NCBI RefSeq assembly: GCF_921293095.1
Contig: NC_060254.1
Coordinates: 111,190,917-111,254,916, forward strand
Direction: 5' to 3'
From: Ischnura elegans
Taxonomy: Eukaryota; Arthropoda; Insecta; Odonata; Coenagrionidae
Length of the DNA: 64,000 bases
In this document: positions 1 to 64,000 of the stretch, one piece after another
Layout: every line of letters starts with the position of its first letter
Position numbering within the stretch: the first letter of the stretch is position 1
Made by a program: the position numbers and the translations under genes
The notes under the pieces: model-generated
Database searches by the model: none
Seen by the model: only the letters and a program-made list of their open reading frames with translations
Told to the model about the DNA's origin: nothing

Positions 1-1215
1 GGGCAATGATTTCACCCATGAGACAATTGTTACACCATTGGAAGGAGAGGAAGGGGGATCTCATGTCCTCACTCTATTCATAACATTTTACTCATTATAT
101 TACTCTAATGTTATAATTACTGTACATTACAAATAGTGTACAATTTTATTCTGCTTCTTCTCATCCGTGATTTTTGCTCTCCACTTTCTTCGAAACTCGC
201 CAGCATCTGCCACCAGACCATTGTTTAACCGTTACTATGGGTGCCAACAAATTTTCTAGGTACTATGCTATGCTATTGTTGTAGGTTAGGAAAAAAATTA
301 GGTCTCAAAAACAATTAAAGGTACTTATATATTCAAATACTTTAGGAAATCTTTATATTATATGTGGTTTCACCTTATATTAGTACCTTCCTTATTTTTT
401 TAAATTTCACTTTCACACTAGGCATTAAAATTCACTGGGAATCCTTTTATCAATTTCGTAAATTTAAGCTTAGAATATATGGGCCTTATAAAGATAAAAT
501 TTATATATGTTTCTGTCAGGAGGCTGAATTCTGCGTACCTTGTCTGCTGTGACCCGGTCCTTGTAGCTTATCAAGACACCCATTAATGAACATTTAGTGA
601 ATTGCCCCAAATCGGATGCTTGATGCTGACTTCCAAGCAGGCACAGAGGCAAGGGGTGGATGTGTGGCCTTCTGCCCCCCCTTCTTCGTCCCACCAAAAT
701 TGTTTCTCTTGTCCTGCAGCGTGTCTGTTGACGAGACCACTTGCCCAGAGGGAACTACCCTTTAACACTCCACTAACATGCATGATTAAATGGAAGTTTA
801 GCAATTTTAAAAACTTTTATTCCAATGACCATAAGGATTACAAAATTAATAATAATAAAATGAGAGTTAAAATACAAAATACCTAAATATTTCAAATACC
901 TTTCATTGTTCATGAGGATGCTATTAATTGATGCTAAGTATTCCTTCCAAGCACTGTCTTCGGAAAATGTCACAAGAGTCATGTTTCATATCAACACTGA
1001 AAGAGTAGTAAAGCTTTAGAATTGGTACATGGAGCACATTTATGGATCAGGGATAAAGAATATCTTAGCACTCATGGTAGAAGTGAAGGACACAGTAAAT
1101 GGTAACTATGAAATATATAGTAGTTTTAATTGATGAAATCTATGCTCTTCCAATGCGTGCGAATTAACAACAAAACATCAGCATAGGCAACCCACGTACC
1201 ACCCAAACAACCTCT

Positions 1216-1233
1216 CCCCCCCCCCCCCCCCCC
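1216..1233 (+). repeat. Poly-C run (18)
   Basis: Homopolymer. Other runs are at 10576-10592 (C17), 23685-23698 (G14) and 51828-51841 (C14). Confidence 0.95.
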
Positions 1234-2068
1234 TTGAGGCAAATGTCTGGCTGCGTGGCTGATTCCAGGGGTGATGGCACACCCAGAGTAGGAGAGGTGT
1301 TGGGATTATGTCACTTTGTATCCATGGATGCCCTGCGTCTTGTTTAATGAGGATATGTAGATGGGTGAGCCAATTGGGCGGCTTTTAGAAGGTGATCAGA
1401 GAAACAAATTAAAATATTACTGGTGCACAATACAACTATGCAGCCCAAAAGGGATCAAAGTATCTGTTGGAGGAAATTCTAAAAAATATCTTGATCAATC
1501 AGAGTAATCATCCAGACTGGCAGCTCGAAAATAAATTTTGGCTAACAGTGCCATTCTGTGATGCGAAACTAGTAGTGCGACTGCCAAGATTCCATGGTTG
1601 CCACTGTAGGTGAACGAGTAAGTTCAGAAGTTGGCTGATAATGCTGCAGATGTCAGGGCATCAAATAATGAAATTGTTGACGGTAGTGGTTAGTGTAGTA
1701 GGACCAATAATTTGGTTGTCGCATCTCACTATTTTCATCAGACATCGTGTCCACACTTCATACAACCATCAGCTCCAACAATTTTGGAATGTGTGCAATG
1801 GGTTGAATCTCAACATGTCCACCTTTTTCTGCTCCTTCCAGAGTTGGAATCAATATTTCTCATGCCTCCTTTTTTGCAAATTTTTCTTACCGAATATGCA
1901 TGTTAAATGGTTTTGTATGAATGTGTCTCATTTCTGCTAAATTAATTACATTTGAAAGTGTGTTTCCATGTCACTTCTTTTTTTAAACTTTGTTCTCCAT
2001 TTGAATCAATTTGCACTCTTTTGCTGTGCATTTGGTCGTGCAAAAGATCCACTGAGGAAAAAATCATC

Positions 2069-2141
2069 CGCCTTGACCGGGATTCGAACCCGGATCCCCC
2101 GATTTCTGGTCGATTGCTTTAGCCAGTTAAGCTACCAAGGC
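2069..2141 (-). repeat. tRNA-derived SINE head (tRNA-like, 73 nt)
   Basis: On the - strand the sequence folds as a cloverleaf. The acceptor is GCCTTGG/TCAAGGC, the D arm GCTTAACTGGCTAAAGC, and the T arm a perfect CCGGG-TTCGAAT-CCCGG, which holds the B box. The anticodon arm is weak, and its loop CCAGAAA lacks the usual U33, so it is not a working tRNA. A TTTTTT run follows 5 bases after the 3' end. Confidence 0.75.
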
Positions 2142-3647
2142 ATCATTCTTCCCTGTCGATAATTTGCATAATAATGTGCATTTGGTCGTTTGGCATATGC
2201 ATTTGATGTTTTAAAAGTGTGCCTCAAATACTATTATAGGGTCATTCACTCAGACACAGAATCACAATTCAATAATAGAAATGGGCAGATGAGAAAGGGA
2301 AAGATATGTGACAATGAAAAGAGAATCTTCCTCGTTCCATCATCCTCTGTTTTGAGTGTAAAGTAGAAAACAATGTCCAAGTTCCCGCTCACTTTTCAAG
2401 AGTGGGTGATGTCTTTAGTTTTGATTCATTGACGTATGGGAACCACTTGTATAGGGAAAGAAATGCTCTCCAGAATGTGGACAACAAGAACCACACAATG
2501 CCCTCACATGGAACATAGGAACATCTGAGTAGCTGTGACCCTCTTGATTGGAATGAATTACATCATCAACTTACCTTCAGAGGAGTAAAGGTCATTGCTT
2601 TCTCACTGTGAAAAGTAGGCGGCTGGTCAAAAAAAAAAAAACAGGAAAATATTGTTCTCGTTATTTTCTTAACTGTAACATGTTTTTAACTTTTTTCAAT
2701 ATACATGAGAGTGCAGGTATGAATCCGCATGGCCTTTTGAACACTATAACAAACACTTCATGGGGACTCCATAGTGTGTATGTACATATATTGTATGGTC
2801 TTTTTATTCAGTGGTATTTGCTATGGTATGTGAGTGGTTGGTGTGGTATTTGTCTTTGTATTTATATTCATCAAATCACTCATGTTCACTGTAGTACTCA
2901 TGAATCCATGCCTGTACCTAGTCGTTAATTCAAGTACTTTCATTGAATGATAATAAATCAATTGAATAGTACTGTATTCAAACATTTGGCACTCATTTGC
3001 CCGTAGCCGATGAGTGGGTGGCTTTGTGTGGCATTGGAGTTACCACAGGCATGGGTGTGCATTATTTCATGGCGTAATTCATTTGAAAGAGGGCTGCAAT
3101 GTTATCTCCTCATAAATAAAATTGTGTGATTTGATTCTGGAACCCCAATAAAAAGTGTATCCATACTTCTCTTTTATCTCCTAAGATATCTTACTGATAT
3201 TTGAACTGTGCCTGTCATTTCTTAGCTTACAACTCATGCTCTGTTTGAATTCTATAGTGCCTATAAATGGAATGGATGTCATGCTTTAGGCTGATTTGGA
3301 TTTTAAGATATGGAGGTAAAGATCTTTGTCAAACTCGTTTTCCTTACCACTTGCATTACAATTTTTAGCTTGAGCTACTAAACCTTATGGCCTCATAAAA
3401 TTTTATCTATGGCCCTGCATAAGAGGTATTTAGAGTAGATGAATTGAAAAAAAAATAATTCTTTATTGGCTTCTTTGAGTAAAATATTTGAGAATTTCTA
3501 GCATTGTCCTAATGGAATTCAATTTAAGTTAACAAGGTGTTGTTGAATTGAAAGATCTTAATTTTTGGAAAGGTTTGCATGTGTTTAAAATTTGAATTTA
3601 TAATCAAACTAATTGAATTGGGTCATCACTTTTTTTGGAAGCAGGAA

Positions 3648-4313
3648 TAGGGTGGTTTCCTTCATCAAAGAAAACGAAAGGCATTGATTGCGATTCGTTA
3701 CCCACCATTAGGGTATTCATAATATACAAATTATTTTGTTTTAGAAATACCGGGTTAGACGAATGGCAATGGTCCATTTTTATCCTCATTTGAAAAGGGC
3801 CAGATTGGCGCCCATGTGATGCCACTCCACGTGACGTCACAGGGACCTAGTTTCTATAGGAGAAGATAGGAGTTATACATCGTCTGAGGTTACCATTGCA
3901 TGCATGAGGTGCAAAGCTCAGGGAAACATGTCTTAACAATCACTTATTAAAACTGGCTAAGGTCGGAAAGTTTTCCTCGTTTGATAAGTTATTAATAATC
4001 CTTATTTAAGCCAAGCGCTACCAGCCAGCAGGGTACTAGGCTACCCGCTAGCAGCCTGCGTCGTATCAGCGCTAAGTCTCGCCTCAAGGTCACCTCGCAG
4101 GGCGGCAACGAGAACCAGAAATACGTCACGCGGAGAGACTTCCCGACATTCATACTTAAGCGTCGCGTTTTCGCGCGCTTGAAAATTTTCACTTTTCATT
4201 TAATCGCGAAAAATAGATATCGTCATTTAAAAATCTAAAAGCGTGAAATACGTACTCCAGGAGTAATAATCTTTCGATTTAGGCAATAAAAAAAATAATA
4301 GGAAACCACCCTA
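3648..4313 (-). mobile_element. 665-bp MITE family, copy A (reverse)
   Basis: The copy is bounded by TA on both sides and has inverted ends TAGGGTGGTTTCC / GGAAACCACCCTA. It is a full-length reverse copy of the family at 9188, 22631, 54302 and 58457. It contains the family's full CRE (TGACGTCA, 3832-3839) overlapping an E-box (CACGTG, 3828-3833). The TIR and TA duplication suggest a pogo or Tc1/mariner-type source; no transposase is present. Confidence 0.9.
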
Positions 4314-4351
4314 TTATTTACTATTGACTATAAATTAAGAGGGAGTGTTAA

Positions 4352-4387
4352 CACTATCCATAAGGCTAATTAGCCTTATGGATAGTG
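4352..4387. repeat. Perfect 36-bp palindrome
   Basis: CACTATCCATAAGGCTAA is followed directly by its exact reverse complement, with no spacer. It lies between MITE copy A and a SINE-like sequence, whose head forms the right half. Confidence 0.95.
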
Positions 4388-4556
4388 ATAGCCCAATGGA
4401 GGTGTCTTGGGTTCAAATCTCAGGTAAATCCTTTGAAAATCTCTGTAGTAGAAATCCTTAGTGTTCAAGGTGGCCCACTGAATGGAACCACACCCTCTTC
4501 TCTGAATGTGTGATTGGCACAGGCCCTCAGATAAGTCTGATGAGACACCAACTACC
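4362..4556 (+). repeat. Probable tRNA-derived SINE
   Basis: A-box-like TTATGGATAGTGATAGC and B-box-like GGGTTCAAATCTC are 21 bases apart. They are followed by CAAGGTGGCCCACTGAATG-type body sequence. The head overlaps a perfect palindrome (4352-4387). Confidence 0.45.
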
Positions 4557-4642
4557 CCGTGGCGGATCCAGGATAGGGACAAGGGGGGGGGTGAGGGGTA
4601 AAAATTGGATATCCCCCCAGCTCCTCTCTAGGTCTGCCACTG
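4557..4642. mobile_element. Short hAT-type end pair, deleted copy
   Basis: GTGGCGGATCCAGG and CTAGGTCTGCCACTG face each other over 86 bp with G-runs and C-runs inside. The flanks do not match as a target duplication, so this is probably an internally deleted or rearranged copy. Confidence 0.35.
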
Positions 4643-5253
4643 GATTGTAAAGTGGGTGTAAAGTAAAATAGGCCATAAGTTTAGAGCTAATTTGTATTTC
4701 ATTTCGTTTAAGTTGGTAAATTTACTAGAAAATGTAACTAAATATTTTCTTACAAAGTGGCCATCCTCCAACAATTTCTTTTTTTCTGTTTCGTTTTGGA
4801 AGACACTAAAATCATGGAATGCAACCGCACTACAGAATATCCCATGCCAGACTCCCTCTGTCTTTAGTGCATCCACGCAGCGACAGCAAGTGGACTTTAC
4901 TCCCCTGACTCCTTGTCAACACGCCCTTGTCGCAACCCGTTCTCCCCTCTGGAATACTAGCAATGCTCAGGGAGGTGACCCCCAGCCCCTGGCCACAGCT
5001 GCATCTTCCATGCTCACCTCTCCACGAGACAAAACTGTAAACACGCGCACCGGTTGGCCCTAGCCTAATGCCAGATATGTTATGACACAGCAAACACAAG
5101 GGCCCAACGAGATATTCTGGGTTTTCTCACTTACAGCATGCATATATGCTCCTAATGCTTGTTCATCCACTATATGCATGAATTAGTTTCATTGGTATTA
5201 TTCCTGGTGGGCATCCTTTCTAATTTCATCTACTTTACCCTTTCCAAAAAAAG

Positions 5254-5527
5254 GCCGGAAGATGTTGGTGAATACTGCTGTCGGGTCAAGCAGAAGTTCT
5301 TGCTGGAGGGAAGCATTAACGAAGTTACGTCAGATCCTGTTGAGGTCGATTTTGTGCCCGAGCCTCCTATAATCACGGAACAGCCAGAGCAGTTGGTAGC
5401 CTGTCTGGAAGGATCTACTGCCGTCATTTCATTCTCACTGGCAAAGTCACCGGCTGCAGGAGATGTCCATCTTCAGTGGTTCAGGGACAATGAAGTTCTA
5501 GAGGGCTGCAATGATAGAGAGTTGGAG
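5254..5527 (+). CDS. MALT1: MALT1 exon a: end of first Ig-like and start of second Ig-like domain
   Basis: The exon starts with the last base of a split codon after an A-rich acceptor and ends in phase 0 before GTAGGT. It opens with PEDVGEYCCRV, the D-x-G-x-Y-x-C signature near the end of an Ig fold. After a PEPPIITEQP linker it starts the next Ig fold, with Trp in LQWFRD. At the place where the first Ig cysteine is expected the sequence reads AVISFSLA, without Cys. The only nearby Cys is about ten residues earlier (LVACLEG). The acceptor has a poor pyrimidine tract, so the exact 5' edge is less sure than the reading frame. Confidence 0.85.
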
Positions 5528-8500
5528 GTAGGTGACTTGAAGCTTTTTCACCTGTTGCTCAGTTTATTTTCAATGAGAGCAAAATCAAATACATATGTAC
5601 ATATAAGTGTTGAAAGTGTACGTTTAGCTTCTCAATTAATTGTAAATTGTGGTTGATGAAACATTTGTCACTAAAGAAAGAAGTATGTATTTCTTAAAGA
5701 GAGAGATGTAAGATAATGGCACATGAATAAGCAGTTACAGCAGATTTTACAGTCTTTCCCTGTGGAGTTTTGATGACACGCACGGCATATCTATCAAAGA
5801 TGTGTATCTACATAATACTCAATTTTAATTGCAATTAAGGAATCCTTTTTCCAAGTTATGAGTACCGTATTTAGTTAGTGCTTCACTTGAAATTCCTAGA
5901 AAATTGGTACTTTTTATGTATTGTAGCATGTAGTAGTATGTAACTGTGTATCCAAAGTAAAATTTCATTATAAGAGTAGCAAGTGAACAAGAAAAATTAT
6001 GGTGTAATTATTTTTTCTCTATCTTTTTTCACTATCTTGTTATTTGTAACAAACTCAAGTGGACATAATTCCAGCGTAGATTGTGGGCCACCACTCTCGG
6101 AATTGATTTTTACTTCGACATAATTTCTTTTACAAAAATGGCCCTGTGTAGCCAAGCGTAAAACAGTATGGGGTCATCTGCATGTACACACAAAGAGGAA
6201 AATTCCATGTGAAAATACAAACTGCCCTAATTCTATATTAAATCATGACTGTGAAGTTGTCATTCACCATGCAGAATGCTATGTTAAAAACACATGCAGG
6301 CAAGCTTCTTAAAACACAATTTATTTTATGTATAAGTTACATGTCTAAAAAAGTAAGACTACCTAGTACTAGTTGTTAAGAATCCAGGTATAGTTTCAGA
6401 GCTCTTGAAAAGAGACAATCATAGCTTTCAAAGGTGTCAACATTTGTAATATGTAATACATATGTATCTAGTGGTCATTATAGATGGGAATAATTTTGAT
6501 GGGGCAGAAATGATAAAAAGGAGAGAGAGTTCTGTGGGAAAATGATTATTGGTGGGCCCTGCAGAAACTCTTGAAAAGAAAAACCCCATCAAACTAAACC
6601 AAATCACAGCTCTACAAGAGGATAATATTACCTGTTGTCTCGTGTGGATTATTAGGTAGTTTAGATACATAGAAAATATCCGAAAAGAGATACTCGACTC
6701 CCGATCTTTAAAAACAAACTCTGTCATATGCAATGTTTTTCCGTATAAGGTGAACAACAGACGAAAGGTAATTCTAGAGAAGAGTAATATAGAACTTAAG
6801 GTGCTGTACTGAGATCCTGATACCATTACCTAAATCAAAAGCAGAAGGCTTTGTTTGGCAGGAGGCATCAGCAGGCTAGAGCCATCTTCTCTCAGGAACT
6901 CTCTACTTAGAATGGTGGCAGAAATTTTTCTACAAGCCTGAAGACCAAGGCTATGCTGGGGATACCCAGTGCTAAAGGGTCAAATGATGAAATTTCACAC
7001 CAGGGCAATTATAGGACCATGAGAGGGGCCGAAGAGTTATCGGAGAAGCCAAAAATCTGCTTAGGTTTTTAGGTCTTAGTTGCTGCAAAGGCTTCTGTGG
7101 TGTGATGGTAATGAAGGCTGCATTTTTCTGAATTTCACCATGTCGTCGTTTTCATGGAGACAACAGTTTCTCCTAAATTCCTGCAGGCATCTTCAGGTCG
7201 AAGTGCTTGATGCGGTGTTTTGGTCGTTGTTATATAGGCAGCCCGGTGGTGTGTGTTGGTGCTGATTGGTCGCCTTGCATCCAGTGACATGGGGCTATGT
7301 TACGAAGAGTCTCTTCTCTTTTAGGTCTTAGTACGATTTGAAATGTAGGCTTTTGCAGCGAAATTCATTGGTGTCAACGTCTTTCAGAGGCAGCTGCGTA
7401 TTGCGCTTTGTCACGTGAGATTTCTCGGCCATTGCAGGTCTCATCATCAGGCGATGAATGAGAAGTTTGGAAAAGGCTGTCAATTAATATATTTGTCAAT
7501 CCTCCTCACTGGAGTAGTCGAGGGGGAAGGGTGATGCCGACGACAGAGGAACTCTCAGCCCCATCCTTAAGCAGTGAGCAAACTCTCCCTTGTTGTGGTG
7601 CAGCGGGCAGGTGAATAATCATAGCCAACACCATACTGGAAACATCGTCTCCGTTCTTCTGTCGTCAGCGTCACCCTTCCTTCTCCCCGAGTAATCACTC
7701 CGGTGGATTGAGGAGGGTTGATGAGTATATTAATTGACACTGCTCCTTTTTCCATTCGCCTGATGACGCAACCTGCAATGGCCGCGAAAGCGCGCATGAC
7801 AATGTAGAATACGCTGCTGCTCCCAAAAGCCGTTGACACTTAGTACCTTTTGTTCACTACTTTTGTCTTTATCAACGCTAGGAATCCATTTTAAATCCTA
7901 CCATGCTTATAAAATGTTTGTTATTCTTGCATATATAATTGTGAATTATTGAAAATCATAGACAAAATTTTTTTTTTTTTAATGGGAAGTGGATTTGTGG
8001 GGTGAAGGGTTGGAGGGTTGAGTCTAATGGCTGAGTGTGCTCCGTTGAGTTGAGTCCTAAATCGGAGGGACAACAACAAAAAAAGAGCTCCTCAGAGAGA
8101 AGTGTAATGTATTCTCATGGTACTTGCAGCATGGAAAACATTTTGCATTCGTTGGTGCCAGCAGAGAAGGTATAGTCTTGGCTGTTGTCTCAAATATTCA
8201 AAATTTCAAAGGGTCTTTTCAAATTGATTAAAAAGAAAAAGTTGCAAGTGACTAGGTCAGATAAGCACAAGGGGTGGTCAAGAGCAATGATCGAGCTTTT
8301 TGTCAAAAACCCACGAATTCTGATGGCTAAATGGGTAATATAGTTGTCAGTCTGGAAAAACCATTCATAAATCCTCTATATTTCTGGGATTATGCAAAGG
8401 ATTGCATCCCTAACGTTACATTTCAGAACTTCAGTGTAGTAATTCCAGTTTGCCATGGACCCTTTGAGGAAGTATTTGTGGTGACCAATACCCTAAGTAG

Positions 8501-11500
8501 GGAAAAATTTGCTATTCAAACTGTCCTAGTATTTGTCCCACATACCTCGTGAAGTGGATGCAAATGGTCAAGCAATGCAATGCTCTGAATATTTTCCCTC
8601 CTTTTTTTTCCTTAAACCCTGTGGAGAAAAATTTTTGTGGCTACTCTGCACATTAAGTGAGCAAGTAAAGGCAACTTACCAATCCACAAAAATTAGTGGA
8701 GAATACGTTCGGATAAATATAATAATTAATGAAAAATGTGATGTAAGCAATTTTGGATTATGTAAACTTTATTTCCATGCGACAACTGATTTTAATTCTA
8801 TAAATTAATCTCTTTTTCATATAAGGTCGATTATAATAAGTTGATCTATGTAGAGACATTGAAATTTTTGAAGTATGAAGTAGTACATGAATTATAATGC
8901 CCTATATCTATTTAATTGCATGTCGACAGATCAGTGACCTATCTGAAGCAGATGAAGGAGAATATAGATGCTACATCACTTGTAAGTGTGCGGAACTCTG
9001 GACTGAAACTGCCACTATTAAGGTAATTACGAATTGTGAGATATCTTTTTTGTGACGAAAGGCTAGAAATTAAATAGTTATATAATTTCCTTGATGCTGT
9101 TCATATCAATTTCATCTCATAATAACTGTGCAATTTCTTTATATTCCAGGTATACCGGCCTCCAGACATGGGTAAGGTTCTGAATAATAGGGTGGTTTCC
9201 AATTATTTTTTTATTGCCTAAATCGAAAGATTATTACTCCTGGAGTACGTATTTCACGCTTTTAGATTTTTAAATGACGATATCTATTTTTCGCGATTAA
9301 ATGAAAAGTGAAAAATTTCAAGCGCGCGAAAACGCGACGCGTAAGTAGGAATTATGGGAAAAAGTCCGTGTGACGCATTTCTGGCTCCCCCTCCCGCCTT
9401 GTGAGGTGGCCTTGGGAGAGGCTCTGAGCGCTGATACGACGCAGGATGCTAGCGGGTAGCTGAGTACCATGCTATCTGGTAGCGCTTGGCTTAAAAAAGG
9501 TTTATTAATACCTTATCAAACGAAGAAAACTTTCCGACCTTAGCCAGTTTTAATTGGTTATTATTAAGACGTGTTTCCCTGAGCTCTGTGCCTCTTGCAT
9601 GCATTGGTATCCTCAGACGATGTATAACTCCTATCCTCTCGTGTAGAAACTAGGTCCCTGTGACGTCACGTGGAGTGGCATCGCATGGGCGCCAATCTGG
9701 CCTTTTTCAAATGAGGATAAAATTTGGCCCTTGCCATTCGTCTAAACCGGTATTTCTAAAACCAAATAATTTGTGTATTATGAATACACTAATGGTGGGT
9801 AACGAATCGCAATCAATGCCTTTCGTTTTCTTTGATGAAGGAAACTACCCTATTGTAGGTTATCATCAAAGGTACAATTAATATATATTAGAGATGTGCG
9901 AATAGTATCCGCGAATACTCGAATACCTCGAATACTAGAAAGTATTCGATATTCGAGGTTTCGAATAGTTATGCGAAAAGTACCGCCTCGAATAATTTGA
10001 ATTTCGCGTCATACACTGTCGCACGCACGTCGTTGGTAGTTGACTCGGAAAAATGTAGAGAACTGTAGTCATTTAGTGCTCGCAGTGCCGTTTTACGCAA
10101 GTTGACGAATTACATCAAATTCGTGGATTTTAGCGGTGAAAAGAGTTCGACGAGGGGAACCGAAAATGGTCGGGTGAAAAAATCCGAAAATCCCCGATTC
10201 CCCCCACCATGAGAACCTCAGTGCCGCGGGATAGCAACCTTAGGGGCTTAGGGCATTTCCCACGATCCGCTATCCCCCTCCATTCAGCACTCGCCTCACC
10301 CACTCTGATGCTTTCCTCTTCTCCGAAATCAAACAAAAGGTCCCAGCTCGCGCAGGGATCGCATTACGAAGACCCCTGCTTCGAAAAAAATATAGAGTTA
10401 CGAGAACAATAAAAACGTGTTTCACGCCCTCCCCCCTTTTCTCACCCACTGACCTTTTTCTTGCTACCTGCTTCGAAGTTCTCCATTTCTGGAGGTCAAC
10501 TGCTGTGAGAGTACCGTGGGATACTTACATTAGCGCATTTCCCAAGATCCGGTATCCCTCTCCATTCAGCACTAGCCCCCCCCCCCCCCCCCTCTGAGGC
10601 TTTCCTCTTCTTCGAAATAAAAAAGAAGGTCACAGCTCGCGCAGGGATCATATTACGAAGACCTTAGCTTCGAAAAAATACCAAGTTACAAGAGAAAAAT
10701 AGAAACGTGTTTCGGGCCCTCCCTTTTCTCCCCCACTGACCTTTTTTTTCCTACCAGCTTCGAAGTTCCCCATTTCTGTGGAGGTCAACCGCTGCATGAG
10801 TCATCTATTAGCACAAAAGGTGTCTAAGAATGACTTTCGTCAATTGATGTTACACCTTTATTGAATTGAAATATTAGTAATGTGCGCGTGATTTCAAAAA
10901 GAATAAGACCAAACACGACGCATTTCTGAGTTTATTTAAGCATTTTACGCAAAGAAATAAATGTCAAAATACGACGGAGACTTAGCATTCTGGCAAAACT
11001 CGATATGAGCAGCAGAGCTTCTCGGAAGTTGATGCGGTATTTTTTTCCGAAAACATATATCAAGTTACAATTTATGAGTGGTGCTATAAATCTTTATTGT
11101 TACAGTCCCAGACAAAGGGATATTTTCTCAGAATATTTGGTTTCTCCCTGATAGCAATTCCAATTCATCTTCTTATCTCTTGAGAACTCCCAAAGATGGA
11201 CTGAAAATAATTGAAGAAAATCCGGTGGAAAAGAGCTTGTATGTTGCAAAATGCCTCAGATTGTCAGCTAGCACTTGGCAGCAGGAGTGGGGGTAAAGCG
11301 ATGTTAGTTGAATTAATCATATGCCCAATTTTTTCCATAAAATAAAAATATTCATTAATCAGCTAAATTCCTGTTCGAATCATTTAAAGGAAATCAAAAT
11401 TACTCCCCAAAATCTTGTGTTGCCTGCTGCATAGGCAACCGAGTCAGACATTCCAGCATTCATCATTTAGTATTCGAGGTACCTATTCGAAATTCGAGGT

Positions 11501-14500
11501 ATTCGAATATTCGAGCAATGATTTAATATTCGAATTCGAGAAATCTGCTATTCGACCCATCTCTAATATATATATATATATATAATATGCTGCTGCTAAA
11601 TAGGAAGAATGTATTAAATATAAATCCAGTGGCTGGGTTCAAAGCAGTGACTCTATTTTGGTGTTCAAAATATAAGTTAATTACTTAACTATTATAGTTT
11701 ACTAAATGAAGCCTCAAGGCAAATGTGTTTTTACCATACTGCATCATAGCAATGATAGCAATCACCCAAAATTAATTCTTCAGGGGCAAATCTCAATGTG
11801 ATGATTATAGAATCGAAAGAAAAATCCTTAATTTGCCAGAAAAGTTGTCAATTTTCCGACGCAAGCGAATGAAAGCTGCATATGTGAGGCATGGGGTGGA
11901 GGAAAGTGACTGCCGTGGACACAATATGCCTAGCTACTTGGTTGCCACTTGAGACCCAGCTTAGTGTGAGCCCAAGCTCTTCCTTGGCCGCTAAGATCAT
12001 CCCTTCCCCATCCCCTGTGCGAGGTCGCCCAATGCTATTTGCAGTGTTTTTTCCAAAAATTTATTTGTTGCTTATCGTGTAAGTCTAAAGCTAGAAATTT
12101 GTTCTTCTTTCTTTTTGCTTATAACATGGAAATTTCAAATAAGTTCTAGCATTAATATCAACAGAGTTCCAAATTAGTCAATATGAAATAGAAATATAAT
12201 AAATCGGTCAATATGAGCGTTAGAAGGTGGGTTACATTTTCTTCATGCTTAGAAGAACACAAGGAATTCATTTTATGTACTAAAAAATCAATGGGAACAA
12301 CAAATATTTCTTTATATAAAACACGGCTATTTCACTCAGTTGACCGTGGTCTGGCACAGCGGCTGAGGAAAAGGATCGGCGTCCCACTGAGCTGGGTCTC
12401 AACTTTGCGATGGGTGCGAACATATGCCTTCTGTTGAGGCGAGAGAGCTTTGTTCAGGGGAGTGCAAAAAACTATCCAGGGACTCATAGCATGGAAGAGT
12501 TTCCCTCCACAAGGCTCTGGCACGAAAGGGTTAATACCCATTGTAGACTTTCATTATGTTAGCTCTGCACAAACGAGCGACAAAGATGGGAAAACTTTAT
12601 TTTCTTTGTCCAGAGATAAGACGGCTTGATGTCGGCAATCAGTGAATGACTAGTTAACAGGAAGAAGCAGAAAGAAAGGCCTCACATTGATTGTGATAAA
12701 TAATTGACAACTCCCTCCGTGACTCCAGAGGCGGATACGAATGGGGGGCACGCACCCCTCTCGCAGGGCTGCTGCCTGCATTGCCAAACATTGCAGAACC
12801 ACAATTGTAACTTTTTTATATCATTAGATAGCACTGTCTTGAATATGCTTATAATCAGTTAAAATAAACTTAAATCTTAAATTTTGCATGTAACTTGATA
12901 TTATGGATTATGATGGAAAAAATAAATGACGAAGATTGTAAAAGGGAGAAAATTCGATGATAGGTAAAGGTTTGTTGTTAGGAAGCTGAGTGCAGTATAT
13001 TTTGCCAAAGATCAGCCTTTCCTTTTTGATACAATAGATACAGAAGTGGATCTTGGGGAGGGGGGGAGGGTGCCTACCACAGGGCGCTAAAAATATTGAC
13101 AAGATTTTTAATACGGTTATCATTTCGTTTGCTTCGTTTTGTGTATTGCGGAGCCTCAATCATTTAATTTAATATTTACAACTTTCATATCAAAATAATG
13201 AGAATATTTTCTACGGCAATTGTTGTATTTTGTTATAAATTTCAAAGATGAGAAGACCTATCAGACCTTTGTGCCCACCAGAAAAAAATCCTGGATCTAC
13301 CCCTTAATGGATATCAATACAAATTAATCATGTGGGTTGCCATCATTGCCATAATATGATTTAATTAATTAAACTCATTTCAATTTGGATGATTATCATT
13401 TAAGGGAAAATGTTGTATTCTCTTTGTACAATAAATTTTAGCTGTATACTTACATGTCAAGGGCGGTCTGGCCATGTTGGCTGGTCTAGGGGGGCCCCAC
13501 AATTTTGGTACCCATCATGAGGGGTATGTGAAGTTGTAATAAAGAAATACTCAGATTGTTTGAACCAAACTTTTTTTTTGCCATTATAAAATTCTAAGTT
13601 TTCATCAATTTGCTTTATTTACAACATACTCATTGTGAAAAGGTGATATAATATAAATAAAATAAGGGATTCAGATGAATAAAGAGAACCTTATGATTTT
13701 GTGAAAGGGTTTTTGCAAAAGCTTATTTTAGTTTTTTTTTAGATTTGTGTCATGAAATTTTATGCTCTGTGAAATTCACCCATTGTACAGTATATTTTTC
13801 TGACGAAATTGCTATTTCTTTTCACTTTTAAGAGCCAGAATAGGTAGTTTCAAAATCCATTTGTGGACATCCAATTCCTAAAATTTTCAGGGATAGCCCC
13901 CATCATGAGCCTGCCCTTAATATGTATTTTGGAAAGCTGAAAATATTTCTTGGAAATTGAAACTCTTATATCTTCTGTCATGTGATTTAATGTGTCTCTT
14001 TTTCTATCTTTAGCCAAGGGAAAATTTGCATTATTAATTGGAAATGCTGAGTACACCAATCGTAGTCCTTTGAAGTCTCCAAGTAATGATGTTGCCACCT
14101 TAGCAAAAATTTTCAAAAAGCTCCAGTTCAAAGTTATAGCATTGAAGGATTTATCGGTAATAGAAATGAAGAATGCATTGAAGAATTTTTGTAAACTGTT
14201 ACCTCGTGGTGCATATGGTAAGTAATTTTTTTTTAATGCGTTGAAAGCCCTTAACAGGCTCATGGTTTTTATCAGTAACCTTCTCTTTATAATTAATGCC
14301 AATGAAAGCACCCAAATTTATGCATTATCAAAATAAATATGCTGTACTATTGTGATATTGACATACATTGACTCACTTTATCAAAAAATATACCTCTACA
14401 ATGTTGGCTACCTTAGGTAGCATATTAAATTCTATGTACTACATATATCTATATTACTATTATCATTGGCGTAAATTTAATGAAATCATAAACATGCTGG

Positions 14501-17500
14501 TATTTTAAAATTTTCAAGTTGATATTGCTCCTGTCCAGTACCATAACTGGGAATATGCTTTTGGGGACCTGGGGGGATGACTCCCCCCACCCCAAGGCAA
14601 CAGAGGATCCAGGCAGTGGCGTAGCCAGGGGGTCCAGATCCCCCCCGAAATATAAAAACAATTATTTTTCTTCATAAAACAATACAAAATATTGAAATAT
14701 CATGGATTTACAAAATATTTCTTTAACATATTAAGTTTTTTCGATTATGAAAAGTGTTAAAATTAGTTTAAAACCCTCTACTTAGTCCCCTGTTTTTAAA
14801 GAAAAATTCCCCCTGGTTTTGGACCTTCTCCCAAACAAAATTCCTGGCTACGCCACTGGATCCAGGTTGGTATGCAGTCTCAAGTAAAAATTTCTCCCTT
14901 GCAACTTGACTGAAACTGGGCTGAAACTACCTTGAAACTGACTGCCTTGCTTCTATGCTGAAACTGCATTGAAATTGAAACAAACCAGTGGAGTTTGGAA
15001 GAGGGATGGCAGTGCAGTAGCAGTGCAATTAAGAACTCCAGCTTCTCCAATGAAACTCCCTTGGCTGACTAAACTGAAACTCCCTTGGCTAGCTACACTG
15101 AAACTCCCTTGGCCACTAACTAGACTGAAACTCCCTTGGCTACCAGCTAGACTGAAACTCCCTTGGCCAGCTAGACTGAAATTCCATTGGATAGCTAGGC
15201 TGAAACTCCCTTGTATGCCAGGCTGAAACTCCCTTGTTTGGCTGAATACATTTCCCCTGCCCAATCCATTAAAATTCCCTTGTCAAATCATATGAAACAA
15301 AGTCAATTAACAACTTGCGCAACCCAGCCAACAGTGGATGATCACATAACAGATTTCTCCCACAATTTTGCATGCATGATAAGAGATAAAGGGTGGATAG
15401 GTAATAATAATAATAATAATTTTTTATTCACCGAACTGGCAATATACATTGCATGGTTTCGTCACAAAAATCACTATGATACAAATTACATAAATACAAT
15501 AATACAAATTACATAGAATCATTTAAATAATCGCTAATATCATAATAGGCTTTACCTGCTAAAAAATTACATAATTTAACTTTGAATAGGGAAGGGTGAC
15601 AGTTTTTCAATTCAGATGGAAGTTTATTAAAAATGATGGATGGAGTGTGATGAGGTCCCTTGAGAGCTAGAGATAGATGGTGACTTTTGAGGTGAACGTC
15701 ACATTTTGAGCGAGTGTGGTAGTCATGCCATTCATGATTCCTTGGAAAATGCTCAGGATGCATTTTAACAAAAGTGGCACAATTCAAGATAAAAATGGAG
15801 GGAAGTGTTAATATTTTTAGGTCCAAAAAGATCGGTTTACCAGGAGTCCTCTTAGGCACTTGAACCATAGCTTTCAATGCTTGCTTCTGTAGAGAAAATA
15901 ATTTTTTTGCATGGTGTGAAATTCCCCAGAACATAATACCATAAGATATGTGAGCATGAACATTAGCATGGTAGATAAGTTTGAGGGTAGAAAGAGATAG
16001 AAATGGGGCCAGCCTTCTAAGCATAAAAATACCAGTGCTAACTCGATTCATGATGGCTTCAATGTGTGGTGTCCATTTAAGGTCGTCTGAAACCAGAAGA
16101 CCTAAAAATTTAACACAGTTACTTTGGGTAATGGGCTCATTCATCAGATTAAGTTGGTGATTAATTATAGGTGTGACACTCTTAGGGTGGAAATCCAAGA
16201 AAACAGTTTTGTTAATGTTAATTGATAAATGGTTGGTATTGCACCACTCAGCCATCCTGGAAATTGAAGTATTGACAGAATTTACCAGATCAGAAATATT
16301 TCTAGAATGTGACAGACATGAAGTATCATCAGCATATAACACAAGGTGATTGCGATCAACAATAGTTATTGTAACTGCAATGACCACAACATTTTTCAAG
16401 ACACAATTTATTAGAACATGAAAATACATCAATAAATTAATAACTGTTAAAAGCACTTACAAAAATATTCCAAATGAAAGAAGTCATGGAAGTTAGATGC
16501 TCCTGAAAAAGAGAAGAAACATGACTGATGAAAGTCACAAACGACTTAACTCAAAATCAAATTAGCAAAATTGCACATGAAAAACTCTCCTTTACTTGGC
16601 TTATTAGTTCTATGGTGCATTAATGTGAACCATTCAAATTATCGAAAGCAAAACTTAAATTATCACTGAGGAAGCATGCGCTTTGCATCATAGTTAAATG
16701 AAAAACGAAGCGATGACTCGTTACTTAGGCTATGTGTGAACTCCAAACGAAAACCACATAAGATTCCAAAACATTCAGCAGTAACTAATAAGTATAAGCA
16801 GTAAATATACATTGCACTATAGCGAAACATACCCGCATTCCTTATTTCTTCGAAAGCCCGCTCGAGCTCACGGAGTCCGGTCCTCCGCAGGATGACTAAC
16901 GGTCGGCGCGGCATCCGCGGCATTGATGACCGGTCGGTGTATTATCCTCCTCGTCCGGGGTATCCATGAGGCAGGAAAAGTGGACGGCAGCCGCCAACGC
17001 GTTGAAAGAAGAATTCGTTATTGGCTGCATGACCCCCGAAAAAGGAGCTTGAAATCCTTAAACGTGCCTGGATTAAAACACGAAATCAATGTCAACGTTC
17101 CCATGGCTAAACATGGAAGGAATAAACATGCCATCAGAGAAGTTAAAACGCTTACCTCCAATTATGACTGCAGTCACCACCACCGACCTCGTTCTCCCCT
17201 TCACCTTAATTTCGATTAATTCTTGCCGTTAACAAACGTCGAAGTACCGGGAAAATATTTATGCCATCAATCTTTTCATGCCAAAACCCACGCTCACCAC
17301 TCGTCTTTCGCTCCTAGCAAGTTGAGAGAAATAACGGCAACCGACAGCTTGACGCGCGGGAAAAGGTATACGTGTTGCCAAAAGCTAAATTAAAAAAATA
17401 CATTGCCACTGAAAACATGGGTTGCGTATATGTCCGGTAGAAGGGTTCCGTATGTTGGCAAATCTTACAATGGGTAGCACACGCGCAGCAAGGGAGAAGC

Positions 17501-20500
17501 AGTTCAAATTCATGAGGGAGAGGGAATACCCAAATGCTGCAGCAGCTCTGTGGCAGGGCAGTTAAGACATTCAGCAAGAGAGATTCAGTGGAGTTATTAA
17601 GTTGGCCTGGCCTTTGAGCCTACAGTCCAGCTCAGTGCCAGTAGAGCTCATGTGCAGCAAGGGAGAAGCAGTTCAAATCCATGAGGGAGAGGGGATACCC
17701 AATGCTGCCGCAGCTCTGTGGCAAGGCAGTAAAGACATGCGGCAAGAGAGACGCAGTGGTGTCATAAATCCGGCCTGGCCTGAGCCTATTGTCCAGTTCA
17801 GTATCAGTGGGGCACATATGCAGCAAGGGAGAAGCAGTTCAAATTCAATGGACTTGCAAGGGAGAATGGCATCAGAGTTTCAGTTGAGTGCTCTTTTTCT
17901 TGTTGAGGACAAGGCAGTGCAGTGCAGTGACAAGGTTGTTTCAAGGCAGTTTGAGCGCATTCAGTGGAGTTTCAGCCCAGAATCAGCTGTTTCAAGGGAG
18001 AAATTTTTACTTGAGGTGACACAACTCACTGCCATGATATTAATAAATGATCTTAAACTTTAAGCAGATGCAGTTATTACCGTATAAGTGCGTGTAAGAG
18101 GCGCACCTTTTTTCCCAGATATTGCAGCCGAAAATGGGGGTGCGCCTCTTACACAAACTTCTTACCTTCCCCCCCTCCCCTTCACCGGTTGCAAGTTCAA
18201 GGGGAACTGAGTGGCCTTGGTTTTCAGCCTGAGTAAGTCATCTGAAACCCTGGGTCAAAATCAAGCAGCAGGCAGGGGAGTTTCTCCCTTAGTGACGTAT
18301 TTTTAAAATGCTCCTGTTTGAATTTCTTGCAAGCATCGCGCCGTCACGTCGGTACCCCAGAGGTGAACATTAAAAAGATCGCGCGGGGTGATTCGCTCCG
18401 GAGCGCGCGCTAAATTTATTGCCACGAGTGGGCATCCCGCGGCATTTATACTGCATATAGTAATATTGGTGTCACAACCTGCGGTTGAAAAAATTCGAAT
18501 GAGTGTGCTCATTGTTGGACTTAATGGTGGATAGAAGAAATCGGAAATGCTTATAAGTGAAGAGCGCTGAAGGAGAGGTCTAGGGGAAGAGGGCTCCCTC
18601 CCCTCCGTATTTAAAGCTACGAGCGAAGGAGCAAGGGAAGAACACGTCCGATCTTGCATGTGACGTCGTTGCCTTTAAAGCGAAGGGGCGAAGGCGCAGC
18701 AATGTTATATACGCAGTTTGCGTTGCCTGAGTTTCCAGTCCGTCTCGTCTTGTTTGAATGCGCTTATGCTACGCTTGTTTCTTCCGAAATTGTGCTGTTT
18801 GGACTATGTTGAATATTAGTAGCCTTATTTCAGCTATAAATCTTTGTGTCAATCAATTAGAGCTCAAAAAACTTAAATGCTGAAAGATATACGTCGCGTT
18901 AGGTCTAATTCTTTTTAGAACCTCGTGCGTGTCATACAATTGCTGAAAGATATCGAGATATCTTCGAGCTCAGAAGGTGACTCACGTAGCATTTGACCTC
19001 CAGAAACTCGGAGAATTGAACCTGGTAGACCGAAAAAGGTCAGTTGGTGGAATGGGGTAGGGATGAAACACGTTTCCATTGTTCCCCTGTAACTTGATAT
19101 TTTCCTGTGGAGTCTCGGAAAGGAAAAAAACGGCAGAGGCATTAGCTGATGGAGAGCCGAGTGTAGTTCCGTTAGGCCCCTTGCACACACACCGATTTTG
19201 GACGGCCGGTAAAATATTGGCCGATATTTTACCGGCGAAGCGATGCTTGCACACACGCCGGATTTTTACCGGTCAAACGATACGTTGCTAAGTTTTTGAG
19301 CCGGCGTCGGCGATCCACAGTGACAATAGCCTGCAGCTAACCGGCATTTTGCCGGTGCCGGCGTGTGGTCGGTACGTGTGCAAGCTCCAATGCTCTCCCA
19401 TTGTTCACTATTGGAATGTGGACGGCCGATATTTTACCGGCCGTCCAAAATCGGTGCGTGTGCAAGGGGCCTTAAATCTACGTGGTTATTATCCTACGGC
19501 GCTGAGATTGCCCCGATTGTTGTTCAATCTCTTGGGAAAGCTCATGCCATTTGCCTGTCGTGTTTTGCCTTAAAATTTTCCACGGCTGCAATTCTATTGC
19601 AATACTCCTGCGAGAGCTTTTAAACAAAATTGTTCGTGAGTAGGACAAGCAACGTAGAGCGATGGCGTATGCAAAGAGAGGATCGGAACTCTTTCTACTC
19701 CCTCTTATGCCGCCGCAGTTATCAAAATTTCCTCTTTCAAATAGTACTGAAAGAGGACATTTCGATAATTGTCAAAATTCCAGGCATATGTCTGCAACAC
19801 CGCACGATAGGATAAAAAAAATGTCGCAAAATTTTTTTTCTTTATAGCTTCGATCCTCAAAATAGGGGTGCGCCTCTTACACAAGCTTATACGGTATATG
19901 TTAAAACTAGACAGTTTTAAATATTATTTTCTCTGAAGCTTTGGGGGGAGGGATCTGTCCCCCTCAAACCCCCCAATAGTTCCGTCACTGCACATGTCTG
20001 GTGAGAAAGCAATTGAGTACCTAATTAGTATCAATGCTATAATCATGGCTGCATAGTGTAGATTTTCATTGCCACAGTTGTAAGTACATATGTAGTTGTA
20101 AGATCACATAGAGAGCGAATTTAGAGGTGGATATTGAAGTGCTCATGCACCTGCAGAGTTCAGGGCCTATTTCAAATTCAGACTGTGTTTTACCCGCATT
20201 TTTAAAGTGTTTGATATTAAATTTTTATTGACTAATTGCTCTGGCTCCCAAAAATGTTGATGCAGTGGAAAATAACCCAAATGCCTTTTCTGTATATGTG
20301 CCATTCTTCTTGCCTGGTGGGTTAATTTCTATCACGACTGACTGCTGCTTTCCGTAATCTCTTTTACAGTTATTTTCTACTTTGTGGGTCATGGATTTCA
20401 ACTCCAGCAGGAAAAATACATGCTTCCCATCGATGCTCCCTCAAACTATCTACGTTCCCAATGTCTTTGTGAAGCTGAGGTAATCAAAGAGTTGTATGCA

Positions 20501-23500
20501 ACCAATCCTCGACTTTTAGTGATAATCCTGGACATGTGCCTCAAAGCTCCAGATGTGTGAGTATTTTTCTATAAATTGGTCACCCTGCAATTATGTAAGT
20601 TTTGTTTATTTATAATCATAATTTCCAAAAATAATAAGTGCAGTAACAAGGGCATACCCAGGATAATACCTAGGGGGGGCAAGCCAGGCGATTACAGTAC
20701 AAATATTTATTGACAGTAAATTATTTCCTCCCTCACGTTAAAATAAATATGCCATCATTTTAGCATTTTATGGTGTTTTATTTGTTTTCTGTCCTTTTTT
20801 CCTCTCTTCTTTATTAAATGAATATTCCTTTGGAGCTTTGAAGGCGTCAGACCTTACCCCCACTTTGTTTTCCCTTGTGGAGACCACCCTCAGTGTGTGC
20901 ATACATATTTGCTGAGGAGGCATCTATCTTTTACACCCTTTTTTTCCATATATGTAGTTACATTTCATTATGCCTGCCAAAAGCATTGATGAATTTAACT
21001 TTCAGCATTTTCCAACAGAAATATACAGCTGATTCATTAAAATAACAGTTTACTGGTTCATGTGAATTGACAACAAAATGTTGATATAGGCAACCCACAT
21101 GTCAACCAAGGAAACATTCTGGCTATGTGCCTGCTTGGGAAGATTTCTGGTTAATATACCGGAATAGCCACCTGAATATACATTCGAAAAAAATTCAGAG
21201 CTTTTAATCGACTGATGTGGGTGTAGACATCCTACTTTGGCAGACCCACTTTGATCTCATTGAAATTTTGCATATGTAAGCATACTTTTGAGGCTTTGTA
21301 ACTTAATTGGTAGTGGGAGGTTAAAATTTTTAAAATAAAAAAATAAGGACATCCTAACACTCGTATATGAAGTAAACATTATTGATTTGAAGTATATATT
21401 TAATCATGGATTAAGAGTAAGCACCTTTTTCTGAATTTGAACAGTATCCAATGCCTTCTAAGGGTGGCACAAGATGTAATTAAATGGGCTTATGACATTG
21501 GCTTGCCTTTGTAAAATGTGACATCTGGGTTTTGGAGCTTGAGCTGGTCTGATCTCCACTTGCTTACTGTGAGACGGAGCTGAGTGGGCTCTGATTATTT
21601 GGGGAAATGTAACTCCTGATATCCAAATTGTTATTACTGCCAAATATACTTGCCCACTTTATATGATGACGTGGAAGCATTTGTCTTGGACGTGATGTAT
21701 CAGCAATTGTGATACATACTTGATAGTTAAAAATATGTATACATCAGAAGTAATTGAGGGATAAGAGGATCTTTAGAAAATGTGCATTGAAGACAAATCA
21801 GCATCATGATTCATTTTTTAAGTTACTGATTTTTTCTGTTGAATGAAGGCTTGTCACAGTGGTCACTTTCTCAAAAGCATGAAAAGTCTGACTAAGTCAT
21901 AAAATTCACTGTTAGGAAGGCCATGGAATGTGGGGGAAAATGACAGAAATATCTATAAAAATCATATTAAGAAATTGATTTGTCCTAATGAATAAAAAAG
22001 GACCACGTACCACCTATACCCATCGATGAAGATGTAACTTGCTAAGCAACGATTTGACACTGACGATGAACTGCATGCTGGTGTGCCTAAACCAGCGATT
22101 GAACTTGCCGGCGGCAGATTTCTACAGATAGGGTATTGAAAAGCTTGCACCATGTCACGATAAATGCCTTAATTTAAATGGCAATTATGGATAAAAATAT
22201 CCAATGAGTTAAACTTCAAAGTTTATATGAATAAAATTGTTATTTTCACTTTGTTTATTTTTTGTTACTTTCTGGATACCCCGTTTATGAAAGTAACTTT
22301 TCATTTTTCTCAAATAGAAATGAAAACCCAGATATTTACAAGGAAGTGCCCACAACACATGAATATACTCCTGGAAGAAATCTAGTGAAGGGATATGCCA
22401 CCACCAGTAACCTTGGTGCATACGAGCGGTCTTCTGAAACCAATGGAATCTATGCAAAGCACCTGGCCCAAGCTCTTTTATCATATAGTGATTGTGGTAT
22501 CGTCACGGTTCTGGAGAAAGTCAGTGAAGGTATTTATAGATTTTCTTGCTGGTATAAGCTAATTGTGAACAAGGATTTGATATCTTTTGAGAGTAGACAC
22601 AGAACTCAGTTACAGAAGTAAAATCCACAATAGGGTGGTTTCCTATTATTTTTTTATTGCCTAAATTGAAAGATTATTACTCCTGGAGTACGTATTTCGC
22701 GCTTTTAGATTTTTAAATGACGATATCTATTTTTCGCGATTAAATGAAAAGTGAAAATTTTCAAGCGCGCAAAAACGGGACGCGTAAGTAGGAAAGTCCG
22801 TGCGACGCATTTCTGGTTCCCCCTCTCTCCTTGTGAAGTGACCTTGATCGAGGCTCTGAGCGCTGATAGGACGCAGGATGCTAGCGGATAGCTGAGTACC
22901 TTGCTGAATGGTAGCGCTTGGCTTAAAAAAGGTTTATTAATACCTTATCAAACGAAGAAAACTTTCCGACCTTAGCCAGTTTTAATAGGTGATTATTAAG
23001 ACATGTTTCCCTGAGCTCTGTGCCTCATGCATGCATTGGTAACCTCAGACGAGGTATAACTCCTATCCTCTCGTGTAGAAACTAGGTCCCTGTGACGTCA
23101 CGCGGAGTGGAATCGCATGGGTGCCAATCTGGCCTTTTTCAAATGAGGATAAAATTTGACCCTTGCCATTCGTCTAAACCGGTATTTCTAAAACCAAATA
23201 ATTTGTGTATTATGAATACACTAATGGTGGGTAACGAATCGCAATCAATGCCTATCGTTTTCTTTGATGAAGGAAACTACCCTATTATTCTGGATTCTCT
23301 TATTTTTCCTTGAAGTAGATGGCCTCGGTGCTGTCATCCTGTTGTGTTTTAATTTGCTAATTGTACCACATAAATATGTTTTGGAAGTGGGTTTGTGATG
23401 AATCGATGGATTTTTTTAGCTCGGTCTCATAGATGGCATTGGCAATCCTTTCAGCTGTCGGTGGAGAGCATCCGGATGCGGCTCAGAAGCAGATGCCGAG

Positions 23501-26500
23501 CGTATCACACAATTTCAGTCGTGCTAGTGACCTCAGTCTCGTAGAGGACATGGGTGGTAAGTATCATTGATGGGAAGCAGGGGCGCAGCTAAGAATTAAG
23601 GCTAGGGTGGGTTTCAGGCGCAACTACATATTATATTTGGGGTGTGGGGGGATTGCATACCCACCAGGGTAAGCGGGAGTTCCCGGGGGGGGGGGGGTCC
23701 TCCAGAAAAATTTTAAGATTAATGGTTCCAAATGGCGAGTTTTATGGTTTTCTGAGGGATATTTGATTAATCCTAATACTATTCTATAAGTAATACTAAT
23801 CCATAAAGTAAAATGGATTAAATTTAAAAATTGCGTCCCTCGCTGTGCCTCTGATGGGAAGAGTATGGAGGAAATGTGCCATATTTTCCTGCAAAAAGAA
23901 ATCATGTTGCTTCTCTGCCTCCTCACGGTTGAAGTAAATAATGTGTCATTACCATTTGAATGCTCAAACTCTGAGAGATTCACCTACGAGTGATCATTTG
24001 TGTGCATACCCGAAAGTCAAATGTTCGTGGTGCGGCTGTGAAATTCTCATGGCTCAAGTTCGAGGCTCTTGTCAGCTATTGCTTGTTATACACTCTTATC
24101 TTACACTCTTTGCTGATTTTCGCTTCCTCAGAGAGTTCTTTTGTTGGATATAGCGGGTTTTGTCCTCCGCTCTGAAATTTGATGCTTGTGTGTCTGATGG
24201 CGCAATTTATGAGAGGGGTAATTCAAACAGAGTTATATGCATGTATATTTTTAAATTCACTATCCCATGTGGAGAATGGTCATCTGTCCTAAATATTTTT
24301 TCACTGGCCCTGAGAGAGGAGTGATGAATGATGTGCGGCCGTAATAGCTGAGGAAGTGTGTAGGAAGAAAAGGATTGAGGAAAACAATTTTTTGTGAATA
24401 TTATTATTATTCTGTATTACTTATTACTAGGGACATGCAAAAGGTGGGGTTATTTTATAGCCAAAAGTGGTGTTATTTTTCTACAAAAGCGATGTTATTT
24501 TGCCCTGAAATCGGTGTTATTTTAACGGCAAAGTAATTTATGTTGATTGAGGGCAGTGGCCCACCCATTGCCTTAAATTTAGGATATTATTGATTGGGAA
24601 TAATTAAAGCAATAATATACATGGAGTATTGACTGAATTAACCTATTTTACATATTTATCCTTCGCGTATACATATATCTAGCTTACTTAGAGAGAAATT
24701 ACTTTTAAATGTCTGTAATTTCAAATGAAATATTGCTATTGTGATCAAGTTGTCATCTTTTACATTTGTTCTCTTATCTGTTAACACAGCATTATAGCAG
24801 GAAATAAATCTTTCTCAGTCCATGTTTGCAGAAGTGATCCAAATTGCTTAAAGGCACTTAGATGCAAAGGATGTCTCAGACATTTGAGCTCCTGGATTGC
24901 TTTAATTACATCCACTGAACCCCGGGAATTTTGCTTTTGTAGTAATTTCTGTAATCCTCCCAACCCCAACATCAACTTCTCTGTCTCCATTGATTCCAGG
25001 CCATGAATTTTTTGTTTTTAAGTCAGGGTTCATGTCTGTAGACGGAACTTCTTGGGGATCAAAAACTGAGATCTTTTCAAATATGTACCTATTTTTCTGC
25101 TTAGGTCTTCTACCATAAGAGAACTAAGTTTGGTTGACGCTTTTTCAGCCATCTGCATAGGTATTGACTTTACAGCAGCTGCTTTAGAGGTTTTCATGTT
25201 TTGCAGATTTAATAAGTGGTTTTATCTAAAAAAGTACTCTTATGAATTTTCTTGAGGCTCATTTTTAACTTCTTTAACTCTTTCAAAATGGTGGAGTTCT
25301 CTCCTTAACATGAATGCGGGACTGCGCTCCATGAGACTCCTTGGTCCCCTCAGTATGGAGCATTTATGTTGGACATCTGTTAAGAAAGGTCTTGCAGATA
25401 ATCAAACACTCTCAACACCAACCTTTTCTGATCCTTCCTAGTGGGCATTTTGCATTATCTTGGACTCTGAGGGTAGTTGGTCTCCCTCCTTTCGTGGTTT
25501 ACCACCCTACCAGCATCATTGGTTCGCTGTCAACTCATGCTTTGTTTATGTGAATTAGCTATATGGATGATTGTTGCTTGCACGTAAATTGCAGACTTCC
25601 AATTGAATTCCTCGATTTATTCTGAGAATTTTAAAATTTTGAATGAAGCTCTACCGTCAGCATTAACGAATTTAATGCCTTAACAATTTCCATGTTGATT
25701 TTATAGTGAAATCGAGATATAAGTTAATATTTATGGTAGAATTTCATTTAAAAATTGTAAACTCTGCCAAAAGACAAAGAATTCAATTCTTCGTTTATAT
25801 TTTTTTTAAGAAAGAACCATATATTTATTTTGCAAACTAACTGAATGAACAATTGTATTATTGCGGTCCCTTGCCAAAAAGAGGGGTAATAAGAGACGAG
25901 GGTCTAGGTTCATGCTTCCGGATTTCGGCAGTTACAGATTTTGCCAGTCCATGGTGTTGGCCTGTGTTGGGTCCCGAAACTAAGACTTTGCGAACCCACG
26001 AATGTCATAAAAGGAGGAGAGCAAGAAAATGTATTTTCGGCATTAGGCCTGCGTAGGAAAATCTCAGACAAAAATTTTCGCCTTTCGTCTCCCGGGTCAA
26101 GAAACGTCCTGCCACATATTTTCGTCATTAGCAGCGAAAGGGTTATCTCTTTATAGAATGTGAGTATTTGGATAGTTTGAACCCTCCAGTAATTTTATTA
26201 AGTCAACCATCTGATTCCCATGGCATTTTGGCTACTTTGTGGACATCGTGAATGCGGTTTAGACATCCTCCGGACAAACAAGTCGCCTTATTTCCTCGAG
26301 TGTGTTTCTTTGTGGAAATCATGAATTTTCTCCAATTCATGGGCGATTTTCACCAACTCAGACGCAAATTTCATAATTTTTTTCCTTCTGCTCTACATGA
26401 AATTGTTTTTCGAGGCGTATATTTAAGCCGTAATTTTTTCACGGCATTGGCCGCTCACCGACGCGACTAATTTCCGCGGCCGCCGGCCGCCGTTCCCGCC

Positions 26501-29500
26501 ACAGCGCCGTGAAATCCAGAGAGTCGTCTTGTCGGAAAGTGGCCTGAATTTTACGGCGCTGTGCCGGGAACGGCGGCCGGCGATAAGTCGTTTTGGCTTA
26601 AAGCTGCTACAATGTAGCTCCGTGAGTATTTCACGGAATAGACGGCGCACAGCCACTTTTGGCCGCTTTCAGGCTTTTGCTTTGCTCCGGCCGTCGTCAA
26701 CGGCACGGCACTGTGCTTTCAAATAACCATTGGTCTCAATGCATGTCTTCAAGCGAGTCGAATCGCGCAGTTGACGGCACGGCGTTGTTGACGGTCAGCA
26801 AGGCAAGGTTCAATCCGGCCCGGCGGTGCGCCGTTATGGCGTGAAATACACATCGTGCTATCTTGAGGCTGCTTTCAAACGCGACGACTTTTCGCCGGCC
26901 GCCGTTCACGGCACGGTTCCGTGAAATTCAGGCCACTTTCAAACGAGACATCTCACGGCGCTGAGCCGTGAACGGCGGCCCATGGAAATTCGTCGCGTCG
27001 AAAAGCGGCCAATGCAGGGAAAATATTACGGCTTAAATGTGCGCCTCGAAAAACAATTTCGTGGGAGGAGCATGAGCAGAAGAAAAAAATTGTGAAAATC
27101 GCGTCTGAGTTAGTGAAAATCGCCCATGAATTGGAGAAAATCGCAATTAATACGAAATTCGCGTATTCGCAGGAAAACGCCGGAAATCGCGTATTTCGCG
27201 GGAAAATCCCGGAATTCGCGTTAAAATTCGCGTTATCGCATTTGCGACTTTTGCATGTCCCTACTTATTACACAGATGAGCAACTACCCATCAAATATCA
27301 AGAAAATTTATGCATAAAACATCAAGAGAACCAAGTTCTATTCAAGAAATAAATTTTTTTAATAAAGGAAAAAAATCTCATGTCAATTTAAGGTTGATCT
27401 GCAAACACTGTTTAAACTGCATATTCTTCATGGCAAAAATATCAATTTCAGGAGAAAGATCGTTTTCTTCTGTCATAATCTCAAAGGAATCCCACAGGAA
27501 ATTGTTTTTGCGGGCAATATATTAGTTATTCCCTCTTTAGTAACACTTACACTCTTTTTGTCTGTTGTTTAGAAATGATTTTATCCAATTATGTACATGG
27601 AGTACATAATGCCAAGTTGGTGAAGTTTAAACAGTAGTATGGTACATGGTGTTTGGCACAATCAAAGGCCTTGGAGAAATCAAATAGCATTACAAGAGAT
27701 TCCTATTTACTGTCTAGGTCAGACAATATTTTGTAGATATGTACTATGGTAGGTAGCAAAGGTAGTGGACATGGATCCATGCTGGGAGCTGGATAACTGG
27801 TTGTGAGATTTCAGATAATTAAAACAACTGACAAAAAAGCCTGTGAAGAAAATCAAGAAAGCTCTGGCAGTGTATTTCTTGGCTCTTACACTAACTTGAT
27901 AACTCTCATTTCTGACACATTCCTATTGGTATGTTTATATGTATTTGCTATTTAAGGTATGGCATTTTTGTAACACTTAAATCATTTGTAATATACATAG
28001 TCATACTGAATTTTGGGGTTGTAAATTGGCTTATATTTTAACAGTGAATGATACATATTATGTATCAGGGGTTTAATAGATGAGACAGTGCGGGAACAGT
28101 ATTTCTAGGCTGGTTTTTCTGTTAAACTATCTCCAATATCTGAAGCTATTGGATATCAGGAAAGCATAGAATACAGCTAAACTAAATTTCCCCTTTCACT
28201 CAATATCACAAAAAGTTTTGATATTACCACCCAGGAATTTTTTTTTACAACATGACTGCATATTGTGTTCAGATGTGGTTATCAGTTCTATTTGGATTCT
28301 GACTTTATTATGTACCATTATTTGTTGTTTGTGTGTACATTTCAGGGGATGATGATGCGGCTGCAATATATCATCATTTGACCCAACTTCCTTCTCCAAT
28401 TTTACTCAATTTCAAGAAAGTGGACTTGAGTGCTATTGTCTTCTTGAAGCTACAGAAAGAAACCTTTTTAAATTCCCTGGAAGTGCACATTAAAGGAGCT
28501 AAGCATTGGAATGTTAGCTTTTTGGTCCAAAACCTAGTAAGTGGAATGAGATATTTTTTTGTGTACCTAGATTATTTCAATAGAAATTTACCTTTCCCTT
28601 CGTCTGTCAAATGCAAAAACGATCCCCATGGTAAATATTGGTGTTATTGTACGTATACAGTGCACTCCCGATCATGCCAATGGGCTAATTAACGATGGGG
28701 AGGAGAGACGGCACGAATAATCGGAAAACACGGATAACCCAAACTTTCACTTATATGTCTTGCAATGCTCATAATTTACCTAAAACATACAATACATTAT
28801 TATTAATACAGTTATTCTGTTATTTTAGTGTGCGTTACATCATTAAATCTCGAAGATTGTGCACGTAAGCCCCAGACATAAGGAACTCCAATCGTCGGTC
28901 ACAGGCTGGTTCAGGGAAAGACTCCACAAACAAGAAAATCAGCACACAAGAAACAATTGTCAAAAATTACGAGTTATTTTCAATCAATATCTATTTGAAG
29001 TAGAAGTATTCAAAATCAGAAGTATTACAGAAAACAACGATGATAACTAAAGATCCCATAGGAAACATTACCAAACTTAGTACAAGCTGTATAATTTTGC
29101 TAAAATCACCCATGTCAGTCACGGCATCCGTCTACCACGAGCGCCCGAGCAAAAGAGGCCTAGCGTACTCCGAAACGAGTCAGGGTGGAGGGGAGGGATT
29201 TTGCCAAGGAGTGGAGGGGTAAAAAGGGCGATGTTCAATCAGCTGCGAATCTGCCCCCTAAAATCGCCCCTGTTGACTCGCAGCTCCACCAAGCATCACT
29301 CATCCGGCCGGGGAAGGAGGGGGGAACAGTGTGCAGGCTGGAATTTTCCCCTCAATCTTCTGGGTTGGAGACATCACTGGGAGATTCATTGGAATTCATG
29401 GAGGGGAGAAACATAGTGGGGTGAGGTGTTGGAGGGAGAGAGAGTTGTGATAGGACTATGGTAATACTTCTCACTCCAAACTGCATACTTGGGCCTCAGC

Positions 29501-30956
29501 ACCCATTTCCCCTTGATTGCCAAGGAGTAGGTATTCCTCCGCTGCACTACCTATATAAGACTTGCTCTCCAGGTATGGCTGGTTCGGAGGCTGGTTTCGG
29601 AGACAAGAGTTTCTGAGCCTTTGAGTCGAAGGGCCTTTGCGGGAAAATCCTTTGCACGAAAAACCTTAGCGGGAGAAGTTCTGTGGATAAGTTCAGAGGA
29701 ATTTCTGGGGGGGTGGGGGGGGGGTACCAGAAATTTTGGGGGGTTCACTAAAAAATGCCACAGTGCTTCCCGGACTCAATGAGAGCTTCCTTCGCCAGTT
29801 AGCGATCTTTTTAGCGGAGCGCCGTCGCACTTTGTGAGGCTTGGAAAACAGGAACACGGTGCTCCCATAAATGCAGCTAGCGCACGATCGCTTCCATTTT
29901 ACGAAGGATTCTAATGGAAATAATAAGCCCTGTTTATCCTAGTATTAATGCAGTGATTCCGATGATTTTGCGTCCAATTTTATTTTTTTATAAAGATCGC
30001 TGAAAAAATTGAGCGAGAGTGAAAATCATGCACGGAAGATCTGCAACCCGAATAAACCGCAGCCGGAAAATCGGGAGTCTGCTGTATATCATTGTTTTTG
30101 TGTTTATAAGAGGCAGAATTTGTTTCATTTAACTTTTGAAACTTAACTAAATTGAGTGGCTTTTAATTGGCTGAAATTAAATGTTGAAGTGCATCCTCTA
30201 AAGCCAATTGAAATAGGAATAAGTATCTCCAAAATCATTTTTTTTTGTTGGCCTTCACCATTTGGGAGGAGAATATGTCTTAACATTTTTGAGAATGTGA
30301 CAAGAAAAACCAATTTGGTAGACATTAATTCCTAATTTAGGTGGCTATGCTAGATAGACTTCTAAATTTCAAGTTTTGCAATAACGAATAAGATTCTGAT
30401 GTTGATATACATATGTACTTGATTCTTACAGTAATAATTCTGGACCAAATACTTAAATAATTAACATTTATACAGTTTCCTACTCATGAAAATGCACAAT
30501 ATTTACCAATATTTCTATTATATCTCGGGACATCTTGAAAAAAAATGTTATGTGTAATAGCAGCAGTGATTTGGTGTTTTTTAAATCTATGTTTGCTGTC
30601 ATTTTGTTTTATTTTTTGTGTTTACAACTTATGTTTATTGCTAGGAACTTGCTTATCATGGTCAAAGAACGGAAGAAGGATGGCAAGTCACAATTGACAA
30701 TCTTCAGAAATTGAAGGTGAATAAAAATACTTTCATTGCATTGAATTGACTTTCTATCAAGAGTGTGCATTGTTATTTTCTCAAAATTTAATTCTAGGGA
30801 GAACTGTCTCTGTCAATTATACTCAGAGATGAGACCAACACGAAGACTGTGGACTATGCACTACTTGATCTCCGAAATATCCAGTTAGTTTGTGCATGGC
30901 AACTGTGGCACACAGAAGAAGGAGGCAATGAAATTTCCTCAACATCTGACGGTTGA
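5254..30956 (+). CDS. MALT1: MALT1-type paracaspase, 3' ten exons (5' end outside or not recognised)
   Basis: Coding exons are 5254-5527, 8930-9022, 9150-9171, 14014-14217, 20370-20556, 22318-22529, 23455-23556, 28346-28536, 30645-30716 and 30798-30956. They total 1516 nt, and every junction has GT/AG and matching phase, giving 504 codons and a TGA. In order the fragment has the end of an Ig-like domain (DVGEYCC), a second Ig-like domain (QWFRDNEV ... GEYRC), the caspase-like p20 domain (KFALLIGNAEY, FVGHG, ILDMC) and a C-terminal Ig-like region. His205 and Cys254 of the fragment are 49 residues apart, as are His415 and Cys464 in human MALT1. The acidic residues that bind a P1 arginine in human MALT1 (Asp365, Asp462, Glu500) have counterparts at Asp155, Asp252 and Glu296. 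In known species MALT1 is a cytoplasmic arginine-specific protease and scaffold in NF-kB signalling with BCL10/CARD proteins. The N-terminal death domain and the start of the first Ig are not seen here. Confidence 0.93.
7157..7200 (-). ncRNA. Hammerhead-ribozyme-like motif 1
   Basis: On the - strand CTGAAGA is followed by a stem-forming TGCCT...AGGA segment, GAAAC, and TGTTGTC. Core boxes CUGANGA and GAAA and a GUC triplet are all present; helix I was not modelled. Confidence 0.35.
7410..7455 (-). ncRNA. Hammerhead-ribozyme-like motif 2 (degenerate)
   Basis: CTGATGATGAGACCTGCAAT then GGCCGAGAAAT on the - strand. The CUGAUGA box is intact and the CC/GG stem with TGCAAT loop remains, but the outer stem II pairs are broken. 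Confidence 0.3.
7755..7802 (+). ncRNA. Hammerhead-ribozyme-like motif 3 (degenerate)
   Basis: CCTGATGACGCAACCTGCAA then TGGCCGCGAAAGCG. It is the counterpart of motif 2 in the opposite arm of the inverted pair. Confidence 0.35.
8930..9022 (+). CDS. MALT1: MALT1 exon b: end of second Ig-like domain
   Basis: This 93-nt, phase 0/0 exon lies between CGACAG and GTAATT. It encodes ISDLSEADEGEYRCYIT and then a short tail, the C-terminal strand pair of an Ig fold with its D-E-G-E-Y-x-C signature. It completes the domain begun in the exon 3.4 kb upstream. Confidence 0.9.
9150..9171 (+). CDS. MALT1: MALT1 exon c: 22-nt microexon, Ig/protease linker
   Basis: This 22-nt exon follows TATATTCCAG and precedes GTAAGG. 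It encodes VYRPPDM plus the first base of an Ala codon completed 4.8 kb downstream. It is called because it is the only phase-compatible bridge seen between the Ig exon (ends phase 0) and the p20 exon (starts needing two bases). It also sits 127 bp after the Ig exon with good splice sites. A MITE begins only 16 bp after its end. Confidence 0.75.
9188..9852 (+). mobile_element. 665-bp MITE family, copy B
   Basis: Full-length copy 16 bp downstream of the MALT1 microexon, so it lies right after that exon's donor site. The ends TAGGGTGGTTTCC and GAAACTACCCTA are inverted. CRE at 9661-9668 overlaps an E-box at 9667-9672. Confidence 0.92.
9889..11565. mobile_element. hAT-like non-autonomous element, 1.68 kb, TATTCGAA-rich ends
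   Basis: Ends TAGAGATGTGCGAATAG / CTATTCGACCCATCTCTA, flanked by ATATATAT on both sides (9881-9888, 11566-11573). That duplication is weak evidence because the site is AT-repeat DNA. Both ends carry degenerate TATTCGAATACTCGA repeats. No transposase is recognised. Inside lies a ~296-bp tandem duplication. Confidence 0.75.
10211..10797 (+). repeat. Tandem duplication, two units of about 296 bp
   Basis: Unit 1 starts at 10211 and unit 2 at 10507. Both contain CCATTCAGCACT, GCTTTCCTCTTC, CAGCTCGCGCAGGGATC and TTCGAAGTT in the same order. Unit 2 has a run of 17 C (10576-10592). Confidence 0.85.
11566..11584 (+). repeat. (AT)n microsatellite at a transposon target site
   Basis: AT repeat directly after the 1.68-kb hAT-like element, and also just before it (9881-9888). 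Confidence 0.9.
11586..14013 (+). other. Distal part of MALT1 intron c-d
   Basis: Apart from the hAT-type MITE at 13041 and single hAT-like ends (CAGAGGCGGATAC at 12726, CAAGGGCGGTCTGG at 13458), no structure is recognised. Confidence 0.5.
13041..13305. mobile_element. hAT-type MITE, older 265-bp copy
   Basis: The degenerate ends CAGAAGTGGATC / GATCTACCCCTT and the near-identical flanks AATAGATA / AATGGATA (7 of 8) fit the same family and length as the clearer copies. Confidence 0.6.
14014..14217 (+). CDS. MALT1: MALT1 exon d: start of caspase-like p20 domain
   Basis: Acceptor TATCTTTAG, donor GTAAGT. The exon encodes AKGKFALLIGNAEYTN, the first p20 strand, through PRGAYG. Asp155 of the fragment (14088-14090, SPSNDVATL) aligns with human Asp365 of the arginine-binding pocket. 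It lies exactly 50 residues before the catalytic His, the same as in human MALT1. Confidence 0.95.
14614..14858. mobile_element. hAT-type MITE, 245 bp
   Basis: Ends CAGTGGCGTAGCCAGG / CCTGGCTACGCCACTG are a perfect 16-bp inverted repeat. The 8-bp duplication GATCCAGG lies at 14606-14613 and 14859-14866. It lies in the MALT1 intron after exon d. Confidence 0.93.
15050..15241 (+). repeat. Minisatellite, ~22-29-bp CTGAAACTCCCTTG units
   Basis: About eight units of TGAAACTCCCTTG plus a variable GGCTAGCTA spacer. Weaker units continue on the left (14905-14970). It forms part of the left arm of the foldback-like element. Confidence 0.88.
15400..16360 (-). mobile_element. 5'-truncated jockey-type LINE with (AAT)n tail
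   Basis: The coding remnant 16360-15509 starts inside the reverse transcriptase at LVLYADDTSCL, the catalytic YADD box. It continues through NHLSININKT, CVKFLGLLVSDDLKW and HISYGIMFWG to a stop at 15509. These are the fingers/thumb blocks of non-LTR retrotransposons of the jockey group. Sequence upstream of YADD is unrelated, so the copy is 5'-truncated. The 3' end has a short UTR and an (AAT)n run at 15402-15420. Confidence 0.88.
17485..17850 (+). repeat. Tandem repeat, period about 168 bp
   Basis: Units start at 17485, 17653 and 17820 (the last one partial), each with GCAGCAAGGGAGAAGCAG, then TTCAAAT. The open frames that appear over this array are a by-product of the repeat. Confidence 0.88.
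18078..19896. mobile_element. 1.82-kb element with ~34-bp inverted ends, class unknown
   Basis: Left TACCGTATAAGTGCGTG then TAAGAGGCGCACC; right GGTGCGCCTCTTACAC then AAGCTTATACGGTA. TAT flanks both ends, which fits a 3-bp duplication or simply TA. It contains a CpG-rich block (18330-18430) and a nested Harbinger-like MITE. No transposase frame is recognised. Confidence 0.75.
19175..19471. mobile_element. Harbinger-like MITE, 297 bp, nested
   Basis: Ends GGCCCCTTGCACACAC / GTGTGCAAGGGGCC, flanked by TTA on both sides (19172-19174, 19472-19474). The 3-bp TTA duplication and GG-starting ends fit PIF/Harbinger. The inner sequence repeats ATATTTTACCGGC / GCCGGTAAAATAT motifs and can fold strongly. 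Confidence 0.8.
20370..20556 (+). CDS. MALT1: MALT1 exon e: catalytic His and Cys
   Basis: Acceptor TTTTACAG, donor GTGAGT. The exon carries both catalytic residues: His205 in FYFVGHGF (codon 20390-20392) and Cys254 in VIILDMC (codon 20537-20539). Between them MLPIDAPSNY matches the MVPVDAPNPY segment of vertebrate MALT1. Asp252 just before the Cys matches human Asp462. The domain is therefore expected to be an active, Arg-directed cysteine protease. Confidence 0.96.
20557..22317 (+). other. MALT1 intron e-f
   Basis: Contains a G-rich CATACCCAGGATAATACC-type repeat end near 20652 and the dispersed 21060-21160 repeat. Otherwise nothing is recognised. Confidence 0.5.
22318..22529 (+). CDS. MALT1: MALT1 exon f: end of caspase-like domain
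   Basis: Acceptor CTCAAATAG, donor GTATTT. It encodes VKGYATTSNLGAYERSSE, then TNGIYAKHLAQALL. These match the human YATCQGAEAFE and ANGIFMKFLKDRL segments. Glu296 (22424-22426) corresponds to human Glu500 of the S1 pocket. The stretch from the catalytic Cys to this Glu is 42 residues here and 36 in human, so the loop after the Cys is about six residues longer. Confidence 0.93.
22631..23284 (+). mobile_element. 665-bp MITE family, copy C
   Basis: A 654-bp copy in the MALT1 intron between the exons at 22318 and 23455, very similar to copy B. CRE at 23093-23100 is intact; the E-box has decayed to CACGCG. Confidence 0.92.
23455..23556 (+). CDS. MALT1: MALT1 exon g: link from protease to C-terminal Ig
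   Basis: The start is set at the acceptor ATCCTTTCAG, because only this one keeps the frame open from the previous phase-1 donor. The upstream acceptor at 23419 would run into a stop. The product reads AVGGEHPDAAQKQMPSV and then SDLSLVEDM, resembling the region of human MALT1 that ends the p20 domain (QALEIRSSLSEKRALTDP). Donor GTAAGT. Confidence 0.82.
23578..23853. mobile_element. hAT-type MITE, 276 bp
   Basis: Ends CAGGGGCGCAGC / GCTGTGCCTCTG, with the duplication ATGGGAAG at 23570-23577 and 23854-23861. It starts 22 bp after the donor side of MALT1 exon g. A run of 14 G (23685-23698) lies inside. Confidence 0.88.
24428..27263. mobile_element. hAT-like element, 2.84 kb
   Basis: Ends TAGGGACATGCAAAAG / CTTTTGCATGTCCCTA (the left end reads GCAAAAGGTGG) with a perfect 8-bp duplication CTTATTAC at 24420-24427 and 27264-27271. 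The left end has four degenerate GGTGTTATTTT units. The right end has AAATTCGCGTATTCGC-type units. No transposase frame is recognised. It sits in the MALT1 intron between exons g and h. Confidence 0.85.
26324..27141. repeat. Large imperfect palindrome, arms of about 275 bp
   Basis: Left arm 26324-26605 pairs with right arm 26872-27141 around a ~265-bp spacer. Matching blocks include CCAATTCATGGGCGATTTTC, TTTTTCGAGGCG, GCATTGGCCGCT, AAAGTGGCCTGAATTT and ACGGCGGCCGGCGA. The arms are GC-rich, in contrast with the AT-rich host DNA. It is nested in the 2.84-kb hAT-like element. Confidence 0.85.
28346..28536 (+). CDS. MALT1: MALT1 exon h: C-terminal Ig-like region, part 1
   Basis: Acceptor ACATTTCAG, donor GTAAGT, 191 nt. 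The peptide starts GDDDAAAIYHHLTQLPSP and continues as alternating hydrophobic strands (AIVFLKL, WNVSFLVQNL), as expected for the third Ig-like domain after the protease. The tryptophan that precedes this domain in human MALT1 (Trp580 in NLQWAKAH) has no obvious counterpart here. Confidence 0.88.
28658..30084. mobile_element. Tigger-like non-autonomous element, 1.43 kb
   Basis: Left end CAGTGCACTCCCGATC and right end AATCGGGAGTCTGCTG are inverted and flanked by TA. Next to the left end are AATAATCGGAAAACACGG-type bases, common in Tigger/jerky elements. It fills most of the intron between MALT1 exons h and i. No transposase is recognised. Confidence 0.75.
30645..30716 (+). CDS. MALT1: MALT1 exon i: C-terminal Ig-like region, part 2
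   Basis: 72 nt, phase 0/0, between TTGCTAG and GTGAAT. It encodes ELAYHGQRTEEGWQVTI and ends DNLQKLK, matching the LSSLQKLK segment of vertebrate MALT1. Confidence 0.88.
30798..30956 (+). CDS. MALT1: MALT1 terminal coding exon
   Basis: Acceptor AATTCTAG. The peptide GELSLSIILRDETNTKTV continues the Ig-like fold (compare EHLVFTVCLSYQYSG in human) and ends HTEEGGNEISSTSDG before TGA at 30954-30956. The long C-terminal tail of vertebrate MALT1, which holds TRAF6-binding motifs, is missing or reduced to about 20 residues. Confidence 0.9.
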   Translation, partial: GELSLSIILRDETNTKTVDYALLDLRNIQLVCAWQLWHTEEGGNEISSTSDG

Positions 30957-32698
30957 CAATTGCATTTATGCATCATTTTCATCAGAGGAATGTTCATCTT
31001 GTATTTTTTGAGAATGCATTATGTATGTTTTTAATTTTGTCTGTACAGTTCTTATAAATGTTTCCATATTTTGATAATAACTTTGCTTCTACATATAATT
31101 CATTACACCAATATTTATAACTGTTACGAGTTAAGCGAGAAAAATGCTTGCTGAAATTCTCAAGATTAGTGAATATTAAGTGGCAATTTACCTTCAGCCC
31201 TAGGTTCCATCAAAGCAAGTCATTGAAGAATCCCATTAACTTGTGACTTGAAAATTCTTGTCAGGCATGTCCTGAAAATTTTTTTGGAGTCATTTGAAGC
31301 AAGGTAGTGCAGTATTTGGAAGGGTAACATAAATTTTGCTCCTCGTTAGAGAATTCATGCATCCTTGATTTGGTTATCTACGGAAAAATCTGTGGAACAT
31401 TCTTCATCATAGAATGTTCTTCCATTTCTGTAAGGACAGCAAAACTTGATTTCGCTAATGTTAGACAGCACCGCCTTATTGACATCGGTAGTTTCTTTCA
31501 TCCCAATCCTTCCTCATCCCTACCCAGGAGGCTTTGTCAGGCTCCATCCTTTTTCTTTCCTTTCCACCCCTATCCCTCCAGAGGAGTACCTACGTAAGTC
31601 TCCGACTTGGTTCCCAGCCCTCAGGAATGTCACCCCAAGAGCCCAACCACGGTTCTCCATTCCAACACTTGATTTGGTTTGACCTCTACATTTTTAATGA
31701 TGCGTGCTATTTAATCCCAGCAGAACTCATCGTGTAAGTTCAGTCTAAGGGTAAGATATGCATTCAAGACATTTCAACAGTAGTGAGTGCCTGTTCAAGA
31801 TGGGATACCTAATCGGATAGCATCTTCCATGATGCTGTCAAGTGAAAGGCTTAAAAATACGACAAGGAACTTACGATGACAACTTAAATGACAGTAGAAG
31901 CCATTTCACTACTGTTTTCTATCATAATCCTTCGCATAATCTCTTAAGATCATTTCAAGAGAAACTGTTATTCCAGTGAGAAATCTATCATCATCCAGAG
32001 CTAAATCTATTCCTCTGAAAGAATTTATCTCAGATTCAAAGTATGACATATCTCAAAAGGTAAGACTTACCTTTTCCTCAATACAAACCAAGTACACGAC
32101 AACACAGCATGGAAGAGGATTTATGACAAATTTTACATCCCCTTTCAATAACTCTGGATACGTCCATAAGCTTATGCAATCCAATTTTCATTAAATACCC
32201 ATCTGCTACCATGAAATGAAGAAGATCCACTCAATCCTTAACTTTGATACTATTTGGAACCTTCTTTTTTTCCAAAGGGCAGAATACTAGGAAGTCATTC
32301 ATAAAACAAGTGAAAACCAAAGACCTAAGGTTTTCTGTCTTAAAGATAGCATCAAATTAATTCTTAATTTTTCTGAAACACCATTTTACCCTAATAAATG
32401 TCCAAGACAAAATTAACCCAAGTTTTTCATGCTAAAAAAATGCATTAAAAGTAAACAAAACAGAGTGAAAATGTGTATTTTCTGCATAAAAAACAATAAC
32501 TATCTCCTTTACAATCCAATGTAAGTCAGAATAACTCATTCAGTTAAATAATCATCACAGTCTAGCTAAAGCAAAACATGAAAACAGTATCTTACAGAGA
32601 ACGATATTTCTTTTTCATTAACACTGCAACCCTACTCTGAAACTGGTAAAACCTTTATCATCTGAGTAAGTCCTCCAATCATAGAGTACTCTTTGTCG
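30957..32698. other. Convergent intergenic region, MALT1 and MAIP1 3' UTRs
   Basis: 1.74 kb between the two stop codons. A clear canonical poly(A) signal for either gene was not settled. A pyrimidine-rich stretch lies at 31500-31580. No further gene is seen. Confidence 0.6.
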
Positions 32699-32946
32699 TC
32701 ATGAATTGATGAAGTCAGCTGGCTTGAAATGATTCACAACATTGATCTTCCAGCTAGATTGTTCTTCCTTCCCCTTAGTAAACTCACGAATAAACCTGTA
32801 GTTGCAGATACATATGCGATGCTGATACTCAGGAGACATACCAACATTTAAGGGCGGAGTAACGTTCTGAGCCTTCATTTCCTTGAGGCCTAAGAGCACA
32901 TGATAGCACATGGTGATTTCAACAAAGCGACGCTGCGGCTTATCAC
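32699..32946 (-). CDS. MAIP1: MAIP1 exon 3: end of Tim44-like domain and stop
   Basis: Acceptor ATTTTTAG. It encodes DKPQRRFVEITMCYHVLL through NHFKPADFINS and TGA. The last strand and helix (YRFIREFTKG ... WKINVVNHF) match the family's C-terminus. Confidence 0.9.
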
Positions 32947-34798
32947 CTAAAAATAAATGTCCAAATGATAGTGAATAAAACCATGCTACCAATTAGCTAC
33001 CATCAACAATCCCATATACAATAATTATTCTCCTGCAATAAATGGTGAATATTATTTGATCTCAGATAAAATATACAGAAAAACTAATATAATTTACATG
33101 AAAAGATTGATGACACATTTTTAAAGCTTGGTTTTGCTTTCAATGATTATTTTCTTTCTTTATGTTTCACAATGAATAGCAACTAGAAAATTCAATATTA
33201 CACAATACAATACATCACTCCTAGTGACTTGCCTAGATCATATGAACCCAGAATATGAGATGATTTTCCTTCTCCATCAAGTCAATTAGAAATCATGTAA
33301 ACTTGACTGTTGGCATTTTCAAAAAGACCCTCATTCACACACATTAACTTGCGTTAGAACTAATTTTATGGAAGAAGAATTTTGCTGAGAAGAGAGGGCA
33401 AATGACAAAGTGGGAGTAAGAAGCAAGCATTAAAAATCTACTTAAATATTGCTTCATACAATGGAGAAGTCAGATTTATTCAGGCTAACACTGAGTGTAC
33501 CCACTAAACTCCCCTGAAAATAAATATGTCAACAATAATAATTCAAGGAATAATGTAAATTTTAATATGATAATTTATATTTTGGTTACTGTAATTATGT
33601 ATTGTATCACATGTAAACTGTGATACAAAATTGATCTGACATTAAGAAAAATTGTTTTCATCAGGGTAGCCAACCTGAAAAGGTAAAAAGGCCCCTTTTG
33701 TCCCAAGTTAAGTCCCTGTCCCAAGTATGGGCATTACTGACAGTATATTTTGAATGTACGTGTACTTAAAATACTTATGGACATTCAGTAAATTTCTGTT
33801 ATTTTTACTTCATAATTGGGGTTTTCATCAGTTATTATAGGAAAAAGTACATAAGTAAACATTAAATTAATTTACCTTCCTTCTCATCATCAAACATAAC
33901 TCCAACTTGGTAGGGAAACGAAAAATAGATATCTTCTTTGCTCACTGCAAGGTCTTGCCTCTGTTGGACTGAAAATCTGGAAACAGAATTTCTTATTTCA
34001 GCAATAGTTCCTTCCACAACCAATTCTTGCAGCGCATCCCAATCTCCCTTCGAGATAGCTTGTGACACCACTTCCACCGCCTATATTGAATGAAACAATC
34101 TCATGAACATACTGTAGGAAATAACTATTATAATTGATGATTACAAAAACAACAACCATTGTTGTTCTCTGTAATGGGGAATAGAGGCTATCCGATGTAT
34201 GAAGAAATATATATATAACAAACAAAAACTTCAAAAAGACATATGAAAATACCTGTTTTGATCCACCAATGAAGTCTGGCAGGTTGAATTCCCGGTCAAA
34301 ATAAGGCGTAACTATGGTTGTACACAAAATCCAATTCTTCATTGATTTAAAAAAGCTGGGCCAAATAATCTGAGGAAAGTTCATGAGTGGGGGGAGGCCT
34401 TTGGGATTAGGCCCATCTCCACTAGAGAAAATACGAAATGGTTGCCTGAAGTTCGGGCCTCGATTCTTGCTTTCGAGAGAAGTAATTGGATTCACATATA
34501 TTTTCTGACAACGGGACAAATTACCTTGTCTTGCCGCTGAATACGGTTCGTTACTTGTATCCACTTCACCAGGGGTATTCAATCCATTGCCACTGTAAGG
34601 ATTTGCGGCACTATAAAAATTAATATTTCCCAGGGGAAACAGCACTTTTCGGAACCCATGCTTGCGAAAAATTAAGCGCGCTGACATTAACTCAAAGAAA
34701 ACTGAATTACAAGGAATAAAATTGGATAGGTTGAGCCATGATCCGATATTTTTCCATAATACCGGTGAGAACTTCCATCTAGATATGGACGCGGCCAT
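32699..34798 (-). CDS. MAIP1: m-AAA protease-interacting protein 1 (Tim44-like), complete, three exons
   Basis: Exons on the - strand are 34798-34253, 34080-33876 and 32946-32699, 999 nt in total, for 332 aa. In known species this matrix protein binds the m-AAA protease and helps protect newly imported EMRE, a subunit of the mitochondrial calcium uniporter. The C-terminal half matches the family's Tim44-like domain: TPYFDREFNLPDFIGGSKQ, then GDWDALQELVVEGT, then RRFVEITMCYHVLLG, ending YRFIREFTKGK. The first ~60 residues are rich in Arg/Lys and hydrophobic residues and nearly lack acidic ones, as in a mitochondrial presequence. The start at 34798 (GAAATGG, A at -3 and G at +4) is preferred over an in-frame ATG at 34858, which has weak context and lies only 48 bp from the divergent gene's start codon. 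It converges with MALT1. Confidence 0.9.
32947..33875 (-). other. MAIP1 intron 2
   Basis: AT-rich, 929 bp, no repeat or gene recognised. Confidence 0.7.
33876..34080 (-). CDS. MAIP1: MAIP1 exon 2: Tim44-like domain
   Basis: 205 nt between acceptor AATATAG and donor GTAAAT. It encodes AVEVVSQAISKGDWDALQ through FPYQVGVMFDDEKE. The intron to exon 1 is only 172 bp. Confidence 0.9.
34253..34798 (-). CDS. MAIP1: MAIP1 exon 1: presequence to start of Tim44-like domain
   Basis: 546 nt, 182 codons. It begins MAASISRWKFSPVLWKN and ends GGSKQ before the donor GTATTT. The middle (about residues 60-140) is low in conservation; the segment from WPSFFKSMKNWILC onward is the conserved family part. Confidence 0.88.
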
Positions 34799-34906
34799 TT
34801 CCAATCTGGAATTTTGTATGTTTTCCAACAGATGGCATTCACTACCTAGCGATTTCATTGGCCATTTGCGTTACCTTGCAAGTCAAAAACTACAGAAGCA
34901 GCCATC
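34799..34906. promoter_or_regulatory. Shared divergent promoter of MAIP1 and CRTC
   Basis: Only 108 bp separate the preferred MAIP1 start codon (34798, - strand) from the CRTC start codon (34907, + strand). No TATA box is evident. Both 5' UTRs must start within this gap or overlap each other. That the two genes share one promoter is inferred from this spacing. Confidence 0.6.
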
Positions 34907-35020
34907 ATGGCGAACCCACGGAAATTTAGTGAAAAGATTGCCTTGCACAATCAAAAGCAGGCCGAAGAAACTGCTGCCTTCAATCAGATCTTGCAGGAAG
35001 TGTCCCATGTTATCGCCCGA
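34907..35020 (+). CDS. CRTC: CRTC exon 1: start codon and CREB-binding helix
   Basis: The ATG at 34907 sits in a GCCATCATGG context (A at -3, G at +4). The exon ends IAR before the donor GTGAGT. Its position opposite MAIP1 suggests a common promoter. Confidence 0.95.
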
Positions 35021-35856
35021 GTGAGTAAAGTTGTCAATTATATTTCTTTATTGCTGTAATGAAAATTGGAAGTCGGGTCGTAACATAAACAGTGGCTCTG
35101 CTCCTGCTATGTTGAAGGAACAAGAAAGTGTTTTGGTGTGCTGCCTTTGGTGGTGATATAAATGTAGCTTGGTATTTTAGACACATGTTCATAAGGATTT
35201 CAGCATTACATATTTATATTTATGATGCAGCAGCTGTAACCGATGACGCCCTAGACGCCAGCACCGTAATTGTTTTCCATTGGTTTGCAATCTTAATGGC
35301 CCTGAGTATTCCTTTCATATTTAATATCAATTGGGGAGTGGAAGTATAGCCTTTAATATTGGAATATCTTTTATATTCTCCTGTAGTACTTGTTTCTAGG
35401 AATGCTATCCCATCAAGGCCTTGGTGGTTGTTTTTGTCTAAGTACATAATTATTTAAGTGCACGTCTACCCTGTGATTGACATTTTAAGTCGATGTATGT
35501 TGTATTATTACACGGTAGTAGTTGTTCTCTGAAGCTCGTATATTTTATATGATGTATTATTCTAAAGGTAGCAGTATTGCAATTTGATCTTTCTCCTTAA
35601 GCTAGAGCTTATTTTAATTCCTTGAGCATTGCCATTATCAAGACACCTATGTACTAATTTCAGCTGTAGTCATCCGTCGACGATTTTTTAAATTGCCTAT
35701 GCGTGTTATAGTCCATGCTTCAGTTACTCTTGTCGTTTCTAGGTGAATCCTCCCCTTCCTAAGCAGCATCTTCATGTAAATCAATCACTTGGCACTTACC
35801 GGGGTGGTTCGCTGCCAAACGTCAACCACATAGGAAGTAATTCTATAGACCTAAAG
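34907..35856 (+). CDS. CRTC: CREB-regulated transcription coactivator, first two coding exons (rest beyond window)
   Basis: Exons 34907-35020 and 35743-35856, each 114 nt (38 codons, phase 0). The first encodes [18 protein letters not shown] and then [15 protein letters not shown], near-identical to the CREB-binding helix at the N-terminus of CRTC1-3. The second contains [19 protein letters not shown], matching [19 protein letters not shown] of CRTC1. CRTCs are coactivators held in the cytoplasm by SIK/AMPK-family phosphorylation; after dephosphorylation they enter the nucleus and bind the bZIP of CREB. The Ser-rich regulatory region, calcineurin motif and transactivation domain were searched for downstream and not recognised, so intron 2 seems to exceed 28 kb. 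Confidence 0.95.
35021..35742 (+). other. CRTC intron 1
   Basis: 722 bp with GT/AG ends; nothing else recognised. Confidence 0.8.
35743..35856 (+). CDS. CRTC: CRTC exon 2: GGSLPNVN motif
   Basis: Acceptor CGTTTCTAG, donor GTAGGC. The linker [16 protein letters not shown] is not conserved. GGSLPNVN is the family motif and contains a serine that aligns with a phosphorylated site reported in vertebrate CRTC2. Confidence 0.94.
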
Positions 35857-37422
35857 GTAGGCATGAAACTCAATGTGCTAATGAGTGTTCTTGCTTGCCT
35901 TTGGTTTTTAATATTTTGTTACACATCACTTGTTTTGAGTATGCTTAACCTACGAAATTTCCTGTTTATTTTGTAATATGTAGAATCTTCTTTCTTTACT
36001 TTCGCCTTATTATTATTTCTTATGCCTGAAACAATTGCTGCATGGATCCTGTATGAAAATTTTACTTGTAGAAAAACCACCTTGTGGATTGTCGTTTCTC
36101 TCTCTTTGCCCACTCCATAATTGATAAGTTAGTTTTCATACCGAGGTCTAGTCTCGCGATCCATGTAACGTTAAAACCTTTTACGAAGGGATTTAGAATT
36201 AATTACATGAACATGCAGTCTGATAGTTGTTCCAGTTTCTTTTCTTGCTGACAATTAGTGAATTTTTTAGTGGTGTGGCAGGCTGGCACATTGATTAGTT
36301 TTTGTGTATGACTTAATATTGGCGAGTGATATTTCATGAGTATTTTCTATGCTATTTTTTTCTTTTATTTCTTGATGCTCTTTCCAATTTTATGTCTGTG
36401 ATGGATCAGTGAGTAGTGAGATTGAGCATGCTTTGAAGCGTTTTCTTCTATGGATGTCTGTTAAAATGGCATATCACATTATTCAGCCTGACTTAAAAAT
36501 TTGTGGTAATTAATTACTGTTGTCTTTTATGATATGGAGAAGGAATATTTTGTTTTGAATCAATGTTTCTCCTACCATTTCCAAAATTAATGTAGTAATG
36601 AAGCCTTTATTAAAAATGTCTTTGGTTGTCAGAGGAACATTTTCCACATTTACCTGAGATCTTCTTTAACAAGTTAAGTCTCACAATTAGTCAAGTATCA
36701 ATACTAAGTTCCACCTACAAATATTCCAATTCTTCATGGTTTGTCGGTTCTATCCTTGAATGTTGCATCTGCTAGAAAGTTGTCATTATTTCTCAAATAT
36801 GAGAATTAGAAGAAGATCACGGTCTATTAGTTCAATTTATAGGCACATTACTTGCATACTTGCTGGAACAAACATGGCTGAAAGCTATGTTAAACCAGTA
36901 CTTACATAAAATTTTCCATAAATGGCGTTTCATTTCCTGGCATACTATTTCATTGGAACAAGACATTTTTGAAAAGGTATAATGTACTCATGATTAAAAA
37001 CCAATATGGAATGTAAAATTGCGTACAACTGTTTTTACTTAACGTATTATTCTTATTGGCTTTACATTTTGTTTCACTCCCCTAAGAGGAAAATTTTTGG
37101 TAGTTTTTTTGATCGGGCTTGTTCTCAAATCAATTTGTCTACAGTGAATTAGTTTTTCACTTTGAAGGGGTCACTTTCTTTGTTTTCCAGTACTTTTCTT
37201 TATGTGTGACTGTTTTCATTTTCCTCAAGTATACTAGTTGATTTTGAATGCAGTGTTGTAGGAAGCTTAAATATTTCTGTTTTGAAAATTTAGTATTAAA
37301 CCTAGAAATAGGGAGTAAATTTCAGTAGCATTTTGTATCCAGGTCAGGTATTAAGTCTGAAATATTTTTCTTCCATTCATTTTGGTCCATTTTTTTAGTT
37401 GTGCCTTTCTTTCATATAAATA

Positions 37423-37681
37423 CAGTGGCGGATACAGAAAAAACTCAAGGGGGGGCGCAACATATCTTGAATTGTCTTTAATTTTATCGTAATAAAAGAT
37501 GATCAAGTCACAGGCAGAGCATATGAAAATTTTATTTAAAGTGATTATAAACATGGAAAAGACAATGCCATCTTATGATATAATAAAGTTACAATTGTGG
37601 TTTTGCAATGTTCGGCAATACATGCGGACCCGCAAGGGGGGGGCGCACGCCCCCTGCGCCCCCCATCTGTATCCGCCACTG
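37423..37681. mobile_element. hAT-type MITE, 259 bp
   Basis: Inverted ends CAGTGGCGGATACAG / CTGTATCCGCCACTG are perfect over 15 bp. The 8-bp direct duplication TATAAATA flanks both sides (37415-37422 and 37682-37689). G-runs are next to both ends. CAGTGG ends and an 8-bp duplication define the hAT superfamily. Confidence 0.93.
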
Positions 37682-40600
37682 TATAAATATTATACGTTAG
37701 GATTTCACCTTGGATGGTTGACCATAGAGGTGGTGTCCAATTGCCCTTCTGATAAGAGTGGCGGATTTGATATAAAGTTACCCTCCTCACTAGCATTATT
37801 TTCTATGTTCCTACAATCGGAGGGCAAGACTCTCTCTCTTAACATAAGTGTGTAATTCCTTACTTGCTTTTTTTACAAAACATCTATCAGTAGTCCTGTG
37901 TTTTATCACTAACTAGGCCAAGAAGGCTGTGTGTTGATGTCGTTGTTCCATTCTTGACTCTTGAAGTTGATCTGGGGCTTGGGGACCTAACTAACGCAAT
38001 TTCACCCTTGCTGATTTTTTTGTGCTCTGGGACACATTTTATTTTGTATCTTTGAATGTTTGGCTTGCTTGCTATCTGTGTAGCCCAATACTTTTGATTT
38101 GGTTGCATTCCCACCAAACACATTTATGGTGGGATTCACTTTCTCAAAGTCAATCCTAAAATTTATGAAAGGATAGATTTTTGAAATTTTTGTGCAATAA
38201 TCTTGTGCAACTCTGGTGGTTAGTGGTGTCAAAAAATTATATTTTGATAGTGACCATGGTTCAGTGTTTCCCGTATTATTGTATTCTTTTTTTTGTCGTC
38301 AGTTAGGATTGAAAGGATTCATTATTACAGCTCAACTGGTCGTTTTTGGTGACGAAATAAATATTTAAAACTAAAGCTGTGGTCTTTAAATTTTGAGGAT
38401 ATATACAATATGTGAGTGTCAAAAATTATTGATTGTATCTAAAATTAAAAATTACTCCTCCAAACTCTCTCAGATGTAAAGATTATATATTTGGGATTCT
38501 GGCTATGTTGGCAAAGTTCTGCTCCCTGTATATTTCAAGTAGATATCTCAAGTTATGAACCAGGGGCTCGCCATGTAAAAAAACGAGCGACTGGTCGAGA
38601 GGTAGCGAAGCGTCCTCCTTGTGCTTCTACGCGTACATACTACGATGCAAACCGCCTCAGTAGGCGTGTGGCGGGGGTTGTTAGGGATTCAGCCGCTAAC
38701 AAATAATAAGGAAATCATCCAAAGAAGTTTCGTCCAGCATTTATTACTGTCCTACATTGTTCGGGGAAAAATGAATGCCTATAGTTATTCGTTCGGCAAA
38801 ATATCCCTTTTAATTTATCGTTTCTCTCGAACCTGGAAATTTTGTGGGGTTCTCATATGATCTCCGTGTCGTCCTTGAAGGTATGAATTCTCAATTGCTC
38901 GAGCAACCTAAGCCTAGAGCGTAGCCTCCGAGTCACTAGCGGCACCCAGCCCAATTCGTTCAATACCTGTGTAACGCCTACTGTACAAAATAGTTAGGCC
39001 TTGTTCTGGCATGGAGAAAAGTGGTCAAAGACGAGTGCCGCAGTCCTTATGGTGTGGTTGAAAACAAAACTAAAGGTGATATCATCTCATCTTCGCCTCA
39101 CGCCGTTCTTTACGTTTCACTTGCGGCCGGCGTGCGGTATAATCCCATTTTCGAGGATATAATGCAACCCTCGTGGTCTCCTTTTCCGCCCCTCTCTCGT
39201 AGGATTCGATTAGTCGAGGAATTTGGTCATCGCCTAGCTGAAATTTCCTCGCATCCGATTCTGGGGACGTCGGTGTTTGTGTCAAGCTTTTCGCGTGTCG
39301 GAGGTGAGCCGAGTGTGCAGTTCATTCCACCCGATTCCCTCCTCGTGCTCCATTTAACTTCATCATCGTAGTTTCCCGCGCGAGAGATCCGATCGGCCAA
39401 GAGGGGAGGTGGTGGGCCTTTGCAGCCGTGGCCCTGGGGAAAGGGAAGATGACGAAAAATTTTTGTGAAGGTCACCACCGGGCGATGTTGTGGCGGGTGT
39501 TATCCTCTTTCTCCATCCTCACTCACATTCTACGTAATATGTTCCTCGTCTGCCAGCCTTCTCTTTGCGAAGGAAGCCCGCTCGGTCACCTTCTTTTGTT
39601 TTACTTTCTCTACCTCAAAGAGGTTGGTTCGTGATACCGCGATACAGAACAAATGCTTGTTTTTCCTTTACGCCGTGAAAAAATAATATTCATCATAGGC
39701 GACATCCATGGAGGTTAAACAGCGAAATAAGTGGGGTAAATAATGTAAATCATTCCATATTTTGAAATAAAAATGTTCCGACTTTATGAAGTCCTGTGGA
39801 ATATATATGAAATAGGTGGTGCCTTTCTTGTAAAAGACGCGATTTGGCTTCAATTAAAGCAGTAACGTGCTAAAAACTCAAAAATTATTTCCCTGATGTG
39901 CCTATTCTCTTACCCAGGTTCTGTTAAGTGCGTTGCACATGGCATCTGTCCACTACGTACGTATTCTGGCATCAATCAATTTTTTTCCCTCTCATCCGGC
40001 AAATATCGCCCGAAAAGTCTTATTTGTGTGGTTATCCATCGATTAAGTACATGCAATTAGAAGAGTACAGCTTTAAATTTTCGTACTTCGTACATGGGGT
40101 CAACCTCCTCAAGAACACGCTTCGCTCCAGATCCACTTCTTTTTTGTATCTCTTGTGATATGCAAATGAATGAAGTCAAATTACATTAAAATGGAGCTAA
40201 GGTCGTACAAGTGGACAAAACCTGAAAGTACTATTAATTCATAATAACAACATTCTTTGTGACATTCGGAAAGGTAATTGTTTGGGTTTGTGCCGTTGTG
40301 AACCAACCTCCTTGAGGCCAGTTTATACAAACAACAACCAATATTAATAAATTAGTATTAGGGGAAAAAATATCGTAGGCGTGTTCTTACAACTAAAATT
40401 AGCGTGAACCAGACGCCATCTATCACTATTCTGCAGAACTATAAGAGGAAACCGCCACTAGGTAATGAAATTAAGTTGAGCTGTTTCTTGGACGCATCGA
40501 TTTATTCTCCGGAGTTTACTTTTCAATTCCGTACTATAAACACATTATTAATTCCGAGTTTTCTTCATCTACGATTCACAGTTATTACTAACAAAACACG

Positions 40601-40959
40601 GTTGATTAGCCCAAGAAAAACTTAATGCGACATATAGCGCTCCAAAGGTACACGATAATTTTCACAAATAATCGTCCCAACCCCTGCACTTTCATTTTCG
40701 CGCTAGTTTTTTTCTATGAACGTACGTAATTCATTGATGTACGGGTACTGGAATATCACGCTAAGTGGTCCGTACGGAGGATTTATGGCAATTTGTTATC
40801 GTATAAACCCGTCTCTTAAAGCACATCGCCTCATCCTTCCCTTTCGTGCAGTGCGTGTTCCATATATTTAGGCTTCTGTCCCCACGCTCCCGGCCAAACC
40901 CACTTTCGTCAAGGGAGGCGGGGCTCTCTCTCCCTTGTAAGGCTTGGACACCGTCAACA

Positions 40960-40976
40960 ACACACACACACACACA
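40960..40976 (+). repeat. (CA)n microsatellite
   Basis: Short CA run in CRTC intron 2. Confidence 0.9.
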
Positions 40977-41329
40977 ATGCAGGGGTCGCTGGGTGCTCCT
41001 CCTCATTCCGTGTCCCACCTCGCCGCTCTGTTGTGTTTCCAACAACCCTCCCCCCCCCCTTTCACTCACACCCCCGTATTCGTATCTATGTTACATCGAG
41101 GATTTACTCCGCTCACCCTGGAGGAACACTGACACTCAGAATTGAATGCTCGGACTCAACCTCGTGAAAATTCACGGCTGATTTTGTTCACAATTTTCAC
41201 TAAACTGGTAAACCACGGTAATTTTATCGGTCGAGTGGTTTCATCCAGTAGCGGAGACTCTACGGCCTCGAACCGTTCGTTTATACATGGCAGATTTGAG
41301 TGGAGGTCGTATACGTAGTTAATTTGCAG

Positions 41330-41467
41330 AAAAGTTTCTCGGGTTTTCCACCTGTTGATGTTGTCGAGGTTGATGTCATGGTTGACAAGATGATCAGCAA
41401 GTCGCGGATCGAAACGTCAGTGGGAGACATGGACGATATCAACCGGTGGAAAACCCGAGAAACTTTT
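41330..41467 (+). repeat. Hairpin fragment with hammerhead-like motif (Penelope-type pseudo-LTR)
   Basis: A perfect 23-bp inverted repeat (41330-41352 and 41445-41467; starts AAAAGTTTCTCGGG) encloses a segment with GATGATCAGCAAGTCGCG then GATCGAAACGTC. GATC/GATC can form stem II. GAAACGUC is the short-helix-III signature of Penelope-type hammerheads. The CUGAUGA box has changed to AAGATGA. Confidence 0.5.
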
Positions 41468-44400
41468 CTTCAACTGATACGCCGGGAAAACCTAAGATCA
41501 TACGTAGGTAATTGTTTTAATCATTGGTGTTCGCATTCGTATATATAGTAATTATTAATATCGTATTATTATTATTTATTAATTTAAATCATTTGACAGT
41601 CCCAAAAACATTCAGAGGCAGTACAAAAATAATACTTGTGCTTGACCCACAAAAAATTTATAGGAACTATAAAACTTTGGTCGTCAGCAAGAAAAATACA
41701 CTCTTAGAAAAAATAGGAATCAGAGGTATGTTGAGGGGTATATTTGCGCAGTTGATTTCATGGGGTTGATTTAAAAACGCGTTGCATGAGAAAGGTCAGG
41801 GTGAGTAATAGCGTGTTTAGGTATCTGAAGATATACATGAGATAATGTGCTGTTGGACATTTAGAACTCAAAAGTTGAAGTAAGGCTTACAATGAGAACG
41901 AAAACTTTAGAATGTGATACGACAAGGAATCACAAGGAAGTTGGAAAAATGATAGACTTTCGATTTGATTTCTATTATTGTTATTATCGGAATGCATTTT
42001 TCTAATTTGTACCATCTTCGTCGTTCCTCTTACCGGTCTTTTCATTGATTTCCTCCGCCTGGTTATTTCAATACGTTCGCTCTTGAAATGTACATTACGT
42101 CCTCCATGAAGCCCACTCCGTTTCTACGTCATTATTTTATTCACGATTTTTATACTAGTTGACTCTTCCCATTCAAGATCCGCCGTACCATATCTTTAGT
42201 GTTCATCTGAACCATAGGATGAGCCAACAGTGTGGATATACACTTCCAAGAGTTTTCAATTACGAAATAAGCTGTACTACGTCGTTATTAATTTCCGTGG
42301 TTATTGACATTTTTCTAAAATCCGCTTGGGGCGGTAACAACGGATGACAAGGCATTAAAATGCCTGGAATCTTCCTCAGGGACGTTTTAAAGTAAACGCA
42401 GCGTGGCTTCCTTCCAGCTTTCACACCGTCTCTTTGTGATCACTGCCTCCGTTGGAGAACGGCGTATAGACGTCGCAATTTTAGTTAACTTGATCACAAA
42501 AATTAAAAATTGTGGAAATTAAGAATTCTTTCGTGGAGTAGTGCACCTTATGCAACTAAGATGGATTAACCGAAAGTGCCTTCTTAAAGTAAAAGTATTC
42601 GCAATTTTTTAATAATAAGCCTTTCATTGCAGAGATAATTTCTATTGTTTTCCGAGGGAAGTACTGAAGATGGTATGGGAAAGTATATTTATCACCCGCT
42701 TCGTATCGTCGGGACGCAGTAGCTTATTTAATAAAATATTTTCTCCTTACGGCTGTGTGTGGAGGGAAGAATTATTCAAAATCCAATGCGGGTGTATTTT
42801 TAATTGTCTTTTTTCTTGACTTTGCTCGTGGGCTCCCTCGAAAATACGCCAGGTTAATGCGTAGTAGGTATCAGGGGTACGAGTCCTGAATTCCGCTCTC
42901 GCAGGCTCCGGTTGAAATTGCCGTTGTGAAGTGAGACTTTTCGTTGTCATTGAAGATCCTTCATCGGGGCTGCATTGCATGCGGGAGAAGCTTTCCCTCC
43001 TTGGAATGGGGTGTTATGCCGTTGACCCTTCGTCAGCCCTTATTTGAAGAGCTGGTTGAACCCTGGTTTTTCTCCACCCCTCCTAATATTCCGATCGACC
43101 GAAATTGTCGATCTACCGGGTCTTGTTTCTACCGTTGTTATTCACGTCATGATAATCAGTTCATATTATTACATTTTTAATTAGAAGGATGTCTCTAGTA
43201 TTAATAAATTCTTCATATTAGTGTTGCAAGATTTCCCTAATGCATATTTTTTGCCTTCAATTCCCATTTTCTCGTGAGCTTTATCGTGAGCTATGTGCAA
43301 TAAATTAAGGGCCGGATGAAAATAGATGGTATAGGATTCGAGTTAATGGCGCCATTCACCTTTTGCTGCCGGTCGTTTCCCTGAGTTACCATTTGAGTGA
43401 CCCTGTAAATTTTGTATATGATCAAGAAACGGGTGCTTGTGAAATGAAAACAGCAGTTTGACTATAATGTTAAATTACTATTATGTTTTATTAATAAAGT
43501 GGTTATAATACATATTGCCTTGGATTATTATGTAAGTTCACGTCGACAATAAATGATACCGAGAGTTTTCTCCAAGTGACCTCGGCTGTCGGTCGTTTCC
43601 CCCAACAACGTTCAAGTGCGTATTGGATAAAGGAATGTTTTTTGCCAATTCATATGGCACTATTGAGGGAAGTGGTCGATTACTAATACATTACAAAATT
43701 GCGTAGAATGCGTTCGTAATTAAGGAATAACGTGGACTTTCTCTGCATGTTTGTTTGAGTCTATTATAGTTTTGGAATTAAGCTCACCATTTTCAGGTGA
43801 ATGTGATGCACCAAAATTGAAAGGAAGAAGAAATCTGTCACTATTTTCTGAAAAATAGAAATTGCTCCCGATTCGTATTTCACACTTTGCGTTCAGCCGA
43901 TGATGATGCTATTAACAAAGGAATCAAGATGTAATAAATTACTTATAATTCGGGTTTTTGCGATTACGGAAGTATTGTCTTCCAGTATTCTTCTTAAAAC
44001 TCCAATATATGTATCCCTGTGGCATTAAAACATTACTTGTTCTACAGATTTATTTTGGCACTTATTTCTTTTAATATCATTACTAATTATCATTTTACTG
44101 AATCTTTATTATGTTAGGCAATCCTTGCATAAGTAATACTTGTCTAAAATCATCATGGTTAAAATAAAAATCCAAACTCAATGTAATGTTGATAATTTTT
44201 ATAATATATCCTATAAAACGAGGAATTGTTCGAATTGTGTGCTTTGATATTTGTGGGCACCCTGGCGTACTCACATATTAGATCAATTTCAGTTAAAAAC
44301 GGATTAAATGAATGTGCAGGCAAAGGTTGTGTCCGACGTCGGTCGTGAATGATTTAGGTGGTGACCGACACTTCATTCGCCTTTGATTCTATCAAGTGAG

Positions 44401-46284
44401 CGGTGATCTACAATATGTACTGAAACGACAGACTGAGGCCGCTACATTGCTGGTAGTTGTAGGGTCGCGAGGGGGAGGAGGCGGAAGGTCTGGGGGTGGG
44501 GAAATGAGGGGACTTCGATCCACGTGGGGAGTCCCTTCCCCTTGGTGTATGGGGGGAGATGGTGTTCGCAGGGGTGGGGGAGGAAAAGGTGTAAAAGGAT
44601 CCACGGAGGAATTAATCGAATGTTCAAGGCACGGATGTTATAATCGAGGATTCTCCATTCAGACTCTAAATGTGTCGTCAACCGCTTCGCATATGAATGT
44701 ATTTGACAAAATCGCCAATCGCGACGCTGATGGCGGAACGATCCGAATTTCACGGGAAAATACTTGAATATTGGCTGCTACAATATTTGCGACTTAATCT
44801 GGAGTAAATTCGTGACTCCCGTCGCTGGCTGATAAAGCGATCCGAGTTTCACGGAAAAATAGTTGTGATTAGGGATTTCAACCATAATTTATATTCATCG
44901 TCGTGTAATCTATCAAATGTCGTTAAAATTTCGTATCATAGTGCTCGCGATTACATAGAAAACATTAAGAATAAATGGACCGCTTTGCAGTCATCGTCGC
45001 GCTTTGGACATATTTGAAAGGTATTAATATATATTTCGACGAAAGTGACTACAGAAACCAATCTTAAACGGGACTGATTGGTGCTTCCTCTATTATGTAG
45101 TGGTCCCCTTGGTTCAAAGTGTCCTCGTTTTGTTTGCTCGTGGTTTCCTTCGCACACGTTTCTCTTCGTGTTGTTCCCTTCCCTTCATCTGTATTTCCCC
45201 CTCACTCCTAAGTGCTCCTATTTTCTTATTGCGGAGTTGTTCCCTGTCCCCTTACGTGTTGTTGTGGGATTCCTCCGTGATGTAGACTGTTCAAAGGCGT
45301 GCGCTGACCGTTCCCTGTCGAGTGTGGTTCAATGGTCTGTACGCAGATTCTGAAGCTTTGAATAATACGATCGTTTTTTTTCCGTTCCTCAGAGTTATAG
45401 CTCCGGCGATAGGTTTTTGGAGACGGAACGAATGATCGCTCGACATATCATTTTCTGGTCACTCCCACCGTCCATTTTTTCATCGCTTATCGTATTAACG
45501 ACTGTCATTCGATTGCAATTCAAGATGGGGTTTCCAGCCTGGAGCTATCGACCGGAAGGGACGGTAAAATTACGGATGCTGTAACTTGTTAATTTATTTA
45601 ATTCCCTTCAGAGTCAAAATATTATTTTATAACGAATTACCCCCTCGGTGGATATTTCTTTGTTGTATTTCCCTTTTGTAAATGAGTGCCCTCTGTATTT
45701 AAATTCACGCGTGTTTTCAAAAACTTAAAAATCTTGCGTCGCCTCTGCTCTTATTTGGCAGTTCACCTCGCTGTGAATTGTCGGTACCTATGTGCACAGC
45801 CGAGAATTCCCGCCATCCCTTCCCCAACTCGGAAGGGACAACTTCGCTGAAGGCAGAAGACAAATTGATAAGTGGCCGCGAAAATCGTAATCATTAGCCA
45901 TCCACCCACTCACGACAACCGTTCTTGAGAAAAGCTTTTTCCAAAAACCGCAATAATTTGTTACTAGAGTTTTTTGCCGGTACTAGTCTCGTAACTTAAG
46001 CATTTTATCGTAATTAATATTTTATTTGTGTCTTTCTTAACCCTTTGGTGTAGTGTAGTCGGCAAGCCCGCAAGCGCTCGCTAGTATTCCGCGGATGGGT
46101 GTGGGAGAGGAAGGGTTAGGAACCGGCGCGTATTAATCGAATGTTCAAGGTCTCGCCTTCGTCCTTGGCTCCTCTTCCGTGTCGCCTTGTCCCTCTCAGT
46201 TCCTCGCGAGTGCCTCTTTATCCACTCGTGTACTCATGCTCTTGTTTTTCCTCTTCCGCAAGTGATCCCGCGATGCTTCTTGGC

Positions 46285-46345
46285 GTAAACACTAGGTGTT
46301 TGGCAGGAGGTGAAAGGTGTTCAACATGCAGCGCGCAATACGCTA
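46285..46345 (+). repeat. Diverged second copy of the 52256 repeat
   Basis: CACTAGGTGTTTGGCAGGAG and GTGTTCAACATGCAG align with the 52290-52333 core. The 5' part is missing. Confidence 0.4.
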
Positions 46346-47481
46346 CGCCTTCGTAAAACAAGGACTCGTGAACCCTTAACAGTAAACGGGAGAAAAAGAA
46401 AGAAAACGAACTACATGCATTTTGCCGACTTTGCGAGTGGAGCGATTAACTATACTAATGGCTTAGCTGCTATTATGGCTGACAGTTACAGATGTGTAAC
46501 TGATAAGTAAGAGCTGATAATGAGGCTTGTAACAGAATAGTGAAAGAGCAGATTTTTCCTGAGGAAACTAGAAAAATAAGAGAGTGATGGTTCTTGTAAC
46601 CACCAATTTTTGTAATCGTTTTTCACGGCGAGGTCAGCCGCTGGCCTCGCAAGATGTAATCATTGCGGTCCTCCGTCTCCTCCTCGAATTGGATTCCTGG
46701 GTACGTGCGGGCAGGTCGTTTTTTTTCCTTTCTTCTCTTGAGCTTTATTTTCTCGTGAGGCAATGGGAGTCAAGTGCAGCACGCGAATTGCCGTGCATTG
46801 TCGTCCTCCCCTGCGTTGCGTGCTGGGCCTCCCCGTGGAAACTTGTTTTCTTAACCCGATTGGACGTTCCCTCGCGGGAACAGGTGCGAATGGTCGACTT
46901 TGAATTGAGTGTCCCGAATTCGCTCGCTTCGCATTCGGGGTTTCCTTTTTATGTGTGAGGGCCTTCTTGTCGTTTACTCCCAGCGGGGTGGGGGTGTTTG
47001 ATTGAACCGCCCCTCTGATTTCATCATTATCGATCCTAATGTTGGTTTGTCTCAACATTCCACTCTTTGTCATTTCTCTTAAGCCGCTCTCAATCACACG
47101 ATCGTATCTTCCTTCCCTCAGACTGATTGCTCAAATAGGGACAAATGAGTGATCGCTCGACCGATCATTTTGTGAATCTCACGGTCATTCCCACCGTCCA
47201 TTTTTTGCATCGCTTATTCCGACACTTTCGTATTTATCTCTTGCTGATTGGCGGAAATACGGTGATGATGGAGATGGTTTCAGCAACAGAAAATGTCGTG
47301 TGAAGGGAAAAGTAATTTTTATCCCCGAAGTCATCACGGAAAATGATTGCGTGAAAGGGTAATTTGTTCGCCATAATTGAAGCGGGCGCTAGATTTGAAG
47401 CGAATTCGGAAGGGATGCGAAAATGATCCAGTGGGTCGAGCTTTAGAACCAATTTTATTAACGTCTGGTTAGCGGCAGCCA

Positions 47482-47719
47482 TGAAGGCCGTTTTACACGG
47501 GGCACGTACTTGCACAATCTGACGTGTGTACGAAGGCGCAGTCAAAATTGCGTCGTGTAAAGCGGTGAATTGCTAGAAGACATGCGAGAATGCGCGGACG
47601 TGAGATGGCAAAATAGCCCGTTCTAATCTCGTTCATGCATTCGCGCAATTCCACGGTATTTCAAAAATTAATGCTGTTATAACCTGCGCAGTTCCGTGTC
47701 CCGTGTAAAATGGCCTTCA
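47482..47719. mobile_element. MITE, 238 bp, with TTTTACACGG ends
   Basis: Left TGAAGGCCGTTTTACACG and right CGTGTAAAATGGCCTTCA are inverted with one mismatch. A further inner pair (CACGACGCAATTTT-type) is partial. The target duplication is unclear. It lies in CRTC intron 2. Confidence 0.7.
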
Positions 47720-50700
47720 ACACTACCTGTCGGTGACGGCTAATTCTGGTGAGCTTGAAATTTGATCTTATACAGAAACTTAACTATAGGTGTAAGTCAC
47801 CGCCTGATTAAGTTGAAGGTTGTATCATCCTGTAGTTAGCGTTAACCTCACATTATGAAACCGGCCCGTAGGAGTTAATTGCCATTATCTAATAATACTC
47901 ACAATACCTATCCATTGAGCATATAATTAGAAATATCTCGGAATGTAAGTCGATAATTTGTGGGGAGACGGTAGGGTTTCGTTTTCGAAAGAAGCATAGC
48001 AAAAGTTCGTCGACACTTTGTTTTTCCCACCGTGAATGTGTTGAGTATTGCATTCATCAATGGCAAAATGCGTTACTGAACTGGGCTTCGACTGACAGTC
48101 ATTGCCCATAATCAAGGTTGAAATCTGGGCCGTAAATATTGAAAAGTCTAGGGTATGCGTGTGCTATTTTGTATCCATGTCATTGAAATTGTACTTCAGG
48201 CACATTTATCTATCGCATTTTATCTCCTGATGTTTTTCTTTAGTGATATTCTACAGCTTTGTCGCAAATCAAGGCAGAGTGGTTGAAGACAGCGCGCAGT
48301 AACCGTCTTACCGGCTGTTCTTTTAGAGTTCTTGTCTTCTGCATATAAATTCGAAGATTTTACTATCTTTTACAACTACGTGCTACAACTTACGAGTAAT
48401 TGAGCGTAAGCGAAGTTTAATTTGAATTTCCGCGTGATTTTTTTTGCTCAAATTCCATTATAGTGCCTTCGTCCATGATTTTCTTAACAAATGACTTGGA
48501 TTTGTCATCGTAACTGTCTATGACTTTGCTTATTCTTGCAATACTTACCCAGGTGACACGTTTTCTCATTTGACCCATGGAAAACGACAATTCCTGTGAA
48601 ACAAGTCGCATACCGCGACCCCAGGTCGGAATGTGTAGAGGTCTTAGCCGCCGCTAGTCATGGTTTATGTGAAACTATTTTGGAGTTTAAAATTCTCCGT
48701 CGCCATTGGCTGCTTTCGTTCGAGGTACTGTAATTGGCCACGTCCCGGTCCCTTGGAGCTTCAAAGAGATAAGGAAAGTTTTACGGAGTACATTAACGCT
48801 AAGTAAGCTAATGTAAACTTAGACGTAGCTGCTATTTTTCAGAGTCTTTTCCTCCTAGCTTCGCTCATTGAACTGCCGGATGCGAAGCGTGGGTTGTCGT
48901 GTGGTGGTTGATGCATGGTTTAACTTTAAATGTATCTGGATTTGTTGTGAGGGTGCGGCGATCTTGATTCTGTTTCGCACTTATTGTTTGAAACTGTTGC
49001 ATGTTCAGTTATTCATGTTTGAGTTTAGAGTGACCACAGGTCATATATCAATTTATGGCAGCCGAAATCCCCAATATTTTTTGTATTTATCTATCAACAA
49101 TGAAACGATGATTTTTGTCCTCATACCTTCATTAATTGTGTCCTTACTATGAGGATAGAGTGGGTCAAATTTTATTGTCTTTGGAACTTCCATCCTTCTG
49201 GGGGAAGGTTTCACGTCATGGCGTTGAAAGTGATGTATGGAAAAAAAACCACAGTAAACAAAAATTAGTGACTTTAAGAGAAGTTATAATTGTATAAAAA
49301 TATGCTCTGAATGGAAGAGAATATAAAATATAAATACTTGAGCGGCTAAACATACCAATATAGAACTTAAATATAAATTGTTTTCAACTTCTGTAGATTT
49401 CTATGCCTGCTCGCGTTCTTCTTTAATTTTTTTTTGTTCTGACGGTACGGACATAAAGCTTGATGCTTTAGAAAGTTGAATTTTCCGTTTAATTTCGAAG
49501 TAGAGTTCACGCGTGTCTACTCCAGGTGAATTACATATGAAATTAAATTTATCTTACTTTAGGATTGTACCCGATAGACGTTGATGGTTGTAAAGTTGCG
49601 GGAAAAATGGTTAAATCTCGTTAAAGGGTGTTTTATGTAATTGATAATGGCAATACAGCCGAATCCGGTCGGAATTTATCAAATATATTGTGTAAGTAAC
49701 AATGTGTCTTTTATTGATAATATCGTTAAAGAATGCTTTGGGAAAAATGCGACACATTTTATTCGGTAATAGGCCGTATAAAGAATGTGTATGTTTCTAT
49801 GCTCTAATAATTTGGGGTTAAGGCAAAAATGCTTAATAGAACGCTAGAAGTGTGATAGCATAGTGTAGCGTGCGGAAGGCAGGTGCACCTTCGTGATGAA
49901 AGTTAAAAAAAAATGTTGTAGAAGTTAACCATGGTGGACAGAAATATTCTCGGTGCCTGACATCGTTTTAATGACGAGATGGCATTAGTGATGAAATTTC
50001 ATTCTGCGCCTAAGTCTTCATGGGACATTAAGGGAAATGAAATTGCGGCGGATATTATTATATGCCAAACCAGTTTCCTAAGAGCGGCGGATGTAAATAT
50101 GTTATTGTCTAGTGAAGGAACGTTGTGGATTGGGTGTGTGAATTTTTATCTTGATTTCTGCCTGCGGGAGAGACTAATCGTTCAGCTAGGTACCTTGTAG
50201 AATCCGGAAGGTGACGACGGCGGACAGTGTTCTTAATTTCCGGTCCGGTCAAACAAACTTAGCTGCCCGATTCCTATCCTCCTTTCACTCCTCCACACAT
50301 TTTTATCCAGTTTTTCTCAGTAGTTCGCGATTCCACCATTGCATAACTGTTTTCGGGCCTAACTTCTTGTCGACTTTCGGAGGAAATGAGGAATATTTTT
50401 TGGCTTCTTAGTGTTGAAACTATTATTATCTTATTCTTCACATTTCCGAGTACCTATTCCGTACTGAAGAGTAGTTTAGTGTGGTAATCATTTACATCAA
50501 TACACTACCCATCATCCAGCCGTAATCGGCGTGTGGTACTAGGTGTTAAGACGTCAGGCGTAAAAAAAACTTTGGTGCGTTGGTTAGAGATTTGATTGTC
50601 CGAGTTCTACCGGGCATTTGTTGGAGCCCTTCATGCTTCAGGGGAAAATCGAGTTCCTGTGCCCGTACCCATGGGCAAACTTCACTCTGATTAGTATTTT

Positions 50701-52255
50701 ATATCGGGCGTGGAAATATAGTGTGGTTCCAATTAGTTGATGTTGAATTTGTCGTCGTCTAAGATTTGTCTTGTTGATTGCCCAAGCAGTCAAAGCCTAG
50801 CACGTAGTCTCTCGAGCCTCCAGCGCCTTCCAGCCTATTTCTTGTAAAAGCTGCGTCGCGCTCTCGGTTCGCTCGTGTCAGTTTTTGACAAATCGCACCG
50901 CATTACGTTATTCTTTTTTTGTTATCATTGTGATGGTGAATCGTTTGCATTCAGTTCATCCTACGTCCCACGCCTGAATCGTAGAACTTGGTCTCCCTTA
51001 AGTTGCCGGAACACAAACGGAAATGAAGAGCTTAGAAAACAGCGGAGGAAGTGTGTTTAATAGCAAAGATTGTAAGATTCTCATCTTTTTGCTTACGTAG
51101 TACTATGCTAGCTCAACTATTTCACTTTTGCGGTCTGATTTCTGGTTGAATGTCGATTAATATATTGGTCAATGCTTTCGAAAGGAAATATCTCTTATTG
51201 AAGGTCTTTTATTTAATTTAGTTTGCCATATGTAGGTTTTACTAATATTAATTATACTTTTTGTCTAATCGATGGAACGATTCCTCCACCTTTCCATTTT
51301 CTTTGCGTTTTAAAGCATTTTTTTGTGTTCTTAAGCCCATAATTTTCTACTCTTTCCTTAAATATCGGCAAATATCGTGTTATCACGCGGTATCACGTCC
51401 GATTAAAAGCCATGCAATTTCGGCAGATCAAAACACCTTTTTGTTTTTATATTTTCACCGATTAAATATCGTTATGTGGCACCCGATAAATTTTCACATT
51501 GGTACGCCCGATTGAAATGGTACCATTTCCAGCACTTTAATCGTTCTATTCATGCGATATTTTGACGTAAACGATGGCCGAGTGTTTCCGGTTTTGGCTG
51601 CATTACAGTTTTACGTCGATTGTATGAGCTGTGACGATCTATTACGATGCATTGATTGGGTGTTTTAGTATTCGTTTTTATTCCTCGTATGCGGGCTCGA
51701 TTCTCTCGGGAACAGTTGAGTGGCGACTGCGCAGGCGTCGCACGCGACACATAGTGGCAAGTGCAAGGTCTTCCCTCGTCGAGAGGCGTTGTGGTTATGA
51801 GGAGAAATAATCCCCCTCGTTTCCCTTCCCCCCCCCCCCCCGCTCCCACCTCCTCCTCAAACCCCTCCCCCCGCCCCCTACCCTTGTCCCTCTCCGCGAT
51901 TGTTGTGTTTCTGTGAGTGTTTTTTAGCGCGGGAAGGAAAGGAATTCTCGAGGCGCGCCGTGAAGGATTTCTCGTTGAAAGCGAGAGGGATTTTTGTTCT
52001 ATATGAATGGCTGAAGGCGCTAGCAGTTGGGGCGATGCGTTCTCGTTGCTCTCCGATTGCTTTTTGACCTTTGATAGTTACATCTTACGACGGAACATTA
52101 TCGTTAAAAGGGTATCTATCTTCCTTTGTCCAACGTGTCCTCTTTAATTATGAAATTATGTCTCTGTTGAATCCAACAGAACCTTGGTATTTTTTTCGAA
52201 TCGCATTCATCATTATCAGCCTCGCCTAGGCTTTCCGACCACCAGTGTGTATAAA

Positions 52256-52345
52256 ATCTACGTCTACATAATAATCTGCGAGCCACCTCTAGGGTGTTTG
52301 GCAGGGGGTGACCTATCACCAACATACAGCTTGCAAGAGGACCGC
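52256..52345 (+). repeat. Interspersed repeat with GCGAGCCACCTC...GTTTGGCAGGGGGTG core
   Basis: ATCTACGTCTACATAATAAT leads into the GCGAGCCACCTC / GGGTGTTTGGCAGGGGGTG core. This resembles a short repeat core seen in many arthropod genomes. A second, diverged copy is at 46285-46345. Confidence 0.5.
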
Positions 52346-54557
52346 CGCATGCTCACCGCACGGTCATGTAAATATAATGCATATCAGCAAAATATACGTG
52401 TATATTCATGTGAAGACAAAACTTGCCAAAACAAGCAAAAAATATAATTGAGATAATTTTGCGGTAATGTCACCATCTAGGTATTTGTATCTAAAGTTCT
52501 TGAAAATGCCGTTACGGTCGTTAAACCAATCAATGATAATCATAAGCAATGGATTTTGGAATGGGGTATTCCTGGAACTGTCACTATTTTGTTTTCTGGC
52601 TCTTTAACGGATGTCAGATCCTAAGATTGATATACTACAGCAGATCAACTGTGTTTGAAGTTCCTGTTATTACAATTCTTCCGTATTTATTGTAGAAAGT
52701 TAGAAGGCACCCCTGTATAATTTTTCGCCGATGATTTTATTCCAGTTCATTCAATCAGTAGAAAACAGTTTATATTTTTTCTGCGTGCGGAGAATTTGCG
52801 TCCCTGCTGTTTACTTTGAAGTTTACTTGATAACGTAATAATAAGTGTGGAAAGTATGAAGCGCCTCTATTATTGTTATGCAGAACTTCCACAAATTAAA
52901 TTCCCCCACTGTCAATTTTATTACTCGATGACCGCTGTCTATAGGGCTGTGTAGTTTACGAGCACCCGTACTAATCCATGAGCCTTTTCAAAACAGAAAG
53001 TTTTCGTTGTGTGAACATAAGAACTTCGCATCGAAGAAATTTGTCCGAATACCGAGTGTGATTTCGTCATAATTCGAAATTATAATTGAAATTAATATGG
53101 CTAATTCCGTTATGTCTTCCGCAATTCCATTTTGCACACCTCATGCCAAACGTGAACATACATTCAGGCACCATTGCTACCAGCGGGTTTCTCATTCTGC
53201 TTAAAATTTATTCTACTAGATAACTTCTATGGCGATTGCTGTAAATCCACCGTGTCCGTCCTCATGAAGTCGTTGCTTGTATTTCGTTCGCCAAAGCGAA
53301 ATTTACCAGTATGGAATTTAAAAAACGCGACTACGTCAGCACCTAGTCTCAGCGCTGCAGTCGTTATCGGCGGAATTCTATTCCGGGATAAATTCCGTCG
53401 ATGTCAATTGTCAGCATCTTCTAATATTTTTCAAGGTCTATGTTGTGTCATAAATATTCCCGGATCTCCCTAGAACTGCTTGCTACACCAGGAAAAAGCT
53501 CTCTTTTTCTTGTGCGTGTGTGTTTGTGGAAACTTAAGCGACGAAACGTGATCGTTAGCTATGTACTTCGTATCAACCGCCTCAACGCTTTCAATTACCG
53601 TTTTTATGAATTTACATTTTTTTGCTTTTCAATTCAGAAAGAAATTATCTCGATCTTCAAATTCGACTCCAGTTTTCAACTGAGATAATGTAGTAACATT
53701 ATTGTTAACGGATGGTTTTGTAAGAATGCGACTAATATGCTTTCTGTTATGTCATTTCTAATTAGCATTAAAACTTGAAACATTTTAATTGCAAAATGGA
53801 CGTGTTGTCGAGAATGATTTCTCTGTCTTCTGAGGTAGCGTCATTTTTTCTGCTTGGAGATGTATGACTAAGAGGTTTTGTGGTCCTTTTGCATCATTCG
53901 CGTGTTAGCTTCATTTAACCTTTGAGAAATGAGATCAAATGCCATTAAAAGCCACGAAGCTCTGACACTCTCAAGTCATGATTGTATTAATCCCTGTTGT
54001 ACTTAATTTTTGATGAGTGGTTCGGCGGTGCGATCGTATGGCGAAGTTGGTTCGATGGTTTCCAGTTAGTGAAGAAATTTATGAGCGAAAACATCCTTTT
54101 CTGCCGTCGGAGTGACATTGGTCCACCGCCGTTTGACCAAATCAGTATGTCTTATCTGCCTGAGACGGTTGATGCTAAAATGAAAACTTCGAGTATTCGA
54201 AAAGGTAACAGAATTAATATTGGAAGTAAGGCACGCTTAACTTATGCAAGAACCCCTTAGAAAACTGGATAGAAATATCATAGGAAGGGTCTACGGCTCA
54301 ATAGGGTGGTTTCCTATTATTTTTTATTGCCTAAATCGAAAGATTATTACACCTGGAGTACGCATTTCACGCATTTAGATTTTTAAATGACGGTATCTAT
54401 TTTTCGCGATTAAATGAAAAGTGAAAATTTTCAAGCGCGCGAAAACGCGACGCGTAAGTATGAATGCCGGGAAATCACTCCGTGAGACTTATTTCTGATT
54501 CCCGCTGCCTCCCTGTGAGGTGACCTTGAGGCGAGGCTTAGCGCTGATCGGGTAAAC

Positions 54558-54805
54558 TACCCAGTTATTGGCACTTTAAGGACCTTGACGAAGAAAATTA
54601 ACTCTTGTGACCGTTGTATCACAACTTCAGTTTATTTATAACTTGCCTTAGATCTGAGAGACATGTTGCTTTAGTTTCCGCATGTGAGCGAATTATATTT
54701 TACATACAACTATTTACTAAAAGTAATTGTTTAAAAAGTCCAATAATCCCAGTTATTGGCACCCTTATTCCAGTTATTGGCACACTGTTTCCAGTTATTG
54801 GCACA
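54558..54805 (+). repeat. Subterminal CCAGTTATTGGCAC repeats, left side
   Basis: The motif occurs at 54560, 54749, 54769 and 54789. Related copies in both orientations occur at the other end (57386-57435, 57545-57605, 57950-57985). Such subterminal repeats are usual transposase-binding sites. Confidence 0.75.
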
Positions 54806-55088
54806 CCAGATTTTCACGCACTGCTTAGCACATTTTCTTTTAAGTTATAATATATTAAAGAAATATAGCCTTTTTCAGCTACTGAATCGATCATTATCTT
54901 ACCTGTAAGTATATTAAAACAGTGAGAGGTGGTAAAATATCTTTAAGTGAAAATCCAATGCTGTAACTTAAAATTTTTATGTTTTAATGATTTTACGCTC
55001 AAAACAAATTATTTTTGGACTCAAAAAGTAAAACTTTACATGTTTATTATGTATTTAGATTAATATTTGTTTTATCTCTTCAAAATAT

Positions 55089-55277
55089 CTATAGATCACT
55101 TTGGGAAATGCTGTCCTCTGGAAACGCATAGCATTCATGACTAACAAATAGATTAAAGTTAGTATCATCTGGAAGATGCATTTGGTGCGTTTTTGGGACA
55201 CAATTTAGGTGATACAACTTCTTGCAATTGCTGTATTCAATTCCTACCTTATTTTGCCCCACAGTGGAGTTACACAT
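55089..55277 (-). pseudogene. C-terminal zinc-finger (PHD-like) segment of the pogo-type transposase
   Basis: Contains SNCKKLYHLNCVPKTH followed by NLFVSHECYAF and a stop. The C-x(n)-YHxxC...C pattern is the PHD-like tail often found at the end of insect jerky/Tigger-type transposases. It is about 1.1 kb from the DDE part with intervening non-coding sequence, so the copy has an internal insertion, an intron or decay. Confidence 0.55.
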
Positions 55278-56373
55278 ACCATTGGTAAATTCCTTCCACT
55301 GACAGGTGTGAGTACGACTTTTCTTCCAATGCTAGTGAACGATGAGATTCAATGGCGAAAGATTTATGACCTTGTTTTTGTGATAGATAATAGTTGGCTA
55401 ACGGGGGAAATGAGATCTACGGTCTCTATAATAGAGGATTCAAAAGGGGGTTCTCAAATGACCGTAAAATTTGACACCACTCGTCAGAGGAATAAGCAAA
55501 AAGCACATCACCAGAATGCCCTCCTGTTGCAGTTTACGGGAATTACTTCCACGCGACTACCACAGACACAAGCACACACCCCCGAATTGACACCTTCGCA
55601 AGGCTTCGGACCTCGCTAAGGTAACCTGGGACCCTTCGCACAGCTGGATGGACTCTTTTACTCCTTTTGAATCACCTATTGTTTTTGTGGTAAAGATGTA
55701 CGAAAAATACTTTGGGATGGTAGCTATTCCTGCACATTTCCTAATATCAATGGTTTAGCTGCCTTTAACATTCTCTTTGGCTCTATTTTGAATGGTCACT
55801 TCATTGCCTTTTCTTTAAAAGTCTTTTTTGTTGCTTGCTTCTGCAGTTTTTACTCCTCCCTTTCCTACTTTCTTAGTTCCTTCTCTGTTTGAGTTTCTTA
55901 TTTTATTCTTTTTTTCTTGTCATGGCATTATTTCCATTTTTCTTGGGTCAATTTACGTCTTGTACAAATAGTACCCTTTCGGTACTTCTTTTTTCCTTTC
56001 TTTTTCGTGTTTGAGGCCAAAAAAGAATGATTTTCGTTGAGGTTACACTATATGGTCCTTCATCGTGGCATGGACCCACGGTTAGGTCTGACCTGTGTAT
56101 GTGTGGCGCAGCAGGAATTTCAGACAATGCTGCCTCAGTCTCTACAGAAATCTATCGGTAGTCGTATCTTCTGTGTTATGCTGGTTATGTACAAGTTATA
56201 CAATTACTTTCTTACCCGTTCCTTCTTCCTCATTCTCCACCAATTTGCATTGTAATTTGATAGCGCTCCCACAATCTATATAGAACTCTGAATTCCTCTC
56301 CTTTTCCCAAATTTTGTTGAATACTGTAAAAATTTTCACTTTGCTCTTCCCCAACCATCAAAGAAAAATCATC

Positions 56374-57166
56374 TTATGGAAGTGGATTCATCTTACAAAC
56401 TGAGATATTCACACTGACTTTGGATGAACGCTTTCCTAGGCACTTAGAATAGTCTATTGCGTTGGCATTCCATGGATATAGACCTAATTCCCTGAAACCA
56501 TTCTTAACTACTCTAGATAAGTCAATGTTGTTCAATATGGCTGAAAGAATGGGAACAAAATCCTCTTTTTTTATCGGCGTTAGGGTTCGAGTACGGCATC
56601 CTTCCACTTAGTCTTTATATGCCTAAAGGCAGCCACATCAGCGGGTTGCAATATTTTTGTGGCATTTTCGTACAGAGCAATTAGAATAATTTGAAATTCT
56701 TTGCATAGCGAACTGCGGTGGTATAGCAGATGGGTTTTGTGGCCATCTACAAACAACACTACTGGTAATGGGATTTTATTTTCCAAAAGATAAAGATGAA
56801 AAACATTCCCAATAAATTTAAAAAACACTTCAGACCTCATCCACCCATTGCCACTGCGCCCTATCCCCCATTTTTTAGGAACCTTTTGGACTATTTTATT
56901 AGGGATCCTCGGTAGAAGGTAGATGATCATCGGAGGACACGTATTTCCTGAGGATGAAAAGGTAATTATGACGGTTAGCGTTGCCTTCACGTGACGGTGG
57001 GGGTAACTTCATATACATTTTTTGATCCAGAGGGGCAAGCACTAAGTTCTTTTCAGGGCATGACATGAAATTAGTTTAGTCGCCAACTGACACGCTATTC
57101 AGATCAGAGAGGATATCAAACTTGTTTTGTTCTTTAAGAATGTCCTCCATAGGTTTAAACCAGCCT
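56374..57166 (-). pseudogene. Decayed pogo/jerky-like DDE transposase
   Basis: Reading on the - strand from 57166, GWFKPMEDILKEQ leads to GD followed by a stop codon where family members have an acidic residue, then TNFMSCPEKNLVLAPLD. After a frameshift near 57000, the frame from 56990 holds VKATLTVIITFSSSGNTCPP, KKWGIGRSGNGWM, PVVLFVDGHKTH and KILQPADVAAFRHIK. These are the conserved blocks of the DDE_1 superfamily. The three catalytic acids can be placed at GD, FVDGHK and QPADV. The frame crosses to 56607-56374 for the C-terminal part (GFRELGLYPWNANAID). No N-terminal helix-turn-helix was found; there is little room for it before the subterminal repeats. Confidence 0.85.
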
Positions 57167-58218
57167 CTAATATATATAGGATATCGCTCACGCATGCACT
57201 TGCATCAGTTACTCCTTCAAATGAACGGTAAGAAATTTGAGGGTGTAGGAAGCCATGATACCACTTATTTCCAGGAGTATTGCCCTTAAAAGGATTTCCG
57301 CGATTATTTTGCTCGAATTCTTGACATCATCAATTATCAATCGTTTTGCTTGGAATTCTTTGAAGTTATTAATTTGACTATATCCATTATTGGCACCCAT
57401 TTTTCTAGTTATTGGCACCCATGCCAAGTACTGGTTGCACTCATTTCTATGAGCCAAAATATAAAATGCGCATTTATACTAGCAGTACAATGCATTTGGC
57501 GAACAAAATAAATATATAACTGAAGTTGCTGAAATTTCCAATTTACTTGGCACCCAGTGCCAACCACTGGAAATTAACAATATTTACATACCAGTGATTG
57601 GCACCCCATAAAAATCAATTTTAATTACGATAACAGGCTCTAAATAAAAAACATCCTCATTGAGGTATTACTATCATTACAAATATCTAAGTTTCATACT
57701 ATTTAATGGGTTGATATTGACAAAAAACGCATCCAAATGAAGTAACATTCATAATTTTCCTCTAAGAAAACCTCCAATTTCTCCAAAGAAAATGCAGCAC
57801 TTGGTTATATGGTCCGCAGTCACTTCTCAAATGGTGTAAGGTGGACGGAACCGCTGATACATATTCAGTAAACTTCTTTGCTTCTAAATACAGAAGCATC
57901 AAAAATGCAATGCATCTCTATCTCTTAATATCACACAGTTAATTACAGAGTGCCAACAACTGGGGGGGTGCCAACAATAGGGCATTCTACCCTACGACGC
58001 AGGCTGCTAGCGGGTAGCTGAGTACCCTGCTGGCTGGTAGCGCTTGTCTTAAATAAGGATTATTAATACCTTATCAAATGAAGAAAACTTTCCGACCTTA
58101 GCCAGTTTTAATAAGTGATTATTAAGACATGTTTCACTGAGCTCTACGCCTCATGCATGCATTGGTAACCTCAGACGATGTATCACTCCTATCTTCTCGT
58201 ATAGAAACTAGGTCCCTG

Positions 58219-58226
58219 TGACGTCA
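58219..58226. promoter_or_regulatory. Full CRE (TGACGTCA) in MITE copy D, inside CRTC
   Basis: Palindromic consensus CREB site overlapping CACGTG. Equivalent sites are at 3832, 9661, 23093 and 58639 in the other MITE copies. Occupancy is unknown. Confidence 0.6.
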
Positions 58227-58456
58227 CGTGGAGTGGCATCGCATGGGCGCCAATCTGGCCCTTTTCAAATGAGGATAAAAATGGACCATTGCCATTCGTC
58301 TAAACCGCTATTTCTAAAACGAAATAATTTGTATATTTTGAATACACTAATGGTGGGTAACGAATCGCAATCAATGCTTTTCGTTTTCTTTGAGGAAGGA
58401 AACTACCCTATTAGAGAAGGAGAGAGATGAAGAACCTGAATGAACATGGATATGAA

Positions 58457-59108
58457 TAGGGTAGTTTCCTTCATCAAAGAAAACGAAAGGCATTGATTGT
58501 AATTCGTTACCCACCATTAGTGCATCCATAATATGCAAATGATTTGGTTTCAGAAATCCCAATTGGACGAATGTTAATGGTCAATTTTAACACCATTTGA
58601 AAAAGGCCAGATTGGCGCCCATGCGATGCCACTCAACGTGACGTCACAGGGACCTAGTTTCCATACAAGTAGATGCGAGTTTTACATCGTCTGGGATTAC
58701 CAATGCATGCATGAGGCACAGAGCTCAGGGAAACATCTCTTAATAATCACCTATTATAACTGCCTATGGTCGGAAAGTTTCCTTCGTTTGATAGGGTAAT
58801 AATAATCCTCATTTAAGCCAAGCGCTACCTGCTAGCGTGGTTCTCTGCTAGCTGCTAGCATCCTGCATCGCAGCGGCGCACAAGATCCTCGCCCCAAGGT
58901 CACCTCACTTTGCGGCAGTGGGAACCAGAATGACGTCACGCAGGCTTTTCCCAGCATTTATACTTCTCGCGCGCTTGAAAATTTTCACTTTCCATTTAAT
59001 CGCAAAAAATAGATAGCGTCATTTATAAATCTGAAAGTGTGTAATTCGTACTCCAGGAGTAATAATCTTTCGATTTGGGCAATGAAAAAATAATAGGAAA
59101 CCACCCTA
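58457..59108 (-). mobile_element. 665-bp MITE family, copy E (reverse)
   Basis: A reverse copy starting 46 bp after copy D, so the two form an inverted pair. It has CREs at 58639-58646 and 58931-58938. The second CRE arises from a change specific to this copy. Confidence 0.92.
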
Positions 59109-59224
59109 TTAAATAGTAGAAGGGAAGGATATAGGTAGATTTGCCAAGTTACTTTGTCTGGCATTGTCGGGCATTGTAGACAGGCGAGAAAAGTATAGAA
59201 TGTCCAAGATAATCCTTAATAGCG

Positions 59225-59415
59225 AGATGGATGGGTCAGAAGAAGAGGTGGCTCACGGAAGAGAGGGCTATACGATGTACAGGATGATTTGAAGGCAATG
59301 GGAGTTACAAGGTAGAGCAAGAAAGCGAGACGAAGATCTGAATGGAGGCATCTATGTAATGGAGGAAGGAAAGGCCCACAACGGGCTGCAGATGAGTGTG
59401 TAAAAAGCCATGAGT
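59225..59415 (+). pseudogene. LINE ORF2 C-terminal remnant
   Basis: GSRKRGLYDVQDDLKAMGV, a stop, then SKKARRRSEWRHLCNGG and GPQRAADE. This resembles the C-terminal tail found after many LINE reverse transcriptases (RW-x-DDV-x-DLKAMG-x-W-x-KARDR-x-EWR). A stop replaces the expected Trp. It starts about 120 bp after MITE copy E. Confidence 0.6.
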
Positions 59416-60342
59416 GAATGCGGCTTGTATCTGAAGTATCATTTTCACTTCGCGACATTACTGCGACGTCACTCGTTTTTTTCGGATACGTGGCCGTAAA
59501 GGCGATAATATTGTGTTAAAGTTTGATATCGTTCACTTACTTATTGATGCAACCCTAACCTTGGTTGGGATATCGTTATTATTTTTATTGATGCATTCTA
59601 TCATTTAAGGCAAGTTTTCCATCGAGGATGAAATAAATATTCTCCCCTTCTTTCATGGACATGTTTTAATTGTTTTACAGCTTGCTTCTCCTGGTCCATC
59701 TTTATTGTTGAATGAGATGATGACCATATTAAATTCCCTCTTCAATTCACAACAAGGCCTCTACCCCCTATCATTCTATCTCAAAACCCTATTTTCTTCA
59801 TTCCCCTCCCTCTTTTGCCATTCTACCCTCTAAAACCGTTTTCAACATCCCCTTCCCACTCATTATTCGCTCCATTCAAACCTTCTGCCTCCTGCCTATC
59901 TCATCTAGAAGCTCTCTCTCCTCTCCGTCCACTTCACCTTCTCCATACATGCATCGTTATGTTGCTTTAATTTCCTTTTTGTTTAATCTTAATGATAACC
60001 TGAATTTTTAATCGCTTGTAAAGACGTTATTTTTCCGAATAATACAAATTGTGAAACACTACGTAAAACCGGGGAAGTAGCCTGTACGTAAAAGCCAGGG
60101 AATGTGAGATTAATTTTAGAATTAATTGTCATCCTCAACGCCGTGTACAAAATAATAAATCATCCGTATAAAGGTGAGGTTTTACATTGAGCGGGAGACA
60201 ATGGAAAAATTGTCGCAAGGTTTTACGTTAAATTTAATTACAGTTTGAATTTTCTATTTCTGATGCTCTAAAAGATGAGCCTTAGTTTAACATTGTTTTA
60301 CAGCTTACTTCCTCTGATCCATTTTCTTGTGCATCTTTATTG

Positions 60343-60525
60343 TTGAATGAGATGATGACGATATTAAAGTAATGATTAATTTTCCCCCTTGGTTGATACA
60401 TTTTTATTAATATTAATAAGTATTTATAATAATGTTAAAAGAAAAAATTCATTTTATCTCGTAATCAACCAAAGAGGAAAATTAATCATCACTTTAATAC
60501 CGTCATCATCTCAATCAGCAATAGA
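60343..60525. repeat. Inverted repeat, ~60-bp arms
   Basis: Left arm TTATTGTTGAATGAGATGAT ... CTTGGTTGAT (60343-60400) pairs with 60465-60525. A third partial copy of the left arm is at 59680-59732, also preceded by TTGTTTTACAGCTT. Confidence 0.75.
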
Positions 60526-61674
60526 GAAGCGCAAGAAAATGGTTCAAAGGAAGTGAGATGTACGATCAACAGAATAGTGCAAGTATGACATTGTCAAACA
60601 GAGGAAATTACCGTGGAGCATGGGTATATTAACGAATAAATGAACTCAATGTAAGTCGAAATGAAATTTGAGGGAAATGTTTTCGTTCACTAAAGAGTGA
60701 TGGATGGTATCTAGCACGCGTTATTTATATTGTAACTCCCCTCTTAGAGCTGTGAAGCTAATTTTTCGTTTGGTATTTAATTCATCACAAATTATTGTCT
60801 TGCCTATTGTGTGTGTGTACCCGTGGCGTAGCGCCGGCGCTTGGCATGGAGATATTGCATTAATGAAGAGCGGACTCATCCCTACCATGTGGGTGTGTGT
60901 GTCGAGTTTTTGATAATCCGCACGCCTTCGCGGGAATGGAATGTTAAATAGTGAGGAGGAGGCTTTAGCCGTTATCTCGGCATTGTGTTTCCTCTTCATT
61001 TGTTTAATCCCACCACCTGAGGAGGAGAGAGGGTGTTCTCCGGCAGGGGTTACCAGGGGAGCCCTGCAACCAGACAGCCGTTTCTCTTCTGCACACACAC
61101 GCCAGCGATGAAAAGCAATCTGTTCTCCTGGCTGCGGAAATCTTATTTCCCTGCGCACACTGCTCGCCTTGAGCAAACGGTGCGTCTGCTAATCTTTGCC
61201 GATCCCGCACGCAGGTGAATGGGAGAGAAGAGGGTCTTGTAACCGGACGTGCAAAATCTACGAGCCATCCGTTTACATGTTATGCCTAACTTGTATGACG
61301 ACGCTCATTATCTATATGCTCTTCCTTTGCATTCATAATCGACGATAGATTAGTCTCACTGTATTTATCCCAATTAGCTCTGCCGACGGCGGGTCAGCAT
61401 CAATTCTCCTCTCCATATATGATTTACAAGTCAGTCGAAAATCCTGTTTAGGAGATATGTTTTTTTCTAGTTCTGGTGGCATATTATCATTTTCGTAAAA
61501 ATACATTCTCTGTAACTTTTTTTTCACTCCCTCAGTGATTCAAGCAAAGATTGAGAGGTAAGGGTAGTACTCAGATCGCCCCAGACTTAAGCCATAAGCG
61601 TGTGAAAGTCACTCATTCTTGGTAGGGGGTGAGTTCCTCGCACTTCGAGAATTATTCTTGAGGGAGTCGGAATG

Positions 61675-61747
61675 CTTCTACCGGGATTTTAATCGGTGAC
61701 CCTACGCTTGGAGGTCCAACGATTATGCACTAAGCCACCATGCTCCC
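61675..61747 (-). repeat. tRNA-derived SINE head
   Basis: The - strand reads GGGAGCATGGTGGCTTAGTG, then GTTGGACCTCCAAGCG, then GGGTCACCGATTAAAATCCC. A-box and B-box positions and the stem around CCTCC are tRNA-like, but the T arm has decayed. Body sequence continues toward 61600. Confidence 0.6.
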
Positions 61748-61876
61748 TTTTTTCGTATATCTGCGTAATCCGAGAAAACCTCTCTTGTGATAGATAATCT
61801 GTTGCGGAAAGTCCGAGGTATGGTTTTAGTATTGATTTGGGTTCACGTCAATCATGCGATGAAGAACCATCTGCTG

Positions 61877-61884
61877 TGACGTCA
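61877..61884. promoter_or_regulatory. Full CRE (TGACGTCA), not MITE-borne
   Basis: Consensus site in CRTC intron 2. Another is at 63837-63844. Both lie outside recognised repeats. Confidence 0.45.
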
Positions 61885-62772
61885 TGCATGAGTGTCATGA
61901 ATCCCGCACTTGAAAGAATCTTTTTAATTCACAACAGTTTAAAACTCTGATGATTTGTTGAACTCATCCTTTTCAAATAATCCTGTTTACTTTCGTTTCG
62001 AAAATTCGTCAAATCTCCACTCGTTAGTAGTTGCAGTTTTGCCAGCAACCTAAACCTGCGAGCCTTGAACAGTTTTTCCCTGAAGTCGCCGCTAAGGAAT
62101 TCGACTGAATGCCCTTGAAAGGAAATTGTTTACTGTATATTAGAGATAAAACGGACTGCGTGATTGAAAATGAAAAAGTGTGGAATCGTACGTTTTGATT
62201 GCTCAGTAATTGCAATTGTCATTGTTTTCCCGGTTTGTAATCAATCGGAGGAGTTTTAATTTTTTGCCTCCAATTTTTATTTTCCTGTTTCCTTGTGCCA
62301 ATGTTTTTAATTTTTAGCTCCCCATGAGGTGATAATGACCGGTGATGCACGCGAAATTCTTCAAATTATATAGAGAACCAATGCGTTCTTTTTTAGGCAT
62401 GGTATTTGTTTTCTCTTTTGCTCTTTTAATTTCCTATTATTTTACTCGTTGAAGGAAATTTCTTTAAAGAATTCGCTGCACTCGTGTCTTCCTAGTCTTT
62501 ACGCTCTCATTTTCGTTCCGATTTGTAAAACCTGATAACTATTATTATTATTTTTTTCATCTTCTATTCTTGACCTTGTTTAATACATTTTATAGTATTT
62601 TTTGGAGTTTAGGTCAATGTAAAGCAAGTTAAAGCCAACGTTTCAATTTATTTTAAATCATCCTCAGGGCTATGAAAACTCCAAGAAATATTATAAAATA
62701 TAAACCTAATAACGTTCCTTGCATTTCAGAAACCCATTTGATTTCAGCCCTTACTGCACGTACCCTCAACTA

Positions 62773-63010
62773 CAGTGGCGTAACTGGAGGGATGAGGGGG
62801 ATAGTTTCCCCCCCTCCACAAAGCCTTTGAGAAAAAAAATAAAACTAATGTCTACTTTTGACGTATTATAACTGCGTCTGCTTAAAGTTAATTTTTAGAA
62901 ATGTATTTCCAGGCATGTTATTTTTCAAAACATTTCCCCAATGTGGGTGGGGTTTCGCTACCCCAGGCTATCCCACCCCCCACCCCCAAACTCCCACCCC
63001 CTCGCCTCTG
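62773..63010. mobile_element. hAT-type MITE, 238 bp
   Basis: Left end CAGTGGCGTAACTGGAGG, right end CCCCCTCGCCTCTG, perfect 8-bp duplication CTCAACTA at 62765-62772 and 63011-63018. It lies inside CRTC intron 2. Confidence 0.88.
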
Positions 63011-64000
63011 CTCAACTATCAAGCTAACAAGGTTTGGGAATTGTAGCCTATTATTGCGATGAATGGTCTTATTTTCGCGTTGGAATCTTTAATTTACCCC
63101 TAATAATGTTTTCTGAGGAAATTGAGTTTGTAAAATTATCAGGAAAGTGTTTTAAATTATTTCGTGCGCAATGCTTCGTATCTTCGGATCCTCTGAGTCG
63201 TCTTGTCTCGCAATCTTCTTCCCCTTGATCTCCGAGCGGGGACGTTGAGCCGTGACATTTATTTTTGCCTTCCTTTCGTAGCGTCAAATGTTGTTCTTGG
63301 GGGGACTGTCGCATGATCGCTGTTGCAGTGTTTTCTCTAGTCGATAAATGCTTTACCATGCAATCTGTACTAGAGCACCCGTTCTCTTGAAAGGAAACAG
63401 TCTGTTGAACTGGAATACCTCATCATATTTGTATGCACAGTATCACGTCCCATCCCTTGAATCTATTCGTTTTATATGGCTACATCGTGATTATTGTCCC
63501 CTTGAATTGGGCCCTGCTCCGCGAAGATTTACTAATAATAACTGCCTTGTTAAAGGTTTGTGTGAGTACTTCTTGGAGGCACTGGAAAGGTGTGGAACTG
63601 GTACCGTGCGATGCGGGGTTTGAAGACCGAGGGCTTGGAATAAACAGCGACACCTTCTTCGCTCACTCGTGCCTCCTCTGCCTGTCATCACTTGTCGCTC
63701 TTAGTTATTCTGATAATATTTCATTAATAGTTATCTTTAGTTCCTTAATGGTTTATATTGCCAAAATTAAAGTGGTATTCCTAAGGATGTGTGCTAGTCT
63801 CTAAATTCTTCGTCTGTTTGCTTTGAAGTTTCAATGTGACGTCAATCATGTAATGCTCCCTTGTACCCTGTGTGTTATTCCTTAGTTTTCATTAAATTTA
63901 AATCATTAACTGCGACGAATTAATGCATGTTGAAGAATTCTGATTTTCTATCCCTACGTACTATGATGAGTGACGATGTATAGATAAAATTATGGTATTA

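What the first reader, a model, noticed from the sequence alone, without database searches (positions are those of the whole stretch)
14014..22529. Paracaspase with a fully conserved catalytic and Arg-binding pocket
MALT1 is missing from well-studied flies. Here His and Cys are 49 residues apart, Asp to His is 50 residues (both identical to human), and counterparts of Asp365, Asp462 and Glu500 are all present. This predicts an active Arg-specific protease, so NF-kB-type paracaspase signalling may be retained in this lineage.
Basis: partly seen in the sequence, partly recalled or inferred. Interest (0 to 1): 0.7.

Follow-up and report, generated by a model that had tools for sequence, protein, structure and literature searches.

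The report
Damselfly MALT1-type paracaspase gene
This is an intact damselfly copy of MALT1, an immune-signalling protease that is missing from fruit flies but already known from other arthropods, so it is a useful data point more than a surprise.

Summary
The window lies on chromosome 9 of the blue-tailed damselfly Ischnura elegans (Odonata, not a fly). Exons 14014-14217, 20370-20556 and 22318-22529 encode a paracaspase domain 79/200 identical to human MALT1, with the Asp365, His415, Asp462, Cys464 and Glu500 counterparts and the same Asp-His (50) and His-Cys (49) spacings. MALT1 is the best match among solved structures (7e-34); caspase-2 follows at 0.03. These are three of 13 exons. Three exons 1.7-2.5 kb upstream of the window add a death-domain-like region and half of the first Ig domain. 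No second copy was found.

It is a type 1 paracaspase, although a third Ig domain could not be confirmed by sequence. The NF-kB reading is only partly supported: printed work says insects lack Bcl10, I found no Bcl10-like CARD (weak test), and the TRAF6 site and regulatory residues of human Ig3 are not recognisable. A shrimp MALT1 does bind TRAF6 and support NF-kB output, so the route is plausible in arthropods. Arthropod type 1 paracaspases are already in print. New member of a known kind, modest interest.

The parts
5254..5527 (+). exon 4: end of Ig1 and first part of Ig2 (residues 167-258)
   Evidence: AG/GT, phase-consistent; genome search places it here at 1.3e-55 and nowhere else; Ig families over Pfam cut-off in the joined protein
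8930..9022 (+). exon 5: end of Ig2
   Evidence: AG/GT, in phase; weak I-set C-terminal match in this frame, E 0.17; Ig families over cut-off in the joined protein
9150..9171 (+). exon 6: 22-nt linker exon between Ig2 and the catalytic domain
   Evidence: all five complete open joins printed use it; not found by the genome search, probably because it is so short
14014..14217 (+). exon 7: catalytic domain, first part, with the Asp365 counterpart (D322)
   Evidence: own-genome Peptidase_C14 hit 3.3e-8
20370..20556 (+). exon 8: catalytic His (H372), Asp462 counterpart (D419), catalytic Cys (C421)
22318..22529 (+). exon 9: catalytic domain, C-terminal part, with the Glu500 counterpart (E463)
23455..23556 (+). 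exon 10: end of catalytic domain / stretch towards Ig3
   Evidence: splice sites and phase; no significant similarity of its own
28346..28536 (+). exon 11: presumed Ig3, first part
   Evidence: splice sites and phase; no significant similarity to human Ig3
30645..30716 (+). exon 12: presumed Ig3, middle (contains LQKLK, as in human Ig3)
30798..30956 (+). exon 13: end of presumed Ig3 and TGA stop
   Evidence: one polyadenylation-like hexamer (TATAAA) at 31053

Best explanation
The gene is the type 1 paracaspase (MALT1 homologue) of the damselfly Ischnura elegans, apparently single copy. It is intact, with 13 exons and 671 residues in the order death domain, Ig, Ig, caspase-like protease and a presumed third Ig. 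Likely mechanism: the N-terminal death domain and Ig pair join an oligomeric signalling complex, which dimerises the protease domain; the Cys-His dyad then cleaves after Arg, held by the acidic S1 pocket. Shown here: gene structure, homology, catalytic and pocket residues, no second copy. Inferred: oligomer-driven activation, Arg specificity, expression. Uncertain: the upstream partner (probably not Bcl10) and the output (probably TRAF6/NF-kB as in shrimp, possibly NF-kB-independent as proposed for C. elegans).
For: Identity to MALT1 over caspases. Catalytic and pocket residues at the right spacings. Catalytic similarity 79/200 with 0 of 500 shuffles as good; in local alignments Ig1 0/500, Ig2 0/500 and death domain 1/500. 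Ig_3 and Peptidase_C14 over Pfam cut-offs in the assembled protein. 12 of 12 introns GT-AG with consistent phases and no stop. Genome search with the protein gave 12 matches, covering 12 of 13 exons, all at this locus. Shrimp LvMALT1 has the same domain order and acts through TRAF6/NF-kB (passages).
Against: Ig3 is not supported by sequence: no PDB hit up to E 10, no Pfam hit, and 72 of 500 shuffles reach the local score. The death domain has no MALT1 hit; its best PDB match is the IRAK4 death domain at 0.038, and Pfam Death did not ring. In the N-terminal part non-MALT1 Ig proteins outrank MALT1, which is fourth of 202 sequences matched (60 shown) at 5e-12. Exons outside the catalytic region were picked by eye from candidate lists. 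No transcript evidence was available. Conserved domains did not guarantee MALT1-like activity in several tested homologues, and the oyster one did not induce NF-kB in human cells.
Confidence: 0.85

Rival explanations
1. It is a paracaspase by descent, but acts mainly as a scaffold or in an NF-kB-independent role, with little MALT1-like proteolysis.
For: Staal 2018 reports no MALT1-like activity for lamprey, acorn worm and sea anemone homologues, and a CBM- and NF-kB-independent neuronal role in C. elegans. Human E549 aligns with Ser here, and there is no Trp between the catalytic domain and the LPSP stretch, where human W580 would fall (that alignment is not significant).
Against: The catalytic dyad and the three S1-pocket acids are kept. 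The oyster homologue cleaves CYLD at R324. Shrimp MALT1 supports NF-kB output.
Confidence: 0.3
2. The catalytic exons belong to a caspase or a metacaspase-like protein and not to a paracaspase.
For: Pfam files the domain under Peptidase_C14, described as caspase domain.
Against: MALT1 at 7e-34 against caspase-2 at 0.03; no metacaspase among the 18 PDB sequences listed. Ig domains are joined in frame.
Confidence: 0.02
3. It is a decaying pseudogene or an assembly artefact.
For: One intron carries a reverse-transcriptase fragment and there is no transcript evidence here.
Against: 671 residues open across 13 exons with 12 of 12 canonical introns, on a chromosome-level assembly.
Confidence: 0.03

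Closest known systems
Human MALT1 (PCASP1)
   Same: Catalytic Cys-His dyad, Asp365/Asp462/Glu500 counterparts, two Ig domains before the protease, death-domain-like N-terminus
   Different: 671 residues, ending right after the presumed Ig3; Ig3 not recognisable by sequence; the TPEETG TRAF6 site, E549 and W580 are not recognisable
Shrimp LvMALT1 (Litopenaeus vannamei)
   Same: Arthropod; death domain, Ig, Ig, caspase-like domain, Ig (PMC10748089, passages)
   Different: 787 residues and reported to bind TRAF6 through residues 301-787; its sequence was not compared here
C. elegans MALT-1 and other Bcl10-independent type 1 paracaspases
   Same: Ecdysozoan lineage reported to lack Bcl10 and CARD-CC (PMC5978004, abstract and passages)
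   Different: C. elegans is reported to lack NF-kB too; no sequence comparison was made here

Membership tests
type 1 paracaspase (MALT1 family) | Caspase-like domain closest to MALT1 | tested here: met
   phmmer 7e-34 vs caspase-2 0.03; 79/200 identical
type 1 paracaspase (MALT1 family) | Catalytic His and Cys and acidic S1 pocket | tested here: met
   D322, H372, D419, C421, E463
type 1 paracaspase (MALT1 family) | Ig domains N-terminal to the protease | tested here: met
   Ig_3 2.5e-17, two stretches; MALT1 Ig1-2 3k0w at 5e-12, ranked below three other Ig-containing sequences
type 1 paracaspase (MALT1 family) | N-terminal death domain | tested here: inconclusive
   1 of 500 shuffles reaches the score against human DD; IRAK4 death domain at 0.038; Pfam Death silent
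type 1 paracaspase (MALT1 family) | Ig3 C-terminal to the protease | tested here: inconclusive
   Three in-phase exons of the right size and place, but no significant similarity and no PF18703 match in the genome (no positive control)
type 1 paracaspase (MALT1 family) | Cleavage after Arg on dimerisation | not testable with these tools
   needs a biochemical assay
CARD-CC/Bcl10/MALT1 (CBM) complex | Bcl10 in the same genome | tested here: inconclusive
   CARD search found two exons of one gene, RAIDD-like (1.4e-9) over Bcl10 (0.034); the direct Bcl10 query did not complete (eight tries, last); other CARD genes expected in insects (recalled) were not found either, so sensitivity is low
caspase | Best match to caspases | tested here: not met

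The most novel reading that the evidence does not exclude
Odonates keep an active Arg-specific paracaspase that is switched on without Bcl10, through another adaptor (perhaps the RAIDD-like CARD protein found here), and that is regulated differently because the Ig3 control residues have diverged. It would be a Bcl10-free paracaspase route in insects.
Probability: 0.15. Interest if true: 0.55.

Novelty: new member of a known kind. Interest (0 to 1): 0.27.

Why it matters
Fruit flies lack a MALT1 homologue (recalled), so insect NF-kB work has proceeded without it. An intact paracaspase in an early-branching winged insect shows that at least one insect lineage keeps the protease. It offers a simple setting for a question left open by Staal et al. 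2018 (PMC5978004): what activates type 1 paracaspases in animals without Bcl10.

Tried and rejected
Metacaspase or caspase identity: rejected. Pseudogene: rejected on open frame and splicing. Second copy: none at E 0.01 among 16 scored candidates. Upstream exons inside the window before 5254: no candidate listed looked Ig-like to me, whereas one upstream of the window did and rang in Pfam. TRAF6-type motifs (P.E..[FYWDE]): two, at residues 106 and 195, but 16% of 2000 shuffles have two or more, so not counted as evidence. Pfam MALT1_Ig: silent genome-wide, no positive control. A printed odonate MALT1 was sought; none was seen in the listings, of which 47, 52, 53 and 73 show only the first 20, 20, 10 and 12 papers. 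One whitefly paper that holds both MALT1 and BCL10 has them only in its reference list. First passes that failed: one search printed no exon candidates (thresholds too strict), one search tested some wrong borders, read the CARD loci on the wrong strand (put right). Structure prediction was not run, because its stated rule takes only proteins that the DNA gives letter for letter, and this one is spliced.

Not done: no RNA-seq, no comparison with other insects (no eukaryote collection at hand), no test for NF-kB factors, TRAF6 or CYLD in this genome.

Full report
Where it is. The window is G000:C9:111190917-111254916 of a 1,722,721,009-base assembly in 110 contigs. C1 is 170,575,982 bases and C9 115,518,074. 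This matches ioIscEleg1.1, the blue-tailed damselfly Ischnura elegans: 110 scaffolds, longest 170,575,982, chromosome 9 of 115.52 Mb (PMC9975421, passages). The total printed there is 1,722,763,890, a difference of about 43 kb that I did not explain. The organism is an odonate and not a fly.

The catalytic region. Joining 14014-14217, 20370-20556 and 22318-22529 at GT-AG sites gives one open 201-residue frame. Of nine joins tried, seven contained stops and one other stayed open but kept eight extra residues. The ten PDB sequences with E below 0.001 are all MALT1 (best 7e-34); the next is caspase-2 at 0.03. Pfam Peptidase_C14 matches at 4e-25. Aligned to human MALT1, 79 of 200 columns are identical and 0 of 500 shuffles reach the score. 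D322, H372, D419, C421 and E463 fall on human D365, H415, D462, C464 and E500, with spacings of 50 (Asp-His) and 49 (His-Cys) in both. The alignment has a two-residue gap just after E463, so that equivalence is slightly less certain.

The whole gene. Exons were searched with simple hand-set splice scores and picked by eye. In one search five complete joins stayed open, differing only at one junction (donors 5520, 5527 or 5531 with acceptors from 8930 to 8958); I chose 5527/8930, whose donor (GTAGGT) looks most like the consensus and which keeps the Ig2 strand. The final model has 13 exons, 2016 bases and 671 residues; all 12 introns are GT-AG and phases agree throughout. Three lie upstream at L011:7480-7619, 7816-7967 and 8072-8279. 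A search of the genome with the protein scored 16 candidates and returned 12 matches at E 0.01, covering 12 of 13 exons (all but the 22-base one), all at this locus, so no second copy was found at that sensitivity.

Domains. Ig_3 (2.5e-17) and I-set (2.6e-13) match with two stretches each and Peptidase_C14 at 1.9e-28, all over their cut-offs. MALT1 Ig1-Ig2 (3k0w) is found at 5e-12, but fourth among 202 sequences matched, of which 60 were shown. In local alignment to human MALT1, 0/500 shuffles reach the score for Ig1 and for Ig2 (2/500 for Ig2 in the global alignment), and 1/500 for the N-terminal 99 residues against the human death domain. The N-terminal segment's best PDB match is the IRAK4 death domain at 0.038, and Pfam Death does not match. 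So a death domain is likely but not proven. The C-terminal 174 residues match nothing in PDB at E 10 or Pfam; for the stretch after the catalytic domain 72 of 500 shuffles (local) and 85 of 500 (global) reach the score against human Ig3. Place, size, splice phases and an LQKLK stretch shared with human Ig3 suggest a diverged Ig3. Under that weak alignment the TPEETG TRAF6 site is missing and E549 aligns with Ser; there is no Trp between the catalytic domain and the LPSP stretch, where human W580 would fall. Staal et al. state that the TPEETG site is absent in homologues outside jawed vertebrates, so its absence is expected. The importance of E549 is taken from a reference title seen; the role of W580 is recalled.

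Partners. A CARD search of the genome scored two candidates, both exons of one gene on C1. Joined, they match RAIDD at 1.4e-9, caspase-9 and Apaf-1 at about 7e-5, and Bcl10 at 0.034. No Pfam domain was found at E 0.1 in the 10 kb downstream, and no QAC-type caspase active-site motif in the 20 kb downstream, only two chance SHG words. The search should also have found Apaf-1- and Dronc-type CARDs (recalled as general in insects) and found one CARD gene only, so absence of Bcl10 is not shown here. The direct query with human Bcl10 did not complete. The statement that Ecdysozoa, including insects, lack Bcl10 is from PMC5978004 (abstract).

What is known. PMC5978004 (abstract, passages and sections 7-8) describes Bcl10-independent type 1 paracaspases in arthropods and nematodes, says nothing is known of their upstream activators, and shows that conserved domains do not ensure MALT1-like activity: lamprey, acorn worm (poorly expressed) and sea anemone homologues neither induced NF-kB nor cleaved CYLD in human cells, while the oyster protein cleaved CYLD at R324 but did not induce NF-kB. 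PMC10748089 (passages) reports a shrimp MALT1 of 787 residues that binds TRAF6 and supports Dorsal/Relish phosphorylation and antimicrobial peptide expression. An odonate MALT1 was not seen in the listings of the searches made (several lists cut); whether public annotation already names this gene could not be checked.

Judgement. It is a new member of a known kind. The predicted protease activity is likely. Retained NF-kB signalling is plausible by analogy with shrimp but rests on no evidence in this window.

Noticed in passing
window 34913-35008, + strand: Start of a CRTC (TORC_N, 3.3e-16) gene downstream of the paracaspase.
   Followed up: no
window about 32640-34800, - strand: A gene with a weak Tim44-like domain (2.2e-5, below Pfam's cut-off in bits), resembling MAIP1 (recalled), between the paracaspase and CRTC.
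   Followed up: partly
window 15509-16456, - strand: Reverse-transcriptase fragment (RVT_1, 1.2e-5, below cut-off in bits) in the 6.1-kb intron between the first two catalytic exons.
   Followed up: partly
G000:C1:133828771-133829539 (L009, L010), - strand: The only CARD gene found in the genome search; RAIDD-like CARD, no QAC-type caspase motif in the next 20 kb and no Pfam domain in the next 10 kb.
   Followed up: partly
window 15051-15236 and 17485-17844: Tandem repeats (24-base and 168-base units) in the same intron.
   Followed up: no
window 5254-9022 (residues about 204-289, exons 4-5): Ig2 seems to lack the first of the usual two Ig cysteines (ISFSLA where human has LQCVAV), as may be tolerated in a cytoplasmic Ig domain.
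   Followed up: no
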